Origin: Thiomicrorhabdus xiamenensis
GTDB lineage: Bacteria > Pseudomonadota > Gammaproteobacteria > Thiomicrospirales > Thiomicrospiraceae
Assembly: GCF_013282625.1 (NCBI RefSeq)
Contig: NZ_CP054020.1
Location: forward strand, 496,001 to 560,000
Reading direction: 5' to 3'
Length of the DNA stretch: 64,000 nt
Positions 1-64,000 of this stretch are shown here, piece by piece; the first letter of the stretch is position 1; each line of letters begins with the position of its first letter. A program made the position numbers and the translations under genes. Below the pieces are notes generated by a model. That model saw only the letters and a program-made list of their open reading frames with translations. It searched no databases and had not been told where the DNA came from.

Positions 1-2
1 TG

Positions 3-962
3 GTGACCCGGGATGAGGACTGGCTCAAATTACACTGGCCGCAGTTGCCGGCTGAACGTTTTGAATTGCCGCTGAGTCTGCGGGAGATTCAGAACCGGCC
101 TTGGGCGCAAAAGCTGCTGCAATATTGGCAGCCGGGAGAGGATGCCGCGTGGCAGCAGCTGCAGCGTTTTATTACGCAAAACCTGAGCGATTACGATCAT
201 GACCGAGATTTTCCGCTATTGGATGCAACCAGCCGACTCTCTGCTTACCTGCATTTCGGGGAAATCTCCGCCCAAGCGATCTATTTCGAATTAATAGCCT
301 ATGCTGAAGAAAACCCGCAACTGAATGCGCAGCCGTGGCTTAGACAACTCCTGTGGCGGGAGTTCGCCCGTCTGATGTTATGGTTTTTCCCGAATACGGA
401 AACCGAGCCTTTTCAGCAGAAGTTTGCAGATATGCGCTGGCAGGATAATGCCGAGTCGCTCTCCGCCTGGCAAAGCGGGCAGACCGGAATTCCGATTATT
501 GATGCCGGTATGCGCGAGCTCTGGGAAACGGGCTATATGCATAACCGTGTGCGGATGTTGGTTGCTTCGTTGCTGACAAAAGATCTTAATGTGAATTGGC
601 GTCACGGACAGGCCTGGTTTGCGAACACACTGCTGGACGCCGACCCGGCGAATAATGCCATGGGCTGGCAGTGGGTTGCGGGATGCGGTGTTGATGCAGC
701 GCCTTACTACCGTCTTTTTAATCCCTTGCGCCAAAGCGAGAAGTTTGATGCCCAGGGCGATTACATCCGCAAATGGGTGCCTGAGTTGCGAACGCTTTCA
801 AGCAAAGCGATTCACGCGCCCTGGCTCTATCCTCAGGAGTGTGTACTCAAGGGGATTAATCTGGGGAAACATTATCCGTATCCGGTTGTCGATTTAAAGC
901 GCAGCAGGGCTCAGCACCTGCTTCGGGTCGACAAACTCAAACGGGGCGGGAAGCGTGCCTAA
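3..962 (+). CDS. phr: Deoxyribodipyrimidine photolyase, C-terminal part (5' truncated by window)
   Basis: Light-driven repair of cyclobutane pyrimidine dimers in DNA. The visible 319 residues cover the helical FAD/DNA-binding half of the cryptochrome/photolyase family: LDATSRLSAYLHFGEIS near residues 72-90, WREFARLMLWFFP near 116-128, the GIPIIDAGMRELWETGYMHNRVR stretch near 161-183, and the NNAMGWQWVAGCGVDAAPYYR flavin-pocket region near 217-237. The N-terminal antenna-chromophore domain must lie upstream, because the frame is open at the window start and the GTG at position 3 is not a real start. It is followed 66 bp later by a LitR-like MerR gene on the same strand, which suggests light-dependent control. 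Identity as a photolyase rather than a non-repair cryptochrome is likely but not proved. Confidence 0.93.
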   Translation: MTRDEDWLKLHWPQLPAERFELPLSLREIQNRPWAQKLLQYWQPGEDAAWQQLQRFITQNLSDYDHDRDFPLLDATSRLSAYLHFGEISAQAIYFELIAYAEENPQLNAQPWLRQLLWREFARLMLWFFPNTETEPFQQKFADMRWQDNAESLSAWQSGQTGIPIIDAGMRELWETGYMHNRVRMLVASLLTKDLNVNWRHGQAWFANTLLDADPANNAMGWQWVAGCGVDAAPYYRLFNPLRQSEKFDAQGDYIRKWVPELRTLSSKAIHAPWLYPQECVLKGINLGKHYPYPVVDLKRSRAQHLLRVDKLKRGGKRA

Positions 963-1028
963 TTGCGCCTTAGAGCGTTCTTGTCTAAGATAGGCGGATT
1001 TGAATTTAATTGACTGTGATCGAGTGCC

Positions 1029-1874
1029 ATGGACCAACCTCTTTATCCAATTCGTGAGGTCTCGCGACTGACCGGCGTAAATGCAATTACCTTGCGCGCC
1101 TGGGAGCGTCGTTATGGCTTGGTGGAACCGGTACGAACCGAAAGCGGGCATCGACTCTATACCGATGAGCATATTGAGGTGCTCAAGCGTGCGGTGGATC
1201 TGACCCGGCAAGGGGTTGCGATCAGTCAGGTCAAAGCGATCTTGCAGGAAAGTCCGCAGGCTTGCGAGGCGCCGAATGAATTACGCTCTATCGCCAATAC
1301 GCTTGCAGCCAGCGCACAAAATAGTGATTACCCAGCTTTACAGACGGCGATCGATTCGCTGTTTGTCGAATTTGACGAGCTGTCCGCTCTGCAGACGTTA
1401 TGCGAGTTGGATGCGGATCTGCATGACGCGTCTGCCAGAACATGCTGGGAGAGTGCACTCTTACCCCGTTTGTATTCTCGCCTGTATTTTGCGCAACAGC
1501 GGCTGAAGAATCTTAAAGGCCATCGGCATTGTCAAAACGTTTATGTTGCTTCCAGTCCGAAAGTGGACTCCCAGTTGGCGCAGGTTCTGTGCGGACTCTG
1601 GTTAAGTCATCAGGGAATTGTTCCGTTTTTGGGTGGGGTCAAACCTTTGCCGTCTACACAGGCGTTAAAGCAATTACAATGCTGCGGCCTTGTTATGCTG
1701 GCGGAAAGGAGCCTGGCAGAATTTGCCGAAGAAATCCATTACCCGGGATTGACGAGTGTTTTCATGACCCTTGAAGAGGCTCGGATGGACAAGGTGTCAG
1801 CGGTACAGATGGAGCTGAAATCCTACCGCGAGCTGTTTGCAGATCTTCCGCAGATTCAGGCGACTGTTTTCTAA
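1029..1874 (+). CDS. MerR-family regulator, class II LitR-like
   Basis: Predicted DNA-binding transcriptional regulator of 281 residues. Residues about 5-75 form the MerR winged helix (YPIREVSRLTGV, TLRAWERRYGL, GHRLYTDEHIEVL). The remainder resembles the helical bundle plus Rossmann-like half seen in LitR/CarH light regulators. The B12-ligand signature (ExxH-x-x-G/H type) is not visible where it should fall (VDSQLAQVLCGLWLSHQG, near residue 180), so cobalamin binding looks lost. Class II LitR proteins, known from Pseudomonas putida, lack the B12 site and work with short LOV proteins. Here a LOV gene lies convergently 23 bp downstream and a photolyase lies upstream, which fits that class. The target is inferred to include phr and the LOV gene. 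Confidence 0.85.
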   Translation: MDQPLYPIREVSRLTGVNAITLRAWERRYGLVEPVRTESGHRLYTDEHIEVLKRAVDLTRQGVAISQVKAILQESPQACEAPNELRSIANTLAASAQNSDYPALQTAIDSLFVEFDELSALQTLCELDADLHDASARTCWESALLPRLYSRLYFAQQRLKNLKGHRHCQNVYVASSPKVDSQLAQVLCGLWLSHQGIVPFLGGVKPLPSTQALKQLQCCGLVMLAERSLAEFAEEIHYPGLTSVFMTLEEARMDKVSAVQMELKSYRELFADLPQIQATVF

Positions 1875-1894
1875 GCCAGCAACGCTGGCGGGCG
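1875..1894. terminator. Short hairpin between convergent genes
   Basis: A perfect 6-bp stem, GCCAGC-AAC-GCTGGC (1875-1889), is followed by GGGCGGTTTT. It sits in the 23-bp gap between the convergent MerR and LOV genes. The T-run is short, so termination strength is uncertain. Confidence 0.45.
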
Positions 1895-1897
1895 GTT

Positions 1898-2365
1898 TTA
1901 ATTGGCGCCTGAATTTTCTGCTTTCAGCCTAGCTTCGAGTTCGGTAATCTTCTTTTCGGCCGCTTCCAGTGCCATTTGCAGCTCGACCTGTTCAGTCACA
2001 TCTTTTTGAATGCCGATATAGTAAGTCAGTCGATCGTGTTCATCATAGAAGGGGGTGACGCTGAGTTCATTCCAGAAATGTGAACCGTCTTTGCGGTAGT
2101 TTTTGAGGATGGTGCGCACCGGTTGGCTGCTATCAATTGCTTCACGGATTTTATGTACCGACTCCTGACGGGTATCTTCCCCCTGAAGAAAGCGACAGTC
2201 CTGATAAAGGATTTCATCGGCGCTGTAGCCGGTCAGCTTTTCAAAGGCGGGATTGACATAGATCAGAATCGTATCTTCGCCTTCTTTCTCCGCTACGACA
2301 ATGCCGTCCTGAGCCTGCTCGACGAGTTGCAGGAGAAGTGCGTTGCGCAATTTAGGGTCTTTCAT
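1898..2365 (-). CDS. Short LOV-domain photoreceptor
   Basis: A small blue-light sensor consisting of one LOV (PAS-type) domain with short helical caps and no output domain. Residues about 16-130 of the 155-residue form hold the LOV core. The FMN-adduct cysteine is in YQDCRFLQG (Cys57 in this numbering), the flavin-contacting Asn/Gln lie in NYRKDGSHFWNELSVTP and YIGIQKDV, and a charged C-terminal coil ends in ITELEARLKAE. From memory the core is very close to the P. putida short LOV proteins, including DGIVVAEKEG and YQDCRFLQG. The ATG at 2365 was chosen because it has a GGTGG upstream and gives the usual length. In-frame starts at 2395 (ATG) and 2404 (TTG) would add a hydrophobic stretch that such proteins lack. 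It faces the LitR-like gene. Confidence 0.9.
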   Translation of the reverse strand: MKDPKLRNALLLQLVEQAQDGIVVAEKEGEDTILIYVNPAFEKLTGYSADEILYQDCRFLQGEDTRQESVHKIREAIDSSQPVRTILKNYRKDGSHFWNELSVTPFYDEHDRLTYYIGIQKDVTEQVELQMALEAAEKKITELEARLKAENSGAN

Positions 2366-2563
2366 TAAGGCCACCGCTAGTAGAATTGCCACCATTGTAT
2401 CCAAGGCCTATATGGGCGGCAACTATTTCCCAAAACGCTTTTTTGCATCGAAGTGCCGGAGGATACAAGGCACCTGAAGACACCGTTTAAGTGTGCTTCT
2501 GAGTTCCCAAAATGACTGGACATCCGCTTTTTAGAAGTTCTTTCGGGAATGGCTTATGAGTTC

Positions 2564-2594
2564 TTGGCAACTTCCCTTTAATTGATGTTATGAT
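2564..2594 (+). promoter_or_regulatory. Candidate gcvH promoter
   Basis: TTGGCA at 2564-2569 and an extended -10 (TGTTATGAT, hexamer TATGAT at 2589-2594) with a long 19-bp spacer. Transcription would start near 2601, about 20 nt before the gcvH ATG. Confidence 0.4.
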
Positions 2595-2622
2595 TTGCCA
2601 AAACGTATCAAAGGAATTTGTG

Positions 2623-3012
2623 ATGAGTGTCTTACCGAATCATTTAAAATATGCCGATAGTCACGAGTGGGTCTATATTGATGAAGACGGCTTGGCGGTT
2701 GTTGGAATTACCGATTTTGCTCAGGAGGCTCTAGGCGAGTTGATGAGCGTAACTTTTCCCGAATTGGGGTCGGATGTGGCCCAGGGAGAAGAAGTGATGT
2801 CTTTGGAATCGGTTAAATCGGCATCGGATATTTTTGCACCGCTGAGCGGAGAGATCGTCGCTTATAACGAAGCGCTGGAAGACGAGCCGGAGTTGATTAA
2901 CGACGAGCCGTACGATGGCGGATGGCTGTTCAAGATTCAGCCGCATGACGAGTCCGAACTGGACAACCTTCTGAGCGATGAAGATTATCAGGCGCAAATC
3001 GACGCCGAATAA
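2623..3012 (+). CDS. gcvH: Glycine cleavage system H protein
   Basis: Lipoyl carrier protein of the glycine cleavage complex. It shuttles the aminomethyl group between the P and T proteins. The 129 residues match the family's usual length. The lipoyl-lysine lies in SLESVKSASDI (near residue 65), inside the conserved GELMSVTFPELG...GEEVMSLESVK fold, and GGWLFKI follows near residue 105. The ATG at 2623 is preceded by AAGGA at 2611-2615. The upstream in-frame ATG at 2590 overlaps a putative -10 element and is rejected. No gcvT or gcvP is in this window, so the gene stands alone, and a role in lipoate relay is possible. It ends in its own terminator. Confidence 0.96.
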   Translation: MSVLPNHLKYADSHEWVYIDEDGLAVVGITDFAQEALGELMSVTFPELGSDVAQGEEVMSLESVKSASDIFAPLSGEIVAYNEALEDEPELINDEPYDGGWLFKIQPHDESELDNLLSDEDYQAQIDAE

Positions 3013-3038
3013 TCCTTCAGTACGCATTCTAATTTTGC

Positions 3039-3079
3039 AAAAGAAGAGAACCGTTCCCGAGAACGCTCTCTTCTTTTTG
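3039..3079 (+). terminator. Rho-independent terminator after gcvH
   Basis: An 11-bp perfect stem (AAAAGAAGAGA at 3039-3049 pairing with 3067-3077) holds an inner GTTC/GAAC stem and is followed by T residues. Confidence 0.85.
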
Positions 3080-3125
3080 TTTTCAATGCCCGAAAAAAAT
3101 CGGGTCTGCAGCGAGAATAAAATCA

Positions 3126-4316
3126 ATGTTAGCCAGTTTACGCTTAAAAAAGAATGAAGAGCGCCGTATCAAGCAGGGGCATTTATGGGTTTTCAGCAAT
3201 GAGGTCGACACCAAAGAGACCCCTTTGAAAGAGTTCGCTCCTGGCCAGCAGGTCATTATCGAAGCCAGCAACGGTAAACCGCTGGGGATGGGCTATGTCA
3301 ATCCGAATACTTTGATCTGCGCACGTATTTTAAGCCGCAGCGCCAAGCTTGAACTGAATATGAAATTCCTTAAAAAGCGTATTCAGGCAGCTCAGGCGCT
3401 ACGCGAACTGAGTTTCGACAAGCCGTATTATCGTCTGGTATTTGCCGAAGCCGACGGCTTGCCGGGACTGGTGATCGACCGTTTTGGCGATGTCTTCTCG
3501 GTACAGATTTCCACCGCCGGTATGGAAGCGGTAAAAGCCGACATTCTGCAGGTGCTGGAAAACCTTTACCATCCGCAGGCGATCGTTTTGAAAAACAACA
3601 TCGGTTCACGCGAGCTGGAAGGGCTTTCTCTGGACGAAGAGGTGATCGGTGATTTACCGCAAGAGCTGGTGATCGAAGAGAATAATACCAAGTTTGCGGT
3701 TCCGGTTCAGGAAGGGCAAAAAACCGGCTGGTTCTACGATCACCGCCAGTCTCGCGCACGTTTGCAGCAACTGGTGCAGGGCAAACGCGTTCTGGATGTT
3801 TTCAGCTACCTTGGCGGTTGGGGGGTGGCTGCGGCCAATGCCGGTGCCGAGGAAGTGACTTGTGTCGATGCGTCGGAATTAGCGTTGGATGGCGTAGATG
3901 CCAATGCGGCCTTGAACGGCGTGGCGGATAAGCTGATCACGATTCAGGGCAATGCGTTTGATGTATTGAATGCTCTGAAAGCGGAAGCGCACAAATACGA
4001 TGTTGTCATTGTCGATCCTCCGGCTTTTATCAAGCGCAAGAAAGATTTTAAACAGGGCTTTGAGGCCTATAAGCGCATCAACGAACTGGCCATGCGCGTC
4101 CTGGAAAAAGACGGCATTCTGGTGTCTGCTTCCTGCTCTCACCATCTGACCCGCGATCAGCTTCTACAGGCGGTACAGATGGCCGGTCGTCATATCGACC
4201 GCCAGGTACAGCTGTTTGATCAGGGGCATCAGGGGCCGGATCACCCGGTGCATCCGGCAATCGGTGAAACCGAGTATATCAAGACTCTGTTCTTCAAGGT
4301 CGGCGCCAGCTGGTAA
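3126..4316 (+). CDS. rlmI: 23S rRNA (cytosine-1962 C5)-methyltransferase, RlmI family
   Basis: SAM-dependent RNA cytosine methyltransferase of 396 residues, the usual size. The N-terminal PUA domain (about 1-75) starts LRLKKNEERRIKQGHLWVFSNEV. A central EEHEE-type linker follows, then a Rossmann methyltransferase domain: RVLDVFSYLGGWGVAAANAGA near 220-240 for SAM, DVVIVDPPAF near 290, and the catalytic SASCSHH near 338. E. coli RlmI methylates C1962 of 23S rRNA. The substrate here is inferred from domain order and motifs. It lies 18 bp upstream of an unknown gene and may be co-transcribed with it. Confidence 0.92.
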   Translation: MLASLRLKKNEERRIKQGHLWVFSNEVDTKETPLKEFAPGQQVIIEASNGKPLGMGYVNPNTLICARILSRSAKLELNMKFLKKRIQAAQALRELSFDKPYYRLVFAEADGLPGLVIDRFGDVFSVQISTAGMEAVKADILQVLENLYHPQAIVLKNNIGSRELEGLSLDEEVIGDLPQELVIEENNTKFAVPVQEGQKTGWFYDHRQSRARLQQLVQGKRVLDVFSYLGGWGVAAANAGAEEVTCVDASELALDGVDANAALNGVADKLITIQGNAFDVLNALKAEAHKYDVVIVDPPAFIKRKKDFKQGFEAYKRINELAMRVLEKDGILVSASCSHHLTRDQLLQAVQMAGRHIDRQVQLFDQGHQGPDHPVHPAIGETEYIKTLFFKVGASW

Positions 4317-4333
4317 ATGACGGGTATGATGCG

Positions 4334-5566
4334 ATGAAATCCGGCCTGCAATTCCGATCCGCTCTCTCCGGTTCCGCTCATAGACCGCTGGTGCAGTTTG
4401 CGCAAAGCTCGTCTTTGGATCTGCGCCAGAAGCATCTGAGCAAGTTCTGTTACTGGGAAGAGTTCGATCAGGTGCTTTGGGTCGATGCGCGTAAACTTTT
4501 TCCCGAAGTGGGTGTTTTGTCTCTGCCGAGCTGGGACAAAATGATGCTTGATGGCGAGCCGATTCCCGAGTATCCGGTTTTTATCAAACCCTTTGAATGG
4601 CCGAAAAACCGCGAGACGGATCCATGGTTGAAGCAGATTCCCAAATGGGTACAGGATTCGTGCCGTCTTTTCCCCTCCCATCAGCTGATGTTGTTGCATT
4701 ATGCCGCCAAATACCCGCAGCTTTTCGAACTGCTGGATCAATCCCCGATGTTGGCGTGGCGCCTGGTGACCAGCGGTCTGTCCGAGCCGGATGTCGTGGC
4801 TCTGATGACCGGTAACCGGCAGCAAATGGTGCAGCAACTTGGCTGGCCCGGTAAGGCGGAGACAGTCAAACTGTTACGCAATTTGCGCCTGCGCTTTGTC
4901 AATCAACAGATTGCCGAACAGATTGAAGCCTGCATTATCGATCCCAAGCGTCTGCATGGTTTGCAGGCGCTGCCGCGGATCAATTCGATGGCGTTGTCTC
5001 TGGCGGCCGGTTTTCCGCAACTGATCGGCAGTCGATTGCATAAATCGCTGGCGCAATTGCCTTGTCGTCCACTGCAGTGTCAGGCAATGGTCGCTTTGCT
5101 TGAAGATGCTTTATTGTTATTGGCGTTGCTCGGTGCAGAAGATAACGTTGCGCAATTGGCCGAATGCCGTTTTCTGACCGACGTTGAACGTCTTTATAAG
5201 CAGTGGCTTGCAGAGGCTCTGCCGGAAAGCGTGCAGACTGTTGACAGCGGGTTTATCGGTGAGCAGCCGAAAGTCATCGAGCGTGAAGAGGAGTTGGTTT
5301 TTATCAGTCGTGTGCTGCAACATCCTTGGTGGCTGCTTGCCAGGGATATGCCGCAACAGCATTCGATTGTGGTTTGGCGCGAGAAGACTGACGATGGAGA
5401 TGAGCGTCTGTGGGCGGCTGAAATCAAGTGGCCGGATGTTTCGCAATCCGAATCACAGGTTCAGGTTCTGAAAATCCGCGGAGAGGATAATTCTCTGGCG
5501 CAGGCCAAGCAACTCAGCGATCTGCATCTCTGGCTGTTGCAGCAATTGCCTAGAAATGCGGATTGA
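4334..5566 (+). CDS. Conserved-looking protein of unknown function (410 aa)
   Basis: I do not recognise a family. The product is a soluble protein with no signal peptide or membrane segment. It is rich in Leu, Gln and aromatic residues, with many helix-forming stretches (for example AETVKLLRNLRLRFVNQQIA near 180 and a Leu-rich run near 255-268). A C-terminal part (about 310-395) looks like a mixed alpha/beta domain, with HPWWLLARDMP and IVVWREKTDDGDERLWAAEI. It starts 18 bp after rlmI on the same strand and ends at a strong bidirectional terminator, so it is probably the second gene of an rlmI transcript. The ATG at 4334 has only a weak ribosome-binding site. Confidence 0.7.
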   Translation: MKSGLQFRSALSGSAHRPLVQFAQSSSLDLRQKHLSKFCYWEEFDQVLWVDARKLFPEVGVLSLPSWDKMMLDGEPIPEYPVFIKPFEWPKNRETDPWLKQIPKWVQDSCRLFPSHQLMLLHYAAKYPQLFELLDQSPMLAWRLVTSGLSEPDVVALMTGNRQQMVQQLGWPGKAETVKLLRNLRLRFVNQQIAEQIEACIIDPKRLHGLQALPRINSMALSLAAGFPQLIGSRLHKSLAQLPCRPLQCQAMVALLEDALLLLALLGAEDNVAQLAECRFLTDVERLYKQWLAEALPESVQTVDSGFIGEQPKVIEREEELVFISRVLQHPWWLLARDMPQQHSIVVWREKTDDGDERLWAAEIKWPDVSQSESQVQVLKIRGEDNSLAQAKQLSDLHLWLLQQLPRNAD

Positions 5567-5605
5567 GCGGATATTTACATAAGCAAGCGAAGAATGAATG
5601 TCATA

Positions 5606-5644
5606 AAAAAGCCCGCCGGATAATGCGTATCCGGCGGGCTTTTT
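5606..5644. terminator. Bidirectional terminator
   Basis: A near-perfect inverted repeat, AAAAAGCCCGCCGGATA / TATCCGGCGGGCTTTTT with loop ATGCG, lies between the convergent 4334 gene and lysA. It has an A-run on one side and a T-run on the other. Confidence 0.93.
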
Positions 5645-5666
5645 CTTTTTACAGAACGAGGCGGGT

Positions 5667-6917
5667 TTATTCCTCGATCAGTGTTTCCAGGCCGATCAGG
5701 TCATCGTAAGTTTCGCGGCGGCGGATCAGATGTGTCTGCTCGCCGTCAACCATGATCTCCGCAGCGCGCGGACGGGTGTTGTAGTTGGAAGCCATGGTGA
5801 AGCCGTAAGCGCCGGCGGATTTAACCGCCAGCAAGTCGCCTGCCTGCAGGTTAAGCGAGCGGTCTTTACCAAGGAAGTCGCCGGTTTCGCAGACCGGTCC
5901 GACCAGATCCCATTGCGCTTGCAGTCCGTCTTCACGCGGTGTAACGGCGACGATGTCCTGATAGGACTGGTACAGAGCCGGGCGAATCAAATCGTTCATG
6001 GCGGCGTCGATAATGGCAAAATTTTTATGTTCGGTCGGTTTAAGGAACTCGACCTGCGTCAACAGAACGCCGGCGTTTCCGGCAATCGCTCGGCCTGGTT
6101 CAATAATAACTTCCATATCCGGATCGTTGAGTTTGTCCAGAAGCGCGCCGATATAGTCGCTGATGGCCGGAGGGGTTTCATCGGTATAGGTGATGCCCAG
6201 ACCGCCGCCGAGATCCAGGTGGTGGATCTCGATTCCCTGTTCTTGCAAGGTGTTTTTCAGCGCCAAAACACGTTCCAAAGCATCGACGAAAGGCGTGATC
6301 TCGGTCAGCTGAGAACCGATGTGGCAGTCGATTCCGACCGGATTGACATGGCTGCAGTTCGCGGCCTGCTGATAGAGTTCCGGGGCGGTGTTGATATCAA
6401 CGCCGAATTTGTTGTCTTTCAAACCGGTGGAAATATAAGGGTGTGTTTTGGCATCTACATCCGGGTTGACGCGAATCGACACGGCTGCGACCTGATCCAT
6501 CTCTTCGGCGACCTGCTGAATACGATCCAGTTCGGCATGGGATTCGATATTGAAGCAGCGGATGCCCACTTCCAGCGCACGGCGAATTTCTGCAGGCTGC
6601 TTGGCAACCCCGGAAAAGACCACTTTTTTCGGATCGCCGCCGGCACGCAGCACTCTTTCCAGTTCGCCCTGCGAAACGATATCGAAACCGGCACCGAGTT
6701 TGGCCAGAACATTCAGAACAGCAATATTGGAATTGGTTTTGACCGCATAACAGACAAGGTGAGGCTGTTTGCCGAAGGCCTGATCGAAAGCTTTCCAGCG
6801 GTTTTCCAGTTCGCTACGGGAATAAACATACAACGGTGTTCCGTAGTTTTCGGCCAGTTGCGCCAGGGATACGTTCTCGGCAAACAGGGTGCCGTTTTGA
6901 TAGGTGAATGGAGTCAT
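5667..6917 (-). CDS. lysA: Diaminopimelate decarboxylase
   Basis: PLP enzyme making L-lysine from meso-diaminopimelate, the last step of the DAP pathway. It has 416 residues with a fold-type III TIM barrel plus C-terminal beta domain. The PLP lysine is in CYAVKTNSN (near residue 60), HIGSQLTE is near 195, the phosphate-binding LGGGLGITY is near 238, EPGRAI is near 282, and the active-site cysteine is in GPVCETGDFLG near 345. The ATG at 6917 gives the family N-terminus (FTYQNGTLFAENVSLAQLA). A longer in-frame reading to 7151 runs back through lptM in another frame and is rejected. It lies 119 bp downstream of lptM, the usual arrangement in gammaproteobacteria. Confidence 0.96.
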   Translation of the reverse strand: MTPFTYQNGTLFAENVSLAQLAENYGTPLYVYSRSELENRWKAFDQAFGKQPHLVCYAVKTNSNIAVLNVLAKLGAGFDIVSQGELERVLRAGGDPKKVVFSGVAKQPAEIRRALEVGIRCFNIESHAELDRIQQVAEEMDQVAAVSIRVNPDVDAKTHPYISTGLKDNKFGVDINTAPELYQQAANCSHVNPVGIDCHIGSQLTEITPFVDALERVLALKNTLQEQGIEIHHLDLGGGLGITYTDETPPAISDYIGALLDKLNDPDMEVIIEPGRAIAGNAGVLLTQVEFLKPTEHKNFAIIDAAMNDLIRPALYQSYQDIVAVTPREDGLQAQWDLVGPVCETGDFLGKDRSLNLQAGDLLAVKSAGAYGFTMASNYNTRPRAAEIMVDGEQTHLIRRRETYDDLIGLETLIEE

Positions 6918-7036
6918 AATGTTAAGTCCTGAAAATCTGAATTCGGCGATAAAATCCGCTCGGCTTTCCCGTTTGCTCAAAGGCTGCGTTTTCGACGGCA
7001 ACCCGTACGGGGTCTTTAAGCGGATTAAGGAAGTTT

Positions 7037-7165
7037 TTAAGGGCGCTGATTGTCGCTCAATCCCGACAGGCTTTTTTGCGGTTCGTCGGGCAAGGTCAAG
7101 TCGCTTTTTTTGCCGCAGCCGCCCAGAGCGATCAGCACGCATACTACACACAGAAGGGTTTTCAT
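7037..7165 (-). CDS. lptM: Small lipoprotein LptM (YifL-like), upstream of lysA
   Basis: A 42-residue lipoprotein. The signal peptide MKTLLCVVCVLIALGGC ends at a lipobox LGGC (Cys17), followed by GKKSDLTLPDE. This is the hallmark of the YifL/LptM family (LGxCGxKGPLxLP), always found just before lysA. In E. coli LptM assists LptDE assembly at the outer membrane. The ribosome-binding site reads AGGGAAAGG, about 6 nt before the ATG. It is short enough to be missed by standard gene finders. Confidence 0.85.
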   Translation of the reverse strand: MKTLLCVVCVLIALGGCGKKSDLTLPDEPQKSLSGLSDNQRP

Positions 7166-7322
7166 AAAGCCTTTCCCTGAGGTTAACTTCCGATAGTTCG
7201 TTGAATGGCGGCTATTTTACCAGAGACCGGCGCTTTTGGCCGATTTACAATTGTATTCTTGTTACGGCTTGGTAAAGTGGTGCTAAATCTCAAAAATACA
7301 GCAGGAAATTAAGGAATAACGC

Positions 7323-7985
7323 GTGTTTTCACAACTGAAACAGGAGCCGCCGGTTCTGATTGAACCGCAGGGTAAAGTACAAAAAACGGTTATTTGGTTG
7401 CATGGACTGGGTGCGGACGGTCATGATTTTGAACCCGTCGTTCCGCAACTCGGTCTGCCCGAAGACCATGGCATTCGCTTTATTTTTCCGCATGCGCCGA
7501 TTAACCCGGTTACCATTAATGGAGGCATGCAAATGCATTCCTGGTATGACATCCGCAGTGAAGATCTGATGAACGATGTCGATGCCGCCGGTATTCGTGT
7601 TGCCTGTTATCGGGTATTCGAGTTGATTGAAAATCAGCTTAAACAGGGAATGGCCGCTGAAGATATTATTCTTGCCGGTTTTTCACAGGGTGGGTTGATT
7701 GCGCTGCATGCCGCTTTGAGCGGTCAGTATGAACTTGGAGGGGTCATGGGTCTGTCAACCTATTGCCCGATGGCCGAGCAGTTTTACCTGCACCGCAAAA
7801 TGCCGATTCTAATGATGCATGGTCTGTACGATCCGGTTGTCCCTTTAGCCTCCGCAGAGGCGTCCCGCGCCGCGATTGAAAAAGGTGGTTATCAGGTTGA
7901 GTGGCATACCTATCCGATGGCGCATCAGGTTTGTGCTGAGCAGCTGCTTAAGATCGGAGAATGGCTGCAGCAAAGAGAGGCTTAA
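7323..7985 (+). CDS. Carboxylesterase / acyl-protein thioesterase family alpha/beta hydrolase
   Basis: Serine hydrolase of 220 residues, typical of the bacterial EstB/YpfH/APT family, cleaving short-chain esters or thioesters in the cytoplasm. The oxyanion-side motif VIWLHGLGADGHDF is near residue 23-36. The nucleophile Ser is in GFSQGG near 119, the catalytic Asp is in MHGLYDPVVP near 168, and the His is in YPMAHQVC near 200. It starts with GTG at 7323, preceded by AAGGA. Its stop is 2 bp before the next gene, so the two are co-transcribed. The natural substrate cannot be read from sequence. Confidence 0.9.
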   Translation: MFSQLKQEPPVLIEPQGKVQKTVIWLHGLGADGHDFEPVVPQLGLPEDHGIRFIFPHAPINPVTINGGMQMHSWYDIRSEDLMNDVDAAGIRVACYRVFELIENQLKQGMAAEDIILAGFSQGGLIALHAALSGQYELGGVMGLSTYCPMAEQFYLHRKMPILMMHGLYDPVVPLASAEASRAAIEKGGYQVEWHTYPMAHQVCAEQLLKIGEWLQQREA

Positions 7986-7987
7986 TC

Positions 7988-8497
7988 ATGACCCAGCCGG
8001 ATTCAAAAATTCAGCAGGCATGCCGCGATTTCTGGCAATCCAAAAAGACGCTGGTCCTCAGTACTCGGAATGCCGAAGGAAAGCTACACAGCAGTCAGAC
8101 CCCGTTTGCCTTCAACGATCAGGGCGAGTTGGCGATATTTGTCAGTGCCTTAGCGGAACATACCGGCAATCTGCTGCAATGTATCGAAGCGGAATCATGT
8201 GCAATTTCCGGAATGATTCTGGCGGATGAAGCGGAGTGCGAGCAGATTTATGCGCGTGAGCGTTTGAGTCTGGAGATGCAGGTTGCGCTTGTCGAGCGTG
8301 ACGATGCACAATTTGTTGAATGGATGTTGCGTTTTGAGAAGCGTTTTGGCGACATTATTGCTACGCTGCAGACATTGCCGGATTTTTCGCTTTTCCGGCT
8401 TAAGGTGACCAAAGCGGTGTATGTCCGCGGCTTTGCCCAGGCCTATCTTCTGGAAGGCGGTTTGGGCGGCTTGCCGCGATTGCAGAAAGGTCGTTAG
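7988..8497 (+). CDS. HugZ / pyridoxamine-phosphate-oxidase-like split-barrel protein
   Basis: A 169-residue split beta-barrel protein of the FMN-binding/heme-utilisation (HugZ) superfamily. The pattern is a short N-terminal helix, then TLVLSTRNAEGKLHSSQTPF, LAIFVSALAEHTGNLL and a C-terminal SLFRLKVTKAVYVRGFAQAYLL, which in HugZ proteins carries the heme-proximal loop. Members bind heme or flavin. I cannot tell which from sequence. The ATG at 7988 follows the esterase stop directly. Heme degradation would fit with the nearby iron genes (feo), but that link is inference. Confidence 0.75.
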   Translation: MTQPDSKIQQACRDFWQSKKTLVLSTRNAEGKLHSSQTPFAFNDQGELAIFVSALAEHTGNLLQCIEAESCAISGMILADEAECEQIYARERLSLEMQVALVERDDAQFVEWMLRFEKRFGDIIATLQTLPDFSLFRLKVTKAVYVRGFAQAYLLEGGLGGLPRLQKGR

Positions 8498-8529
8498 AAA
8501 AGCATTTTTAGTCGTTAATTGGATAGCTC

Positions 8530-9459
8530 ATGGGAAATGGACGTCGTTTTTTCCGTTTTGATGTACCGATTCATATTTACCTGCAACGGGAGTCGTCGGA
8601 ATGGAAGCAGACATTGCAGCAGTTGAAAGGTCCGCGAAGCGCAGCTCTGCAGAGAAAAATCGAAAGTTTGAATATCACGGTCGATCAACTGCTTGAAGAT
8701 CTTTCCACTCGCGGAGCGCCGTTGTATCCGCTGTTTTCGGGCATCAATCACCGTCTGAACTATTTTTTCTGGATGCTGCAGCAGTTGCTGGATCAACAGA
8801 ACCCGCGCGTGCATGCGGAATATAAGTTCCGTGCCCGCGACGATCTGAAATATTCTCCGCCGGAGGTCAAAAAAGATTCGCCGACCAGTCATTTGATTGC
8901 CGGGCTATACGCTGAACTGGAGGAAGAACTGAGTTCTTTGAAAGACAGTGTTGAGAATGCTCTGGACGAGGGACTGTTCATTTTTCCGCAGGCTGAGAGA
9001 GAAGATTTTGACGTGCATTTCTATGTATCCAACCTTGAGCAGCTGGTTGCGCAGGGGATGACGGCGGCCGTTGTATTGGATGCATTGATCCGCAAATATA
9101 ACCAGCTCAACGCGCTCTATAACCTTCTTAAAAGAGCCTATGCTCCGATTTCGCATCCCGAGCAATGGCCGAAAAGAATGATTAATCTCAGTTCCGGAGG
9201 ACTGGGATTTGTTTCTGCCAATCCTTTTAAAGTGCTGGAGCAGGTGAATGTTTTTATGGAACTGGATCGGGTTGTGATGGTCAAAGGCAAAGTGCTGTAT
9301 TCACGCAAAACCCGCTCGACGGAAGGCGAACAGTACCGCACGGCAATCGAATTTATTATGCCTTCCAGTCGAACACAGCAGGATATTGAGCGCTTTCTGC
9401 AACATCAGGAAGTTCGCCAGGCGATGCACAAAGTGCCGGTGATTCGCAGTTGGGTTTAG
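8530..9459 (+). CDS. PilZ-type cyclic-di-GMP-binding protein (309 aa)
   Basis: Predicted c-di-GMP receptor. The two PilZ ligand motifs are present but far apart. An RxxxR is at residues 5-9 (GRRFFRFDVPI) and the N/DxSxxG motif is near 219 (INLSSGGLGF), followed by a beta-barrel ending in QYRTAIEFIMP. Between them is a long helical region (about 30-205). The wide spacing suggests either that the N-terminal motif is not the ligand-binding arginine pair or that a helical domain has been inserted. Its end overlaps the convergent feoC by 4 bp. A window EAL/GGDEF enzyme (30726-33149) could supply the signal, but that is speculation. Confidence 0.75.
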   Translation: MGNGRRFFRFDVPIHIYLQRESSEWKQTLQQLKGPRSAALQRKIESLNITVDQLLEDLSTRGAPLYPLFSGINHRLNYFFWMLQQLLDQQNPRVHAEYKFRARDDLKYSPPEVKKDSPTSHLIAGLYAELEEELSSLKDSVENALDEGLFIFPQAEREDFDVHFYVSNLEQLVAQGMTAAVVLDALIRKYNQLNALYNLLKRAYAPISHPEQWPKRMINLSSGGLGFVSANPFKVLEQVNVFMELDRVVMVKGKVLYSRKTRSTEGEQYRTAIEFIMPSSRTQQDIERFLQHQEVRQAMHKVPVIRSWV

Positions 9460-9725
9460 ACGTTGTTGGCGTGTAACTGAACCGGGAAGTTGAGTTGGCG
9501 CAGTTTGTTATCGAGCCATTGATAGTAAGTCTGATTGCTTTGACAGGCGCTACTGCAGCGCCCGGTTGAACAGCTGGCGGACAGCGATTGGATATGTCCC
9601 TGACTGATCAAAGGCTGTAGCAGACCTTCGGCTGCGTCCCGACTCAGATCGAAGCGGTTGATAATATCGTCCAGACTGACTCGCTCTCTTTGGCGGATAT
9701 AGCGTTTAATGTCTAACAGAATCAT
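9456..9725 (-). CDS. feoC: FeoC-like iron-sulfur winged-helix regulator
   Basis: An 89-residue partner of FeoB. It has a winged helix (ILLDIKRYIRQRERVSLDDIINRFDL) followed by a cysteine-rich wing, SCSTGRCSSACQ, near residues 49-61, which matches the Fe-S-binding loop of FeoC. FeoC proteins bind FeoB or shield it from proteolysis. The start ATG overlaps the feoB stop (ATGA), so translation is coupled. The reading frame extends upstream inside feoB, but only this start gives the family length. Confidence 0.85.
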   Translation of the reverse strand: MILLDIKRYIRQRERVSLDDIINRFDLSRDAAEGLLQPLISQGHIQSLSASCSTGRCSSACQSNQTYYQWLDNKLRQLNFPVQLHANNV

Positions 9726-12082
9726 AAAGCCTTTCCTCCCGAGGTTTTTTCTAACGGTGCGGTTGCTGTTTTTCTTCCGATCGATTTCAGGGTAAACCAA
9801 ATCATTGCGAAAATCGAGGCGAATACCGCCAGCCAAATGCCCGATGCGCTCGGATGCTGGCTGAAAGTTGCGATCTGGTAAAAGCTGACCGCAACCGAAT
9901 ATCCCAGGAACAGGCTCCAGGTTCCGCTGGTTAAAGCCCAGCGCCAGCCCAGTTCCTGCTTAATCGCCCCGAAAGTCGCGACACACGGGAAATACAGGAG
10001 AATAAGCAACAGATAGGCGTAGGCACCGATAGCGCCCTGGAAGGAGTTGACCATCTTATCCAGAGTGCTCAGGCTGAATCCCTGTTCTTCGGCAATCGCC
10101 ACCTTGTCATGCACCGACTCAATCGACTGCAGACCGAGCGGGTCGGAAATATCGCCGAAGATGCCGCTCAGGTTATCCGGTATTGTCTGCCAGGCTTCTT
10201 TCAAGCTGGCGCCCAGACTGAACTCGGCAGCGCTGTCCATTTCGATATTCTGTTGCTGGTAGAGAGCATCAAGCGAGCCAACGACCACTTCTTTAGCCAG
10301 CAGACCGGTAAACAGACCGACGGTCGCAGGCCAGTTCTCTTCCGTGATACCTAGCGGTTCAACGATCGGTGTTGCGCTTTTGGCAATGCTGCTTAGAACC
10401 GAAGTTTCCTGATTGTCATGTCCAAAGGTACCGTCCGTACCGAGGCTATTAAGCACGTTCAGAATCAATACCACTATGACGATGACCTTACCGGCGTCGA
10501 GAATAAAGCTTTTCAGTCGATTACGGGTATTGATGAGCACATTCAGTGCGGTTGGCTTGTGATAGATCGGCAGTTCCATCAGCAATGGGCGCGCCTGACC
10601 GCTGAGCAGGGTTTTCTTCAGCATCCAGGCGGTAAGAATGGCGGCCAGAATCCCGGTCATATACAGTGAGAAGACAATCAGCGCGGCATTCTCTTCAAAG
10701 AAAGCGGTTGCGAACATGACATACACTGTCAGTCGGGCGCTGCACGACATGAAAGGAGTCATCATGATGGTTTTGATTCGATCCTGCTGAGCCGGTAGCG
10801 TCCGGCTGGCCAGTACCGCCGGAATGTTGCACCCGAAACCGATTACCAAGGGAACCAGCGCTTGACCGGACAAACCGAGGCGGCGCATGAAGTTATCCAT
10901 AATCAGGGCCGCGCGCTGCATGTAACCGGTGTCTTCAAGGATCGAAAGCAGAAGATACAGGGCTCCGATGACCGGAATAAAGGTGGCGACCACCTGTACG
11001 CCGCCGCCGATACCGTTGGCAATCAGCGAGGTCAGCCATTCGGGGGATCCGAGCCAGCCGAGGAAATTGGCGGTGCCGTCGACAAACAGTGCTTGGGCGC
11101 CGAGATCGAAGAAGTCGATAAAGACGTTACCGACCGCAATCGAAGCGGCGAACAGCAGATACATAATTCCGAAAAAGATCGGCAGGCCCCAGATCGGATG
11201 CAGGACCCAGCGATCAATACTGTCGGTCGTATTGCGGGTGAATTGGTCGGTACGGATTTCACTGGCATGCGCGGCATCATGCGCAAACTGAAAATAAAGA
11301 TCCGCTGCGATCAGTGCCAGATCTTCATGGTAATGTTCTTCCAAACGCTGTTTTTCGGCGATACAGAAACTCTGCAGCGCCGTGTCCGCGGTATGTGGAT
11401 GAATCAGCATCTGTAACGTTTTCCAGCACGATTCTCCGACCGAATCTTCGCTTTCCAGCCCTTGCGCGTCGCGCACCTGATGCACACTGTTATGCAGAAC
11501 CTCCGGCAGGTCGAAGTGCAGATCGACACGGTGATTAAGATACTGCGGCAGCTGCTGCTTGAGTTGATCGATTCCCTTATTGAGATAAGCCGAAATCGGG
11601 ATGACAGGACAGTGCAGCTGCTCGGAAAGTTTGTCGATATCGATATGCAGATTGCGTTCTTTAAGCAGATCCATACGGTTGAGAACGACAACCACAGGCA
11701 ACCCCATATGCAGTAGTTGCGCCGTCAGGAAAAGCTGACGTTCAAGACTGGTTGCATCCACCACATTAATAATCAGGTCAGCCGGCTGGCATTGCAGGAA
11801 ATTACAGGCAACTTTTTCATCCAGGCCGGAATGATTGGACAGATCAAGACTGTAAACTCCGGGCAGATCAATCAGGTGGTAGTTCTGATTGTTCAATTTG
11901 AAATAGCCGGATTTCTGTTCAACTGTAACCCCGGGCCAATTCCCGGTTGTCTGCTGCGAACCGGTCAGGCGGTTGAATAGGGTGGTTTTCCCGCAGTTAG
12001 GGCTGCCGATGAGAGCAACCTGAACATTATGCTGCAGGGCAAATTGGGATTTGCTTTTTGAATTGCGGGCTAAAACGGTCAT
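9722..12082 (-). CDS. feoB: Ferrous iron transport protein B
   Basis: Inner-membrane Fe2+ transporter with an N-terminal GTPase, 786 residues. G1 is GSPNCGKTTLFN (near 27), G3 is DLPGVYSLD (near 73), G4 is NRMD (near 136), and SAYLNKGID is a G5-like segment. The membrane half (from about 300) has two Gate regions, with GFGCNIPAVLASRT near 416 and the AKEVVVGSL segment near 590. The C-terminus carries further membrane helices. The operon order is feoA-feoB-feoC, with 4-bp overlaps on both sides, downstream of a Fur box. Confidence 0.97.
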   Translation of the reverse strand: MTVLARNSKSKSQFALQHNVQVALIGSPNCGKTTLFNRLTGSQQTTGNWPGVTVEQKSGYFKLNNQNYHLIDLPGVYSLDLSNHSGLDEKVACNFLQCQPADLIINVVDATSLERQLFLTAQLLHMGLPVVVVLNRMDLLKERNLHIDIDKLSEQLHCPVIPISAYLNKGIDQLKQQLPQYLNHRVDLHFDLPEVLHNSVHQVRDAQGLESEDSVGESCWKTLQMLIHPHTADTALQSFCIAEKQRLEEHYHEDLALIAADLYFQFAHDAAHASEIRTDQFTRNTTDSIDRWVLHPIWGLPIFFGIMYLLFAASIAVGNVFIDFFDLGAQALFVDGTANFLGWLGSPEWLTSLIANGIGGGVQVVATFIPVIGALYLLLSILEDTGYMQRAALIMDNFMRRLGLSGQALVPLVIGFGCNIPAVLASRTLPAQQDRIKTIMMTPFMSCSARLTVYVMFATAFFEENAALIVFSLYMTGILAAILTAWMLKKTLLSGQARPLLMELPIYHKPTALNVLINTRNRLKSFILDAGKVIVIVVLILNVLNSLGTDGTFGHDNQETSVLSSIAKSATPIVEPLGITEENWPATVGLFTGLLAKEVVVGSLDALYQQQNIEMDSAAEFSLGASLKEAWQTIPDNLSGIFGDISDPLGLQSIESVHDKVAIAEEQGFSLSTLDKMVNSFQGAIGAYAYLLLILLYFPCVATFGAIKQELGWRWALTSGTWSLFLGYSVAVSFYQIATFSQHPSASGIWLAVFASIFAMIWFTLKSIGRKTATAPLEKTSGGKAL

Positions 12083-12300
12083 GATAACGGCTCGACTTCA
12101 ACCAGTTCGGCAATCTGCTTATCGAGAGCGAAACGGCTGCCATCAACGGTAATGACCAAATTGTTGCCGCGAATCATAATCAATTCGACCACACTGTGGG
12201 TGTGAAAGCCGAGATTGACCAAGCGCATTTTCATCTCGACTTCGCCTTTGAGGTGAGTGATTTGGGCGATTTGTCCATTGGTACATTCTGATAGCAGCAT
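12079..12300 (-). CDS. feoA: Ferrous iron transport protein A
   Basis: A 73-residue SH3-like cytoplasmic protein needed for FeoB activity. The fold is recognisable from EVEMKMRLVNLGFHTHSVVELI and RGNNLVITVDGSRFALDKQIAELVEVE. Its stop overlaps the feoB start by 4 bp. It is the first gene of the feo operon, 44 bp downstream of a Fur-like palindrome. Confidence 0.95.
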   Translation of the reverse strand: MLLSECTNGQIAQITHLKGEVEMKMRLVNLGFHTHSVVELIMIRGNNLVITVDGSRFALDKQIAELVEVEPLS

Positions 12301-12343
12301 GTAATCTCTCGAAAATTATGCGGTTTCGCTAAACCGGAAAAAT

Positions 12344-12366
12344 AAATGATAATAATTATTATTTGC
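12344..12366. promoter_or_regulatory. Fur box upstream of feoABC
   Basis: AATGATAATAATTATTATTT is an AT-rich near-palindrome matching the GATAAT-type hexamers of the Fur consensus, about 45 bp upstream of feoA. Iron-replete repression of feoABC is inferred. Confidence 0.8.
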
Positions 12367-12509
12367 GAATTTTAGCAAACTCTAATCTAAAGCTCAATCG
12401 CGAGACCGGGATGAACTATGAAAGAAAGCTGAATCGATAAAGAAATCGCGTGTTATAACCTGCAAAACGGCGAGAGGAAAGGTTTCCCGCTGCCGCCTGC
12501 AGAGAAGAG

Positions 12510-13127
12510 TCACTTTTTGCGAATCTGGTAGAGTGCCACTTCGCCCAGAAGGTTCGGCGCAATTCGCATGCCGAGAGAACTCTCATGTTCGCTGTTGACC
12601 ACGGTGCGTGCGACCACCTTGATATGCTTGTCCTCACACAGCTTTTCGAAATCCTTGAAGGTACACATATGAATATTCGGCGTGTCGAACCAGTGGTAAG
12701 GCAGCGTTTCGGTTTCCGGCATGGTGCCGCCGAACATCAGTTGCGCACGGTTCCTCCAGTGGCCGAAGTTCGGGAAAGTGATAATGCAGTTTTTGCCGAT
12801 GCTGAGCATTTCGTCCAGTAGCTCATCCGGACGGCTGACCACCTGAAGCGCCTGTGTCATGATGACATAGTCGAAGGAGTCTTCGTCAAAATAATAGGTC
12901 AGATCATAACTGTTCAGATCCGTCTGAATGACATTGATGCCGTTGCCCAGCGCCTGAGTCGTTTTATCCGGATCCAGCTCCATGCCATAGCCGTTGACGT
13001 TATGGGTTTTGATCAGATAATTCAGCAACTCGCCGTCTCCGCAGCCCAAATCCAGTACGCGGCTGTCAGGTTGAATCCAGTCGGAAATCAACTTGAACTC
13101 GTTGGAAATGATTTTTCCTTGATTCAT
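12510..13127 (-). CDS. metW: Methionine biosynthesis protein MetW
   Basis: Methyltransferase-like protein of 205 residues that partners MetX. The SAM-type motif [12 protein letters not shown] is near 26-37 and [13 protein letters not shown] is near 85-97. MetW activates or stabilises the MetX acyltransferase in many proteobacteria. The start overlaps the metX stop by 4 bp, the standard metX-metW coupling. It is the last gene of the proC-yggT-metX-metW run, with no clear T-rich terminator behind it. Confidence 0.95.
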
Positions 13128-14269
13128 TTTTGCGCCTCCGCTGCCAGGGTGTCTTGGTGAACACGCTTCATGTAATTCCGGAAAACTCCTTCGTAGTGTG
13201 GGTTTGGCAGCAGGAATGCATCGTGGCCGTGTTCGGATTTGACTTCGGCATAACTGACATCGGCATCGTTATCCAGCAACGCTTTGACAATTTCGTGCGA
13301 ACGCTGCGGCGAGAAACGCCAGTCGGAAGTGAAGGAAACGACCAGGAATTTCGCTGTCGCCTGAGCCAGCGCTTTGCTGAGGTCATGTTCGAAATCGGCA
13401 GCAGGGTCGAAGTAATCCAACGCTTTGGTCATCAGCAGATAGGTGTTGGCATCGAAATTCTGTTTGGTTGCGAATTTTTCGCCCTGATAGCGAAGATAAC
13501 TCTCGACCTGGAATTCGACTTCGTAGTTGTATTGCAGCTTGCCTTCGCGCAGTTCGCGGCCGAATTTAACTCCCATCATATCGTCGGACAGATAGGTCAG
13601 ATGACCGAGCATTCGAGCCAGCGTCAGTCCGCGTTTCGGGATTGTATCGTGTTCGATGAAGCGTCCGTCGTGGAAGTCCGGATCGGACATGATTGCCCGG
13701 CGGGCGACTTCATTGAAAGCGATATTCTGTGCCGAAAGCTTCGGGGCGGCGGCAATGACGATCGCATGCCGAACCTTTTCCGGGAAATCGATCGCCCACT
13801 GTAATACCTGCATTCCGCCCATGGAGCCACCGATCAGCGCTGCCCACTGTTCAACGTCGAGGTGCTCGCGCAACAGATTCTGGCTTTGTACCCAGTCTTT
13901 ACAGGTGACGATCGGAAAGTCCGGGCCATACACTTTTCCGTTTTGCGGATTAATGCTGGTCGGACCGGTACTGCCTCGGCAACCGCCAAGGTTATTGGAG
14001 CAAACAACAAAGAACTTATCGGTATCGATCACTTTGCCAGGCCCGATATAGCCGTCCCACCAGCCTTTTTTCCCGTTGGCGTCAATGCCGGCGACATGCT
14101 GATCACCGCTCAAGGCGTGACAGATCAGAATGGCATTCGACTTGTCTTCATTGAGCTGTCCGTAAGTTTCATAGGCCAGTTCGTATTCGGGCAGGGTCGC
14201 ACCGCTGGTCAATTGAAGCGGTTGGTTAACTGCAAGGTAGTGTGTGACAGTTGGATTGGTAATACTCAT
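13124..14269 (-). CDS. metX: Homoserine O-acyltransferase MetX
   Basis: Alpha/beta hydrolase-fold enzyme of 381 residues activating homoserine for methionine synthesis. The nucleophile elbow GGSMGGM is near residue 147. The catalytic Asp is in [12 protein letters not shown] near 315 and the His is in [10 protein letters not shown] near 352. Gammaproteobacterial MetX enzymes paired with MetW can use succinyl-CoA or acetyl-CoA. The choice here cannot be read safely. It overlaps both neighbours by 4 bp, so it is tightly coupled to yggT and metW. Confidence 0.95.
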
Positions 14270-14853
14270 CCAGGCATTCCTATCATAGATTGGGCGGCGA
14301 GGGTGATATAGCCGACAATGACATACTGCACCAGTTTAATGGCGACAATGGCCGCGATAGGCGACAGATCCAGGCCGCTGATCGGCGGAATCAGACGGCG
14401 GAACGGCTCCAGGATCGGCTGAGTCATTTGGATAAAGATAATCGTATTCGGGTTCGGTTGCGGCGAAACCCAGCTTAAAATTACCTGAATAATAATCAGC
14501 CAGAACATCATATCCAGCAGCTGATTGAGAATTTCACTGATCGAAGTCAGAACAATAAAGAGCAACCCAAACTCGCGATCGGTCAGCAGTCCGATCAGGA
14601 ATACGAAAATGCCGTAGATCACCAGCGCGGTAATAATCGCCGCCCAGTCCCAGCGTCCTTTGGTCGGCATGGCTTTGTTAGCCGCTGCACACAGTGGGTT
14701 GGTCACTTTGGCGATAAAGGTGACGACCGGGTGGTTCCAGTCCGCATAAGTCGCACGCATCAGGAAGCGCAGCATCAGAGCGAAAATCACCAGTCCGACG
14801 GTGAACTGAAGTAAAAAAAGGCCTCCCTGGCCTAAAGGGGATGTCATTTCCAT
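14266..14853 (-). CDS. yggT: YggT family membrane protein
   Basis: A 195-residue integral membrane protein with two YggT repeats. Each repeat has a membrane helix followed by a W-x-P/Q-x-P-like loop ([20 protein letters not shown] and [29 protein letters not shown]). Family members are linked to osmotic tolerance and cell shape and lie next to proC and yggS. The start overlaps the proC stop by 1 bp. It overlaps metX by 4 bp, tying a housekeeping pair to methionine synthesis. Confidence 0.9.
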
Positions 14854-15680
14854 CAGGCGTCGCCTCCCAGTTCGTCTGCCAGTTCTTGGGCGCGCTGATA
14901 GGCGTCCGTCATAGCGCCTTCAACGATCTCGCGCAACTGTTTGCTCTCGAAATGTTCGATCGCTTTTTGTGTGGTGCCGTTCGGCGAGGTGACATTGGCA
15001 CGCAATTGCGCGCAGTCCTGATGACTTTCCATCACCATTTTGGCCGCGCCCAGAGCAGTTTGCATTGTCAGAAGATGGGCGGTTTTGTGATCCAGTCCCA
15101 GTTTTTCCGCGGCGTTCTCCATCGCTTCCATAAACAGGAAATAGTATGCCGGGCCGCTGCCAGAAAGGGCGGTGACCGCATCGATCTTCGCTTCTGTATC
15201 AACCCATAGTGTTAAACCGGTCGCACGCATAATGTGTTCCGCCTGACTCTTCTGTTCGTCGTTGACTCGTGCATTGGCAAAAAGCCCGGTTGCCCCGGTC
15301 TGAATCAAAGCCGGGGTATTCGGCATAGTGCGAACAATCGGGAGATTTCCGCCCAGCCAGCGATCGATATCGTCGGTGCGAATGCCGGCGGCGATGGAAA
15401 GAACCAGAGGAGACCCTGCCTGAACGGTTGATGATATCTCGGCGCAAACATTGCGCAGAATTTGCGGTTTTACCGCCAGAACGACGATATCCGCGTGCAT
15501 CAATGCTTCATTGTTGTCAGCAAAGCTTTCGATGGCGAACTGACTGCCAAGCGCCTGTCGCTGCTCTTCGGATGGGTCAGTGGCGATAATATTCTTCGCT
15601 TCGTAGCCGCTGGCAAGCAAGCCGCCGATCAGGCTTTTTGCCATATTCCCGGCGCCGATAAAACAGATTTTTGCGTTCAT
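14853..15680 (-). CDS. proC: Pyrroline-5-carboxylate reductase
   Basis: NAD(P)H-dependent last step of proline synthesis, 275 residues. The N-terminal Rossmann motif is ICFIGAGNMAKSLIGGLL, with VVLAVKPQ near 70 and VRTMPNTPALIQ near 116. The C-terminal dimerisation helix bundle has the substrate signature ALSGSGPAYYFLFMEAM near 168 and NVTSPNGTTQKAIEHFE near 230. It is the first gene of the proC-yggT-metX-metW operon. Confidence 0.96.
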   Translation of the reverse strand: MNAKICFIGAGNMAKSLIGGLLASGYEAKNIIATDPSEEQRQALGSQFAIESFADNNEALMHADIVVLAVKPQILRNVCAEISSTVQAGSPLVLSIAAGIRTDDIDRWLGGNLPIVRTMPNTPALIQTGATGLFANARVNDEQKSQAEHIMRATGLTLWVDTEAKIDAVTALSGSGPAYYFLFMEAMENAAEKLGLDHKTAHLLTMQTALGAAKMVMESHQDCAQLRANVTSPNGTTQKAIEHFESKQLREIVEGAMTDAYQRAQELADELGGDA

Positions 15681-15949
15681 AATATCCGGCCTTGTTAGGT
15701 AAATTTCAGTGCCGGTTATTATATGCCATCTTGCGGGTAAAATTACACTCTAGTGCCCAATTACTCAGGGTTTTTGCACGATTTCGGCTGAGTGTTTTGC
15801 AGTGTTCGGTAATCGTCGTAAGCGTGCCGTCCCAATAGGCTGAGTACGTGACGGTTAAAGTATCTTCCCTTAGCGCCGTTAAGCTTTTCAGTGGCGGCAA
15901 TAAGACGATGCCAGAGGCAAAATTGACCCGTAGTGATTTGAGGTGATGT

Positions 15950-16849
15950 ATGTTGAGTTTGATTACCGGTAATGATTTTCTGAACCGACTGGCGGATGCG
16001 TCGGTCGGAAAGCATCTGTTTGTGCCCGGGATCGAGGATGACTTGTCCAGAAGGTCGCAGCCTGCCGGCTATGCCGGTGAACCCAGTGACACCCGTTTCC
16101 TGGCTTCGGATGTTCAAGTTGAAAGGGGCTTTCAGTACAGTGAAAACATGAGTCTGCAACTGACTACTAAAGAGGGCGATCGCGTCACGGTCGACTTTCG
16201 ACAGTTGTACGCCTCCTATCAATCCTATAAAGAGATGATGTATGCGGAGACTCGCTATGCTCAGGATCAGCCGCAGGGAAATGCGTTCTATAAATCTTTT
16301 GAAACCATGCAGACAATGGCGTTTGCAGAGCGTTTTGCTTTCAGTGTTCAGGGCGAGTTGAATCTTGACGAGTTGAAAGCAGTTTTCGAGGTCTTTGATC
16401 AGGTTGATGCCATAGCCAATCAGTTTTACGGCGGCAATTTGGAACAGGCGTTGCAGTCTGCGCAAACATTGAAAATGGATTTCGGTCAATTGCAGAGCAT
16501 GCAACTGAATTTAACGCAGTCGGCCAGCTACAGCTCGCTTCAGCAACAGGCTGCGATTGCGGAATACGGTGCGGTACAGGATGTGAATCAGTCAGTGAAC
16601 GGCATCAATAAGTTTTCGTCGCTGGAACAGCTTCCCGAATATTATCAGAAGTGGCAGTCCGCTCTGGAAACGTTGAATGAGTGGTTCGAGGATGCCTCGA
16701 AAACCTGGGTACAATTGACGGCTAAAGTGGCCGCGCAACGTTTTCCGGATCAGGGCAGTGAACAGATGTGGCTGGCGCGTATGGAAAGTTTCCATCGCCA
16801 GCTGGACGGGTTCAATGTGCCGACGTCAGCGCTGCGTGCCGCTTCCTGA
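15950..16849 (+). CDS. Unknown protein with DUF5610-like region (299 aa)
   Basis: Soluble, mostly helical protein. The central part (about 120-190) has FAFSVQGELNLDELKAVFE, ...FYGGNLEQALQSAQTL and MQLNLTQSASY. This resembles the pattern GDL-x-DEL...GD-x-x-AF...L-x-L-T-Q that I associate with DUF5610. The N-terminus (LITGNDFLNRL...) looks disordered, and there is no signal peptide. The gene stands alone on the plus strand between proC and yggS, which are normally adjacent, and it ends at a plus-strand terminator. Function unknown. Confidence 0.75.
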   Translation: MLSLITGNDFLNRLADASVGKHLFVPGIEDDLSRRSQPAGYAGEPSDTRFLASDVQVERGFQYSENMSLQLTTKEGDRVTVDFRQLYASYQSYKEMMYAETRYAQDQPQGNAFYKSFETMQTMAFAERFAFSVQGELNLDELKAVFEVFDQVDAIANQFYGGNLEQALQSAQTLKMDFGQLQSMQLNLTQSASYSSLQQQAAIAEYGAVQDVNQSVNGINKFSSLEQLPEYYQKWQSALETLNEWFEDASKTWVQLTAKVAAQRFPDQGSEQMWLARMESFHRQLDGFNVPTSALRAAS

Positions 16850-17035
16850 AGCATGGCGATGAAAAGTGCAGGATTCTTCTGAAAAAGACTAAAGTTTGGC
16901 GGTTTGCGGACGTTAAATAAAGATAGAGGTAATCAATAGAATTTTGCGGCTTTTGTCAAAAAAGTAATGGTAAGGTTTTATTAGAAATTACCCATTTCAT
17001 TCTTTTCTGAAGGATGGAACTGCAAAAAGGAGAAC

Positions 17036-17072
17036 AGCCGGTCGGGTGGATAACGCCTAACCGGCTTTTTTG
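17036..17072 (+). terminator. Terminator after the 15950 gene
   Basis: AGCCGGT (17036-17042) pairs with ACCGGCT (17060-17066) and a run of T follows on the plus strand. It lies just before the convergent end of yggS. Confidence 0.75.
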
Positions 17073-17083
17073 CTTTTGGCGGT

Positions 17084-17812
17084 TTAACTTTTGCTGCCGT
17101 AATCGCGTGCGCCGAACAGATCCGTCCCGATACGTATCCACGTAGCGCCTTCCATAATCGCCGCTTCCAGATCGCCGGACATCCCCATGGATAAAGTATC
17201 CAGACGGGCATCCGGAAATTTCTTCTGTAGGGCACCCAGAAGCTTTTTCAATCGACGGAAGACCGCTCTTTGTCCTTCAAAATCGCTGCGGATCATCGGG
17301 ATCGCCATCAGACCGCGTAATTCGATATGCGGCATTTGCAGAACTTCGCTAACGGCGTCTTCAATATCCTGTTCATTGAACCCCGCTTTACTGGATTCTT
17401 CGTCAAGATTGATTTCCAGAAGAATTTTCAACGTGGCGGCGTTCGGCGGACGCTGTTCGCTGAGACGACGCGCAATTTTCAGACGATCGACGCTGTGTAC
17501 CCAAGCGAAGTTTTCCGCAATAGGTCGGGTTTTATTGGATTGAATCGGTCCGATGAAATGCCATTCAAGTTCCGGGGCTTGCGCAATTTTGTCGAGTGCT
17601 TCCTGAAGATAGTTTTCTCCGAAGGCCTGTTGTCCGATAGCAGCCAGACTGAGTATGTCTTCAAGCGGTTTGGTCTTGCTGACTGCCAGCAGTTGTACGG
17701 ATTCTCTCGGGCGTCCCGCCTCGTGGCAGGCTTCCTCGATTCGCTGCTCAACTTTCTGGAAATTCTCTTGTAGCTGTTGCTGGCGTTGCGGCGTTGCGTG
17801 CGGCAGGCTCAT
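17084..17812 (-). CDS. yggS: YggS family PLP homeostasis protein
   Basis: A 242-residue, single-domain fold-type III PLP-binding protein that buffers pyridoxal phosphate and affects amino-acid pools. The PLP lysine is in LLAVSKTKP (near residue 48). WHFIGPIQSNKTR is near 84-96, HSVDR is near 106, and the phosphate-binding LSMGMSGDLEAAI is near 208. No catalytic activity is known for the family. It usually forms an operon with proC and yggT. Here a plus-strand gene separates them. Confidence 0.95.
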   Translation of the reverse strand: MSLPHATPQRQQQLQENFQKVEQRIEEACHEAGRPRESVQLLAVSKTKPLEDILSLAAIGQQAFGENYLQEALDKIAQAPELEWHFIGPIQSNKTRPIAENFAWVHSVDRLKIARRLSEQRPPNAATLKILLEINLDEESSKAGFNEQDIEDAVSEVLQMPHIELRGLMAIPMIRSDFEGQRAVFRRLKKLLGALQKKFPDARLDTLSMGMSGDLEAAIMEGATWIRIGTDLFGARDYGSKS

Positions 17813-18005
17813 TGTAGAATCCTTTGTGTCCGTAAAAAACTAAATTGTAGCGGATTCAATGCGTGTTTGTTTGACTGGAAAACCGGGCCGGCAGAGAAAC
17901 CTTAACTTCGCTCAACTTCGCCGGTAACAGCTCAGGTAAGCTTTTTTCATGGGCGTATACTGAATCTTAGACAATGGATGTTCAGAAACCAGTTGAGGTG
18001 CGCGT

Positions 18006-18800
18006 ATGAAGAAAGTCATTTCCAGTGAAAATAACTATCCCTACAGCGAAAAAATCAAACGCGACGAATATGAAGCGCTCAAGCGATTATTGCAGATTGA
18101 GCTTTTAAAATTACAGCGTTGGGTCAAGGAGAATGATGAGCGTATCGTTCTGTTGTTTGAAGGTCGTGACGCGGCCGGGAAAGGCGGGACTATAAAAAGA
18201 GTCATGGAGCATCTTAATCCGCGTGGTGCCAGAGTGGTTGCGCTTGATAAACCCAACGAAAAAGAGAAAGGTCAGTGGTATTTTCAGCGTTACATCGAAG
18301 AGTTGCCGACTTGCGGAGAGATCGTTCTTTTCGACCGTTCCTGGTATAACCGCGCCGGTGTGGAGCGGGTGATGGGTTTCTGTACTCCACCGCAATATAA
18401 TCAGTTTATGCATCAGACGCCGGAGTTCGAGCGCATGCTGGTCAGTGACGGTATACGCTTAATGAAATTCTGGTTTTCGGTCGGTCGTAAAGAGCAGTTG
18501 CGCCGTTTTAACGCGCGTAAAACGGACCCTTTAAAGCAGTGGAAACTCAGCCCGATGGACTTGGCGTCACTGGACCGTTGGGATGAGTACACCAAAGCCA
18601 AAGAAGATATGTTCTTTTATACCAATACGCTGCATGCCCCATGGACGGTGGTCAAGTCGAACGACAAGAAACGCGCCCGCTTGGAAACCATGCGCTTTAT
18701 ATTGAGTCAGATTCCCTACGAGGGAAAAGACGAAGCGGTTGTTGCTCAAGCAGATCCGCTGATTGTCAGTAGCGGCGAAGATATTTTTGAAGAAGACTGA
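18006..18800 (+). CDS. ppk2: Polyphosphate kinase 2
   Basis: Transfers phosphate between polyphosphate and nucleotides, usually toward NDP or NTP formation. It has 264 residues, a single-domain (class I-type length) PPK2. Walker A is FEGRDAAGKGGTIKR near 50-64. The Walker B/lid region is LFDRSWYNRAGVERVMGFC near 102-120. LKFWFSVGRKEQLRRFNAR and the ARLETMRFIL tail are family hallmarks. Subclass by nucleotide preference cannot be decided by eye. A small unknown gene follows 20 bp later. Confidence 0.95.
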   Translation: MKKVISSENNYPYSEKIKRDEYEALKRLLQIELLKLQRWVKENDERIVLLFEGRDAAGKGGTIKRVMEHLNPRGARVVALDKPNEKEKGQWYFQRYIEELPTCGEIVLFDRSWYNRAGVERVMGFCTPPQYNQFMHQTPEFERMLVSDGIRLMKFWFSVGRKEQLRRFNARKTDPLKQWKLSPMDLASLDRWDEYTKAKEDMFFYTNTLHAPWTVVKSNDKKRARLETMRFILSQIPYEGKDEAVVAQADPLIVSSGEDIFEED

Positions 18801-18820
18801 GTGAAGATAGGGGAAAGCGC

Positions 18821-19051
18821 ATGAAAATTTCACAACACGCCTATGAAGTCGTTAAAGGGTTTAAAAACAGCCTGACTGACGAGCAGTTGCAAGTTATTCA
18901 AGAAGAAAATTTCGAGGAACTTCAGATTCTTGTTGAGGCGGCGATCGGCTCAACAGCGTCGCGCGTTCTGCATGATGTGGCCAAGGAGATGGAAGCTTTG
19001 GCGAAAAAGACGCGTCATTCGGCGGCATCAATTGAAAAAGTCGAAAACTGA
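18821..19051 (+). CDS. Small helical protein downstream of ppk2 (76 aa)
   Basis: Not recognised. Acidic, nearly all-helical protein with no signal or membrane segment (ISQHAYEVVKGFKNSL, VIQEENFEELQILVEAAI, VLHDVAKEMEALAKKTR). A good GGGGAAAG-type ribosome-binding site precedes the ATG. It lies 20 bp after ppk2 on the same strand and is likely co-transcribed, so a role tied to polyphosphate is possible but unproven. Confidence 0.65.
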   Translation: MKISQHAYEVVKGFKNSLTDEQLQVIQEENFEELQILVEAAIGSTASRVLHDVAKEMEALAKKTRHSAASIEKVEN

Positions 19052-19209
19052 TGGTTCTTTTTGGGGAAATCCATTCTGTTTTGTAAGTGTATTTGCAGAT
19101 AAAAGTATTCTTGGCTAAGTCATGTACATTTTCGCCCGAAAAGCCTGTTTATTCCCGTGATAAAAGTAGGTAATATGTAATAAATACGTATTTTTATTAA
19201 GGGAATTTA

Positions 19210-19440
19210 ATGGTTAAAGAACGCTATAGGAAGGAGGGAGGGCTTTTTCTCCTGACCGCTTGCGGAGGATTGGTCTTCTGGGGGTGGGTTATCTGGCAAC
19301 CGCTGAAAAATATAATGCAAGGAGATAATTCCCTTACTCATACTCTGATGCAGATAGCGGCTCTTGGTTTGAGCAGTCTACTGTTTTTAGCTGTGCTGTA
19401 TGTATTTGCTTTAGTCGGATTGCGGCTTATTAAAAGTTAA
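19210..19440 (+). CDS. Small two-helix membrane protein (76 aa)
   Basis: Not recognised. Two predicted membrane helices (about 11-30 and 48-70) are separated by a short polar loop (KNIMQGDNSLTHT), with a positively charged start (MVKERYRKEGG). The ATG is preceded by AAGGGAA. It ends 7 bp before the convergent end of the next gene. Confidence 0.6.
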   Translation: MVKERYRKEGGLFLLTACGGLVFWGWVIWQPLKNIMQGDNSLTHTLMQIAALGLSSLLFLAVLYVFALVGLRLIKS

Positions 19441-19447
19441 CTGCGAG

Positions 19448-20230
19448 TTATCTGCCCAGAGCATCACTTGGTTCATTCGAGTTTTTGAGGTTGATTAACG
19501 TCAGTTTCAACGTCCGCTTTTCTTTCAGATCGTTGATAAGTCTTTGGCATTCGTGAACCGTTGCATCTCCGGCAGAGAGATACAGCAACCAACTTTCCTC
19601 ATCTTTGTTTAAGTTCCCCCGCATTTGTTCCAGCCAGTAATGCAGCATTTCCGACAGCGTCATCTGCGCGCATCCGGCAATAAAACTTTCCGAGCTCAAT
19701 CGGTTGGCAACTTTCCAGTCTTCCAGCAGTGCACTGGCACCGATCGCTTCCGGTGGTGTGGATTCAACCATAAAGCGGGCTGGTTTGACCGCAAACGGAA
19801 ATCCCTGCTGTGCATGTAACAGCGCCAGCGTTGCGCCGGTGGCGTTCTGGCGTTGTTTGGCAATGGGGAAGAGAGGTGCCATAAAAAGGTCTTCACCGAG
19901 TAGCAGGACATTTTGTTCCGCTTCGGGAAAGGGAATGGATCGCGTTCGAATGACAAGACAGGCAGGTTCGGCGGAGTCGCTATCAAGCTCCTCGGGTTTG
20001 CTGTCCTGAGTCAGGAATTGCAGTCGGACACGGTTGTTTAGCACCTGCTGCGAGAAGAGTTCAAGCGGAAGTTGCGGCAGGAAGCTGAAAGTCGCTTGCA
20101 TGCCACTTAAGTTTTCCGCAAGAAGCGGAGAATCCGCCGCTTCGCATTCAACGGTCAGCAGGGAAAAACCGTTCAGTTGTTCCTGCCAATCGACGCTGTT
20201 AATGGTCAGCTCGATGGTGTTCAGTGTCAT
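19448..20230 (-). CDS. Unknown protein at the end of the pyr operon (260 aa)
   Basis: Not recognised. Soluble protein with an N-terminal beta-rich part (TIELTINSVDWQEQLNGFSLLTVE, CLVIRTRSIPF) and a helical C-terminal half (LSEMLHYWLEQMRGNL, VHECQRLINDLKEKRTLKL). The ATG at 20230 lies 4 bp after the pyrC' stop and gives a compact start. The frame continues upstream inside pyrC', but that reading is not supported. Being last in the pyrR-pyrB-pyrC' run suggests co-expression with pyrimidine genes. Confidence 0.65.
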   Translation of the reverse strand: MTLNTIELTINSVDWQEQLNGFSLLTVECEAADSPLLAENLSGMQATFSFLPQLPLELFSQQVLNNRVRLQFLTQDSKPEELDSDSAEPACLVIRTRSIPFPEAEQNVLLLGEDLFMAPLFPIAKQRQNATGATLALLHAQQGFPFAVKPARFMVESTPPEAIGASALLEDWKVANRLSSESFIAGCAQMTLSEMLHYWLEQMRGNLNKDEESWLLYLSAGDATVHECQRLINDLKEKRTLKLTLINLKNSNEPSDALGR

Positions 20231-20234
20231 CGTT

Positions 20235-21521
20235 TTAGACTTCGATATTCTTATACACCGGTCTGCCCTGGAAGAAGGTCTGTTCGACCTTGCCGATAAA
20301 CTCCCAGCCGACGAACGGCGAATTTTTACCTTCGCTGACAATTTTGTCCTCTTCGAAAGTCCAGATCGCTTCCGGGTCGATAATCACCAGGTCGGCCGGT
20401 CGACCGTTTTCCAGAGAGCCGGTCGGGATATTCAGAATGCTGGCCGGTGTATGGGTAATCGCTTTCAGAGCAGTATCCAGATCCAGTTGATTTTCCTGAA
20501 CCAGTTTCAAAACCAGTGGTAACAGGGTTTCCAAGCCGATCATTCCCGGTTTGCTCTCACCGAATGGCAAGAGTTTATCGTCGCGGTGCAATGGGGTGTG
20601 ATCACTGACAATCGCATCGATCACACCGGATTTAACGCCTGCCAGCAGGGCGTCGCGATCTTTGAGACTGCGTAACGGAGGCGAGACATGGAACAGACTG
20701 TTAAAACCGAGAACGTCCATTTCTGAAAGTAGCAGCTGATGGATGGCTACGTCACAGGTGACCGGCAGTCCTCGTTTTTTTGCCTCGGAGATCATCTCTA
20801 CCGAGCGTGCGCAGGATAATTGTGAAAAGTGTGCACGGATTCCGGCTTCTTCCACTAATATCAGGTCGCGTGCCAAAGCCGTCGTTTCAGCGGACGGTGA
20901 AATTGCCGGCAAACCGAGTCGGGAACTGACCGGACCGTCATGCGCCACACCGTTGTTTTTCAGGTCCTGATCTTCGCAACGCAGCATAATAACTGTATCC
21001 AGCGAGGCGGTATATTCGAGTGCGTTTTTCAGAGTCAGGGCGCTTTGTACCGGTTGATTGGCCTGACTTAGTGCGACGCAGCCGCCTTCAACCAGTGAAT
21101 AGATTCCGCTGAGAAGCTTGCCTTCCAGCCCCTGAGTTAAGGCGCCAATCGGCATAACATAGGCGGTCGCGGCCTGACGCGCGCGACGCTGAATCAGTTC
21201 GGTGACCGCTTGTGAGTCATTCACCGGGCTGGTGTCCGGAGGGCAGCAGATGGTTGTGACGCCGCCGGCTACGGCCGCTCGCGTTTCACTGGCGATCGAA
21301 CCGGCATAACTGCTGCCCGGCTCGCCAAGTCGAGCCTGCAGGTCAACCAGTCCGGGAATGATCCATTTGCCGGTTGCGTCAATGGTTTGATCGGCAGTGA
21401 ATCCATCCGGAGCTTCATCGGCAATTTCGACAATTCGTCCGCGTGACAGAAAAATACTGGTGACTTTATCCAGATTTTGGCTCGGGTCGATTACGCGCGC
21501 ATTCAGAATAGCGAGTCTCAT
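20235..21521 (-). CDS. pyrC': Dihydroorotase-like protein PyrC', probably inactive
   Basis: A 428-residue amidohydrolase-fold homolog of dihydroorotase. The first metal motif, HxH in active enzymes (DxHxHxREPG), reads [10 protein letters not shown] near residue 60, so both histidines are missing. A later metal-ligand His is also changed ([14 protein letters not shown] instead of the usual HxS). [10 protein letters not shown] near 307 is partly kept. In Pseudomonas such PyrC'/PyrX proteins are inactive but hold aspartate carbamoyltransferase together as a dodecamer. The start overlaps the pyrB stop by 4 bp, which fits a structural partner of PyrB. A genuine pyrC must be elsewhere in the genome. 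Confidence 0.93.
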
Positions 21522-22567
21522 CGGGCTCCCTCCACTTCGGCTTCACTCTCTAGGTTGTATTCTTTTTCCTGCTGTTCCGCTTGCTGTTGCGCCAGTTGAG
21601 CGGCGTTGCTCATAATGATCGACATGACTGCCATGCGTACGGCGATTCCGTAGGTAACCTGCTCGAGAATAACTGATTGCGCACCGTCGGCAACGGCCGA
21701 GTCGATTTCTACGCCGCGGTTGATCGGGCCGGGGTGCATGACAATGGCATCCGGTTTGGCAAGAGCAAGACGTTTTTCCGTCAGGCCATAGCGTTTGAAA
21801 AACTCTTTTTCGCTTGGGATCAGAGCGCTTTTCATGCGCTCGTTCTGCAGGCGAACCATAATGACGACATCGACGTCCTGTAAGCCTTCCTCGATATCGT
21901 GATAAACATGTACGCCAAGGGCTTCCGGATTTTCGGGAAGAAGGGTTTTCGGACCGATTACACGGATTTCTCGGGCTTCCAGAATGCTCAGCGCCTGAAT
22001 TTGCGAACGCACTACGCGCGAATGCAGAATATCACCGATAATGGCGACCTTCAGATCGAAGATATCGCCTTTCTTTTTTCGGATAGTGAACATGTCCAGC
22101 AACGCCTGAGTCGGATGGGCGTGCTGACCGTCACCGGCGTTCAGGACATGGACATGCGGTGCGACGTGCTGGGCAAAGAAATGCGCTGCGCCGCTTTCGG
22201 CGTGACGGATAACAAACATATCCGCCTGCATTGCCTGCAGATTCCATAGCGTATCCAGCAGGGATTCACCTTTTTTGGTGGCCGAAGTTTGGATATCCAG
22301 ACTTTCGATGTCCGCCGACAGCCGCTTTTCGGCGATTTCAAAAGTGGTGCGCGTGCGCGTACTCGGCTCGAAGAACAGATTCATAATGCTCTTGCCGCGC
22401 AGCAGCGGCACTTTCTTGATCTTGTTACTGTTCGGGTCGATAAAGGATTCCGCTGTATCGAGGATTTCCAGCAGATGCTGCTGTTTTAATCCTTCCAAAG
22501 TGAGCAGGTGTTTCAGTTTTCCCTGCTCGTTTAACTGAATATTCGGAGCGGTCAAGCGTGCTTTCAT
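21518..22567 (-). CDS. pyrB: Aspartate carbamoyltransferase, catalytic chain
   Basis: First committed step of pyrimidine synthesis, carbamoyl phosphate plus aspartate to carbamoyl-aspartate. It has 349 residues. The carbamoyl-phosphate motif [13 protein letters not shown] is near 66-78, [12 protein letters not shown] is near 151, and [12 protein letters not shown] is near 285. The N-terminal extension (about 1-20) and the Gln/Glu-rich tail ([18 protein letters not shown]) are longer than in E. coli and typical of class A enzymes that need PyrC'. No pyrI is present. It overlaps pyrR and pyrC' by 4 bp each. Confidence 0.96.
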
Positions 22568-23076
22568 GCAGATACCTCAGATGGCTCGGAAATCATAATT
22601 TTAAGTGGTTCTGGGCCGGTTAGTTTTAGTGTCTGTTCGCACTTGAGCGGCATACCGACAATATCCGCCTGTAAAGGAAGTTCGCGACACCCTTTACGAT
22701 CCAGAAGCGTAACCAGAGTGACACTGGCAGGGCGACCGAAATCGAAAATCTCATTCAACGCCGAACGTACGGTACGCCCGGTAAAGAGGACATCGTCGAC
22801 TAGAATCAGATGCTGATCTTCGACATCCCATGGAATGTGCGACGGTTTGATCGTCGGGTTCAGGCCGATTTTCGAAAAGTCGTCGCGGTAGAAAGAGATG
22901 TCGATCACGCCCAGTTCATCTGTTAATTCGAGTTGCCGATGCAGGGATTGTGCAATCCATTCTCCGCCGGTGCGAATCCCGATCATTTTAGCGCCCGGGT
23001 ATTTGATCAGAAGGGGCTTTAGCTCCGCGGTCATTTTATCGATCAGGGCGTTGACGTCGATATCCAGTTCTTGCAT
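22564..23076 (-). CDS. pyrR: PyrR, uracil phosphoribosyltransferase family
   Basis: A 170-residue type I phosphoribosyltransferase with the PRPP loop [18 protein letters not shown] near 94-111 and [11 protein letters not shown] near 32. In Bacillus it binds pyr mRNA. In Pseudomonas-type operons it accompanies pyrB-pyrC' and its regulatory role is less clear. I see no obvious pyr attenuator in the short gap upstream. It overlaps pyrB by 4 bp and follows ruvX by 15 bp. Confidence 0.92.
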
Positions 23077-23091
23077 GACAGTACTCTTAAA

Positions 23092-23526
23092 TTATGAATT
23101 TGACGGAACCGTCTGTTGTAGCCAGTTCTCTAGAATGATTTGTGCCGCATGATCATCGATATGGGATGATTTACGCTGTTTTTTGGCGCCGTGGCGCTGC
23201 TCCGCTTCGATCGAACTTAACTGCTCTTCGATAAAGAAAACCGGTTTTCCGTAACGGCCACTCAGGCGCTGCCCGAATTTTCGTGCCGGCTGCGTCAGAG
23301 GCTGCTCGCTGCCGTCAAGGCGCATTGGCAGTCCGACCACGATTGCGACAGGCTGCCATCTTTCAAAAAGTTCCGTGATCCGATCCCAATCCGGTTTGCC
23401 GTCCCGGCTGTCGACGATGGTTTCCGGAGAGGCGGTCTGGGTAATAGTTTGCCCGATCGCAACGCCGATCCGTCGCAATCCGAAATCAAAACCGATGACA
23501 TTGCCTTCAATCGCCTTCTTAGGCAT
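23092..23526 (-). CDS. ruvX: Holliday junction resolvase RuvX / YqgF family
   Basis: RNase H-fold putative resolvase / pre-16S rRNA nuclease of 144 residues. Motif GFDFGLRRIGVAIGQ is near 11-25 with the first catalytic Asp. VGLPMRLDGSEQP is near 64-76 and the third acidic site is in SSHIDDHAAQIILENWL near 120-136. The family processes the 5' end of 16S rRNA in E. coli. It overlaps the end of algH by 8 bp, the usual algH-ruvX pairing. Confidence 0.93.
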   Translation of the reverse strand: MPKKAIEGNVIGFDFGLRRIGVAIGQTITQTASPETIVDSRDGKPDWDRITELFERWQPVAIVVGLPMRLDGSEQPLTQPARKFGQRLSGRYGKPVFFIEEQLSSIEAEQRHGAKKQRKSSHIDDHAAQIILENWLQQTVPSNS

Positions 23527-24085
23527 GGCCGGCCTCGCTGCTTAAAAATTCCGGTGAGATGCCGAGCGTTCCCAGGGCGATTTCCCAGCGTTGTTCGACC
23601 GGCGTTTCAAACAGTAGACTTTGATTGTAGGGTATTGTCAGCCAGCTGTTTTCTTGCAACTCTTCGGCCAGCTGTCCCGGTTCCCAGCCGGCAAAGCCGA
23701 GACAAACCAGAAAATTATCCGGCGCTTCGCCATCGCCGACGGCTTGTAGAAAATCATCGGAAACCGTCATTGCCAATCCGTCTCTGAGGGGCATGGAGCT
23801 TTTCCAGCTTCCGGCGGGCTGGTGCAGAATAAAACCTCTTTCGACATCCACGGGGCCGCCCAGCAACACTTGTTCATCCAAGTGTGGGTTGCGTTCGTTG
23901 TAGTGGTAGTGGAAATGTTCCAGAAGCGTGCGAATGTCCAGCTGATGGCCTAGATTAATGGTTAGTCCCATAGTGCCATGCTCGTTATCTTCGACAATAT
24001 AAATCACCGATTTTTCAAACCAGCTGTTGTCTAGAGAGGGCATTGCAACCAGAAAATGGTGTTCGAGAGAGTGCATCTGATTCAT
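23519..24085 (-). CDS. algH: YqgE/AlgH family protein
   Basis: A 188-residue conserved protein of unclear biochemistry. AlgH was named for its effect on alginate genes in Pseudomonas. Family marks are LEHHFLVAMPSLDNSWFEKSVIYIVEDNEHGTMGL-type N-terminus (about 4-40), VLLGGPVDVERGFILH near 75 and LGFAGWEPGQLAEELQENSWL near 130. The ATG at 24085 gives the family start. The longer frame to 24217 runs inside apbE and is rejected. It lies 7 bp downstream of apbE. Confidence 0.93.
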   Translation of the reverse strand: MNQMHSLEHHFLVAMPSLDNSWFEKSVIYIVEDNEHGTMGLTINLGHQLDIRTLLEHFHYHYNERNPHLDEQVLLGGPVDVERGFILHQPAGSWKSSMPLRDGLAMTVSDDFLQAVGDGEAPDNFLVCLGFAGWEPGQLAEELQENSWLTIPYNQSLLFETPVEQRWEIALGTLGISPEFLSSEAGHA

Positions 24086-24092
24086 AAGCGAA

Positions 24093-25139
24093 TTATAACA
24101 GTTTGGCGCGTTTTTCCATCGCTTTTGTTTGCTCGATTTGACCTGAATAACCAATGCATAACGCGTATTCGATTTGCATCTGCTCGGCGACATGGCGCCA
24201 CTGTTGCGGCCCGGCAATCAACAGGGCGGTGGCGGCGGCATCCGCGGTCGTTGCATCCGGATGCAGTACGGTCACTGAAGCGAAGCCTGTCGCCGGATAA
24301 CCGGTGTTCGGGTTAAGGATGTGTGAATAACGCTGACCTTGCCATTCGAAAAAGCGCTGGTAAGTACCCGAGGTGACGACGCTCTCTTCTCCGTAAAGGG
24401 CCAGGGAGGCGATTGGCTCAGCCGGGATGTGCGGGTTGCTGACTGCGACTTTCCAAGGGTGGTTGCCGGGCTTTGTACCCAGTGCTTTCATATCGCCGCC
24501 GATACTGACCAGGGCGTGCTCAATGCCCGTGCTTTGCAGACTTTGCAAAGCCATGTCGAGAGCGAGGCCTTTGGCATTGCCGCCGAAATCAAGTTGCACC
24601 TGAGTGCTGTGGCTGTACAGGCGGCGACCGATAAAGTACAAATCTTTAATCGATGGACGGTTTGTCAGCCAGTTGTGGATGGCTTCGTTATCGGGCGGCG
24701 GGCCTTGCCACTGTTCCGAATGAAAACCCCATAAGGCGATAAGTTTACCGATAGCGGGGTCGAACAGATAACCACTGGATTCGCTGAGTTGTTGCGATTT
24801 AAGAATAAATGTCTTTACCGATTCGGCGACTTCAATCGGCTGCTTGCGGGTAATGGCCTCGTTGATGCGACTGACGATACCGCCTTTCTCCCAAGCGTGC
24901 CATTCATGGTGAAATTTCTGAAAGTCGCGATTGATTTTAGCGATTGCTTCATTGACCGCATATTTATCCGGATGGTAGATTTTGATGTCCACTTCCGTTC
25001 CGAAGACCAGAATTTGACTCTCGTAAGGGGGTTCGCTGCGGGAGCAGCCGCTAAAAGCCAAAGACAAACCGGCAGCGGCCGCCATTTTAAACAGTTGTCG
25101 GCGTTTTAACGCGCAGGGCTGTTTAGCAATGCGGCTCAT
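24093..25139 (-). CDS. apbE: FAD:protein FMN transferase (ApbE)
   Basis: Lipoprotein enzyme that attaches FMN to threonines of periplasmic or membrane flavoproteins such as Rnf/Nqr subunits. It has 348 residues. A basic signal region (KRRQLFKMAAAAGLSLAFSGC) ends at a lipobox Cys near 32. ApbE marks include DFGGNAKGLALDMAL near 185, VSIGGDMKALG near 212, and the Mg2+/FAD-site segment VVTSGTYQRFFEWQGQRYSHILNP near 255-278, then TTADAAATALLI near 297. The start overlaps the gshB stop by 4 bp. No target flavoprotein is in this window. Confidence 0.94.
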   Translation of the reverse strand: MSRIAKQPCALKRRQLFKMAAAAGLSLAFSGCSRSEPPYESQILVFGTEVDIKIYHPDKYAVNEAIAKINRDFQKFHHEWHAWEKGGIVSRINEAITRKQPIEVAESVKTFILKSQQLSESSGYLFDPAIGKLIALWGFHSEQWQGPPPDNEAIHNWLTNRPSIKDLYFIGRRLYSHSTQVQLDFGGNAKGLALDMALQSLQSTGIEHALVSIGGDMKALGTKPGNHPWKVAVSNPHIPAEPIASLALYGEESVVTSGTYQRFFEWQGQRYSHILNPNTGYPATGFASVTVLHPDATTADAAATALLIAGPQQWRHVAEQMQIEYALCIGYSGQIEQTKAMEKRAKLL

Positions 25140-26098
25140 TGTGCCTCTTTGTTTAATTGCAGTTCCAGAGCGTCGAAAAGCGTCCCGGCGATATTCAATC
25201 CGAATTGCGCATCCAGTTCCCGAATACAGGTCGGACTGGTGACATTGATTTCGGTAATGTAATCCCCGATGACATCAAGGCCGACAAAATACAGCCCTTT
25301 CGCCTGCAGGGTTGGTTTGATCTGTTCGCACAGCCAGCGCTCTCGATCGGTAATCGGCATACCGACGCCGGAACCTCCGGCGGCGATATTGCCGCGGGTT
25401 TCGCCTTCTTGCGGAATACGAGCCAAGGTATAGTCGATCGGTTCGCCGTTAATCAGCAGAACACGCTTGTCGCCCTGTTTGATCTCCGGCAGAAAGATCT
25501 GCGCCATAATGTGATGTTTACCGTGATCAGTCATGGTCTCAATAATGACGCTCAGGTTCGGATCACCGGCTTTAACACGAAAGATCGAGGCACCGCCCAT
25601 GGCATCCAGCGGTTTGAAAATCGTGTCCTGATGTTCGCTTACGAAAGCGCGCAGTTTTTCCGGGTCTGCACTGACCAGCGTTTGTGGGATACAGTGCGGG
25701 AACCAGCTGGCAAACAGTTTTTCATTGGCGTCACGCAGGCTTTGCGGCTTGTTTACCACCAGGGCGCCTTGCGCTTCGGCCTGCTCCAGAATATGGGTGC
25801 TGTATAGATAGTCGTTATTGAACGGCGGATCCTGACGGATAAGGATAATATCCAGTTCGCCGAGCGGCAGTTCCTGAGAAGCGCCGAAGCCGTAATACTG
25901 CTCACTTTTCTCCCGATCCCATACCTTGAGCAGACTGCTGGTTGCAAAAGGTTGACCATTATTCAGGTACAGATCTTCCGGCTGCATATAATGCAGCTCG
26001 TAACCGCGCCGCTGTGCTTCAAGCAGCATGGCAAAAGAGCTGTCCTTATAGGGTTTAATCCCTTCGATCGGGTCCATGACAATACCAAGTCGGATCAT
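25136..26098 (-). CDS. gshB: Glutathione synthetase
   Basis: ATP-grasp ligase adding glycine to gamma-glutamylcysteine, 320 residues. The N-terminal IRLGIVMDPIEGIKPYKDSSFAML is the family start. ATP-grasp marks include TIFKPLDAMGGASIFR near 150-165, RVLLINGEPIDYTLARIP near 210-227 and FVGLDVIGDYITEINVTSPT near 270-289. The ATG at 26098 gives the standard N-terminus. It lies 10 bp after gshA, so both glutathione steps are made from one transcript. Confidence 0.96.
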   Translation of the reverse strand: MIRLGIVMDPIEGIKPYKDSSFAMLLEAQRRGYELHYMQPEDLYLNNGQPFATSSLLKVWDREKSEQYYGFGASQELPLGELDIILIRQDPPFNNDYLYSTHILEQAEAQGALVVNKPQSLRDANEKLFASWFPHCIPQTLVSADPEKLRAFVSEHQDTIFKPLDAMGGASIFRVKAGDPNLSVIIETMTDHGKHHIMAQIFLPEIKQGDKRVLLINGEPIDYTLARIPQEGETRGNIAAGGSGVGMPITDRERWLCEQIKPTLQAKGLYFVGLDVIGDYITEINVTSPTCIRELDAQFGLNIAGTLFDALELQLNKEAQ

Positions 26099-26108
26099 TT
26101 TTGGCCCC

Positions 26109-27419
26109 TTACTGAATTTCCAAAGGCGGAAGATCGCCTTTGGCATCGGCGATTTCGCGAGCAGCCGCCAGCAACGCAAGGCGGGCAATAACGCCGTATG
26201 CGTAGAAGCGGTTAGGCGCTGAGTCCGGTTGCTGCGTCTCGTCCGGCATAATGCCCGGTTCGGCATAAGATAACGGTTGGAAATGCATGCCCGGAGAGTT
26301 CAGGTTGTCGGTCGCCTCTTTACCGGTGTGGACGCGGTAGAAACTGCCGACGACCTGATTACCGATCATATAAACCACCGGCTCGGCAACGGCACCATCG
26401 ATCTCTTCGTAGGTATAAACGCCTTCCTGAACCAGCATCTGCTCGACATGCAATCCCTCTTTGACCGAGGCCATTTTATTGCGCTGTTTGCGGTTCAGGC
26501 TCAGGATGTCTTCGGAGCTCTGTACCGACATGATCGCCATGCCGTAGGTTCCGCTGTCGGATTTGACGATCGCAAAAGGTTTGCAGCCGATATTGTGCGT
26601 GTCATAGTACTGTTGAGTGTCGGCAAGTACTTTATTGACCGTTTCGGCCAGATCTTCCAAACCGCTGCGCTCTTTGAAATTCACCGGGCCGCATTGAACC
26701 GAGGTCGGGGTGATCAGCCAAGGATCGATCTTGACGATCTTGGCAAAGGCTTCGGTGACTTCCGAATAATGCTGAAAGTGGTGCGTCTTATAGCGGCTGG
26801 CCCAACCAAGATCCAGAGGCGGCAACAGTGTCTGTTCTATGTTTTCGAGAATTTCCGGACGGCCGCCTGACAGATCGTTGTTAAGCAGTACCGCGCAAGG
26901 GAAAAAGTCATCCACGCCTACCTGATTGTCTTTACGAACCAACGGCTTCAGGGTCAATGTGTTGCCAGATGGCAGTTCGATAATCATCGGAGCATCGAGA
27001 CCTTCCATCAGGGATCCGATCTGCACTTCGTAGCCGGCTGTCTCAATAATCGTTTTCAGGGAAAACAGGTTTTCCAGATAGAAAGTGTTACGGGTATGGT
27101 TTTCCGGAATAATCAGAACGCCATCGGCAATCGGACAGATCTGTGTAATGGTGCTCTGTGCCGCATGTACAGCCAAAGAACGGATTTCAGGATGAAGATT
27201 GTTAAAGCCGGCCGGGAAAAGGTTGGTGTCAACCGGCGCCAGCTTGTAGCCGGCATTACGCAGATCCACTGATGCATAAAAAGGTGCCGGCGTCTGCTTG
27301 AACTGCTTACGTAGCCAAGCTTCAATTTCCTGGTTCTGGGCAAGCAGGTGGCTTTCCAGTTCAAGTAGCGGACCCGTTAGGGCGGTTTGCAAATGGGGAA
27401 CGACGGTAGTTGCTGGCAT
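26109..27419 (-). CDS. gshA: Glutamate-cysteine ligase, proteobacterial type 3
   Basis: ATP-dependent ligation of glutamate and cysteine, the first step in glutathione synthesis. The 436 residues match the distinct gshA family found in Acidithiobacillus/Thiobacillus relatives rather than the E. coli enzyme. Marks recalled from that family include FYASVDLRNAGYKLAPVDTNLFPAGFNNL near 47-75, KSDSGTYGMAIMSV near 287-300 and VYMIGNQVVGSFYRVHTG near 352. It is first in a long co-directional block gshA-gshB-apbE-algH-ruvX-pyrR-pyrB-pyrC'. The 217-bp gap upstream presumably holds its promoter. Confidence 0.9.
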   Translation of the reverse strand: MPATTVVPHLQTALTGPLLELESHLLAQNQEIEAWLRKQFKQTPAPFYASVDLRNAGYKLAPVDTNLFPAGFNNLHPEIRSLAVHAAQSTITQICPIADGVLIIPENHTRNTFYLENLFSLKTIIETAGYEVQIGSLMEGLDAPMIIELPSGNTLTLKPLVRKDNQVGVDDFFPCAVLLNNDLSGGRPEILENIEQTLLPPLDLGWASRYKTHHFQHYSEVTEAFAKIVKIDPWLITPTSVQCGPVNFKERSGLEDLAETVNKVLADTQQYYDTHNIGCKPFAIVKSDSGTYGMAIMSVQSSEDILSLNRKQRNKMASVKEGLHVEQMLVQEGVYTYEEIDGAVAEPVVYMIGNQVVGSFYRVHTGKEATDNLNSPGMHFQPLSYAEPGIMPDETQQPDSAPNRFYAYGVIARLALLAAAREIADAKGDLPPLEIQ

Positions 27420-27636
27420 GGTTTCTCTCTTTTATTCGCCTTCGGGGGCGCATCGGCTGAGGCGAAGTTAGCAAAATTGGGAATTTAAGTATTATAACGA
27501 ATTCAAGGAAGGCATAAAGCCGGCAGATTATGGCGTAATAATGAATCTTATCAGGCTTCACTTATTCTGCGAGGATTCCGGATAATTCATTAATCGGAGG
27601 GGAGGCCGGCTGATAGGATAACCGGCGCCAAAAAAG

Positions 27637-28371
27637 CTAAATGTCTCCCCAGAGACTTTGTGCTATCGCCAACATCGCCGGACCGGCCGTTTCGGTACGC
27701 AACACTCGCGGGCCAAGTCGTGTCGCGGCAAATCCGTTCTCAACTGCAAACGCGACTTCCTCATCGCTGAGACCGCCCTCAGGGCCGACCAGAATTTGCA
27801 AGGGGCTGTGCAGATTCGGCGCGGGCAGCTGTTTCAAGGTCTGCTCGGCGTAAGGGTCGCAAACGATTCCTTGCACATCGCTAGCGTCGGCAAAAAAATC
27901 CTTCAGGCTTTTGATCGGTAAAATCTCTGGAACAAAGGCTCGACCGGATTGTTCGCAGGCATTGATGGCAATGCTCTGCCACTGACTGCGGCGTTTTTCC
28001 AGCTTGTCGCCTTTAAGTTTGACTTCACAGCGTTCGGTAAACAACGGCTGGATGGCGGTGACGCCAAGCTCGACCGCTTTCTGAATGCTGTAATCCATTC
28101 GGTCGCCACGGGAAATTCCCTGTAACAGAATGCTGTTCAGGGGAGATTCGTTGTGCGCGCGATGGATCTCTTGCAGGATAACGTTCGCTTCCCGGCGTCC
28201 GATAACCTCGAGCGTAGCCTGAGCGATATTGCCTTGGCCGTCAAACAGCTCCAGAGGATGCCGGTCTTTCAGGCGCAGTACGGTCAGAGCATAATGCGCC
28301 TGTTCGCGACTCAGTGACAGAGTCGCTCCTTCAGTGAACTCGGCCGGCAGATAGAGGCGAGGGATACGCAT
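27637..28371 (-). CDS. rsmE: 16S rRNA (uracil-1498 N3)-methyltransferase
   Basis: SPOUT-class methyltransferase of 244 residues. An N-terminal PUA-like domain is followed by a knotted C-terminal domain with QKAVELGVTAIQPLFTERCEVKL near 92-114, ILVGPEGGLSDEEVAFA near 190-206 and RLGPRVLRTETAGPAMLAI near 218-236. It follows metF by 7 bp and is likely the last gene of metK-metF-rsmE. Confidence 0.95.
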   Translation of the reverse strand: MRIPRLYLPAEFTEGATLSLSREQAHYALTVLRLKDRHPLELFDGQGNIAQATLEVIGRREANVILQEIHRAHNESPLNSILLQGISRGDRMDYSIQKAVELGVTAIQPLFTERCEVKLKGDKLEKRRSQWQSIAINACEQSGRAFVPEILPIKSLKDFFADASDVQGIVCDPYAEQTLKQLPAPNLHSPLQILVGPEGGLSDEEVAFAVENGFAATRLGPRVLRTETAGPAMLAIAQSLWGDI

Positions 28372-28378
28372 CGTTTAA

Positions 28379-29239
28379 TCAGACGTTTTTCAATGTCAGG
28401 GCTTGAGCAATATCCAGCGTTGGCTGGGTACTGTTCATGCTGTAGAAATGCAGTCCCGGAGCGCCGGCATCCAACAGCTTCTGACACAGTTCGGTAACGA
28501 CGTCACGCGCAAAGGCTTTCATGCCTTCTTTATCGTCTTCGTCGAAGGATTCCAGACGGCATTTCAACCAGCGTGGGACTTCTGCGCCGCAACCTTGCGA
28601 GAAACGGATCAGGTTCTCGTAGTTGGTAATCGGCATAATGCCCGGAATGATCGGCAGGTCGATCCCGTTCTTCTCGCAGTTATCGATGAAGTAGCGATAG
28701 CTGTCGAAGTTGTAGAAATATTGGGTAATGGCTGAATCAGCGCCTTGTTCGACTTTATGTTTGAACCATTTGATGCCGATATCGCAATTGCGTGCCTGTG
28801 GATGGGTTTCCGGATACGCAGCGACCTCCAGGTGGAAAGTGTCGCCTTTACGTTCGCGAATAAACGCGATCAGGTCGCTGGCATATTTGAATTCGCCCGG
28901 ATCCATCATGCCTGACGGCAGGTCACCGCGCAGTGCGACAATGCGTTTGACGCCCATAGCTTCATACTCGTCAAGCAACTCAAGAACGCTCTCTTGCGAG
29001 GCACCGATACAGGTCAGGTGCGGGGCGGCTTCAAATTCGGTCTGAGTCTGAATGTAACGAACTGTTTCCAGAGTTTTTTCCTGGGTCGTGCCACCGGCGC
29101 CGTATGTAACCGACATATATTCCGGTTGCATGGCACCGATCTCGGAAATGACGGTTTTCAGTTTTTCCATCCCCTGTTCGGTTCTGGGTGGAAAGAACTC
29201 AAGACTTAATTTTTGTGCATATTTCTTTTGCGATTGCAT
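28379..29239 (-). CDS. metF: 5,10-methylenetetrahydrofolate reductase
   Basis: FAD-dependent reductase making 5-methyl-THF for methionine synthesis, 286 residues. It starts KLSLEFFPPRTEQGMEKL near 10, with YMSVTYGAGGTTQEKTLE near 42, VALRGDLPSGM near 102, EVAAYPETHPQA near 140 and PIIPGIMPITNYENLIRF near 200. The ATG at 29239 has AAGGA 8 nt upstream. The longer frame to 29281 would run into the intergenic hairpin and is rejected. It lies 82 bp after metK, so the SAM cycle genes are clustered. Confidence 0.95.
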   Translation of the reverse strand: MQSQKKYAQKLSLEFFPPRTEQGMEKLKTVISEIGAMQPEYMSVTYGAGGTTQEKTLETVRYIQTQTEFEAAPHLTCIGASQESVLELLDEYEAMGVKRIVALRGDLPSGMMDPGEFKYASDLIAFIRERKGDTFHLEVAAYPETHPQARNCDIGIKWFKHKVEQGADSAITQYFYNFDSYRYFIDNCEKNGIDLPIIPGIMPITNYENLIRFSQGCGAEVPRWLKCRLESFDEDDKEGMKAFARDVVTELCQKLLDAGAPGLHFYSMNSTQPTLDIAQALTLKNV

Positions 29240-29265
29240 TGGATAATTCCTTTGCTTAATTTCAC

Positions 29266-29308
29266 CACCAAGACACGACATTACGGAAGATAAAATGCTG
29301 TCTTGGTG
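29266..29308 (-). promoter_or_regulatory. Long hairpin in the metK-metF gap
   Basis: CACCAAGACA (29266-29275) and TGTCTTGGTG (29299-29308) form a perfect 10-bp stem, with a weaker inner GCATT/AATGT stem. No T-run follows on the coding strand. A transcript-processing or attenuation element is possible. Confidence 0.55.
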
Positions 29309-29321
29309 TTTTGTAATTTAA

Positions 29322-30482
29322 TTACAGCCCGGCTTCGGCGCGCAGAAGCTCCGCTTTGTCGGTTTTTTCCCAACTGAATTCCGGCAGCTCGCGACCGAAG
29401 TGTCCGTAAGATGCGGTCTTCTGGTAGATCGGGCGATACAGATCCAGCATGCTGATCAGGCCTTTCGGACGTAGATCGAAGTGTTCGCGAACCAGTTTTT
29501 CAATAAGGGTAATATCGACTTTCTCGGTTCCGAAGGTTTCAATGCTGATCGAAGTCGGTTCAGCGACGCCGATCGCATAGGATACCTGGATCTCGCACTT
29601 GTCGGCCAAGCCGGCAGCCACGATGTTTTTAGCCACATAACGACCCGCGTAGGCCGCTGATCGGTCGACTTTAGATGGATCTTTACCGGAGAAGGCACCG
29701 CCGCCGTGGCGTGCCATACCGCCGTAAGTATCGACAATGATCTTACGACCGGTCAGACCGGCATCGCCCACCGGGCCGCCGATAACAAAACGGCCGGTTG
29801 GGTTGATATGGTATTGGGTCTCTTTGTGTAGCCACTCGCTCGGCAGAACCGGTTTGATAATCTCTTCCATTACCGCTTCTTGCAGGTCTTTCTGGGCGAT
29901 TTCAGGGTTGTGCTGTGTGGAAAGTACGACCGCATCAATGGCTACCGGCTGGCCGTCCTGATAACGCAGGGTTACCTGGCTTTTGGCATCCGGACGCAGC
30001 CAGCTCAGTTGACCGGATTTGCGTACATATGCCTGACGTTCCATTAGACGGTGGGCATAGTAGATAGGCGCCGGCATCAGAACATCGGTTTCGTTGGATG
30101 CATAGCCGAACATCAGGCCCTGGTCACCGGCGCCTTGTTCGTGTTCGTTGGTTTCGTCTACACCCATGGCGATTTCCGGAGACTGTTTACCGATTGAAGA
30201 AAGCACCGCACAGGTGTCACCGTCAAATCCCAGATCGCCGTGGTTATAACCGATATCGTTAACGACTTTACGAACCAGTTCTTCCTGGTCAACCCAGGCT
30301 TCAGTAGTGATTTCACCACCCAGAATGACCATGCCGGTTTTAACAAAAGTTTCGCAGGCGACACGGGCACGCGGATCCTGTTCCAGAATGGCGTCCAGCA
30401 TGGCGTCCGAAATCTGGTCTGCGATTTTATCTGGATGACCTTCCGATACGGATTCGGAAGTGAATACGGTAAATTTGCTCAT
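29322..30482 (-). CDS. metK: S-adenosylmethionine synthetase
   Basis: Makes SAM from methionine and ATP, 386 residues. [25 protein letters not shown] is near 7-31, the ATP motif [12 protein letters not shown] is near 117-128, and [26 protein letters not shown] is near 260-285. It is complete and canonical. It has its own promoter and a long leader of about 180 nt with predicted structure. metF and rsmE follow. Confidence 0.98.
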
Positions 30483-30599
30483 AAGAGTTCCTCGAAAACA
30501 GAAATATTTAAACAGTTGAAAACGAGGTACGGAAAATCGACGGGAAATTCAGAGAGTACTCGGAAAACCAGATGTTGCGTTTTCTCGAGGGCTCGAAGG

Positions 30600-30658
30600 C
30601 TCCTCGCTTTAGCCGTACTTATTAATGCGCCCGCAAGCTGATGATCAAATCGGCGCTA
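30600..30658 (-). promoter_or_regulatory. Candidate SAM-II/SAM-V-like pseudoknot in the metK leader
   Basis: On the minus strand, GCGCC (30652-30656) can pair with GGCGC (30627-30631). The loop starts GATTTG and contains CTTGC (30633-30637), which can pair with GCGAG (30603-30607), just past GCTAAA (30608-30613). This H-type pseudoknot with a GCTAAA segment resembles the SAM-II/SAM-V aptamer layout as I remember it. It begins within a few bases of the predicted transcription start of metK. No covariance search was possible. Confidence 0.4.
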
Positions 30659-30669
30659 AATTTTCGCAG

Positions 30670-30698
30670 ATTATCGCATTTTTTTAATTTCCTAGCAA
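30670..30698 (-). promoter_or_regulatory. metK promoter
   Basis: Minus-strand TTGCTA (30693-30698) and GATAAT (30670-30675) with a 17-bp spacer. Transcription would start near 30663. Confidence 0.7.
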
Positions 30699-30725
30699 AC
30701 GGTAAAGGAAATTTTAAACACGTTT

Positions 30726-33149
30726 TCAGGCAAAGACCTGTTCAATAGGTTTCGGTTTGTCGAAATAATAACCCTGTGCATAGTGAATTCCTGTCTCTCT
30801 GAGCCAGTCACAGATCTCCTGATTTTCGACGAACTCGGCGACTGACTGGATCTGCATGATTTCACTGATGTCACGGATCGTGCGCACCATGGCCGCATCC
30901 ACCGGATCATTCAAAACGTCGCGGATAAAGTCTCCGTCGATTTTGACAAAGTCAATCGGTAGATTTTTCAGCCAGGTGAAAGAAGCAAAGCCGGAACCGA
31001 AATCGTCCAGCGCCAGTTTGCAGCCGAATTCTTTGACCGTATTCAGGAATTCAATGGTGTTGTTCATCTGGCTGATGGCGACCGTTTCCGTAATCTCGAA
31101 ACAAATTTTGTGGTTATTGCCGATATTGCTTTCCAGCAGGGCGAGGAGTTCATCGGTGAAGCTCTGTTGCCCTAAGGATTGACCTGAAATGTTGATGTTT
31201 AGAAGTTCTATTTTGGCGGAGTATCTTTTTAGCCATTGAATGGCTTTTTCGGCAATATACAGATCCAGCTGGCTCATTAGATCAAAGCGTTCTGCAGCGG
31301 GCAGGAAGTGATTTGGCGTAATGATCTGGCCGTCTTCGTCGCGCATGCGCACCAGGATTTCATAATGGGATTCGCCGTACTGTTCGGGGGACTGCAGGTT
31401 GGTGATTTTCTGTGCGTACAGCAGGAATTGTTGGGTATCCAAGCCGTGCTTGATGCGGTTGACCCAGTCAATGATATGCTGGTCCTGAGCCAGAGAATTG
31501 TCGTTTTCCTGATAAACTTCGATGCGATTACGCCCTTTGTCCTTGGCCAGATAACAGGCGATGTCGGCTCTGGAAAGAATGGTGGTTTTGCTCAGGTTGC
31601 CGTGAATCGCGGCAATCCCGATACTGCAGCCTACCTGAAAACTTTTCCCTTCCCAGAAAAGACGGTGATTGGCGATGCTACGGCGTATTTCCTCTGCGAG
31701 GTGAACGGCGCTGTCGGTGTCGCAGTCACTCATCAGGACTGCAAATTCATCGCCGCCAAGACGAGAGAGGAAACCTCGGCTCTGAATGGTCTGTTCCAGA
31801 ATCATCGCCAGTTGTTTGAGAAGCAGGTCACCTGCCGTGTGTCCGACGGTGTCGTTGATGATTTTGAATTGATCCAGATCGAGGTAGAGCAGGCTCTGTT
31901 TACTGTGCTTATCCGATGCGCTCAGTTGAATCAGTCTTTCCAGTTCACTTTCAAAAGCGGAGCGGTTATACAGTTCGGTCAAGGTGTCATGATTGGCCTG
32001 CCAGCTGAGACGCTGCTGCAGAGAGCGTTCTTCGGTGGCGTCATGGAAAACCATAATGGCGCCGATAATATGACTGTTTCGATCGATGATCGGTGCCGCC
32101 GAGTCGACCAGTGAGATAGTGTCGCCCAGACGGTTGATCAGAATGGTCTCTTTGGAAATGCCGACGACTTTGTTGTATTCAAGGGCGCGGAGAGCCGGGT
32201 TGGTTACAGGTTTCTTGGTGCTTTCGTTAAACAGTTGCATTACTTCGGTAATCGGCTTGTTCAAGGCGTCTTCGCATTCCCAAGCGGTAATCTGTTCGGC
32301 GGCAGGGTTCATGTAGCCGATATTACCGTTTTCGTCAATGACGACAACCGCATCGCCGATGGATTTCAAGGTGATTTCCGCCCGTTCTTTTTCTTCAAAA
32401 AGGGCGTTTTCGTTTTTTTCCAACTGCTGCAGCATGGAGGAGAAGTTTTTGGCCAGTACGCTTAACTCGTCATTACCTTGCGTATTGATAGGCAGATTCC
32501 GTTCGCCTTCACGAATGCGTTTGGTTGTCTCGATCAGGCGGTAGATTCTGCGTGTCAGATTGTGTCCCATCAGCCAGGCCATTACCGTGCCGGAAAGGAT
32601 AGCAATCAAGGCGTAGAAGAGACCTTCGCGAGTTATGAATTCAATGCTGTTGGTAGTATTTAGACGGCTTAACTGAACTCGTGCCCAGCCCAATTGCGTA
32701 TCCTCTTTCCAAATCGGAATTGCGACATCTACGGCGTTGTCATCGTCGAAGTAGGTATGGACGCTTTTTTTCATATTGAAAGGGTCGTGTTTTGGCAGTT
32801 CCAGAAATCGACCGATACTGGTTTCGTGATGTTGCGGGCTGCGGTTGTTGTGATAGGCGAGAATTTTACCTTCGGTGTTTATCAGCATTACGAAATTGAT
32901 ATTGGCCTGTTGTGCCTGAGCGTCAGTGATTTCAGCCAGTCCGGCAAGATCGTTGGAGAGCATCCAAGGGACGCTATTGGTTGCCAGTGTCTTGGCGATG
33001 CCGATAGCGGTAACTCGTGACTCTTTTTCAAGAAACGTCATCTGGCGCTGTACTAAGTCAAAAATAAACAGGGTCATCAGCACGGCGTGGATTAACGCAA
33101 TGCTTAAAATCAGTTTGTTTTTTATGGATTTAATCTGTAACGGCATCAA
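30726..33149 (-). CDS. Membrane PAS-GGDEF-EAL cyclic-di-GMP enzyme
   Basis: An 807-residue inner-membrane signalling protein. A first membrane helix lies near 12-32, a periplasmic sensor region at about 33-180, a second helix near 182-202, HAMP (NLTRRIYRLIETTKRI) near 205-255 and PAS near 265-375. GGDEF has intact LGGDEFAVLM near 465 and a substrate-side LDLDQFKIINDTVGH. EAL follows with EIL in place of EAL, FEITETV, LDDFGSGFASF, KIDGDFI and AEFVENQE. The listed acidic and Lys catalytic positions are present, so both synthesis and breakdown of c-di-GMP are possible. The inhibitory RxxD site before GGDEF is absent (QSRG). It starts 20 bp after the PhnD-like gene. Confidence 0.9.
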   Translation of the reverse strand: MMPLQIKSIKNKLILSIALIHAVLMTLFIFDLVQRQMTFLEKESRVTAIGIAKTLATNSVPWMLSNDLAGLAEITDAQAQQANINFVMLINTEGKILAYHNNRSPQHHETSIGRFLELPKHDPFNMKKSVHTYFDDDNAVDVAIPIWKEDTQLGWARVQLSRLNTTNSIEFITREGLFYALIAILSGTVMAWLMGHNLTRRIYRLIETTKRIREGERNLPINTQGNDELSVLAKNFSSMLQQLEKNENALFEEKERAEITLKSIGDAVVVIDENGNIGYMNPAAEQITAWECEDALNKPITEVMQLFNESTKKPVTNPALRALEYNKVVGISKETILINRLGDTISLVDSAAPIIDRNSHIIGAIMVFHDATEERSLQQRLSWQANHDTLTELYNRSAFESELERLIQLSASDKHSKQSLLYLDLDQFKIINDTVGHTAGDLLLKQLAMILEQTIQSRGFLSRLGGDEFAVLMSDCDTDSAVHLAEEIRRSIANHRLFWEGKSFQVGCSIGIAAIHGNLSKTTILSRADIACYLAKDKGRNRIEVYQENDNSLAQDQHIIDWVNRIKHGLDTQQFLLYAQKITNLQSPEQYGESHYEILVRMRDEDGQIITPNHFLPAAERFDLMSQLDLYIAEKAIQWLKRYSAKIELLNINISGQSLGQQSFTDELLALLESNIGNNHKICFEITETVAISQMNNTIEFLNTVKEFGCKLALDDFGSGFASFTWLKNLPIDFVKIDGDFIRDVLNDPVDAAMVRTIRDISEIMQIQSVAEFVENQEICDWLRETGIHYAQGYYFDKPKPIEQVFA

Positions 33150-33169
33150 AGGTTTGGTTTCTTTTGTTG

Positions 33170-34108
33170 TTATTCTTCTTCGGGAATGCGGATTTTTTGC
33201 CGAAAGTTTTCAAGGAAATCTTTTACCGGCTGATAAGTGGCATCGTCCGCAATCTCAAATCTTGAGAGGTAGATGGTTTGTAAAATTTCTCGGCCCTGTG
33301 GGGTGGTGTGCATTTCGCTCAGCAGGCGCTGTACCTGAGTGATAAGTCGTTGCGGAACGTCACTGCGTGCAATGAGACCGTTGTTCGGCAGAGAATCCGT
33401 CTGCCATTTAACCTCAAGCTTGTCTTTCAGTTCAGGGTTCTCTTGTGCCAGCAGTTCCCACGGGGGCGGCCAGGTCGCGCCGGCATCACTTTCTCCGTGC
33501 AGGACATTCATAATAGAGGACTCCTGAGAACCGACGTAGATATTGTTGACATCGGTTTTGATGTTCAGACCATGCTGATACAGATAGTACTGCGGCATCA
33601 TAGTTGCCGCAAGCGCTGTCGGAGCAGGGTAGCTGATGGTTTTGCCTTTAAGATCGGTTACCTTTCGAATGCCGCTGTCTTTTCTGACGAGAATGATGCC
33701 GCGGAAATTGTGGTCATCGCCCATTTTGGCAAATACTCTGTAGTGTCCGGATTTGATTGCGGTTACCGTCTGATAAGGGTTGGGTAAAGCAAATTCCACC
33801 GAGGCGTCGGCCAGTTTTTGATCGTAGCTGGAATAGTCGCGCGAGGCTTCGAGGCGAAAGCGCGCTTCCGGAATATGCGCGTTTAAATATTCCATCAGTG
33901 GGTTGAAAAGTTCGAATAGCCTTGAAGGGTTGTGCAGAGGGTGGACAGCGAAGGCGTACTCTGTCTGTTTCAGACTCGGAGAGTCGAGCACTTTTGGTTC
34001 ATAATCCTGCGGCGAGTAGTCGCTTTTTTGACAACCGTGCAGTCCGAAAAGGGAAGCGAAGGTTGTCGTGAGAAATGAACGCCTGCTTGCGCAATGCTTC
34101 AATCGCAT
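33170..34108 (-). CDS. PhnD-like periplasmic substrate-binding lipoprotein
   Basis: A 312-residue phosphate/phosphite/phosphonate-type binding protein. A signal region with basic CASRRSF and hydrophobic FLTTTFASLFGLHGC ends in lipobox LHGC (Cys near 26). Family marks are YAFAVHPLHNPSRLFELFNPLMEYLN near 52, ALPNPYQTV near 105, LKGKTISYPAPTALAATMMPQYYL near 150 and GESDAGATWPPPWELL near 205. No permease or ATPase follows. Instead it precedes a PAS-GGDEF-EAL gene by 20 bp, a pairing in which the binding protein probably acts as a sensor for the membrane enzyme. The ligand is unknown. Confidence 0.88.
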   Translation of the reverse strand: MRLKHCASRRSFLTTTFASLFGLHGCQKSDYSPQDYEPKVLDSPSLKQTEYAFAVHPLHNPSRLFELFNPLMEYLNAHIPEARFRLEASRDYSSYDQKLADASVEFALPNPYQTVTAIKSGHYRVFAKMGDDHNFRGIILVRKDSGIRKVTDLKGKTISYPAPTALAATMMPQYYLYQHGLNIKTDVNNIYVGSQESSIMNVLHGESDAGATWPPPWELLAQENPELKDKLEVKWQTDSLPNNGLIARSDVPQRLITQVQRLLSEMHTTPQGREILQTIYLSRFEIADDATYQPVKDFLENFRQKIRIPEEE

Positions 34109-34273
34109 GAATCAAAAGGCCTGAGTTGAATGATAATGAAAAATTATAGCAAAACCTTATAAAAATAAGGGGTTGTTTAATTATCTCGACGCAATAATTA
34201 TTGAAACTTAATATTTGATTTTGTTTGAAAAATAAGGAAAATAGACGCCTTTTCTAAATTTAGGGTGATATCG

Positions 34274-34777
34274 ATGTCACAACAAACAGCTCCCCTTGTT
34301 GGTGTGATTATGGGCTCTAAGTCCGATTGGCCGACAATGCAACATGCCGTTGAAATGCTGGAACTTTTTGGCGTTCCGCATGAAGTTAAAGTGGTGTCGG
34401 CACACCGTACGCCGGATTTGATGTTTGAATATGCAGAGCAGGCGCAAGAGCGCGGTCTGCAGGTGATTATTGCCGGTGCCGGCGGCGCGGCGCACCTTCC
34501 GGGAATGGTTGCGGCGAAAACCGTTGTACCCGTGCTGGGTGTGCCGGTGAAATCGCGTGCCTTGAGCGGTAATGATTCTTTGTTGTCCATCGTACAGATG
34601 CCGGGTGGAATTCCGGTGGGGACCTTGGCGATCGGCGAAGCCGGAGCGAAGAATGCCGGTATCCTGGCGGCACAAATTGTCGGAAATCAGTACTCTGAAG
34701 TACGCGAGGCGGTAAACCGTTTCCGTACTGAACAGACGGAAACCGTTCTGGCCAATCCGGATCCTCGAGTAGAGTAA
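34274..34777 (+). CDS. purE: N5-carboxyaminoimidazole ribonucleotide mutase
   Basis: Purine synthesis enzyme that moves the carboxyl group to C4 of the imidazole ring, 167 residues. [14 protein letters not shown] is near 10-23, VVSAHRTPD is near 42, [18 protein letters not shown] is near 69-86 and [23 protein letters not shown] is near 105-127. The ATG at 34274 has AGGGTG 6 nt upstream. A GTG at 34265 in frame lies inside that ribosome-binding site and is rejected. It works with PurK, encoded 149 bp downstream. Confidence 0.96.
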
Positions 34778-34790
34778 TCAACGCCGGATA

Positions 34791-34842
34791 AGAACATCTT
34801 GCGCTTTAGATGTTCTGCGCGCCCCGAATGCCTTCGGGCGCC
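34791..34842. promoter_or_regulatory. Two consecutive hairpins after purE
   Basis: AGAACATCT (34791-34799) and AGATGTTCT (34808-34816) form a perfect 9-bp stem. It is followed directly by a GC-rich CCCGAA/TTCGGG hairpin (about 34819-34841). Neither has a T-run. Confidence 0.6.
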
Positions 34843-34866
34843 GTTGAATAAAGTGCTTTTGAAAGT

Positions 34867-34913
34867 AACCGTAGCGGGTGCATTTTGCTAAAATGCACGC
34901 CTACGGTTTTTTA
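34867..34913 (+). terminator. Strong hairpin plus T-run between purE and purK
   Basis: ACCGTAG and CTACGGT enclose GTGCATTTT / AAAATGCAC, followed by TTTTTT. It ends a few bases before the purK ribosome-binding site, so it could terminate purE transcripts or act as an attenuator. Confidence 0.7.
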
Positions 34914-34926
34914 TTTGGAGTGACTC

Positions 34927-36033
34927 ATGACCCCGATCAGTAAGAAAGTAGGTGTTTTAGGTGCCGGTCAGCTGGGACGAATGCTGGCTTTGGCTGGCTA
35001 CCCGCTCGCGCAGAAATTCGCTTTTTATGGCGTAAGTGAAGACGAACCGTCGGCTTTGTTGGGCCATATGCATATGCATTCGGACGAAGCGGATAACCTG
35101 AAGCAGTTGGTCGATTTTGCCGATGTTATTACCTATGAGAGTGAGAATACCGACGTTGAGATGGTGCGCGAGATCGCCAAGACAACGCCAGTCTATCCGG
35201 GTGAAAAGTCGCTTTACGTTTCGCAGCATCGCGGTCGAGAAAAAAATCTGCTTACCGATCTGGGGATTCCGTGCGCACCTTTTGAAGTGGTGGATTCTCT
35301 GGAAAGTTTGCATAATGCCGTACAAAAAATCGGCCTTCCAGCTGTTTTGAAAACCACGACCGAGGGTTATGACGGCAAAGGTCAGGCGGTTTTGAAAAGC
35401 GAAGATCAGGTTGAGAAAGCCTGGCAGCAATTGGGTGAGCGCGAACTGATCCTGGAAGGCTTTGTCGATTTTGCCCGTGAACTGTCTATTATCGCGGTGC
35501 GCAATGCGCATAACGAGCATGTTTATTATCCGCTTATGCAGAATGTGCATCACGAAGGTATTTTGCGTTATACGATTGCGCCGGCACGCCAGATAAGTGA
35601 AGACGTACAGAAGCAGGCGGAAGAGTATATGCATAAGCTGCTGGACGAACTGGATCATGTCGGGGTGCTGACACTGGAGCTTTTCGAGACCGAAGATGGC
35701 TTGGTTGCCAATGAAATGGCTCCGCGCGTGCATAACTCCGGGCACTGGACGATTGAAGGAGCGGAAACCAGCCAGTTCGAGAATCATGTGCGCGCGATTT
35801 GCGGTTTGCCTCTGGGGTCGACTCAGCCTAAACAGCCATTGGCTGCCATGGTGAATATTATCGGTGAAACCGGTCCGGTTGAAGAGGTTTTAAAAATGCC
35901 GAAGGCGCATTTGCATCTTTACGATAAGGCGGAAAGAACGGGGCGTAAGCTAGGGCATATCAACTTGATGGCAGAGAACGAAGACGAGTTGTATCAGATG
36001 ATGCAGCAGTTGAGTGCATTTCTCCCGCAATAG
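34927..36033 (+). CDS. purK: N5-carboxyaminoimidazole ribonucleotide synthase
   Basis: ATP-grasp enzyme carboxylating AIR at N5 with bicarbonate, 368 residues. It starts KVGVLGAGQLGRMLALAGYPL. ATP-grasp marks are PAVLKTTTEGYDGKGQAVL near 138-156 and ILEGFVDFARELSIIAVRN near 178. TLELFETEDGLVANEMAPRVHNSGHWTIEGAETSQFENHVRAI near 250-290 holds the metal and substrate ligands. GGAG lies 7 nt before the ATG. It converges on the nnr gene. Confidence 0.96.
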   Translation: MTPISKKVGVLGAGQLGRMLALAGYPLAQKFAFYGVSEDEPSALLGHMHMHSDEADNLKQLVDFADVITYESENTDVEMVREIAKTTPVYPGEKSLYVSQHRGREKNLLTDLGIPCAPFEVVDSLESLHNAVQKIGLPAVLKTTTEGYDGKGQAVLKSEDQVEKAWQQLGERELILEGFVDFARELSIIAVRNAHNEHVYYPLMQNVHHEGILRYTIAPARQISEDVQKQAEEYMHKLLDELDHVGVLTLELFETEDGLVANEMAPRVHNSGHWTIEGAETSQFENHVRAICGLPLGSTQPKQPLAAMVNIIGETGPVEEVLKMPKAHLHLYDKAERTGRKLGHINLMAENEDELYQMMQQLSAFLPQ

Positions 36034-36044
36034 GTTTTAATCAT

Positions 36045-37577
36045 TTATTCAAGCAGTTTGCCGATCGAATCGAGCATTCTGCTTGGTGTGACCCCAGCGA
36101 GACCAAAAGTCTCGGCTGCCTTGTCCCCCGCATTGGCGTGCAGATAGACACCCAGACAAGCCGCCGTAAAAGGGTTCTTGTTCTGCGCCGCAAGAGCGCA
36201 GATAATTCCGCTTAACAAATCCCCCATTCCTCCAACCGCCATTCCCGGATTGCCGTCCGGACAGAGTTCCATTTGTTTGCCATCGAAGATTAAGCTGCCA
36301 TTGCCTTTTAAAACGACGATGCCGCCGTATTTTTGCTGCAGTTGGCGAATGGCGTGAGCCCGGTCGTTTTGAATATCTTCTACAGAGCAATTTAACAGGC
36401 GAGCGGCTTCTCCGGGGTGAGGCGTTAAAATCCATTCGTTATGGCCTTGTTGCAAAGTTTTGCGAATAGCGGCAATTTCCGAATCGTCTTTTTGCGCCAG
36501 AAGGTTTAGTGCGTCGGCATCCAGGATCAGGGTTTTGTTGTGTGCATTTTCGATAAGCTCTCGCAGGCTTTGCCGAGCCCAGTCATTCTGGCCTAGGCCG
36601 GGCCCGATCGCGATGGCGTCGGCTTTTGCGATTAAGGTTTTGAGATCGCTGTTCTCCGGGGCGTGGCATTGTATTTCCGGGATGTCGCGGAGATAGCCGC
36701 TGTGCGGGCTATAGATGTGAACCAGTCCGGCTCCGCAATGTAGGCTGCCGGAGGCGGCGATCTGCAGAGCGCCTTCCATTTGGCTGTTGCCGCCGATCAA
36801 TAAATCTACTCCGGCACGCCCTTTATGGTGCGTGCTGTCGGGTTTAGGGATTTTGTCGCGCCAGTAGCGCATGCCGTGCATACCGATGCTGTCGGCCAGG
36901 TTTTGTCGGTAAGCGTCATCGGGAAGGCCAAGATCGAAAAAGTGAATTTGCCCGCAAAGATCTCTGCCGTGCAGAGTGAATTGGCCTATTTTATAGGTTA
37001 TGAAACTGCAGGTGTGCTGTGCTTGAATGGCGGCACCGAGAATCCGTCCGCTGTCGCTGTCCAAGCCGCTTGGCGTATCCAAGGCAATGACCGGAAGGTC
37101 TTTTTCGTTGATCGCCTGGATAAGAGTTTGCAGTTCAGCGCTCAAAGGACGATCCAGTCCTGTTCCGAACAGGGCGTCGATAATCAACCGTTTTTCATGA
37201 TGCGTTTGTGCAGAGGGATACTTTGAGATAGATTGAATCGGGATGCCAAGAGCCTGAGCTTCTTTAAATGTTGTCAGAGCGTCATGTTGGATTTTCTGTG
37301 CATCGCCCAGCAGCCAGATGCGAGCCTCTTTGCCTTGAAGTTGAGCGAACTGCGCCAAAGCAAATCCGTCGCCGCCGTTATTACCCGTACCGCACAGAAT
37401 GTCTAATTTTCTGATATCGGGATAAAAAGCCTGCGTTGTCTGAAAAGCGTGCCAAGCGGCACGCTTCATTAATAGAATGCCCGGCATGTTTAATGACTGA
37501 ATCGCAAAACGGTCGATCTGCCGGCTCTGTTGCGCGGAGAATAAATGGGTATGGCTTAAGTTCTGCTGAGGTTCCAT
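36045..37577 (-). CDS. nnr: Bifunctional NAD(P)H-hydrate epimerase / ADP-dependent dehydratase
   Basis: Metabolite-repair enzyme that restores damaged NAD(P)H. It has 510 residues with two domains. The N-terminal YjeF_N epimerase (about 10-225) has CGTGNNGGDGFALA near 62 and ALDTPSGLDSDSG near 163. The C-terminal carbohydrate-kinase-like dehydratase (about 240-508) has IGPGLGQNDWA near 325, LDADALNLLA near 350, TPHPGEAARLL near 384 and NPGMAVGGMGDLLSGI near 450. It starts 36 bp downstream of where the VanZ-like gene's end faces it. Its end converges with purK. Confidence 0.95.
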   Translation of the reverse strand: MEPQQNLSHTHLFSAQQSRQIDRFAIQSLNMPGILLMKRAAWHAFQTTQAFYPDIRKLDILCGTGNNGGDGFALAQFAQLQGKEARIWLLGDAQKIQHDALTTFKEAQALGIPIQSISKYPSAQTHHEKRLIIDALFGTGLDRPLSAELQTLIQAINEKDLPVIALDTPSGLDSDSGRILGAAIQAQHTCSFITYKIGQFTLHGRDLCGQIHFFDLGLPDDAYRQNLADSIGMHGMRYWRDKIPKPDSTHHKGRAGVDLLIGGNSQMEGALQIAASGSLHCGAGLVHIYSPHSGYLRDIPEIQCHAPENSDLKTLIAKADAIAIGPGLGQNDWARQSLRELIENAHNKTLILDADALNLLAQKDDSEIAAIRKTLQQGHNEWILTPHPGEAARLLNCSVEDIQNDRAHAIRQLQQKYGGIVVLKGNGSLIFDGKQMELCPDGNPGMAVGGMGDLLSGIICALAAQNKNPFTAACLGVYLHANAGDKAAETFGLAGVTPSRMLDSIGKLLE

Positions 37578-37612
37578 TTTTATTACTCCTTTGGCGATCG
37601 CTGTCTTTTGCG

Positions 37613-37975
37613 TTATTTTTGAGCCTTGACGGTAAAGCGGCGATAAAGGAAGTCACCGCCTTGCAGGCTGATCAGCCACGCCATCAATGCGCCACTACTG
37701 TTGGCGAGCATGTCTTTTATATCGAAATCACGTCCGTAATGCGGTTGAATGAACTCGATCAGGATGCCGAACAGTATGATTGCTAGCAGGATAATCCAGC
37801 GTCTGTTGGCTGCGTAAGCCTGAGCAAACCAGATCATCAGCGCAAAGTAGGCGATAAAGTGATACGCCTTATCAATATTACTCACTTTGATTGTGGGAAT
37901 ATAGGGTGTTAAAACGGAAAGGTAAAAAACGCCGGCGATCAATCCCCAGCCGGTTATCAGCCATAAGCGTCGCAT
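37613..37975 (-). CDS. VanZ-like small membrane protein
   Basis: A 120-residue membrane protein with about four helices (near 5-23, 38-55, 60-78, 90-106) and the VanZ-like signature IDKAYHFIAYFALMIWFAQAY plus IEFIQPHYGRDFDIKDMLANSSGA. The family's biochemical role outside teicoplanin resistance is unknown. It lies 10 bp downstream of uppP, and nnr follows 35 bp later on the same strand. Confidence 0.82.
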   Translation of the reverse strand: MRRLWLITGWGLIAGVFYLSVLTPYIPTIKVSNIDKAYHFIAYFALMIWFAQAYAANRRWIILLAIILFGILIEFIQPHYGRDFDIKDMLANSSGALMAWLISLQGGDFLYRRFTVKAQK

Positions 37976-37985
37976 TCGAGTGTTC

Positions 37986-38795
37986 CTAGATAAACAGATA
38001 GATCAGTAGCGCGCCAAGCGCTAAGCGGTATAAGGCGAATGGTGCCATGCCGACCCGGTTGATCCACTTTAAAAACAGTGCAATGACGATGTAGGCGCTG
38101 ATAGCGGAAATCAGTGTGCCGCCGATCATTGCCTGCCATTGGACCGGATGTGCACTCTCCAGCAGGTCTTTGAGCTTCAAAATTCCGGCGCCTAAAATGA
38201 TCGGGATCGACAGAAGAAACGAGAAACGGGCGGCAGCCTGAGGCGTCAGGCCGACCAGTAACGCTGCGGTAATGGTAATGCCGGAGCGAGAAGTTCCCGG
38301 AATCAGAGCCAGAGCCTGTGCGAAGCCGATTACGGTAATGTCTTTGAAACTCAGGCTGTATTCGTCACGGATTTTTTGGCCCTTGATGTCCGACCACCAC
38401 AGCAGGATACCGAATCCGATCGTTGTGGCGGCAATAATCAGCGGATTGCGCAAGCTCTCTTCAAGCCCGTTATTGATAACAAAGCCGAAAGCGATCGCAG
38501 GTAAGGTGGCAAGAATCACCCACCATGCAAGACGGCTGTTTGATGTCGGTTGACGGGTGATCAGTGAACGCGTCCAGTCGGTTATCATAAGCCGGATGTC
38601 GTTCCTGAAATAGAGGACAACTGCGCTTAAGGTACCGATATGCACCGCAACATCAAACGCCAGTCCCTGATCTTGCCAGCCGAAAAGCTGCGGCACCAGA
38701 ATAAGGTGGCCGGAGCTGGAAATAGGCAGGAATTCGGTCAGTCCTTGAATCAGGGCCAAGACGGTGATTTGTAACCAATCTAAAACGGGTTCCAT
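37986..38795 (-). CDS. uppP: Undecaprenyl-diphosphate phosphatase
   Basis: Polytopic membrane enzyme (269 residues) that dephosphorylates undecaprenyl diphosphate to recycle the cell-wall lipid carrier. The catalytic EFLPISSSGHLILVP motif is near 21-35, and PGTSRSGITITAALLVGL near 165-182 carries the second conserved Ser/Arg segment. Overexpression confers bacitracin resistance in relatives. It follows the MidA-like gene by 15 bp and precedes the VanZ-like gene by 10 bp. Confidence 0.96.
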   Translation of the reverse strand: MEPVLDWLQITVLALIQGLTEFLPISSSGHLILVPQLFGWQDQGLAFDVAVHIGTLSAVVLYFRNDIRLMITDWTRSLITRQPTSNSRLAWWVILATLPAIAFGFVINNGLEESLRNPLIIAATTIGFGILLWWSDIKGQKIRDEYSLSFKDITVIGFAQALALIPGTSRSGITITAALLVGLTPQAAARFSFLLSIPIILGAGILKLKDLLESAHPVQWQAMIGGTLISAISAYIVIALFLKWINRVGMAPFALYRLALGALLIYLFI

Positions 38796-38810
38796 CTACT
38801 TTCTCTTTTT

Positions 38811-39998
38811 TTAAAGTTGGTGGCGCAGATCGCGGACTTTGAAGCCGATCAGGCCGTCGTCAATCTGTTTGCTTAAAGCGATAACCTTGAAATTCTCGCC
38901 CATTTCGTCCGGCATCGTTAGGGTTTTGATCTGTTGCGCAACTTTAATCTGCTCACCGATATCCGCCTGAGGGTCAACCGACATCTCCAGCAGGCCGCTT
39001 CCCATCAGGAAATTTGCCTGGGTTGTATAGCCGGCGATGCGGAAGCCGGCATCAAATCCGGCTTCGGCGACGGCGGTGAAATCAACGTGTGCGGTTATAT
39101 CCTGTAGTCCCGGATAGAAAAAGGGGTTCTGGTGGGCTCTGTGCTGATAGTGGCAGCGCAAAGTCCCCATAACCCGGGCCGGCTGGTAATATTCTTCTCG
39201 GGTATAGCCATAGTCGATCAAGAGAACCAGTCCTTTGGATAGAATCTGACTCAGGCTCTTCAGCCAAGGCCCGAGGTTGAGGTTGATTTCGGTTTCATAG
39301 CCGAGATCGGAAACCTTTCCGATATGTTTGATCAGCTGGTTGGCAAAACGCTGTAATTTGGAGTCGGTGATGGGTTGGTAATCCCAGTCGAATTCGTTTT
39401 TCGCTTCATTGTAGCAGACGTAACCCTGCAGGGCTCTCTCCGGCTCTATGCGCAGGCGTTCAAATGGCATGGCGTCGAGGACTTCGTTTGCCAGAATGAC
39501 CGCACTGATTGGCGTGGCAGGAAGTTTTTCAAGCCAGGCGACTTTATTGAACAACTCTTCGGAGAGTGTTTCGCGCAGATAGGCTTTCTGACGCTGTTGC
39601 AGGTCGGCACTGATTTCCACAATATAGTAACGATGAATGTCTTGTTCCAAGCGCTGCATTTCCAGAAGGATGTCCGCGGCCATAATTCCGCGCCCGGCAC
39701 CGAACTCGATAATGTTGGGTTCTTCAAGCTGCTCAAGTACTTGTTGTGTCTGACGAGCCAGACAACGGGAAAAGATCGGTGAAATTTCCGGAGCGGTAAT
39801 AAAGTCGCCGCCTTTGCCGATTTTAGGTAGGCTGCTACTGTAATAACCGAGATTGGGCGTATAAAGAGCCTTTTGCATGAATTGTGCAAAACTGAGCGAC
39901 CCGTGACGTTTTATCGAGGTACGGATCTTCTGGCTTAAATGTTCGCTGTATCCCTTGGCTTCTTCAGAAGGCGCCGGTAGCTTTTTGTGCTTGGACAT
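38811..39998 (-). CDS. MidA/NDUFAF7-family SAM-dependent methyltransferase
   Basis: A 395-residue arginine-methyltransferase-like protein of the DUF185 family. Marks include SLSFAQFMQKALYTPNLGYYSS near 35-56, GGDFITAPEISPIFSRCLARQ near 63-83, the SAM motif IEFGAGRGIMAADIL near 97-111, VILANEVLDAMPFERL near 165 and LLIDYGYTREEYY near 258. Mitochondrial NDUFAF7 methylates a complex I arginine. The bacterial target is not known. It lies upstream of uppP in the same direction. Confidence 0.88.
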   Translation of the reverse strand: MSKHKKLPAPSEEAKGYSEHLSQKIRTSIKRHGSLSFAQFMQKALYTPNLGYYSSSLPKIGKGGDFITAPEISPIFSRCLARQTQQVLEQLEEPNIIEFGAGRGIMAADILLEMQRLEQDIHRYYIVEISADLQQRQKAYLRETLSEELFNKVAWLEKLPATPISAVILANEVLDAMPFERLRIEPERALQGYVCYNEAKNEFDWDYQPITDSKLQRFANQLIKHIGKVSDLGYETEINLNLGPWLKSLSQILSKGLVLLIDYGYTREEYYQPARVMGTLRCHYQHRAHQNPFFYPGLQDITAHVDFTAVAEAGFDAGFRIAGYTTQANFLMGSGLLEMSVDPQADIGEQIKVAQQIKTLTMPDEMGENFKVIALSKQIDDGLIGFKVRDLRHQL

Positions 39999-40321
39999 GT
40001 TGGTTTTCTAGATTGGTTCAAAATTGCCAGCTATTATGCAATAGATAGGTAGTCTGCTCTAGAGGGTGTTGGCATTTCATGCGTAAATTTGTCTTGTTTG
40101 CGGTATTTTCAGTGCGGAAAACCGGGGGAGTGAAGGTCAGAGTGGATTTAAGTGTTTGTGCCGGTTCGACTTTTTTTGATTTCGGTCATGGCAGGAAACA
40201 TTACTCTGGTCGAAAATTTGCTTAGATTTTATTTGCGGCCTTGGAGCTTGATTTAAAGTCGCTCGAGGCAGTAAGGACACGTTAGAATGCAAAAGATGCA
40301 AAATCGCTTATAGGGAACGGG
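39999..40321. other. Gap without genes, divergent promoters expected
   Basis: No open frame or repeat was seen. The gap lies between the divergent MidA-like gene and the first FliG-C-like gene and must hold both promoters. A ribosome-binding site (ATAGGGAACGGG) precedes the 40322 start. No promoter pair was clear enough to call. Confidence 0.5.
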
Positions 40322-40786
40322 ATGCAAGTCGGTATTAAGAAAATCCATGAAAATGAGTGGCAGGTACATATTGGCTGTGCCGCGTTGAAAGTCGACCGTT
40401 TTACGCTGGCGCTGTTACAGATCACATTGGAGCATCTGATGGCTTTGGAGCAGGGTGAGCATCATTCGACACTGCAAAGCTACATTAAACTCGGTTTAAG
40501 AATTAAAGCACTTAGTCCCTCTTATCTGCAGAAGCTGCTCAGAGAATTGCAGAGTGCCGACCTGGTGATTTTGATGCGTTTGGCCGCAGATGAAACTTTT
40601 AATCAGATGGTTATGGAAAACAGCGGGGGCATACTATCACGGCAAATCAGCGACGATTTGCAGGATGCAGTTATTCCTTCGGAAGCGCTATGCAAAGATG
40701 CGATTCGTCGCATCGTGGAGAAGACGTTTGAATTGGAGGCGACGGGTGTCATCGAGTTTTTAGACGAAGAAACGCGCTATATCTGA
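40322..40786 (+). CDS. FliG C-domain-like orphan protein, copy 1 (154 aa)
   Basis: Not a full FliG. The C-terminal two thirds (about 60-150) follow the FliG C-terminal pattern: LQKLLRELQSADLVILMRLAADETFNQMVMENSGGILSRQISDDLQ..., with a final helix KDAIRRIVEKTFELEATGVIEF that parallels the EEAQQKIVxIARRLEExGxI ending of FliG. The first 55 residues form a small domain (IGCAALKVDRFTLALLQITLEHLM). The next gene has the same layout, so the pair looks like an old duplication. A soluble helical scaffold or motor-related role is inferred. No flagellar genes are nearby. Confidence 0.7.
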   Translation: MQVGIKKIHENEWQVHIGCAALKVDRFTLALLQITLEHLMALEQGEHHSTLQSYIKLGLRIKALSPSYLQKLLRELQSADLVILMRLAADETFNQMVMENSGGILSRQISDDLQDAVIPSEALCKDAIRRIVEKTFELEATGVIEFLDEETRYI

Positions 40787-40801
40787 TTAAGGGAGTGAAA
40801 G

Positions 40802-41284
40802 ATGGAAATTTCGGCAAAACACGATGAGTCGGGTGAGTTTTTATTGGAGATCGGTCCGGTGATGTTTACTCTGCCGTATGAGGTGGTGGAGAGTTTGCAT
40901 GATGTGATCGCCAAGCGCCTTAGTGCCGGTGAACAGAGCTCGCATGCGGTTCTGCAGAAAAAACTGGAATCCTACCGTACATTGGCAAATAAAATGGCGC
41001 AGGTCGATGATCGGGTGGTACAGAAGTTCGCGCCGCTGGTCAGCCCGGAGCAGTTGGTGACCATTACCCGTTTGGCCAGCGGTGAGGTTTTGTACAACAA
41101 GGTAATGCGCAATCTTTCAAAGCAGAACCAGCGTCAGTTCGCTGAGGATTATGCGGCGATGGACAAAATTACCGAAGCGCATGCTTGTCTGTATATGGAA
41201 CAGTTGATTCCGATGATTAAACGCGCTGCTCAGGAGCAAAAACAGATACATGAGCAGCTTCAGGAGACGTCTCGGGACCTTTAA
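40802..41284 (+). CDS. FliG C-domain-like orphan protein, copy 2 (160 aa)
   Basis: Paralog-like partner of the previous gene, 15 bp downstream on the same strand with a GGGAGTG ribosome-binding site. The N-terminal domain (IGPVMFTLPYEVVESLHDVIAKRL) aligns with IGCAALKVDRFTLALLQITLEHL of copy 1. The remainder (DDRVVQKFAPLVSPEQLVTITRLASGEVLYNKVMRNLSKQNQRQFAEDY) follows the FliG-C helices (DDRxIQKILREV...LALALKGA...KIFxNMSKRAAExLxED). The EHPQR torque motif region was not recognised. The gene ends 1 bp before the convergent folB. Confidence 0.7.
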   Translation: MEISAKHDESGEFLLEIGPVMFTLPYEVVESLHDVIAKRLSAGEQSSHAVLQKKLESYRTLANKMAQVDDRVVQKFAPLVSPEQLVTITRLASGEVLYNKVMRNLSKQNQRQFAEDYAAMDKITEAHACLYMEQLIPMIKRAAQEQKQIHEQLQETSRDL

Positions 41285-41285
41285 G

Positions 41286-41654
41286 TTACTCCTGTCGGCT
41301 GCGTTGAATAATGAGCCCGACGGTTTTTGCCTGAGGAACCGCTTGCGGTTTACCTATCTTGATTTTGAGATGACGGATCGCGCTGAAACGCGAAAACAGT
41401 TCTTCAGTTAGCTGTTCCAGAAGGGTTTCCAAAAGGTCAAACCGGCTATTGCCAGCCCATTCGATAATAAAGTCGGCCACTGATTTGTAGTCGACGGTAT
41501 CTTCAATCTGATCGCTTTTTGCCGCATTGGCAATCGGTACACTCATTTCAAGATCGAAAATCAGCGGTTGCCGCTGTTGTTTTTCCCAGTCATAGATGCC
41601 GATAATCGCGTCGGTTTTCAGACCTTCAATGTAGATAATGTCGTGCACATCCAC
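41286..41654 (-). CDS. folB: Dihydroneopterin aldolase
   Basis: Tetrahydrofolate pathway enzyme converting dihydroneopterin to hydroxymethyl-dihydropterin, 122 residues. DIIYIEGLKTDAIIGIYDWEKQQRQPLIFDLEM near 4-36 carries the conserved Glu and Tyr. DYKSVADFIIEWAGNSRFDLLETLLEQLTEEL is near 49-80, and the Lys lies in LKIKIGKPQAV near 95-105. Divergent from plsY, as in E. coli (folB-plsY). Confidence 0.95.
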   Translation of the reverse strand: MDVHDIIYIEGLKTDAIIGIYDWEKQQRQPLIFDLEMSVPIANAAKSDQIEDTVDYKSVADFIIEWAGNSRFDLLETLLEQLTEELFSRFSAIRHLKIKIGKPQAVPQAKTVGLIIQRSRQE

Positions 41655-41818
41655 TCCTTGCAGTTACGTTGATGCTCATGGATCGTATTGTAATGATTTT
41701 ATCTGCCCGGTTTTCTTTTTCCTGAACAAGCGGGTAGAATTGCTGCCGATTCAAATTCAATAGGCTCCTGATAATAAAAGGTAAAAACAGAAAATCAGGG
41801 CTTTTAGGGGAGTAAATA

Positions 41819-42412
41819 ATGGGTTATGAAATTTATCTTGCGGTAGCGTTGTCCTATCTGCTTGGATCGGTGTCGGCGGCAATTATTGTCTGTCGGGTTA
41901 TGGGGTTGGGCGATCCACGCGAAGGTGGCTCCGGGAATCCTGGCGCGACCAATGTTAAACGTTTGTATGGCAATAAACCGGCTGCGGTAACTCTGTTTGG
42001 GGATATGCTTAAGGGCGTGATTCCGGTTGTGCTTGCTTATCAGCTGGGCTTTTCCAATGCGGAAGTGTTTGTCATCGGCTTTGCGGCTTTTATCGGACAC
42101 TTGTATCCGCTGTTTTTCGGTTTTCGTGGCGGTAAAGGGGTGGCAACGATGATGGGCGTGCTTTTGGCGCTCTCTTTTCCGGCCGGTCTGGCGGTGGTGG
42201 CAACCTGGTTATTTGTCGCCAAGGTCTTGAAAATTTCATCGCTTTCCGCGTTGGTCGCATCCCTATTGGCTCCAGTGTATATTTATTTTATCGATGCGGA
42301 AATGAGTTGGGTGATCGGTTCGGCGGTTATGACGTTGATTCTGTTTTGGCGTCATCGCAGTAACATTCAACGTCTGCTTAACGGTGAAGAAAGTCTGATT
42401 AAAAAGAATTGA
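41819..42412 (+). CDS. plsY: Acyl-phosphate:glycerol-3-phosphate acyltransferase
   Basis: Membrane enzyme starting phospholipid synthesis from acyl-phosphate, 197 residues with about five helices. Motif 1 is GSGNPGATNVKRLYG near 38-52, motif 2 is the FGDMLKGVIP region near 60-72, and motif 3 is GFRGGKGVATMMGVLLAL near 102-118. An AGGGGAG ribosome-binding site precedes the ATG. It converges on tsaD through a shared terminator. Confidence 0.95.
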   Translation: MGYEIYLAVALSYLLGSVSAAIIVCRVMGLGDPREGGSGNPGATNVKRLYGNKPAAVTLFGDMLKGVIPVVLAYQLGFSNAEVFVIGFAAFIGHLYPLFFGFRGGKGVATMMGVLLALSFPAGLAVVATWLFVAKVLKISSLSALVASLLAPVYIYFIDAEMSWVIGSAVMTLILFWRHRSNIQRLLNGEESLIKKN

Positions 42413-42438
42413 TTCGCTGTTAACGTCATCGGTCAAAA

Positions 42439-42471
42439 CAAAAACGCCCGAAAATTTCGGGCGTTTTTGTT
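42439..42471. terminator. Bidirectional terminator between plsY and tsaD
   Basis: ACAAAAACGCCCGAAA/TTTCGGGCGTTTTTGT is a 16-bp near-perfect palindrome with A- and T-runs on the two sides. Confidence 0.93.
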
Positions 42472-43501
42472 AAAAATCGATCGGTGGGAGTTCTTCAAGC
42501 GACCAGCGCGGTGTGGCCGAAAAGTTAAGTCCCTGTTCTTCACCAGCCATCAGGCGCTGCGCGCCGGCGTAAGCGATCATTGCGCCGTTATCAGTGCAGA
42601 ATTCCAAACGAGGGAAAAATGCTTCTCCACGACGTTTTTTCATCAGGTTTTGCAGTTTTTCGCGGATTTCGCGGTTGGCACTGACACCGCCGGATACGAC
42701 CAGTCGATTCAGTCCTTCCTGTTCCAGAGCACGTTTGCACTTGATTGCCAAAGTGTCGGCAACCGCCATCTCAAAAGCACGGCAGATGTCGGCTTTGGTT
42801 TGCAGTGTTGCATCATTCTCTTTTTGGGCTTGTTTCCATGTATTCAAGGTGTAGGTCTTCAGCCCGCTGAAACTCATATCCAGCCCCGGTCGGTCGACCA
42901 TTGGACGCGGAAATTTGTAGCGTTCACTATTGCCTTGTAAAGCCAGTTTGGAAACTTCCGGGCCGCCGGGGTAGCCGAGGTCGAGAAGCTTGGCTGTTTT
43001 ATCGAACGCTTCTCCTGCAGCATCGTCGAGGGTGTCCCCTAAGAGTCGGTAACGGCCTATGCCGTCAACGCGGATAATCATGGAGTGTCCACCGGAGACC
43101 AGTAGGCAGATAAAAGGGAACTGGGGTTTATTTTCTTCCAGCATCGGAGCCAGTAAGTGGCCTTCCATATGATGTACGCCGACGGCAGGAATATTCAGAG
43201 AAAAAGCGAGGCTCCTTGCAACCGAAGCCCCGGTTAATAAGGCGCCGATAAGCCCTGGTCCTGCCGTGTAGGCAATGCCTGACAGATCGCTGATTTGTCG
43301 TTCTGCCGCCTTTAAGGTGTCCTGTATTAGAGGAATAATGCGGCGGATATGGTCGCGTGAAGCGAGCTCCGGTACGACGCCGCCATAAAGCGCATGCAAT
43401 TCAACCTGACTGTAAAGTCGGTGTGCCAATAATCCGTTTTCGCCGTCATAGAGCGCGATGCCGGTCTCATCGCATGAACTTTCAATTCCCAATACAAGCA
43501 T
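42470..43501 (-). CDS. tsaD: tRNA N6-adenosine threonylcarbamoyltransferase
   Basis: Catalytic subunit for t6A37 synthesis on ANN-decoding tRNAs, 343 residues. ASKHA fold with [16 protein letters not shown] near 4-19, metal histidines in [11 protein letters not shown] near 110, VSGGHSMII near 134, [19 protein letters not shown] near 164, [13 protein letters not shown] near 270 and [12 protein letters not shown] near 300. The ATG at 43501 gives the family start. A longer frame to 43573 is rejected. Divergent from rpsU, as in E. coli. Confidence 0.96.
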
Positions 43502-43859
43502 TAACTGTTTTCTCTCGGTAGAGGCAGAGGGCCTCGGGTTAAAGGTGGATAAAGAGTGGATGAATTTTAACAAAAAACCACGGAGAAACCTGGCATTAGC
43601 GCATCATTGTCTGTGCGTAGAATAAATTATGCCCTTATTCTGGTTTAAGGCCGATTGTCATCCGTTGCTCTGGTTCCGTCTTAGTGTCGGAAGAGAGGAA
43701 TGCTTTTTGGGAGTAGTTTGGGGGAGTAGATGGGTGGTGCGTCAAGTTTAAATTGATATTAAGTTGTTGAAAACGTTTTTAATCTTGAGTTTTCTGCGTG
43801 GGGAATCCGCAGTTGGGAAAATTATTCCGCCTGATTGGCAAGATTCTCTGTAAAAAGGT

Positions 43860-43888
43860 TTGCAAAAAAATCAGGGTAAATTTATAAT
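43860..43888 (+). promoter_or_regulatory. rpsU operon promoter
   Basis: TTGCAA (43860-43865) and TATAAT (43883-43888) with a 17-bp spacer. The transcription start would be near 43895, about 120 nt before rpsU. The rest of the 516-bp gap from tsaD (43502-44017) shows no further gene. Confidence 0.8.
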
Positions 43889-44017
43889 TCTGCGTTTTCA
43901 GCTATTTCCTGATTCTTGCGAGGGAAAGAAAGGGCGTCTCGAATAGAATGTAGAGATATGCGTCATGTCATGCGGCCCTGAGCGATAGAATTTCAAAGAA
44001 TTTAAAAGGTAATTATT

Positions 44018-44233
44018 ATGCCAAGCGTAAAAATCCGTGATACAGAACCATTTGACGTAGCTCTACGTCGTTTTAAACGTGCTTGTGAGAAAGCCGGTGT
44101 ATTGACCGAAACTCGTAAGCGTGAATTTTATGAAAAGCCAACTTGGGCGCGTAAGCGCATGAAAGCGGCTGCAGTTAAGCGTCTTGCTAAGCGCCTAGCT
44201 CGCGAAAACCGTCGTACTACTCGTCTTTACTAA
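44018..44233 (+). CDS. rpsU: 30S ribosomal protein S21
   Basis: A 71-residue basic ribosomal protein needed for initiation on natural mRNAs. [41 protein letters not shown] and the C-terminal [18 protein letters not shown] are characteristic. It is first gene of the macromolecular synthesis operon, followed 17 bp later by yqeY. Confidence 0.98.
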
Positions 44234-44250
44234 TCCATAGGACTTTACTT

Positions 44251-44706
44251 GTGGCGAGTGCATTAAAAGAGCAGTTAACGGCAGAAATGAAAGCCTGCAT
44301 GAAGGCAAAAGACAAGGCGCGCCTAGGTGTTGTGCGCGCGCTATTGGCAGCCATCAAACAGGTTGAGATTGATAATCAAACGACATTGGAAGACGATGCG
44401 GAAGTTCTTGCTATCTTAGACAAGGCAATGAAGCAGCGTAAAGATTCTCATCAGCAGTATGTGGACGCGGAGCGTTCGGATCTGGCTGAGCAAGAAGCCT
44501 ATGAGATGTCTGTCATTCAGGATTTTATGCCGCAAGCGCTGACTGAAGATGAAATTTCTGCTCTAATTGACGAAGCGATGGCGGAAACCGGCGCCGCTTC
44601 AATGCAAGATATGGGTAAAGTAATGGGCTTGCTAAAGCCGAAGATGCAGGGACGCGCCGATATGGGTGAGGTCAGTAAACTGATTAAGGCAAAGTTAAGC
44701 GCTTAA
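44251..44706 (+). CDS. yqeY: GatB/YqeY domain protein
   Basis: A 151-residue protein with the tRNA-binding tail-like YqeY fold (LKEQLTAEMKACMKAKDKARLGVVRALLAAIKQVEID; DFMPQALTEDEISALIDEAM; MGKVMGLLKPKMQGRADMGEVSKLIKAKL). It sits between rpsU and dnaG in many proteobacteria, and its role is unclear. It starts with GTG at 44251 and ends before a terminator-like hairpin at 44732. Confidence 0.93.
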   Translation: MASALKEQLTAEMKACMKAKDKARLGVVRALLAAIKQVEIDNQTTLEDDAEVLAILDKAMKQRKDSHQQYVDAERSDLAEQEAYEMSVIQDFMPQALTEDEISALIDEAMAETGAASMQDMGKVMGLLKPKMQGRADMGEVSKLIKAKLSA

Positions 44707-44731
44707 TTGTTTTATATGCATCGGTTTGACG

Positions 44732-44768
44732 AAAACCCGCTGTGTGATTTTCACCGGCGGGTTTTTTA
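44732..44768 (+). terminator. Terminator/attenuator before dnaG
   Basis: AAAACCCGC and GCGGG with following TTTTTT form a hairpin between yqeY and dnaG. It probably lowers read-through into dnaG, as the internal terminator does in E. coli. Confidence 0.75.
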
Positions 44769-44821
44769 TTTTTCCGAACTTGAATTAAGATAATCTCTAC
44801 TTTTCATCAACGGACTTTTGT

Positions 44822-46600
44822 ATGGCTCAAGGCGGGACAATTCCCAAGTCGTTTATTGAATCGGTATTGGCGCGCGCTGATCTGGTTCAAGTGATTAATC
44901 AGCGCGTGCCTTTGAAGAAAGCCGGTGCGACTTATAAGGCTTGCTGTCCGTTTCATGATGAAAAAACGCCTTCCTTTAATGTAAATCCGCAAAAGCAGTT
45001 CTATCACTGCTTCGGCTGCGGTGCCAGCGGTGATGCAATCACCTTTTTGATGGAATATGACGGTCTGAGTTTTGTCGAGGCGGTGGAGACACTGGCCGCC
45101 ATGTACGGTATGCCGGTACCGCGCGAGGAGTTGAGTCCGCAGAAACGTCAAGAAGAGCAACAGCGTCAGCAGAAGCAGCGGGATTTGTATGATGTTATGC
45201 AGATGGCAGCGCGTTTCTATCGTATGCAGTTACGTGACCATCCCCAGTCTGAGCAAGCAAAGAGTTATCTGAAGAAGCGCGGATTAACGTCGGAAATAGC
45301 CAAAGAATTCAAAATCGGTTACGCGCCTCCGGGGTGGGATAGTTTGCTCAAGGGGTTGAAAGCGGATGCTTCGTTACAGAAGCAGCTGGTCGAAGCAGGA
45401 ATGCTGGTGCAGAAAGAGGGCGGAAAGATTTATGACCGTTTCCGTGAACGCATCATGTTTCCGATTCGCGACGGCCGAGGGCGTTATATCGCTTTTGGAG
45501 GGCGTATTCTGGATCAAGGGCAGCCAAAATATTTGAACTCGCCGGAGACGCCGATTTTCCACAAAAGCAGTACGTTGTATGGCTTGTACGAAATGCGTCA
45601 GTCGCGTGTGCCAGTCGAGCGCATTCTGGTGGTTGAGGGTTATATGGATGTCGTGGCCTTGGCGCAGTTTGGAATTCGTAATGCGGTCGCTACGTTGGGG
45701 ACGGCCACAACCCAGGAGCATCTGGAGCTGCTGTTTCGTCAGGTCAATGAAGTAGTGTTCTGTTTTGATGGTGACGAGGCAGGTGTTAAGGCGGCCTGGA
45801 AAGCTCTGGATATTGCTTTACCGATGATGGAAGGTCAGAGGGTGGCGAAGTTTTTATTTTTGCCGCTCGGAGAAGATCCGGATTCGATGGTGCGCAAGGA
45901 AGGCGTTGAGGCGTTCGAGAGACGAATTGATCAGGCGTATTTACTCTCCGACTTTCTGTTAAATGGCTTGCAGTCTCGTCTTGGTGGAGACGTGCAGAGT
46001 GTTGAGGGTGGGCAGCGATTTGTCGCTTTGGCGGAGCCTTATATTAAAAATGCACGGGGTGTGGTGCAAATCAAGCTCTTGGAAAGGGTGGCAGATCTGG
46101 TCGGTATGAAAGACTGGGTTTTAGGGCAGCAGATTGGTGTTCGTTCCGGGAGTTCGCAGAATCGCGGGCAAGCCAAAAAAGCGCGGCAGCAGACGGTTCC
46201 CATGCCCAAGGTTTTGAGTGTACCGTTAAAAATTGTTCGAGTGCTCTTGAAAAATCCGCAATGGAGTCAAATATTTTCTACAGGGCTTTTGCAAAATCTA
46301 AGTACCCAGAGCGAAAAGGATTATTTGCTTTTGGCGGAATTGCTCAAGCGCATGCAGGCTCAGTCGATAACTTCTCAGGATCTCAGTCAAGTGGACGGGG
46401 TCTTTAAGCAATTTGGTATGGATGTGTTTTTACCTCTGATTGTGGCTTCGGATTTGCCGGATGATGAAACTTTCTTAATTAACGAGTTGAAAGAGTTGTC
46501 ATTGTTGCTGGCCAGGCAGTTGGATGAAATTCGTCTGGGTTCTCAGGGGTGGAACGAACAGGAAATGGGGCGTCTGACGGAAATAAAGAAAACGAAATAA
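44822..46600 (+). CDS. dnaG: DNA primase
   Basis: Makes RNA primers for DNA replication, 592 residues. The N-terminal CHC2-type zinc finger is CCPFHDEKTPSFNVNPQKQFYHCFGCG near 41-67. The catalytic core has YAPPGWDSLL and GRYIAFGGRIL near 217. TOPRIM has VVEGYMDVVALAQFGIRNAVATLGT near 263-287 and FCFDGDEAGVKAA near 310. The C-terminal region is the variable helicase-binding part. It is third gene in rpsU-yqeY-dnaG-rpoD. Confidence 0.97.
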   Translation: MAQGGTIPKSFIESVLARADLVQVINQRVPLKKAGATYKACCPFHDEKTPSFNVNPQKQFYHCFGCGASGDAITFLMEYDGLSFVEAVETLAAMYGMPVPREELSPQKRQEEQQRQQKQRDLYDVMQMAARFYRMQLRDHPQSEQAKSYLKKRGLTSEIAKEFKIGYAPPGWDSLLKGLKADASLQKQLVEAGMLVQKEGGKIYDRFRERIMFPIRDGRGRYIAFGGRILDQGQPKYLNSPETPIFHKSSTLYGLYEMRQSRVPVERILVVEGYMDVVALAQFGIRNAVATLGTATTQEHLELLFRQVNEVVFCFDGDEAGVKAAWKALDIALPMMEGQRVAKFLFLPLGEDPDSMVRKEGVEAFERRIDQAYLLSDFLLNGLQSRLGGDVQSVEGGQRFVALAEPYIKNARGVVQIKLLERVADLVGMKDWVLGQQIGVRSGSSQNRGQAKKARQQTVPMPKVLSVPLKIVRVLLKNPQWSQIFSTGLLQNLSTQSEKDYLLLAELLKRMQAQSITSQDLSQVDGVFKQFGMDVFLPLIVASDLPDDETFLINELKELSLLLARQLDEIRLGSQGWNEQEMGRLTEIKKTK

Positions 46601-46641
46601 ACGTCAGTTTGAATGAAACCTGAGAATAATTAAATCACACA

Positions 46642-46670
46642 TTCTAAATATTTGAAAAATTTGATATAAT
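46642..46670 (+). promoter_or_regulatory. Internal rpoD promoter
   Basis: An extended -10 (TGATATAAT, hexamer 46665-46670) with a poor -35 (TTCTAA, 46642-46647) at 17-bp spacing. The start would be near 46677, giving rpoD its own expression as in E. coli. Confidence 0.6.
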
Positions 46671-46757
46671 AGCGAGTTCGGTTTTTCCAAGGTGGCTAGA
46701 AAAGGCTCCGGATTAACCCCTTTCTCGTTTTATTGTAAATTACAGTCGGGACAAAGC

Positions 46758-48542
46758 ATGACCAAAGTCGAAAGAAAACAGCAGTTAATAGATTTGATTG
46801 AGCGCGCGAAGGAGTTGGGTTATCTCACTTACGCCGATGTAAATGATGTTTTGCCGGATGATATTGAAGAAGATCAGCTTGGGCAAGTATTAACCATTCT
46901 TAAAGACTTTGGTATTCGTCTATTTGACAGCCCGCCGGATGAAGATGAGCTGATGGCCGATGATGGCGGCGCTTTTGATGACGCGGCGGCAGAGGCGGCG
47001 ATTGCGGCTTTGGCGGAAGTGGACAGTGAATTCGGTCGCACTACCGATCCGGTTCGTATGTATATGCGTGAAATGGGGTCGGTTGACCTGTTGACCCGTC
47101 ATGGCGAGATCGATATTGCCAAACGTATCGAATGGGGTATTCGCGACATGCTGGATGCCTTGGCTAAGTACCCGAACTTTGCAAAGAGTATTCTGGATGC
47201 TTTTGATCGAATGGATGATGGTGAAGGGAAAATCGCCGATGTAGTTCAAGGGTTTGTCCGACCTGAAGATCTGGTCGATGTGCCGGTTGAAGAGTTGTCT
47301 CCGGATAACGATAATAACGAGCCAAAAGAAGATGGTATCGATGAAGAGGAATTGGCTAAATTCCTCGATAAGCTCCGTGATTTGCAGAATAAAGCGCTGG
47401 GTCTTGAAAAAGAACTTGGTGGTGACGATCCTAAAGTATTGGCAATTCGAGAAGAAATTGTTGAGCACTTGAAAGGCGTTAAAATTTCTCCGCTTTTCTC
47501 AAATGCCTTGATTCGCGACATCAAAAACCGCATCAAATCTATTCGTGAGCAGGAGCGAGTGGTTGTAGATTTGGTTCAACGTCGTATTCGCGTTCCGCGA
47601 GCGCTTTTCCTTGAGCAGTTTGTAGGTCAGGAGACGGATTATACGTTAGTTGATCGTCTTAAAGAGAAGTGCCCGGACTTGGCTTCCAAGTTGGAAGATG
47701 CACGTAATGATGTTAAACGTGCACAGAAACGTTTGGCGATGATCGAGAAAGCGGAGCGCATGCCGATTGCTCTTTATAAAGAAGTGTATAAAGATCTGAG
47801 TAAGGCGGAAAGCAATACGCGCAAAGCGAAGCGCGAGATGATCGAGGCGAACTTGCGCCTGGTTATTTCGATTGCCAAAAAGTACACCAACCGCGGTTTG
47901 CAGTTCCTGGATCTGATTCAGGAAGGGAATATCGGTCTGATGAAAGCGGTGGATAAGTTTGAATATCGCCGTGGTTACAAGTTCTCAACCTATGCGACCT
48001 GGTGGATTCGTCAGGCCATTACCCGTTCGATTGCCGATCAGGCGCGCACCATTCGTATTCCGGTGCATATGATTGAGACGATTAATAAGTTGAATCGTAT
48101 TCAGCGTCAATTGCTGCAGAAAATGGGGCGTGAGCCGACGCCTGAAGAGTTGGCGATTGAGATGGAGATGCCGGAAGATAAAATCCGTAAGGTTATGAAG
48201 ATTGCTAAAGAGCCGATCTCAATGGAAACGCCGATCGGTGATGATGAAGATTCATCACTGGGTGATTTTATTGAGGATTCTAATATTCTTGCTCCGCAGG
48301 ATGCTGCCGATGCAGAGGGTATGAGCGAGACTGTGCGCGAAATGTTGAATACTTTGACTCCTCGTGAAGCCAAAGTTTTGCGAATGCGTTTCGGTCTTAG
48401 CATGAATACTGACCACACTTTGGAAGAGGTTGGTAAGCAGTTTGATGTTACCCGTGAGCGTATTCGTCAGATTGAGGCTAAAGCGTTGCGTAAGCTTCGT
48501 CACCCAAGCCGTGCAGAACGCCTGAAGAGCTTCCTGGATTAA
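46758..48542 (+). CDS. rpoD: RNA polymerase primary sigma factor (sigma-70)
   Basis: Housekeeping sigma factor of 594 residues. Region 1.1 ([27 protein letters not shown]) is near 11-37, region 1.2 ([29 protein letters not shown]) near 98-126, and a non-conserved acidic insert near 175-250. Region 2 ([57 protein letters not shown]) is near 365-422, region 3 follows, and region 4 ([22 protein letters not shown]) is near 560. The ATG at 46758 aligns with the E. coli start. The in-frame GTG at 46692 would add an atypical tail and lies only 15 nt after the predicted transcription start. Confidence 0.97.
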
Positions 48543-48564
48543 ATTACTGGTTTTGCCCGGGCCG

Positions 48565-48600
48565 AAAAACCCGCAAGGCTTTTGTCTTGCGGGTTTTTTG
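48565..48600 (+). terminator. Terminator after rpoD
   Basis: AAAACCCGCAAG / CTTGCGGGTTTT stem followed by TTTTTT. Confidence 0.92.
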
Positions 48601-48759
48601 TTTGTATTCAAATTGTTTTATGGCATTTGCTGGCGCGATGCAAAAAATGTTTTTAATGTTCCGGATTTTAAATCTGTATTAAAATTTCCTTTGAAATAGG
48701 ATAGTCGCTATAATAGCGCGCAATCTATAGTATGCCTTGTTCAGGTGTATGTCTTTTTC

Positions 48760-48836
48760 GGGCCCTTAGCTCAGTTGGTTAGAGCATCCGACTCATAATC
48801 GGCAGGTCCACGGTTCAAGTCCGTGAGGGCCCACCA
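48760..48836 (+). tRNA. tRNA with CAT anticodon (Ile2-like; elongator Met not excluded)
   Basis: A 77-nt cloverleaf including the encoded CCA. The acceptor is GGGCCCT/AGGGCCC, the D-arm is TAGCTCAGTTGGTTAGAGCA, the anticodon CAT is at 48794-48796 in loop CTCATAA, and the T-stem is CACGG/CCGTG. The CTTAGCTCAG...CGACTCATAATCG pattern is closest, from memory, to lysidine-modified tRNA-Ile2. A CAT anticodon is shared with elongator Met. Its 3' half is the attachment site of the element that follows. Confidence 0.93.
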
Positions 48837-48840
48837 TTTC
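48790..48840 (+). repeat. Left attachment repeat (3' half of the tRNA)
   Basis: A 51-bp segment from the anticodon loop to just past CCA, repeated at 53639-53689. The copies differ only in the T-stem (CACGG/CCGTG here, CCCAG/CTGGG on the right). Confidence 0.88.
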
Positions 48841-48901
48841 AAAGCCTTTATTTATAAGCCTTGTAGCTATTTAAGAATAATTCTTAATTAGTCGATTTTT
48901 C

Positions 48902-48924
48902 TTCGGACTAACACGGGGCTAACA
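48902..48924. repeat. GGACTAAC-type direct repeat, left end
   Basis: A 23-bp copy starting TTCGGACTAAC and ending GGGGCTAACA. It is repeated with one mismatch at 53485-53507 and partially at 53430-53441. Likely integrase arm-binding sites near both ends of the element. Confidence 0.7.
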
Positions 48925-48926
48925 AT

Positions 48927-49451
48927 TCATTTCACTAAATCGCCGCTTTCGTTAATAGCTTTATCAATTCCTTCTGCTGTTTCATGGCAGATTTGTGTCA
49001 CTTGATTGACTGTCTGCTTAATAACCTCTATTACTTGTTTATCTAAGTTCAAATCTAGTGTTTCTATATGATCAGGCAAAGTTGAGGCGGTTTGAATAAC
49101 GTGATGGCTTTGTCTGATTACTATTGCTTTGAGCAATTCTTTAGGGAGTAGCTGATTTAATAAATTTTCATTTTTGATTTCTAATGCCTCAGCTCTTAAT
49201 CTGGTCAAACGTGTTTGTTCTATTTGGGCTTTAGTTGAATCTGTGCTGTGTTTGTTTTCGTTTTTAGCTGTTAAGTTTTGTAGGTAGCTCTGTACACACT
49301 CGGTTAAGTCATAACCTTTGTTTGGTGATCTTTTGGGTATTACTCCTTTTTGCTCAAGGTTATAGACTTGTCTAGTGCTTAGTCCAAGGTGTTCGGCTAA
49401 CTGCTGTTGTGTTAATTCTGTGTCTAAACTCTGGTCGATTTTGATTGTCAT
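48927..49451 (-). CDS. Nu1-like terminase small subunit / helix-turn-helix protein
   Basis: A 174-residue protein. An N-terminal helix-turn-helix (ELTQQQLAEHLGLSTRQVYNLEQKGVIPK) resembles lambda gpNu1-type DNA-packaging proteins. A helical middle (IEQTRLTRLRAEALEIKNENLLNQLLPKELLKAIVIRQ) and C-terminal acidic helices follow. This pattern is common in terminase small subunits of phages and satellites, where it recognises the packaging site. The ATG at 49451 has GGGAG 8 nt upstream. An ATG at 49466 in frame overlaps that site. No large terminase is in the element. Alternatively it is a plain transcription regulator. Confidence 0.7.
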   Translation of the reverse strand: MTIKIDQSLDTELTQQQLAEHLGLSTRQVYNLEQKGVIPKRSPNKGYDLTECVQSYLQNLTAKNENKHSTDSTKAQIEQTRLTRLRAEALEIKNENLLNQLLPKELLKAIVIRQSHHVIQTASTLPDHIETLDLNLDKQVIEVIKQTVNQVTQICHETAEGIDKAINESGDLVK

Positions 49452-49552
49452 TGCTTGTTCTCCCATTTGTTTCCCAGTTTTCTTTAATCGGTTGCTTGAA
49501 TCGGAAAGAAATGCCTTTTTAAAAACTTCATAAGTAGAGAAATTTTGCGCCT

Positions 49553-50524
49553 CTATGTACCCTTTAAAGAAGCTTGCCTACAGGGGCCCTGAGGTTTGAG
49601 TCGTGATGTTCCGTAATCTTTGCTCTGTGCTGGCCGGAATCCTTTACCGCGTGTCTTTGCTAAATAAGAAGAGTGATAGATCATTTCGTTAAAACTGGCT
49701 TTGTCATCTACTTGGTGGAATCCTGCCAGTGTTACGTTAGTAAAGTAGCTTGATCGCTTGACGATGGGTTTAACTGTTGCCGCCATAGTTTCTTTAAACC
49801 AAACCTTTTGACCGTCTACTGCGACAAAGACATGGTAGTGCTGTTTTTTGACGTTCTCGACCTCTCGTACCCAGATGTATGCGGTGTTCTTTGCGCCAAA
49901 TTTGCGCTCCAATAATTGAACCAAGCTCTTGCGAAATCCTGTCATCATTTTGTTGTCACTGGTGTAATAAGCGGTGCTTAGAATAATGTGCTGAACAAAA
50001 ATGCGACCATGTAAAGAGAAGGCCGCATCGAACTGCTCAATAATGCGCGTCATTATTTCCGTGTAAATCGAATATTTAGTCTTGCCGCTTTTGCTTCGTG
50101 TTATCACCTCAAAAAATACGCCGTTATGCTCAAAGTGAGTTTCATCAGTTTGTTTCTTTCTATTGGTTAATTTTTTTCTACTTTTTCTCTTAGTGGGGTG
50201 GTTACAAATAGGGGATATTATTAAACTCCCCTTGTTTTTTACATCGGGAGCCTTGGGAAAAGCCCCGCTGGTTCTGGTCTGTGCTGAGTTTTGTGTGTCA
50301 AAACCGCGTGTGTCAAAACCGTTTGTGTGTTTTGTGTCAAAACCGCTTTTTTCAATACTTAATTTTTTGGTTAATTTTGTGCCCGTTTGAGTCACCCAGT
50401 TCGTGCTTCTGGTTTCATGGAATAGGGTAGCCGCGACAAAATCAGAAAAGCCAAGCGCACCGAAATTCAATGTGCCGCCGAACTGATTAAAATCACGCCC
50501 ACCGATAAAGTGAGCGCGAGTCAT
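49553..50524 (-). CDS. YfjJ/inovirus Gp2-like replication protein
   Basis: A 323-residue protein. The C-terminal half (about 125-300) resembles YagK/YfjJ and inovirus Gp2 proteins, with FFEVITRSKSGKTKYSIYTEIMTRI, VQLLERKFGAKNTAYIWVREVE and the two-histidine motif KQHYHVFVAVDG near 217-228. That motif is the HUH-like metal motif of Rep nucleases. These are linked to rolling-circle initiation. The N-terminal 120 residues are low-complexity and basic, with GFDT repeats. The gene starts 3 bp after the stop of the 92-aa gene and has AGGGG before its ATG. Confidence 0.7.
   Translation of the reverse strand: MTRAHFIGGRDFNQFGGTLNFGALGFSDFVAATLFHETRSTNWVTQTGTKLTKKLSIEKSGFDTKHTNGFDTRGFDTQNSAQTRTSGAFPKAPDVKNKGSLIISPICNHPTKRKSRKKLTNRKKQTDETHFEHNGVFFEVITRSKSGKTKYSIYTEIMTRIIEQFDAAFSLHGRIFVQHIILSTAYYTSDNKMMTGFRKSLVQLLERKFGAKNTAYIWVREVENVKKQHYHVFVAVDGQKVWFKETMAATVKPIVKRSSYFTNVTLAGFHQVDDKASFNEMIYHSSYLAKTRGKGFRPAQSKDYGTSRLKPQGPCRQASLKGT
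50295..50345. repeat. Three iteron-like 12-bp direct repeats inside the Rep gene
   Basis: GTGTCAAAACCG occurs at 50295-50306, 50310-50321 and 50334-50345 (spacings 15 and 24). It encodes GFDT repeats in the Rep protein but could also be a Rep-binding origin. Confidence 0.6.
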
Positions 50525-50526
50525 AA

Positions 50527-50805
50527 TTACCCCTTGATTAGTTTGTGAGAGGCCAATATTGCCTCCGCTTTCTGGTAATCGTCAGGGTGTAGGTAGTAGC
50601 GTTTAAAGCGTTTTTCTAGGTGCTTATCCCACACGGTAATAATGCGCAGTCCTTCAAATTCGCCACCTTTATTAAAATGGTTGCGGAAATAATGGTTGCC
50701 TTGAGGTTGTTTGCCGTAAGAGGCGTTTGTCGCGCCGTTACCGTATAGGCTTTGCTGATATAGATAGGCAAGGGCTTTAACGTGTTCTGGAATCTCCTGT
50801 TTCAT
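50527..50805 (-). CDS. Small basic protein of the element (92 aa)
   Basis: Not recognised. Starts MKQEIPEHVKALAYLYQQSLYGNGATNASYG and ends YYLHPDDYQKAEAILASHKL. Soluble and basic, with one aromatic-rich region (NHYFRNHFNKGGEFEGLRII). Its start overlaps the AlpA stop by 4 bp, so it is translated together with AlpA, and it sits directly upstream of Rep. Confidence 0.7.
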   Translation of the reverse strand: MKQEIPEHVKALAYLYQQSLYGNGATNASYGKQPQGNHYFRNHFNKGGEFEGLRIITVWDKHLEKRFKRYYLHPDDYQKAEAILASHKLIKG

Positions 50806-51017
50806 GCCTTACCCTCCCCAGTGTGGAGCTGTACACGACTTTCGAGCCATGATTCAACGTCTGTTACGCGGTAAAGCACTTTGCGCCCTACTTTGATAAA
50901 GGGCAAGTTGTAGCGGCCTGTCATGCGCCAAGTAGCAAGTGTTCCAACTGTAACGCCGATTAACTCTGACACTTGTTCAGGTGTGTGGTATTTTGGGATT
51001 TTATTTCTCAAGTTCAT
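50802..51017 (-). CDS. AlpA-like regulator / excisionase
   Basis: A 71-residue winged-helix protein of the AlpA/MerR-like helix-turn-helix group: YHTPEQVSELIGVTVGTLATWRMTGRYNLPFIKVGRKVLYRVTDVESWL. In P4-type and PICI-type elements AlpA activates the integrase and replication genes or acts as an excisionase. AAGGA precedes the ATG. It overlaps the next gene by 4 bp. Confidence 0.85.
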   Translation of the reverse strand: MNLRNKIPKYHTPEQVSELIGVTVGTLATWRMTGRYNLPFIKVGRKVLYRVTDVESWLESRVQLHTGEGKA

Positions 51018-51121
51018 GATTTTTTCCTTATATCAATTTATGGATATATGGAATTGCGCAAAACCATGTTGAGTAGATTAAAGATATTTAAGGCGGGGCG
51101 GCAGGGTCATTAAATAACTAA

Positions 51122-51781
51122 TTATTGTCCCCTCTGTATTAGAGATCTTCTTCTTATTCTTTTATGCTTTTTTTCTACGCTGTCAGGCTCTATGTGGTGC
51201 GTTTTAGCGTAAACTTCATAAGCTTGGCTGTATGAACCTGTTGATTGTTTAAGTTCTTCGATTTCTTGAAGAAATAAATCGTCTTTGGTTTGAGGTTTTG
51301 AAGTGTGGTTAATTCTCGATTGTAATAGCTTGATTCTGTCGGCTTGGTTTTGTTTGGGACGGCCTTTGCCTTTTGATTTAATCTCGTTTATCTCTGTCAG
51401 CATTTCCTTGTCCATGAGTATTCTTGCCAGTTTGTGAATAGCTCTTATGCTTAGTTTTTTTATGCGGCCTTTTACTTTATTCCTTTCTTCATCACTGAGG
51501 GTTGGCATTGAGTAGTCTTCAAAGCTTATTGATTTGCCTCCGATCATTTTTAGTATTGCTTCTCCAGCTTCGGTCGGAGTGTTGTCAATCTCACTTTCCC
51601 CTAATAGCTCTAAAGCGTTAAATAAGTATTGTGCGGTAAGGGAGTCAATCTCTAATTTTTCAAATTCACTCTCTGGCATGGAGTGTAGTTCTTCTAGAAA
51701 GACTTGATACCCAAAAGGGTGTGAGCCTTTTTCATCAAAGTGTTCCATCAAGTTTAAAAACGCGCTTTTGTTGAATCCCAT
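51122..51781 (-). CDS. Unknown element-borne protein (219 aa)
   Basis: Not recognised. Soluble and charged. The N-terminal half is helical (NKSAFLNLMEHFDEKGSHPFGYQVFLEELHSM, LEIDSLTAQYLFNALELLGESE). The C-terminal half is Lys/Arg-rich (EINEIKSKGKGRPKQNQADRIKLLQSRI and a final KKHKRIRRRSLIQRG), which suggests nucleic-acid binding. Sits between the AlpA gene and a 60-aa gene. It is preceded by GGAG. Confidence 0.65.
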   Translation of the reverse strand: MGFNKSAFLNLMEHFDEKGSHPFGYQVFLEELHSMPESEFEKLEIDSLTAQYLFNALELLGESEIDNTPTEAGEAILKMIGGKSISFEDYSMPTLSDEERNKVKGRIKKLSIRAIHKLARILMDKEMLTEINEIKSKGKGRPKQNQADRIKLLQSRINHTSKPQTKDDLFLQEIEELKQSTGSYSQAYEVYAKTHHIEPDSVEKKHKRIRRRSLIQRGQ

Positions 51782-51881
51782 GAGAAAGTCTCCAAGCTCA
51801 AATACCCTTATGAGTTGGGTGGCGCGGTCAGGGGGGGGATCCCTTTTCGAGTGGCCGCTCTAGGCCGTGCCAATGTTGTGT

Positions 51882-52064
51882 CTAAAAGGTGGTGTATTTA
51901 CCGCATTGTGTTGTTTTACCGTTGAAGTTTGCTCTCCAGTTTTCCAGCTCTTTTCTGGTTGTGAAGTAAGGCGATCTAAAGATTTGACCGTCTTTTTTAA
52001 AGTGAGCGCAATAGAACTCTGTTACTTCTTTTGTGTCAATTTGTTGTTGTGTGACGATTGCCAT
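51882..52064 (-). CDS. Small element-borne protein (60 aa)
   Basis: Not recognised. A short mixed protein (VTQQQIDTKEVTEFYCAHFKKDGQIFRSPYFTTRKELENW...). A perfect AAGGAGG ribosome-binding site 5 nt before the ATG makes it a real gene. It starts 12 bp after the integrase stop. Confidence 0.65.
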   Translation of the reverse strand: MAIVTQQQIDTKEVTEFYCAHFKKDGQIFRSPYFTTRKELENWRANFNGKTTQCGKYTTF

Positions 52065-52076
52065 TGTTGTGCCTCC

Positions 52077-53387
52077 TTAAACGGCTTTGTTTTGATTTAG
52101 TAAGCGCATAATTAAGTGTTGTTTTTCCGCATCGCTAAGGTTTTTTACAAGCTCATTTAGTTTGCTGTCTGTATCTGTAATAGTGCGGCCTGCTTTTTCC
52201 AGATAAGTGTTAGTGATTCGTTGTGATGGCTCTCTGAGTTCATCCGCGTTCTGAATTATGTAACCTGCTGTTACATCATTGCTTAGGGCGTGGTTAGCCA
52301 ATTGCTTTAGCAGATGGTCATTAAATCCAAGTCGAGCCCCTGTACTTAAAAAAGTTCTTCGTAGGTCGTGTGCTGTAATTTCTACACCTGTTTGTTCTAG
52401 CAGGTGGCGCAATGGCTTTTTGATATCTGATATATGTTTTTCGTTATTGGTTGCGCTAGGGAAGACGAATTGACTTCTTGTACTTAGCTTTTTGCGCCGC
52501 TTAAATACTTTTTCGCTTTCGCTGGTCATTGGTAGCCATAGTCGGCGACCGTTTTTGGTTTCAGTTAGGTAGAAGCGTTTGTATTTAATTTCGACCTGCT
52601 CCCATTTCATTGAAGCTGTTTCAGTTATTCGTGTGCCGTGATAGAAAAGAACTAGGGCTAGATCCGCACCTATTTGGTAGAAGGGGCGGGAGTCTGTTGC
52701 CAGCTCTTCAAACGTGTCTAAGAACGGTTTTATTTGATCGTCTTCTAGCTTTCTTGTTTTGCGCTCTAATCTGGTGAATTGTTTGTTTTTGCTGAGCTTT
52801 TTGACTGGATTCTCAAGAATAAGCGGGTTGCCGTTTAAATCCCTAATTTCATCCATTGCCATGTTAAAAATAGCTCTAAGTAAACGCATTGCCCTATCGG
52901 CTTCTGCTTGCGAGCGTTTAGCGTAGTCTTTGTGGATTTTAAGAATTTTGCTGTAGTCTATTTCTGTTATGGGGGTGTTGGCTAATGGTGACAGGACTAG
53001 GCGAAATGAAGAGCGATATCCTCGAACTGTTCGCGGCTTTAGTGCTTTCATTTGAAGGTAGAGCTCAAGCATTTCTGCGAGCGTTGCTTGCTTGGTGCGT
53101 TGAAACTTCTTTTTCTGATTGGGATTTATGCCTTCGGCGAAATCATCTTGCGCCGCACGGGCTTTCTTTCTGGCTTGCTCTATAGTGGTTTTGGGGTAGG
53201 TTCCCAATGAGACTTCTATTTGCTTGCCATTAATGCGCCCACCAACTTTAAAGGACTTTGCCCCGCCTTTATTTTTGATTCTGAGGTATAGGCCATTCGC
53301 TTTTTTGTGCGAGTCGTAATAGGTTCCTTTTTTTGAGATTGAGTCTAGTTCTTCAACTGTAAAAGGAAATTCATTCTTTTCTGCCAT
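52077..53387 (-). CDS. P4-type tyrosine integrase
   Basis: Site-specific recombinase of 436 residues. The N-terminal DUF4102-type domain (GLYLRIKNKGGAKSFKVGGRINGKQIEVSLGTYP) is near 28-62, the SAM-like core-binding domain near 100-200, and the catalytic domain has HGTRITE (Arg) near 257, AHDLRRTF (His/Arg) near 340, NHALS near 365 and the tyrosine near AGYIIQ (about 375). The gene starts 250 bp from the right attachment copy and reads inward. Integration into a tRNA 3' half fits the family. Confidence 0.93.
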   Translation of the reverse strand: MAEKNEFPFTVEELDSISKKGTYYDSHKKANGLYLRIKNKGGAKSFKVGGRINGKQIEVSLGTYPKTTIEQARKKARAAQDDFAEGINPNQKKKFQRTKQATLAEMLELYLQMKALKPRTVRGYRSSFRLVLSPLANTPITEIDYSKILKIHKDYAKRSQAEADRAMRLLRAIFNMAMDEIRDLNGNPLILENPVKKLSKNKQFTRLERKTRKLEDDQIKPFLDTFEELATDSRPFYQIGADLALVLFYHGTRITETASMKWEQVEIKYKRFYLTETKNGRRLWLPMTSESEKVFKRRKKLSTRSQFVFPSATNNEKHISDIKKPLRHLLEQTGVEITAHDLRRTFLSTGARLGFNDHLLKQLANHALSNDVTAGYIIQNADELREPSQRITNTYLEKAGRTITDTDSKLNELVKNLSDAEKQHLIMRLLNQNKAV

Positions 53388-53429
53388 CTGTATATAGCCT
53401 GTTTAATGCTAAATTCGCTAAAAGCAGGT

Positions 53430-53507
53430 TTCGGACTAACATTTAAAACGAGCTTTCCGCATGTAGCCTGCGTTTGAGATCTGTTTCGGACTAACGCGGG
53501 GCTAACA
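53430..53507. repeat. GGACTAAC-type repeats, right end
   Basis: A 23-bp copy at 53485-53507 with one mismatch to 48902-48924, plus a shorter copy TTCGGACTAACA at 53430-53441. Probable integrase arm sites between int and the right attachment repeat. Confidence 0.7.
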
Positions 53508-53638
53508 TTTACCATCTATTTTAAGCTATTTTGGGGTATTTACAAATATGCAGAGATACTAACTAAAATCCTTAATAAACAATAGGTTAGTGTGTAAATT
53601 GTTGATAAATAAAGTGATTAAAAAATAGGCAGATTTCA

Positions 53639-53689
53639 GACTCATAATCGGCAGGTCCCCAGTTCAAGTCTGGGAGGGCCCACCATTTC
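53639..53689 (+). repeat. Right attachment repeat (partial tRNA copy)
   Basis: A copy of the tRNA 3' half beginning at GACTCATAATCGGC and ending after CCA. It has no 5' half and is not a functional tRNA. The T-stem differs from the left copy by paired changes. Confidence 0.88.
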
Positions 53690-53872
53690 TTTTTGTCTTG
53701 TTTCTATTATTTTCGGCATTGTTCGCTACTTGATGCTTTTTCTGGCTAAATAGGCTAAAACTATTGCGTTAATTGATTTTTTTTACTTGTTGTTTTTGCT
53801 TAAACCTGCTAAAAAGTACAGGCTCTGTAAAATTTTTTACTTGGGTTTGCCGGCTGTTGGGAGGGGGGTAGT

Positions 53873-54226
53873 GTGTCGATTTTCTATATAAAGCTAGGTT
53901 TGGTCTGTCTGTCGCATAATAGTTATAGTATTGCCGGTGGGGCTGCATTTATATCTAAGAGTGCCTGTGACGGTCAATGGTTTAAGCTTCCAGGCGATGT
54001 CGCAATTGAAGATGCCGAATTTGAGTGGAACGGCGGGCGTTATTATTTTGTTGCCGACTGTACCGGTAAGCCAGACGGAGAAAGATCAGGAAAAATTCTG
54101 ACCAAAGAGCTTGCGGTTAAAGTCTCAAATACCTCTTTTGATAAATTGATGGCGATTGCGATAGAAGCGCTGTTTAATGTTCAGCCGGATGTGTTTGAAT
54201 CTAAAATGGCTTTGCCTTCAGCTTAA
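53873..54226 (+). CDS. Unknown protein beside the element (117 aa)
   Basis: Not recognised. It starts with GTG at 53873 behind a very strong GGAGGGGGG ribosome-binding site. The product is soluble, with a beta-rich first part (AFISKSACDGQWFKLPGDVAIEDAEFEWNGGRYYFVADCTG) and a helical end. It lies outside the right attachment copy, so it belongs to the host chromosome. The 183-bp gap to its left holds nothing else. Confidence 0.6.
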   Translation: MSIFYIKLGLVCLSHNSYSIAGGAAFISKSACDGQWFKLPGDVAIEDAEFEWNGGRYYFVADCTGKPDGERSGKILTKELAVKVSNTSFDKLMAIAIEALFNVQPDVFESKMALPSA

Positions 54227-54411
54227 AAGCGGCATGATATTAAATAAAGCGAACGATAATTTGATATCGTTTTGAGCGTACTCTTACCAATATCCATCCT
54301 TCCGCAAACGTGTTTTTATCGATTTGCCTCTCTTCGTTTTTAAATCTCCTTGTACCTTCTTTTTGCATAGCAAATTCAATTACTTGAATATGAAATTATT
54401 CAAGAAAAGGA

Positions 54412-54440
54412 TTGCGGTCTGCTTTGTGAGTTTGTATAAT
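54412..54440 (+). promoter_or_regulatory. rplM-rpsI promoter
   Basis: TTGCGG (54412-54417) and TATAAT (54435-54440), 17-bp spacer. The start near 54447 leaves a leader of about 105 nt. The rest of the gap 54227-54551 has no gene. Confidence 0.75.
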
Positions 54441-54551
54441 CGCGTGCTTAATTAATCCTTCCCCCTTATTGCCCGTTAAACAGTAAGTGGATTGAAACCG
54501 CCGGTTTGAGTCCTTTGGATTTGGATTACATTTATTTATTAGGAACAAATT

Positions 54552-54980
54552 ATGAAAACATTTGTTGCAAAACCAGCTGAAATCAAACGTGACTGGTATG
54601 TTGTTGACGCTGAAGGTAAAACTTTAGGTCGTCTTGCAGCTGAAATCGCTGCTCGTCTTCGTGGTAAGCATAAGCCTGAGTACACTCCTCATGCAGATTG
54701 CGGCGACTACATTGTTGTTGTAAACGCGGAAAAAGTTGCTGTAACCGGTAACAAGCGTAAAAACAAAATGTATCACCACGTAACTGGTTATGTGGGTAAC
54801 CTTAAATCTACCAACTTCGAGAAGTTGATGGATAAGGCGCCAAACCGTCCGATCGAGTTTGCGGTTAAAGGAATGTTGCCTCGCGGTCCTCTAGGTCGTG
54901 CAATGTTCAAAAAGCTAAAAGTGTATGCGGGTACTGAACACCCACATGCGGCTCAACAACCTAAAGCGCTTGATATTTAA
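54552..54980 (+). CDS. rplM: 50S ribosomal protein L13
   Basis: A 142-residue early-assembly protein of the large subunit. Complete: [52 protein letters not shown] start and [20 protein letters not shown] near 108-127. Followed 11 bp later by rpsI. Confidence 0.98.
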
Positions 54981-54991
54981 GGGGTAGAAAG

Positions 54992-55384
54992 ATGGCAACA
55001 GAACAATACTACGGAACAGGTCGTCGTAAGAACTCGGTAGCTCGTGTCTTCCTAAAAACAGGTTCAGGCAAGATGGTAGTAAACGGTCGTGATATCAATG
55101 AGTATTTCGCTCGTGAAACAGACCTAATGGTTATCAACCAGCCTCTTGAAGCGACTGAAAGCCTTGAGCAGTTTGATGCTTACATCACTGTTGTAGGTGG
55201 TGGTACAACTGGTCAAGCAGGTGCGGTACGTCACGGTCTTGCACGTGCACTGGTTGCATATAGCGAAGAAAACCGTTCTGCATTGCGTGCGCGTGGTCTA
55301 TTGACTCGTGATGCACGTCAGGTTGAGCGTAAAAAAGTTGGTCTACGCAAAGCACGTCGTCGTCCACAGTTCTCAAAACGTTAA
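54992..55384 (+). CDS. rpsI: 30S ribosomal protein S9
   Basis: A 130-residue head protein of the small subunit with the [21 protein letters not shown] start, [18 protein letters not shown] near 69 and the invariant [17 protein letters not shown] tail that reaches the P-site. It ends before a strong terminator. Confidence 0.98.
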
Positions 55385-55416
55385 TTGGTATTTTTACAAC
55401 ACCAATCGTTTTGTTT

Positions 55417-55444
55417 CAAAAACCCGCCTTGTGCGGGTTTTTTT
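55417..55444 (+). terminator. Terminator after rpsI
   Basis: AAAACCCGC-CTTGT-GCGGGTTTT stem-loop with T-run. Confidence 0.92.
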
Positions 55445-55495
55445 ATCGCTGCGATTTTTGTTTTTTGCGCTGGATCAAGTTTTAAAGGCCGATTG

Positions 55496-55513
55496 TGTTG
55501 CAAAAATACAACA
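55496..55513. promoter_or_regulatory. Operator-like palindrome upstream of porin 1
   Basis: TGTTGC-AAAAAT-ACAACA, centred about 78 bp before the predicted transcription start. A weaker copy lies at 55525-55542. Porin 2 has a perfect version at almost the same distance. Confidence 0.6.
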
Positions 55514-55547
55514 TAAGAGAACTTTGTTGTAAAAAGACAAAAAAAAC

Positions 55548-55576
55548 TTGCAGCCGATTTTTGATCTGCCTATAGT
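55548..55576 (+). promoter_or_regulatory. Porin 1 promoter
   Basis: TTGCAG (55548-55553) and TATAGT (55571-55576), 17-bp spacer. Confidence 0.75.
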
Positions 55577-55633
55577 TGCATCCAAGCAACACAAAGTGTG
55601 TGCCTTAACAAAACTAATTTAAGGAATTAAAAA

Positions 55634-56680
55634 ATGAAAAAGAATGTTATTGCTCTAGCAATCGCTTCTGCAGTTGCAGCTCCTGTAGCTATGGCTGACG
55701 CGCCAACTCTTTTCGGTCAACTAAACGCTGGTATCGAAAGCACTACTGATAAAGGTACTACTGTAAACTCTTACGCTTCTCGCGTTGGTGTTAAAGGTTC
55801 TGAAGATCTAGGTAACGGCCTTAAAGCAGTTTACCACCTAGAGTGGCAGATCGATGTAGCTGGTGGTAAAGGTGCAACTGCATCTGAAGATCTAGGCGCT
55901 CGTAACGCTGTAGTTGGTGTTGCTGGTGGTTTTGGTACCGTTCTTCTTGGTCGTCACGACACTCCATTGAAAATGTCTCAAGCGAAAGACCTTTTCAACG
56001 ACGGTGTTGCCGATATGGGTAAATCTAACATTACCGGTGGTCTAGGTATGTTAGGTAAAGGCGGAGAAGTTCGCGCTGCTAACGTTATCGCTTACGTTTC
56101 TCCATCTTTCGCAGGTATCTCTCTTGTAGCGGCTGGCGTATCTCCTGAAGGTGTAACTGGTGAAGATGTTAAGCTAACTGATGCGTATTCTGTTGCTCTT
56201 ATGTACGGTTCGCAGAAAGAAGGTCTATACCTATCAGCTGCTTACAACAATTATGGTAGTGACATGATGAACGCTCTTGGTGCAACTGCAACTCCTGCTG
56301 TAACTGGTTTGGATGATGCTACTGAAATGCGTATCTCTGCTCAGTACGCTGCTGGTGGTTTGATTGCTAATGTTACTTATCAAGATTTCCAAGATACGGG
56401 TACTTTTAACGATGCTGATGAGCTTGTTGCTACCGAAGGTTCTAACATCCAAGCACAGGTTGGTTACAAAATGGGCAAACTTATGCCTAAGTTGAAGTAC
56501 TCTACAACTGACTTCGATGCAGCTGGTGCTGACGATGGTTCTGCTTACGCAATCGGTCTTGACTATGCTCTAGGTAAGAAAACTAAAGGTTATATCGAGT
56601 ACATGAACTCTGATTCAGATATGAATGGTTCAGGTGACGATATTACTTCAACTGTAGTTGGTCTTCTGCACAAGTTCTAA
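55634..56680 (+). CDS. Outer-membrane porin 1
   Basis: Gram-negative general porin (16-strand barrel type), 348 residues. The signal peptide KKNVIALAIASAVAAPVAMA is cleaved before DAPTLFGQLNAG. Repeated beta-hairpins follow, with the porin marks SRVGVKGSEDLGNGLKAVYHLEW near 48-70 and NAVVGVAGGFGTVLLGRHDTPLK near 95-117, and the terminal GLLHKF with C-terminal Phe needed for BAM insertion. It is about the same as porin 2 over the first half and differs in loops (near 130-150 and 185-230). Codon use is highly biased, in line with high expression. Confidence 0.95.
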   Translation: MKKNVIALAIASAVAAPVAMADAPTLFGQLNAGIESTTDKGTTVNSYASRVGVKGSEDLGNGLKAVYHLEWQIDVAGGKGATASEDLGARNAVVGVAGGFGTVLLGRHDTPLKMSQAKDLFNDGVADMGKSNITGGLGMLGKGGEVRAANVIAYVSPSFAGISLVAAGVSPEGVTGEDVKLTDAYSVALMYGSQKEGLYLSAAYNNYGSDMMNALGATATPAVTGLDDATEMRISAQYAAGGLIANVTYQDFQDTGTFNDADELVATEGSNIQAQVGYKMGKLMPKLKYSTTDFDAAGADDGSAYAIGLDYALGKKTKGYIEYMNSDSDMNGSGDDITSTVVGLLHKF

Positions 56681-56719
56681 TTTAATTGCTGACATTCGTC
56701 AGTTTAAATTAGCTTGATG

Positions 56720-56755
56720 AAAACCCGCGTAGTTCGCTATGCGGGTTTTTTTTTA
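56720..56755 (+). terminator. Terminator after porin 1
   Basis: AAAACCCGC...GCGGGTTTT stem-loop followed by nine T. A similar element follows porin 2. The rest of the 476-bp gap (56681-57156) holds the porin 2 operator and promoter and no gene. Confidence 0.92.
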
Positions 56756-57017
56756 TTTTTTACTGTTTTTCGTTAATGGTTTTTTTGCGGTTTGATACAC
56801 AGTTTGTTGTTCTCTGTCACTAGGAGATTGTAACGGGTCTATGGATGACTATTTCTGCTGCCAATGGTATTAAGCCAAAAAAACAACAATGCCGGATAGA
56901 GTGTTTGTCAACTAAGTTCAATAACAGTGATTTTTGCTTCCTAATTACTGTTTTCTCTGTGAATAATTCTTAATAAATATCATTAATCATTCAGGTGACA
57001 GTTTATCAGGGTCGATT

Positions 57018-57035
57018 TGTTGCGTAAGTGCAACA
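57018..57035. promoter_or_regulatory. Operator-like palindrome upstream of porin 2
   Basis: TGTTGC-GTAAGT-GCAACA, perfect 6-bp arms, centred about 79 bp before the predicted transcription start. Confidence 0.65.
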
Positions 57036-57070
57036 TATTTAAACTTTGCAGTAATAAAATATAAACAAAC

Positions 57071-57099
57071 TTGTTCCCGGTTTATGAAGTGTCTATAGT
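57071..57099 (+). promoter_or_regulatory. Porin 2 promoter
   Basis: TTGTTC (57071-57076) and TATAGT (57094-57099), 17-bp spacer. Same -10 hexamer as porin 1. Confidence 0.65.
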
Positions 57100-57156
57100 T
57101 TCTGTTGAATAAGATGAAATATGTGCTCCTGCACAACTTTATTTAAAGGATTAAAA

Positions 57157-58203
57157 ATGAAAAAGAATGTTATTGCTCTAGCAATTGCTTCTGCAGTTGC
57201 AGCTCCTGTAGCTATGGCTGACGCGCCTACTCTTTTCGGTCAACTAAACGCTGGTATCGAAAATACTACTGATAAAGGGACTACTGTTAACTCTTACGCT
57301 TCTCGCGTTGGTGTTAAAGGTTCTGAAGATCTAGGTAATGGCCTTAAAGCCGTTTATCACCTTGAGTGGGGGGTTGATATTGCTGGTGGTAAGGGAGCAA
57401 CGGCATCTGAATCTCTAAGTGCTCGTAATGCAGTTGTGGGTCTTGCCGGTGGTTTTGGTACGGTTCTTCTTGGTCGACATGATACGCCATTGAAAATGTC
57501 TCAAGCGAAAGACCTTTTCAATGATGGTGTTGCGGATATGGGTAAACCAGCAATCACCGGTGGTCTGGGTGTTGGCGAGGCTGGCGGGGAAGTTCGCGCA
57601 GCTAATGTTCTTGCTTATGTTTCACCGACTTTTGCAGGGATTTCTCTTGTTGCAGCGGGTGTTTCGCCTGATATGGATCTTGATCAAAACTTAGAAGTGG
57701 TAGATTCGAATACTGAAGAAGCGAACCTTGATGATGCTTACTCTATCGCTCTGATGTACGGTTCTAAGAAGGAAGGTTTGTACTTGTCTGCGGCCTACAA
57801 TAATTATAATATTGAAAAATTAGGTGATCCTGGTGCAGCGGGAATGGATGATGCTACTGAGCTGCGTATCTCTGCACAGTACGCTGCTGCCGGCCTGATC
57901 GCAAACCTTGCATGGCAAGAGTTTAAAGAAACTGACGAAGATGGTACGAATATTCAGGCTCAGGTAGGGTATAAAATGGGGAAATTTATGCCTAAGTTGA
58001 AGTACTCGACAAGTGATTTCGATCATCCTGGAGCTGATGATGGGACCGCTTATGCGATTGGTCTTGATTATTCTCTAGGTAAGAAAACCAAGGCTTACAT
58101 CGAGTATATGAACTCTGATGAAAACATGCAGGCAGCAGTAACAGACGGCGCATCTAATGATGAAGTGACTTCTACTGTTGTAGGTATTGTTCACAAGTTT
58201 TAA
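57157..58203 (+). CDS. Outer-membrane porin 2, tandem paralog
   Basis: 348 residues, exactly the length of porin 1, with identical signal peptide and first 40 residues apart from one change (ESTTDK to ENTTDK). Differences cluster in surface loops: near 145-150 (GVGEAGG), near 180-200 (a longer acidic loop VSPDMDLDQNLEVVDSNTEEANLDD) and near 325-340. It ends in VHKF. The ATG at 57157 matches porin 1. The in-frame ATG at 57121 would add a non-signal extension and is rejected. More silent-site differences than porin 1 suggest an older duplication with drift. Confidence 0.95.
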   Translation: MKKNVIALAIASAVAAPVAMADAPTLFGQLNAGIENTTDKGTTVNSYASRVGVKGSEDLGNGLKAVYHLEWGVDIAGGKGATASESLSARNAVVGLAGGFGTVLLGRHDTPLKMSQAKDLFNDGVADMGKPAITGGLGVGEAGGEVRAANVLAYVSPTFAGISLVAAGVSPDMDLDQNLEVVDSNTEEANLDDAYSIALMYGSKKEGLYLSAAYNNYNIEKLGDPGAAGMDDATELRISAQYAAAGLIANLAWQEFKETDEDGTNIQAQVGYKMGKFMPKLKYSTSDFDHPGADDGTAYAIGLDYSLGKKTKAYIEYMNSDENMQAAVTDGASNDEVTSTVVGIVHKF

Positions 58204-58643
58204 TTTAAATACTGGCTTGGTTAGTCTAAGCCAGTTTGAATTAGCTTGAAAGAAACCTGTATAGCTCGCTATGCGGGTTTTTTTGTTTTTATTGTATATT
58301 CTCCCTTCAATTCTGTCTCAGTTGCCCTACCTGTTTTTATTTCTTTATTCATTGATCGTTACTTTGTTCGTTACTTTCGCGCGAAATAATTTTTCACCCT
58401 GTTTGCGTTTCTTAATGAACCATCGTTACCACAGTAGTTTTAATAAGCTTTATTTTGAAATTGTTGTGTTTCCGCAGAGTATTTACGTGCTTTATTAATT
58501 AACTTGTTATTATCTTTATCGCGTTTATAAATGTGTTAAATGCTCTTTAGTTTTTATAAATGAATACATAAGTACTTGATGATTGCCTGTTGCCCATGCT
58601 ATAAATACATATGTGTTTTTTTTACATATATAAGGCGTTGGTT
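58204..58643. other. AT-rich gap after porin 2 with a terminator
   Basis: A perfect hairpin ACTGGCTT/AAGCCAGT (about 58211-58235) and a T-rich terminator (58253-58285) follow porin 2. The rest to 58643 is very A+T-rich. A 75-codon open frame at 58271 starts inside the terminator and is not credible as a gene. A promoter for the pilin-like operon must lie here, but none was clear. Confidence 0.6.
58253..58285 (+). terminator. Terminator after porin 2
   Basis: AAACCTGTATAG-CTCG-CTATGCGGGTTT with G-T wobbles, followed by T7. Confidence 0.82.
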
Positions 58644-59573
58644 GTGTGTGGTGTAACTAGACAGCAGGGTTATAGTGTTTTATTACTACTAACGATTCTC
58701 GCTTTGGTCGCGTCATTGTGGGTCAGCAGTCGATTTTCCAGTTTAAGCAGTTATTTTGAATCGCAGCAATTGCAGTCGCAAATGAATCAACTGGAACATG
58801 TAAAACAACGTTTGCTGAACTTTGCCGTTTTACATCCGGAAATTTACCAAACCAATAGCGCTTCTCAGCTGCAGGATGCTGCCAATATTCCTTCTATTGG
58901 CTATTTTCCATGTCCTGATCTGGATGGAGATGGTTTTTTATTGGGTGCGGAAACAACGTGTGGAAACCCTTATTTGCCACTGTCCGCTTACCCTGATCAG
59001 ACAGGTTTTGTGCCTGACCCACTCAATAATTCAGGCGCTGAAAATTGTAATGGGACGGGGTACTGTATGGGGTTTGTTCCGCAGAAAATCAGTAGCCGCG
59101 AATTTTATTTCGCCCCTGCACAGCGTTTTTATTATGTTCTTGATGAACGTTTCAGTTTCCAGAATCCCAATTATGTAAACAACGGCGTAATGCGTTTTGC
59201 GCCTTTGAATCCGCAGGTGTTTGAGACTGGGGAAATGCCGAGGTTAAATTTAAATGGTGTCGGCGGATATGTGTTTTTGATTATTGATGCGGGATCAGAT
59301 GGTTTGTCGGCGGAAAATGCAAATGGTGATCACTATTTTGTAAACCAGTCGAATGGACTTGTTTACAGCGAGACGGATGACAGGGTTGTCGGAGTCACTT
59401 TTAGCGAATGGAAAAGGTTGATGCAAATTCGTAGTTGTCGTCAGCTCTCGCGTCTTAATGGTGTTGGTCCAAAATATACGGAAATTGATCCTCTTTTACC
59501 GCACTGGATGAATGCTTATCAGCCGCTGACCAATGCGGTAGGGGCTGATTGGAGGCAACAGTGCCATGACTAA
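58644..59573 (+). CDS. Pilin-like protein A1 (first of the operon)
   Basis: 309 residues from the GTG at 58644 (AAGG 8 nt upstream). The in-frame ATG at 58611 would add an odd hydrophobic tail. The N-terminus is RQQGYSVLLLLTILALVASLWVSSRF, a membrane helix preceded by a short basic leader with a pilin-like Gly but without the usual GFxxxE processing site. The helix continues as SQQLQSQMNQLEHVKQRLLNFAV. The globular part has YFPCPDLDGDGFLLGAETTC near 80-100, and VFLIIDAGSDGLSAENANGDHYF near 210. It shares this plan with the protein at 60549. Non-canonical pseudopilin or pilin-associated protein. Function unknown. Confidence 0.72.
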   Translation: MCGVTRQQGYSVLLLLTILALVASLWVSSRFSSLSSYFESQQLQSQMNQLEHVKQRLLNFAVLHPEIYQTNSASQLQDAANIPSIGYFPCPDLDGDGFLLGAETTCGNPYLPLSAYPDQTGFVPDPLNNSGAENCNGTGYCMGFVPQKISSREFYFAPAQRFYYVLDERFSFQNPNYVNNGVMRFAPLNPQVFETGEMPRLNLNGVGGYVFLIIDAGSDGLSAENANGDHYFVNQSNGLVYSETDDRVVGVTFSEWKRLMQIRSCRQLSRLNGVGPKYTEIDPLLPHWMNAYQPLTNAVGADWRQQCHD

Positions 59574-60447
59574 GCGTAATCAAGGATTTTCTCTGGTTGA
59601 GTTGAGTGTAGCGTTGTTGATATTGTCCTTGTTGACGGTATTTGTTGCCAAGGTTTTTAAATTTGACGCTGATGCAACGGCGCCGCGCAAGGAGGCGCGA
59701 AATCAGCGTGCGCTTCAAGAGAGTATTGATGCTTATCTGCGCGTTAACTTGTATTTACCTTGTCCGGATATTGACGGCGATGGCCGGGAAGATCGACAAA
59801 TGTTGTCTGGTGTATCCGTTTGTCGCGCTCGAGAGGGTTTGTTACCTTTTCTGGATTTTAATAGCCCGGGTACGGATGCTTGGGGTCACTCTTATTACTA
59901 TCGAGTTCATCAGAGAGCTCAAAGCGCTGCATATGTTAATCAGGCGTGTCAACCGGCGAGCGTTTTTGGAAGTCAGGGTGTGCGAGGACTTGAGGATCTG
60001 TGGTTGTGCCCGTCGTCGAATAATTTCTATTGTGCGGACATTTCCGGGAGTTCAAATTGCAATGATGTCTGCGATGAGGCATGTACTAACACGCTTGATC
60101 CAAGGCCGCAACCTTTCGCTCACATTGATTCTTCTTACCTGGCGCCATATTTTCATCTTAATACTCCGCCATATGGTACGAGAACCGGTGCGTTTAACCT
60201 GAATGTATATGATCCGAACGGTGTTAAAGTGGAAGAGGGTGTGGTTGCCGTTGTGATTTCTTGGGGAGCGAATGGTGACGCGGTGAATTCTGTCAGCTGT
60301 GGCGGAGTTTCTTCTGAAGAATTGGAAAACTGTGATTCTGATAGAGATTTTGTTTATTTTCCTTCTGGAAAGGGTAAGGATTACCTGCAGTGGATTACCG
60401 TTAATCAGGCAAAAATGGCGTTGATAAAACGGCACGCCTTCGAGTAA
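59566..60447 (+). CDS. Type IV pilin-like protein B1
   Basis: 293 residues with a clear prepilin N-terminus: RNQGFSLVELSVALLILSLLTVFVAKV (cleavage after Gly7, Glu5 present). It carries LYLPCPDIDGDGREDRQM near 62-80, NQACQPASVFGS near 125, NCNDVCDEACTN near 165, and VVAVVISWGANGDAVN near 228. Many cysteines suggest disulfides. The start overlaps the end of the previous gene by 8 bp. The gene at 61583 has the same plan (paralog). Confidence 0.82.
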   Translation: MTKRNQGFSLVELSVALLILSLLTVFVAKVFKFDADATAPRKEARNQRALQESIDAYLRVNLYLPCPDIDGDGREDRQMLSGVSVCRAREGLLPFLDFNSPGTDAWGHSYYYRVHQRAQSAAYVNQACQPASVFGSQGVRGLEDLWLCPSSNNFYCADISGSSNCNDVCDEACTNTLDPRPQPFAHIDSSYLAPYFHLNTPPYGTRTGAFNLNVYDPNGVKVEEGVVAVVISWGANGDAVNSVSCGGVSSEELENCDSDRDFVYFPSGKGKDYLQWITVNQAKMALIKRHAFE

Positions 60448-60548
60448 AAAAGTCGAAAACTTAAAGTATGATAAGTTTTCGAATATTTAGCTTTTCGCCC
60501 TAATAGACTATACTTGATGTAAGGAAATTAAGCCTGAACGGATTAAGT

Positions 60549-61592
60549 ATGTCTCTATTCTCTTCCCAAAGTTCCACGAAGCCCGTCGCAAAAAGGCAGT
60601 CGGGAATTGCGGTTATGTTGTTTGTTGTGGTTATTGCCATAATTGCAGGTTTATGGCTGTCTTCCAAGCAAGGAACCATTATTGGGAATTTCAAAAATAA
60701 GGCGATTGAGAAAGATTTTATCGAAATAAGGGCAGCCAAACAGCGTCTGCTGCAGTTTGCTTTGCTGACACCTGAACTTTACTACGGTGTCGATGTTAGT
60801 GCAGGGACTAACGGAGTCAAGCCTCCTTTGGGTCCGGGATACTTTCCTTGTCCGGATAATGCTGACGGTACAGGGGGGGATGGAATTGCTGATTGGGTGG
60901 ACGGCTGCAGTGCTGGTGGTGGCGGTATGATGCTGAGTGGAGTTCTACCTCGTTTAGCCTATGACCCAGTTAATCCTGCCGCTCCTGTAAAGCCGTTTTT
61001 TGCTTTTGCCGAAGAGGGACGGTATTTGTATTACGTTGATAAGCGGTACGTTTTTCCAAGTAGGGATTACGGAGATGATCCGTTGACGCCAATAAATGAG
61101 ACTGGTCTCTATGTTCCTTTGACGCCGATTAAAATCGAAGATCCTATCGATCCTGATAATGCGGGTGTCGGAGTCGGCGCTTTGTCCTTGAACGGTGCAG
61201 ATGGATTTATCGCTGTTGTGATTGATTTGGGTAGTGATGGCGTTGCCAGTGATTTTTATGTTGATGGTACCGATTTCCGCTATCCGGCAGATCCGGTATC
61301 GGGACTGAATAAGGTGATGGATACCGATGACCCGAGAACGGATAAACTCGTTGCGATCAGTTATGAACAGGACTGGCTTCAGCTGTTTGCGCGCCGTATT
61401 TGCCGAGAAAACGCCAAATACACCAATGATTACGATAACTATATCGATAATGATGGTGACGGTAATACGGATCCGGTTTATACCGGATATGATGGAACAA
61501 AAAATGTGGATATCTGGAAGTTAGAGCCGAGTTGGTTCTATTGGGAAGAATCTCCGAAAGGTTGGTATGAATGGAGTTCGATATGCCCATGA
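60549..61592 (+). CDS. Pilin-like protein A2, paralog of A1
   Basis: 347 residues. A leader with KRQSG is followed by a membrane helix IAVMLFVVVIAIIAGLWLSS, again lacking the canonical FxxxE. Then KDFIEIRAAKQRLLQFALLTPELYY, PGYFPCPDNADGTGGDG near 97, AVVIDLGSDGVASDFYVDGTDFRYP near 220, and a C-terminal acidic Asp/Asn-rich loop (YDNYIDNDGDGNTDP) that looks like a Ca-binding site. Same order of elements as A1. The last 10 bp overlap the next gene. Confidence 0.75.
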   Translation: MSLFSSQSSTKPVAKRQSGIAVMLFVVVIAIIAGLWLSSKQGTIIGNFKNKAIEKDFIEIRAAKQRLLQFALLTPELYYGVDVSAGTNGVKPPLGPGYFPCPDNADGTGGDGIADWVDGCSAGGGGMMLSGVLPRLAYDPVNPAAPVKPFFAFAEEGRYLYYVDKRYVFPSRDYGDDPLTPINETGLYVPLTPIKIEDPIDPDNAGVGVGALSLNGADGFIAVVIDLGSDGVASDFYVDGTDFRYPADPVSGLNKVMDTDDPRTDKLVAISYEQDWLQLFARRICRENAKYTNDYDNYIDNDGDGNTDPVYTGYDGTKNVDIWKLEPSWFYWEESPKGWYEWSSICP

Positions 61593-62431
61593 ATAAGCGT
61601 TTAATTAAAGGATTTTCGCTGCTTGAAATGGCGATCGCGCTGGTAGTGTTAGGGATATTGATCATGTCTTTTAACACTGTTTTTAAGCTGGTTTTTGATA
61701 CCGATCATCGCGTGCAGCAGATTTATGAAAGCCAGAAAGTTCAGGATGCTTTGGAAACCTTTCTTGCAGTAAATTCACGACTTCCATGTCCGGATACAGA
61801 TGATGACGGTTATGAGGAATTTAATGGCCTGGTCTGTAGCAGTGCAGAGGGTGGTTTGCCTTATAATGAATTAGGTATCAAAGAGTGGGATGCGTGGGGG
61901 AATTTGTATTTTTACAGAATTATCTCTTCTGCGGCTAATCCAGCGGGTTATACCAATCAAGTTTGTCATGCTGCCAGTGTGTTTGGCGTTTCCGGTGCGA
62001 TTGATTCTACGGATCTTAAGATATGTACCAGCACAAATGAAGTTGTATGTGATGCGACACCAGATTCTGCGCTTTGTAATGGAGGTTCGTGGGATGCAGC
62101 GACTGTGAATGGGGATTATCCTCCATATTTCTCAATCTATACGCCTCCTGCTAATGATGCCTTGACGGTGACGGCCGATAACGGGGATATTGAGGATTCC
62201 AACGTAGTTGCTGTAGCGATTTCTTGGGGAGCGAATGGAGACGAGGCTTATTATTACAATGCGGCAAATAAGCAATGTCCTGGTTCGCTGTCTGCGAATG
62301 AGCAGGAAAATTGTGACGGTACTAACACGACATTCGTCAAGACAACGATCGGCTTGGACAGAGATTATGTCATTCCCATTACCCTGGACCAGGCTAAAAA
62401 AGCAGTGATTGCTTCAAGGAGATTCAAATGA
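61583..62431 (+). CDS. Type IV pilin-like protein B2, paralog of B1
   Basis: About 282 residues. The prepilin N-terminus is NKRLIKGFSLLEMAIALVVLGILIMSFNTVF. It has SRLPCPDTDDDGYEEFNGLVC near 65, NQVCHAASVFGVSG near 128 (same as NQACQPASVFGS in B1) and VVAVAISWGANGDEAYY near 208 (same as VVAVVISWGANGD in B1). Alternative ATGs at 61571 and 61589 exist. 61583 has GGAG at the best spacing, and 61589 would make an ATGA overlap with the previous stop. Translationally coupled to both neighbours. Confidence 0.82.
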   Translation: MPMNKRLIKGFSLLEMAIALVVLGILIMSFNTVFKLVFDTDHRVQQIYESQKVQDALETFLAVNSRLPCPDTDDDGYEEFNGLVCSSAEGGLPYNELGIKEWDAWGNLYFYRIISSAANPAGYTNQVCHAASVFGVSGAIDSTDLKICTSTNEVVCDATPDSALCNGGSWDAATVNGDYPPYFSIYTPPANDALTVTADNGDIEDSNVVAVAISWGANGDEAYYYNAANKQCPGSLSANEQENCDGTNTTFVKTTIGLDRDYVIPITLDQAKKAVIASRRFK

Positions 62432-64000
62432 ATATTCCCACATCTTATCGAAAATATTCTGGTTTCACTTTAGTTGAAATCGCCATTGTTTTATTAATTG
62501 TCGGTCTGGTATTTGGTGCAGGGATTACGACTCTGGGTGCTTATCTTGATAATGCCAAGCAAAATCATACTATGAATAACCTGAAATTGACTAAGCGCGC
62601 CATGCTCGATTATGTCATGGTCAATTTCTATATGCCGTGTCCGGATACGGACGCCAACCCGGATGGACGGGAAAACCGTAACGCTGACGGAACTTGCGCA
62701 GGAGCTGAGGGTTGGGTGCCATATGATGATATCGGTCGTGCTCGTGCTGATGCCAGTGACGATTATGGCAATGTTTTTGCGTACGGTGTGACGCGAGACG
62801 TGACTCAGTATACGGAGATGGTTTCTATCGAAGGTTCCGTGAAGGAAGAAATGTATGGGAAATATGAACCGAGCTACTTCGCCAATCAGTTGATTACCAC
62901 TGATGCGAATGATAATAAACCATCAACAGCAAGAATCAGTATTACGTTGCCGTTTTTTGGTTTGGATACTCGACCAACTGACAAGGTGGATGGTACAGCA
63001 GGTAAAAACTATACTGTCTGTAAAAAGTCGGCTCCGGACTGTATAGCGCCTACGGCGGACGAAATTGAGGTAGAGGATATTCCGGCTGTTATTGTTGCTT
63101 TTAACGAAAACGGGTCAGGGGGCATTTCGCTTTCAAGTTGTAATGGTCTGAATTGGAGTGCAAAGGATTTTGAGAACTGTAATGGCGACATGTTCCTGTT
63201 AAAACAATATTTCGATGATGACGAGTATGATGATCAGATCGCTACCATTTCCGCCTACGAGATCAAGCAGCAGGTACTTGACCGCTTAAGCGGTTTTACC
63301 TTGGAAAACGAGGGGCCTGATTATGGCGGTTATGAGGTTATTTATCTGCGAAATGTTGATAATGCCAATGACTTGAACGTGGGAACCGGGGAAGATAATT
63401 CATTCTATATTGGTGCCAAACAGGATGAGGAAGGTAATGTTCTTCTGGATGCAAACGGTGATCCGATTGAAGCGGGCGACCTGTCTGCGGTTGTTAACCT
63501 GAAAGACGGTGATGACCGACTTTACCTTGAAGGTAGCGTTGTTGAAGGAGGTAATGCGGACTTGAATGAAGGTGATGACCGCTTGACGGTCGAAGGATCA
63601 ATTATCGGTGTGGTGACCATGGGGATCGGTTCGGATATTGCTCTGATTGAAGGCGGTGTCAGCGGCCTGTTCGATGCCGGGGACGGTAACGATACCATTG
63701 ATATTTACGGCACTATTTCAGATGGTGCTTTGGTTTCCTCGGGTGGTAAGGATAACAAAGAGAGTGATAACGATACTTTGACATTCCACGGCAATACCAT
63801 GGATGGTGAGATTGTCATGGGTGATGGTAACGACACTATGCGTTTTACGGCAACAGTGGATAATCTCAGCTTCGGTGCCAATGCGCTTGTTGACGGTGAG
63901 TCTGGAAATAACACCTTGGAAGTTGAAGGAATGAGTGTTGCGGACTTTGAAGCGTTAATTAATGAAGACGCCTCCGATGATGTCGGCGTTTTCCGCAATT
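62428..64000 (+). CDS. Large pilin-like protein with RTX-like repeats (3' end beyond window)
   Basis: At least 524 residues, open at the window end. Prepilin start YRKYSGFTLVEIAIVLLIVGLVFGAG (Glu5 present), then helix KQNHTMNNLKLTKRAMLDYV and NFYMPCPDTDANPDGRENRN near 70. The globular part has ISITLPFFGL and YTVCKKSAPDC. From about residue 355 it turns into Gly-Asp-rich beta-repeats: LKDGDDRLYLEG, NEGDDRLTVEG, AGDGNDTIDIYG, GDGNDTMRF, similar to RTX-type Ca-binding repeats. The start overlaps the previous stop (ATGA). A pilin head fused to such repeats is unusual. Confidence 0.85.
   Translation, partial: MNIPTSYRKYSGFTLVEIAIVLLIVGLVFGAGITTLGAYLDNAKQNHTMNNLKLTKRAMLDYVMVNFYMPCPDTDANPDGRENRNADGTCAGAEGWVPYDDIGRARADASDDYGNVFAYGVTRDVTQYTEMVSIEGSVKEEMYGKYEPSYFANQLITTDANDNKPSTARISITLPFFGLDTRPTDKVDGTAGKNYTVCKKSAPDCIAPTADEIEVEDIPAVIVAFNENGSGGISLSSCNGLNWSAKDFENCNGDMFLLKQYFDDDEYDDQIATISAYEIKQQVLDRLSGFTLENEGPDYGGYEVIYLRNVDNANDLNVGTGEDNSFYIGAKQDEEGNVLLDANGDPIEAGDLSAVVNLKDGDDRLYLEGSVVEGGNADLNEGDDRLTVEGSIIGVVTMGIGSDIALIEGGVSGLFDAGDGNDTIDIYGTISDGALVSSGGKDNKESDNDTLTFHGNTMDGEIVMGDGNDTMRFTATVDNLSFGANALVDGESGNNTLEVEGMSVADFEALINEDASDDVGVFRN

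Follow-up and report, generated by a model that had tools for sequence, protein, structure and literature searches.

The element analysed here, 4,849 bp inserted in a CAT tRNA gene, is probably a minimal integrated phage satellite that resembles PICMI (phage-inducible chromosomal minimalist islands) and has a packaging adaptor of its own; this is the best reading of its sequence. An earlier, sequence-only reading had proposed a satellite-like element that brings a packaging adaptor along. That part of the proposal is supported by the small terminase-like protein (TerS) and by the compact relatives in other genomes, while the redirection of a helper phage's packaging is put forward on the sequence and should be taken as likely rather than observed.

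Gene content and the tRNA integration site

The seven genes of the element are all on the minus strand, in the order int, 60-aa gene, 219-aa gene, AlpA, 92-aa gene, HUH-type Rep and TerS; the integrase, AlpA-like, Rep and TerS-like genes are as the sequence-only reading had placed them, whereas the arm-type repeats and the structured RNA are additions to it. The features are listed below, with coordinates given as positions within the window, i.e., the whole 64,000-nt stretch of DNA that was analysed.

48760..48836, plus strand: CAT tRNA gene, integration target, intact copy (attL side); Rfam tRNA, 70.6 bits
48787..48840, plus strand: attachment repeat, copy 1; 54 nt, 91% identical to copy 2
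48902..48927, no strand: arm-type repeat, copy 1, putative integrase arm site; 26 nt, 92% identical to copy 2
48927..49466, minus strand: small terminase-like protein (TerS), 179 aa; phrog_57, E=4.7e-21
49553..50524, minus strand: HUH-type Rep, 323 aa (YagK/YfjJ, inovirus Gp2 type); PF11726, 28.8 bits
50527..50805, minus strand: 92-aa protein between AlpA and Rep; no family
50802..51017, minus strand: AlpA/excisionase-like HTH regulator, 71 aa; PF12728, 36.6 bits (cut-off 27)
51122..51781, minus strand: 219-aa protein; no family match that counts
51805..51870, minus strand: int-alpA-like structured RNA; RF02996, 27.6 bits
51882..52064, minus strand: 60-aa protein, 12 nt after int; relatives next to int elsewhere
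52077..53387, minus strand: tyrosine integrase, 436 aa; PF00589, 71.1 bits
53485..53510, no strand: arm-type repeat, copy 2
53636..53689, plus strand: attachment repeat, copy 2, displaced tRNA 3' part (attR side)

The attachment repeats are derived from the tRNA, and the spacing between the two copies is 4,849. In the nearest relative, G043, which has the best match at this locus, there is a single tRNA gene, and both flanks of the element in the window join through it, i.e., the site is empty. Therefore, the 54-nt repeat is not a chance one, and the flanking copies of the tRNA 3' part, first noticed from the letters of the window, are confirmed. On these sequence comparisons, the element is integrated site-specifically in the tRNA gene. 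The same tRNA site in G023 carries an integrase with 63% identity to that of the element. ARAGORN labelled the tRNA with the CAT anticodon as tRNA-Met; it is probably an Ile2 (lysidine) tRNA instead.

No virion, lysis or large-terminase gene was recognised within the element. It might be what a deleted prophage left behind, or an immobile satellite, given its single known copy, the divergence of the displaced tRNA part from the intact one and the lack of matches to the helper profiles used in the genome (see below). We consider this very improbable, however, since the tRNA parts differ by compensated pairs and not by decay, all seven reading frames are open, attachment and arm sites are present at both ends, and compact relatives with the same gene order occur in other genomes and at other sites.

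The terminase-like protein and the search for a helper

The phrog_57 family consists of lambda-type terminase small subunits, and its match to the 179-aa protein covered residues 15-169, most of the protein length. The C-terminal 119 aa taken alone still matched phrog_57 (E=4.5e-7). Similarity to TerS thus extends beyond the helix-turn-helix (HTH) part, which argues against the protein being only a transcription regulator, the outcome that the sequence-only reading had named as fatal to its proposal. The score against Pfam Phage_Nu1 was 20.9 bits, under the curated cut-off of 30. The N-terminus is similar to AlpA and RppC proteins, with an AlpA-like HTH. The structure model of the protein was weak, and most of its top-ranked matches were unrelated helical proteins.

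The resemblance to RppC suggests another role, in which the element is still a satellite but the protein is an Rpp-like redirector that pairs with the helper's TerS and alters the DNA bound, not a TerS itself. RppC has a TerS-like winged-helix domain, according to the accessible part of PMC6739421, and the model of the N-terminal domain aligned with 6hn7, a structure from the Rpp paper, with a Z of 7.4 over 57 residues. That value is, however, inside the range called common by the tool, 6hn7 was absent from the sequence search of solved structures with this protein (E up to 1), and the phrog_57 match extends through the C-terminal part. We regard the redirector as unlikely and keep to the reading of the protein as a TerS.

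Phage records gave 25 matches to TerS, none of which spanned more than 46% of the query. In the two phage records that we opened, the small subunit has an adjoining large-subunit gene, unlike the window TerS. A match in Devosia (L002) was false and lies antisense to a transporter-type gene. No cos or pac site was identified for the element.

A resident prophage with a compatible large terminase, proposed earlier as a thing to look for, was not found in the genome with the GpA_ATPase and phrog_2 profiles, which had control matches in 3/14 and 11/14 genomes, respectively. A helper phage would therefore probably come from outside. Across the order, GpA_ATPase matched in 7 of 62 genomes, in five of them above the cut-off, one of these being the satellite-like element of G029. 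Scans of virion contigs, which reached mainly close relatives, gave nothing related to TerS, to Rep or to the 219-aa protein.

The life cycle suggested by the gene content would begin with an incoming helper phage that derepresses the AlpA operon. AlpA and the integrase, perhaps with the 60-aa protein, would excise a circle, which the HUH Rep may nick and turn into concatemers by rolling circle. The TerS of the element would then bind the element's own pac/cos-like site and recruit the large terminase of the helper, and the concatemers would be packed into helper heads.

Backbone genes, relatives and known satellites

The Rep scored 28.8 bits against YagK_YfjJ_C (cut-off 25.8) and 24.9 bits against REP_ORF2-G2P, under the cut-off of 27.8. 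The HUH motif QHYH was invariant in 10/10 aligned Reps, and a C-terminal tyrosine with lysine (Y287 and K290), also present in the window protein, was nearly invariant, the G055 frame ending before these residues. The structure model was weak (mean pLDDT 55.7); AAV Rep, TYLCV Rep and Helitron chains had Z of 6.1-6.5, with unrelated folds equal or higher. Phage records gave no match to Rep.

The same gene order had been proposed as something to seek at other tRNA sites. Among 21 Rep loci opened (a set that excludes seven further Rep matches and G300), int, AlpA and Rep lay in this order on one strand in 15, the sites being tRNA or tmRNA genes and in a single case fis. Relatives that were always full prophages or decayed elements had been named beforehand as counting against a satellite; the opened relatives were mostly compact int-AlpA-Rep elements. 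Attachment repeats of at least 20 nt were present in 7/20 loci probed, the others having shorter ones or none; the G055 element, for example, has a 49-nt repeat, 98% identical. The integrase gene overlapped the next gene in 9/16 elements, a count that depends on mechanically chosen start codons. Two relatives with attachment repeats are shorter than the window element, G682 (~3.8 kb) and G188 (~4.1 kb), and no TerS was recognised in either. The element is thus small, as had been claimed, but others of its type are smaller. In the G188 element (L063), AlpA was found with a profile that we built (3.9e-9) and had no Pfam match.

A scan of the genes after Rep with PHROGs found a clear TerS in only 3/21 Rep loci. 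In G032 and G055, which belong to the host family, the tRNA-side end, where the window element has its TerS, is occupied by a TerS from a different family (PF03592, phrog_51), and that of G032 adjoins a relative of a DNA-ejection protein. Outside the host family, the genes after Rep included a weak HTH-only match in G124 (phrog_1206, 2.8e-6) and a DUF5681 protein in G108, while G439 has an HNH protein that, in its HNH part, is also matched by the TerS-named phrog_4581 (2.1e-8).

These observations bear on whether the element is packaged at all. It might instead be an integrative element that sits in a tRNA gene and replicates as small plasmids do, with the TerS-like protein serving only as a DNA-binding regulator. 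Among its named relatives, those closest to the Rep come from plasmids (17 plasmid records, 9 of them from Psychrobacter), most opened Rep-type elements are without a recognised TerS, and the HTH of the window TerS is AlpA-like. On the other hand, the similarity to TerS continues past the HTH, and both G032 and G055 have TerS of the other family at the corresponding end, the former with the ejection-protein relative. We therefore judge a plasmid-like element improbable and prefer the packaged satellite.

The 60-, 92- and 219-aa genes were called unrecognised by the sequence-only reading, and rightly so; the suggested role in helper interference or host defence fits the first two less well. The 60-aa protein has relatives that adjoin int in two elements, those of G029 (39% identity) and G055 (21%), and the 92-aa protein has a short weak similarity to the same-slot gene of the G188 element (19 residues, E=0.002 in a 31-sequence set). 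Since both occupy slots of the backbone (beside int, and between AlpA and Rep), they are more likely core genes than defence cargo. The 219-aa protein had no relative among 61 other genomes of the order.

PICMI are known from Vibrionaceae, and the available text of PMC10803314 describes a few-gene order that the window element shares: int, an int-linked small gene (iolg), alpA, in cases a small gene, and a replication gene, with no capsid gene. The iolg often overlaps int there, as the next gene does in Rep-type elements. The authors read PICMI replication as rolling circle and packaging as concatemers, and found no terS homologue in PICMI115 (same text). The window element has the PICMI integrase domain (PF00589) and an AlpA of one of the two accepted families (PF05930 or PF12728), and differs in having HUH Rep for the DUF3987/DUF5906 primase, a tRNA for fis as the site, and its own TerS. 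The primase profiles (PF13148 and PF19263) had no match in the 7 proteins at E up to 1, and HUH Rep sits in the primase slot. The strict PICMI definition thus fails because there is no primase and the site is not fis; a Rep-type relative, G682, is inserted at a Fis-family gene.

Gram-negative PICI, as far as the accessible part of PMC6092414 describes them, share integrase and AlpA and have a replication gene of their own, some with a terS homologue; the window element has HUH Rep where they have pri-rep, few genes, and no other recognised packaging or capsid-remodelling gene. The Pseudomonas islands I23, I44 and I55 share an integrase and an AlpA beside an inovirus Gp2-like protein, but are far larger (common region ~18 kb), with a tmRNA site and many cargo genes; preferential packaging of I55 by a jumbo phage was shown, and the available text (PMC12595487) nowhere uses the word terminase. 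Charybdis elements are of similar size, and their authors recognised neither a terminase nor a replication gene in them (PMC12324425). In the literature searched, which left out most subscription papers, minimal int-AlpA-Gp2-type Rep elements were nowhere described as a group.

PICMI showed that a satellite may need no more than three core genes, none of them for packaging; the window element is laid out in the same way, but its replication enzyme is of another kind and it has a TerS. We tentatively suggest, with slightly more doubt than confidence, that such mini-satellites may be widespread in Pseudomonadota. They would have a PICMI-like backbone of ~4-8 kb (int, int-linked gene, AlpA, HUH-Rep), replicate as rolling-circle concatemers, and carry at one end an exchangeable packaging-adaptor cassette (a Nu1-like TerS in the window element and a Terminase_2-type TerS in others, in one case together with a DNA-ejection protein); in part of the host family they would be kept dormant under an int-alpA RNA. 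If the adaptor is indeed an exchangeable one-gene cassette, the same backbone could be retargeted to different helper phages. The element makes it possible to test whether the exchange of a single packaging gene determines the phage on which a satellite relies.

The int-alpA-like RNA

Between the 60- and 219-aa genes lies a site with conserved copies in six other genomes (the G029, G010, G027, G031, G051 and G023 elements). The window and G029 elements bear TerS; none was noticed in the other five, where part of the genes was scanned. The window copy scored 27.6 bits against Rfam RF02996 (E=0.011), under the gathering score of 35.8, which the G023 and G010 copies pass. Compensatory changes occurred in 7/19 predicted pairs among 7 sequences, so that the paired structure is conserved; the window breaks one outer-stem pair. 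Since the pairs covary and the site matches an Rfam family, we read the site as RNA and set aside a cos/pac site, though it may still have a packaging role. The window RNA has the same fold as int-alpA RNA and the same place between int and alpA, its score being below gathering.

From its place ahead of the 219-aa, AlpA, 92-aa, Rep and TerS genes, the RNA may hold them off in dormancy. A literature search for int-alpA RNA found one paper, PMC12370729, whose accessible text lists it among predictions; the element gives this little-studied RNA a setting, that of satellite-like islands, in which to test what it does.

With a local RNA model, neither the G032 nor the G055 element showed a copy, and phage records gave no match to the site. 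An 18-mer of the site in a virion contig (L067) was a chance match within a long open frame. In the search for RF02996 across the class, the match in the element's own genome was at a second place and was not the window copy. Around ten RF02996 loci of the class (~1.5 kb on each side, one shorter), the int profile matched in 6/10 and the AlpA profile in 2/10.

Layout, integration site and proteins of the element

The genome of T. xiamenensis is a single contig of 2,594,948 bases. Between the CAT tRNA gene and the displaced copy of the tRNA 3' part we observed seven genes on the - strand, in the reading direction: integrase, a 60-aa protein, a 219-aa protein, an AlpA-like protein, a 92-aa protein, Rep and the small terminase TerS. 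The main window positions are as follows.

48760-53689, element inserted in the CAT tRNA gene
48809-48825, T-stem of one tRNA 3' part
51805-51870, - strand, int-alpA-like RNA
53658-53674, T-stem of the other tRNA 3' part

The two copies of the tRNA-derived repeat (54 nt, 91% identity) are spaced by 4,849 bp. Close to each end of the element lies a further repeat (26 nt, 92% identity), which looks like arm-type integrase sites. After the own genome, the best match at the tRNA locus was the compared genome G043 (88% over 398 of 401 query bases). Its site is empty: the tRNA is single, and the joined window flanks align through it at 85%, counting end gaps. Two T-stem pairs distinguish the displaced tRNA part from the intact one, each with a compensated change; of the compared genomes, G043 carries the sequence of the intact window copy and G032 that of the displaced part. 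Since the T-stems differ yet pair fully, both 3' parts look as if derived from working tRNAs.

The sequence-only reading took the last protein for a Nu1-like small terminase, and the TerS assignment gained support. The protein matches phrog_57 at E=4.7e-21 (residues 15-169) and its C-terminal 119 aa alone match at 4.5e-7; therefore, we regard it as TerS-like and not as a regulator alone. The Pfam Phage_Nu1 match falls under the family cut-off. The N-terminal HTH resembles the AlpA protein 8c3t (E=0.00022) and, over 57 residues, can be aligned to 6hn7, a structure from the Rpp paper, at a Z of 7.4 that the tool rates as common. An Rpp-like role, to which this alignment would point, seems to us unlikely beside the TerS-like reading with its C-terminal similarity.

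Rep matches YagK_YfjJ_C with a score over the cut-off, and a QHYH motif is invariant across 10/10 aligned relatives. Matches to Rep were found in 17 plasmid records (nine from Psychrobacter, 15 annotated as inovirus-type Gp2) and in none of the phage records searched. Family searches with the 219-aa and 92-aa proteins gave no match that counts. Relatives of the 60-aa protein adjoin int in elements of the compared genomes G029 (39% identity) and G055 (21%).

Comparison with known satellites

For PICMI115 of Vibrio, the part of the published account consulted (PMC10803314) reports that int, alpA and prim are needed, that replication is read as rolling circle, that DNA is packaged as concatemers and that no terS homologue was found. 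The slots of the window element are those of PICMI115, but with an HUH-type Rep at the prim position, followed by TerS. By analogy, AlpA would lead excision, Rep would make concatemers, and TerS would direct their loading into helper heads. Two profiles found no large terminase in the own genome, so a helper would be an incoming phage.

We tested for the PICMI-defining primase and fis site and found neither; therefore, the element was not filed as a PICMI, although on present evidence its analogy to PICMIs suggests that it works like one. Satellites with a lone TerS are already known, as some PICIs carry one (PMC6092414, in the part consulted). Likewise, the combination of integrase, AlpA and a Gp2-like protein has been described in Pseudomonas islands of larger size, of which one is mobilised by a jumbo phage (PMC12595487, in part). 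In the literature searched we found no description of a minimal HUH-Rep element with its own TerS.

Related elements and the int-alpA-like RNA in the host's order

Among the 62 genomes of the order, own genome counted, TerS was present in two, Rep in four and the 219-aa protein in one. The G032 and G055 elements carry int, AlpA and Rep with a TerS of a different family at the tRNA side (PF03592, 38.1 and 43.6 bits; phrog_51, 6.7e-18 and 3.6e-21, respectively). Such a switch between TerS families on a shared backbone was not found described in the literature searched. The AlpA of G055 matches Phage_AlpA, and the Rep frame of this element contains one stop. The tRNA-Arg repeat of G032 is weak (27 nt at 81% in one search, 17 nt at 94% in another). 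Beside its TerS, G032 encodes a relative of DNA-ejection proteins (locus L042 10647-11630; phrog_4287, 7.7e-25), which stands alone, with no capsid gene seen in this small element. For G035, the fourth genome with Rep, inspection of part of the locus revealed no TerS.

The G029 element (L011, about 1.1-14.8 kb) has int, TerS and a GpA-type TerL, and no virion gene was seen in it, with five of its proteins scanned; this island is satellite-like, with a whole terminase. G023 and G022 hold other elements in the same tRNA gene as the window element; the integrases of the G023 and window elements share 63% identity.

The window and G029 elements share a non-coding stretch of 73 nt, with 88% identity. 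Its 26-nt core (at most 3 mismatches) occurred in 6/62 genomes, compared to 0 for a reversed-pattern control, and all six copies adjoin an integrase gene or fragment. Assigned by Rfam to int-alpA RNA (RF02996), the window copy has 27.6 bits and falls short of the gathering score (35.8). When six whole related loci were scanned at gathering level, G023, with a diverged copy in its element, and G010 passed. Seven sequences gave 19 predicted pairs, seven with compensatory changes; the window RNA breaks one outer pair. The model built from them, run over 22 sources, found those seven and one more at E=0.45, and no copy in the G032 and G055 elements.

Of 369 class genomes searched for RF02996, 40 gave a match (39 over the cut-off), compared with none of 14 control genomes. 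The own-genome match in that scan is a second place, not the window copy: an island in L124 (C1:1379001-1399000, about 3360-12850) with int, the RNA (44.6 bits, over the gathering score), AlpA and a 577-aa protein, which by eye resembles a DUF927 protein of G010. sRNA-Xcc1 (RF02221) exceeded its gathering score at L075 7673-7761 and L077 12189-12275, both within or beside islands also bearing int-alpA-like RNA.

Rep elements beyond the order

The class search, over 370 genomes, found Rep in eight, and the phylum search, over 397, in 17; both counts include the own genome and G124. We opened 21 Rep loci (four from the order, seven from the class search and ten from the phylum search). At 15 of them int, AlpA and Rep follow in that order on one strand. 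Because some of these loci went into building the profiles, the count is a description of gene order rather than independent evidence. Among the six exceptions, G055 fails solely through an AlpA that the profile missed, one locus is truncated by its contig, int is on the other strand in one, and three have no recognised int on the strand in question or no AlpA. A clear TerS was found at three loci only: window, G032 and G055.

Attachment repeats of at least 20 nt (7 of 20 loci probed)
G055: 49 nt, 98% identity, tRNA-Val, 8.06 kb
G023: 48 nt, exact, window-type tRNA gene, 9.7 kb
G022: 50 nt, exact, window-type tRNA gene, 9.3 kb
G682 (L104 5395-9242): 43 nt, 98%, beside a Fis-family gene, ~3.8 kb
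G188: 51 nt, 100%, tRNA-Thr, about 4.1 kb
G124: 20 nt, tRNA-Arg
G756: 23 nt, tmRNA

The G682 element carries int, AlpA and HUH-Rep, and its site at a Fis-family gene is that of PICMIs. Of 16 elements, nine have an int gene that runs into the following gene, five of them by 4 nt; in the window element 12 nt separate the two genes.

A small protein containing HGGLSTG follows Rep in both of two groEL-adjacent elements (L065 10348-10620, L097 9733-10026); no family match was found for it. The Rep-type element of G124 (L061 5093-8329) encodes an Eco57I-type restriction-modification enzyme, likely its cargo.
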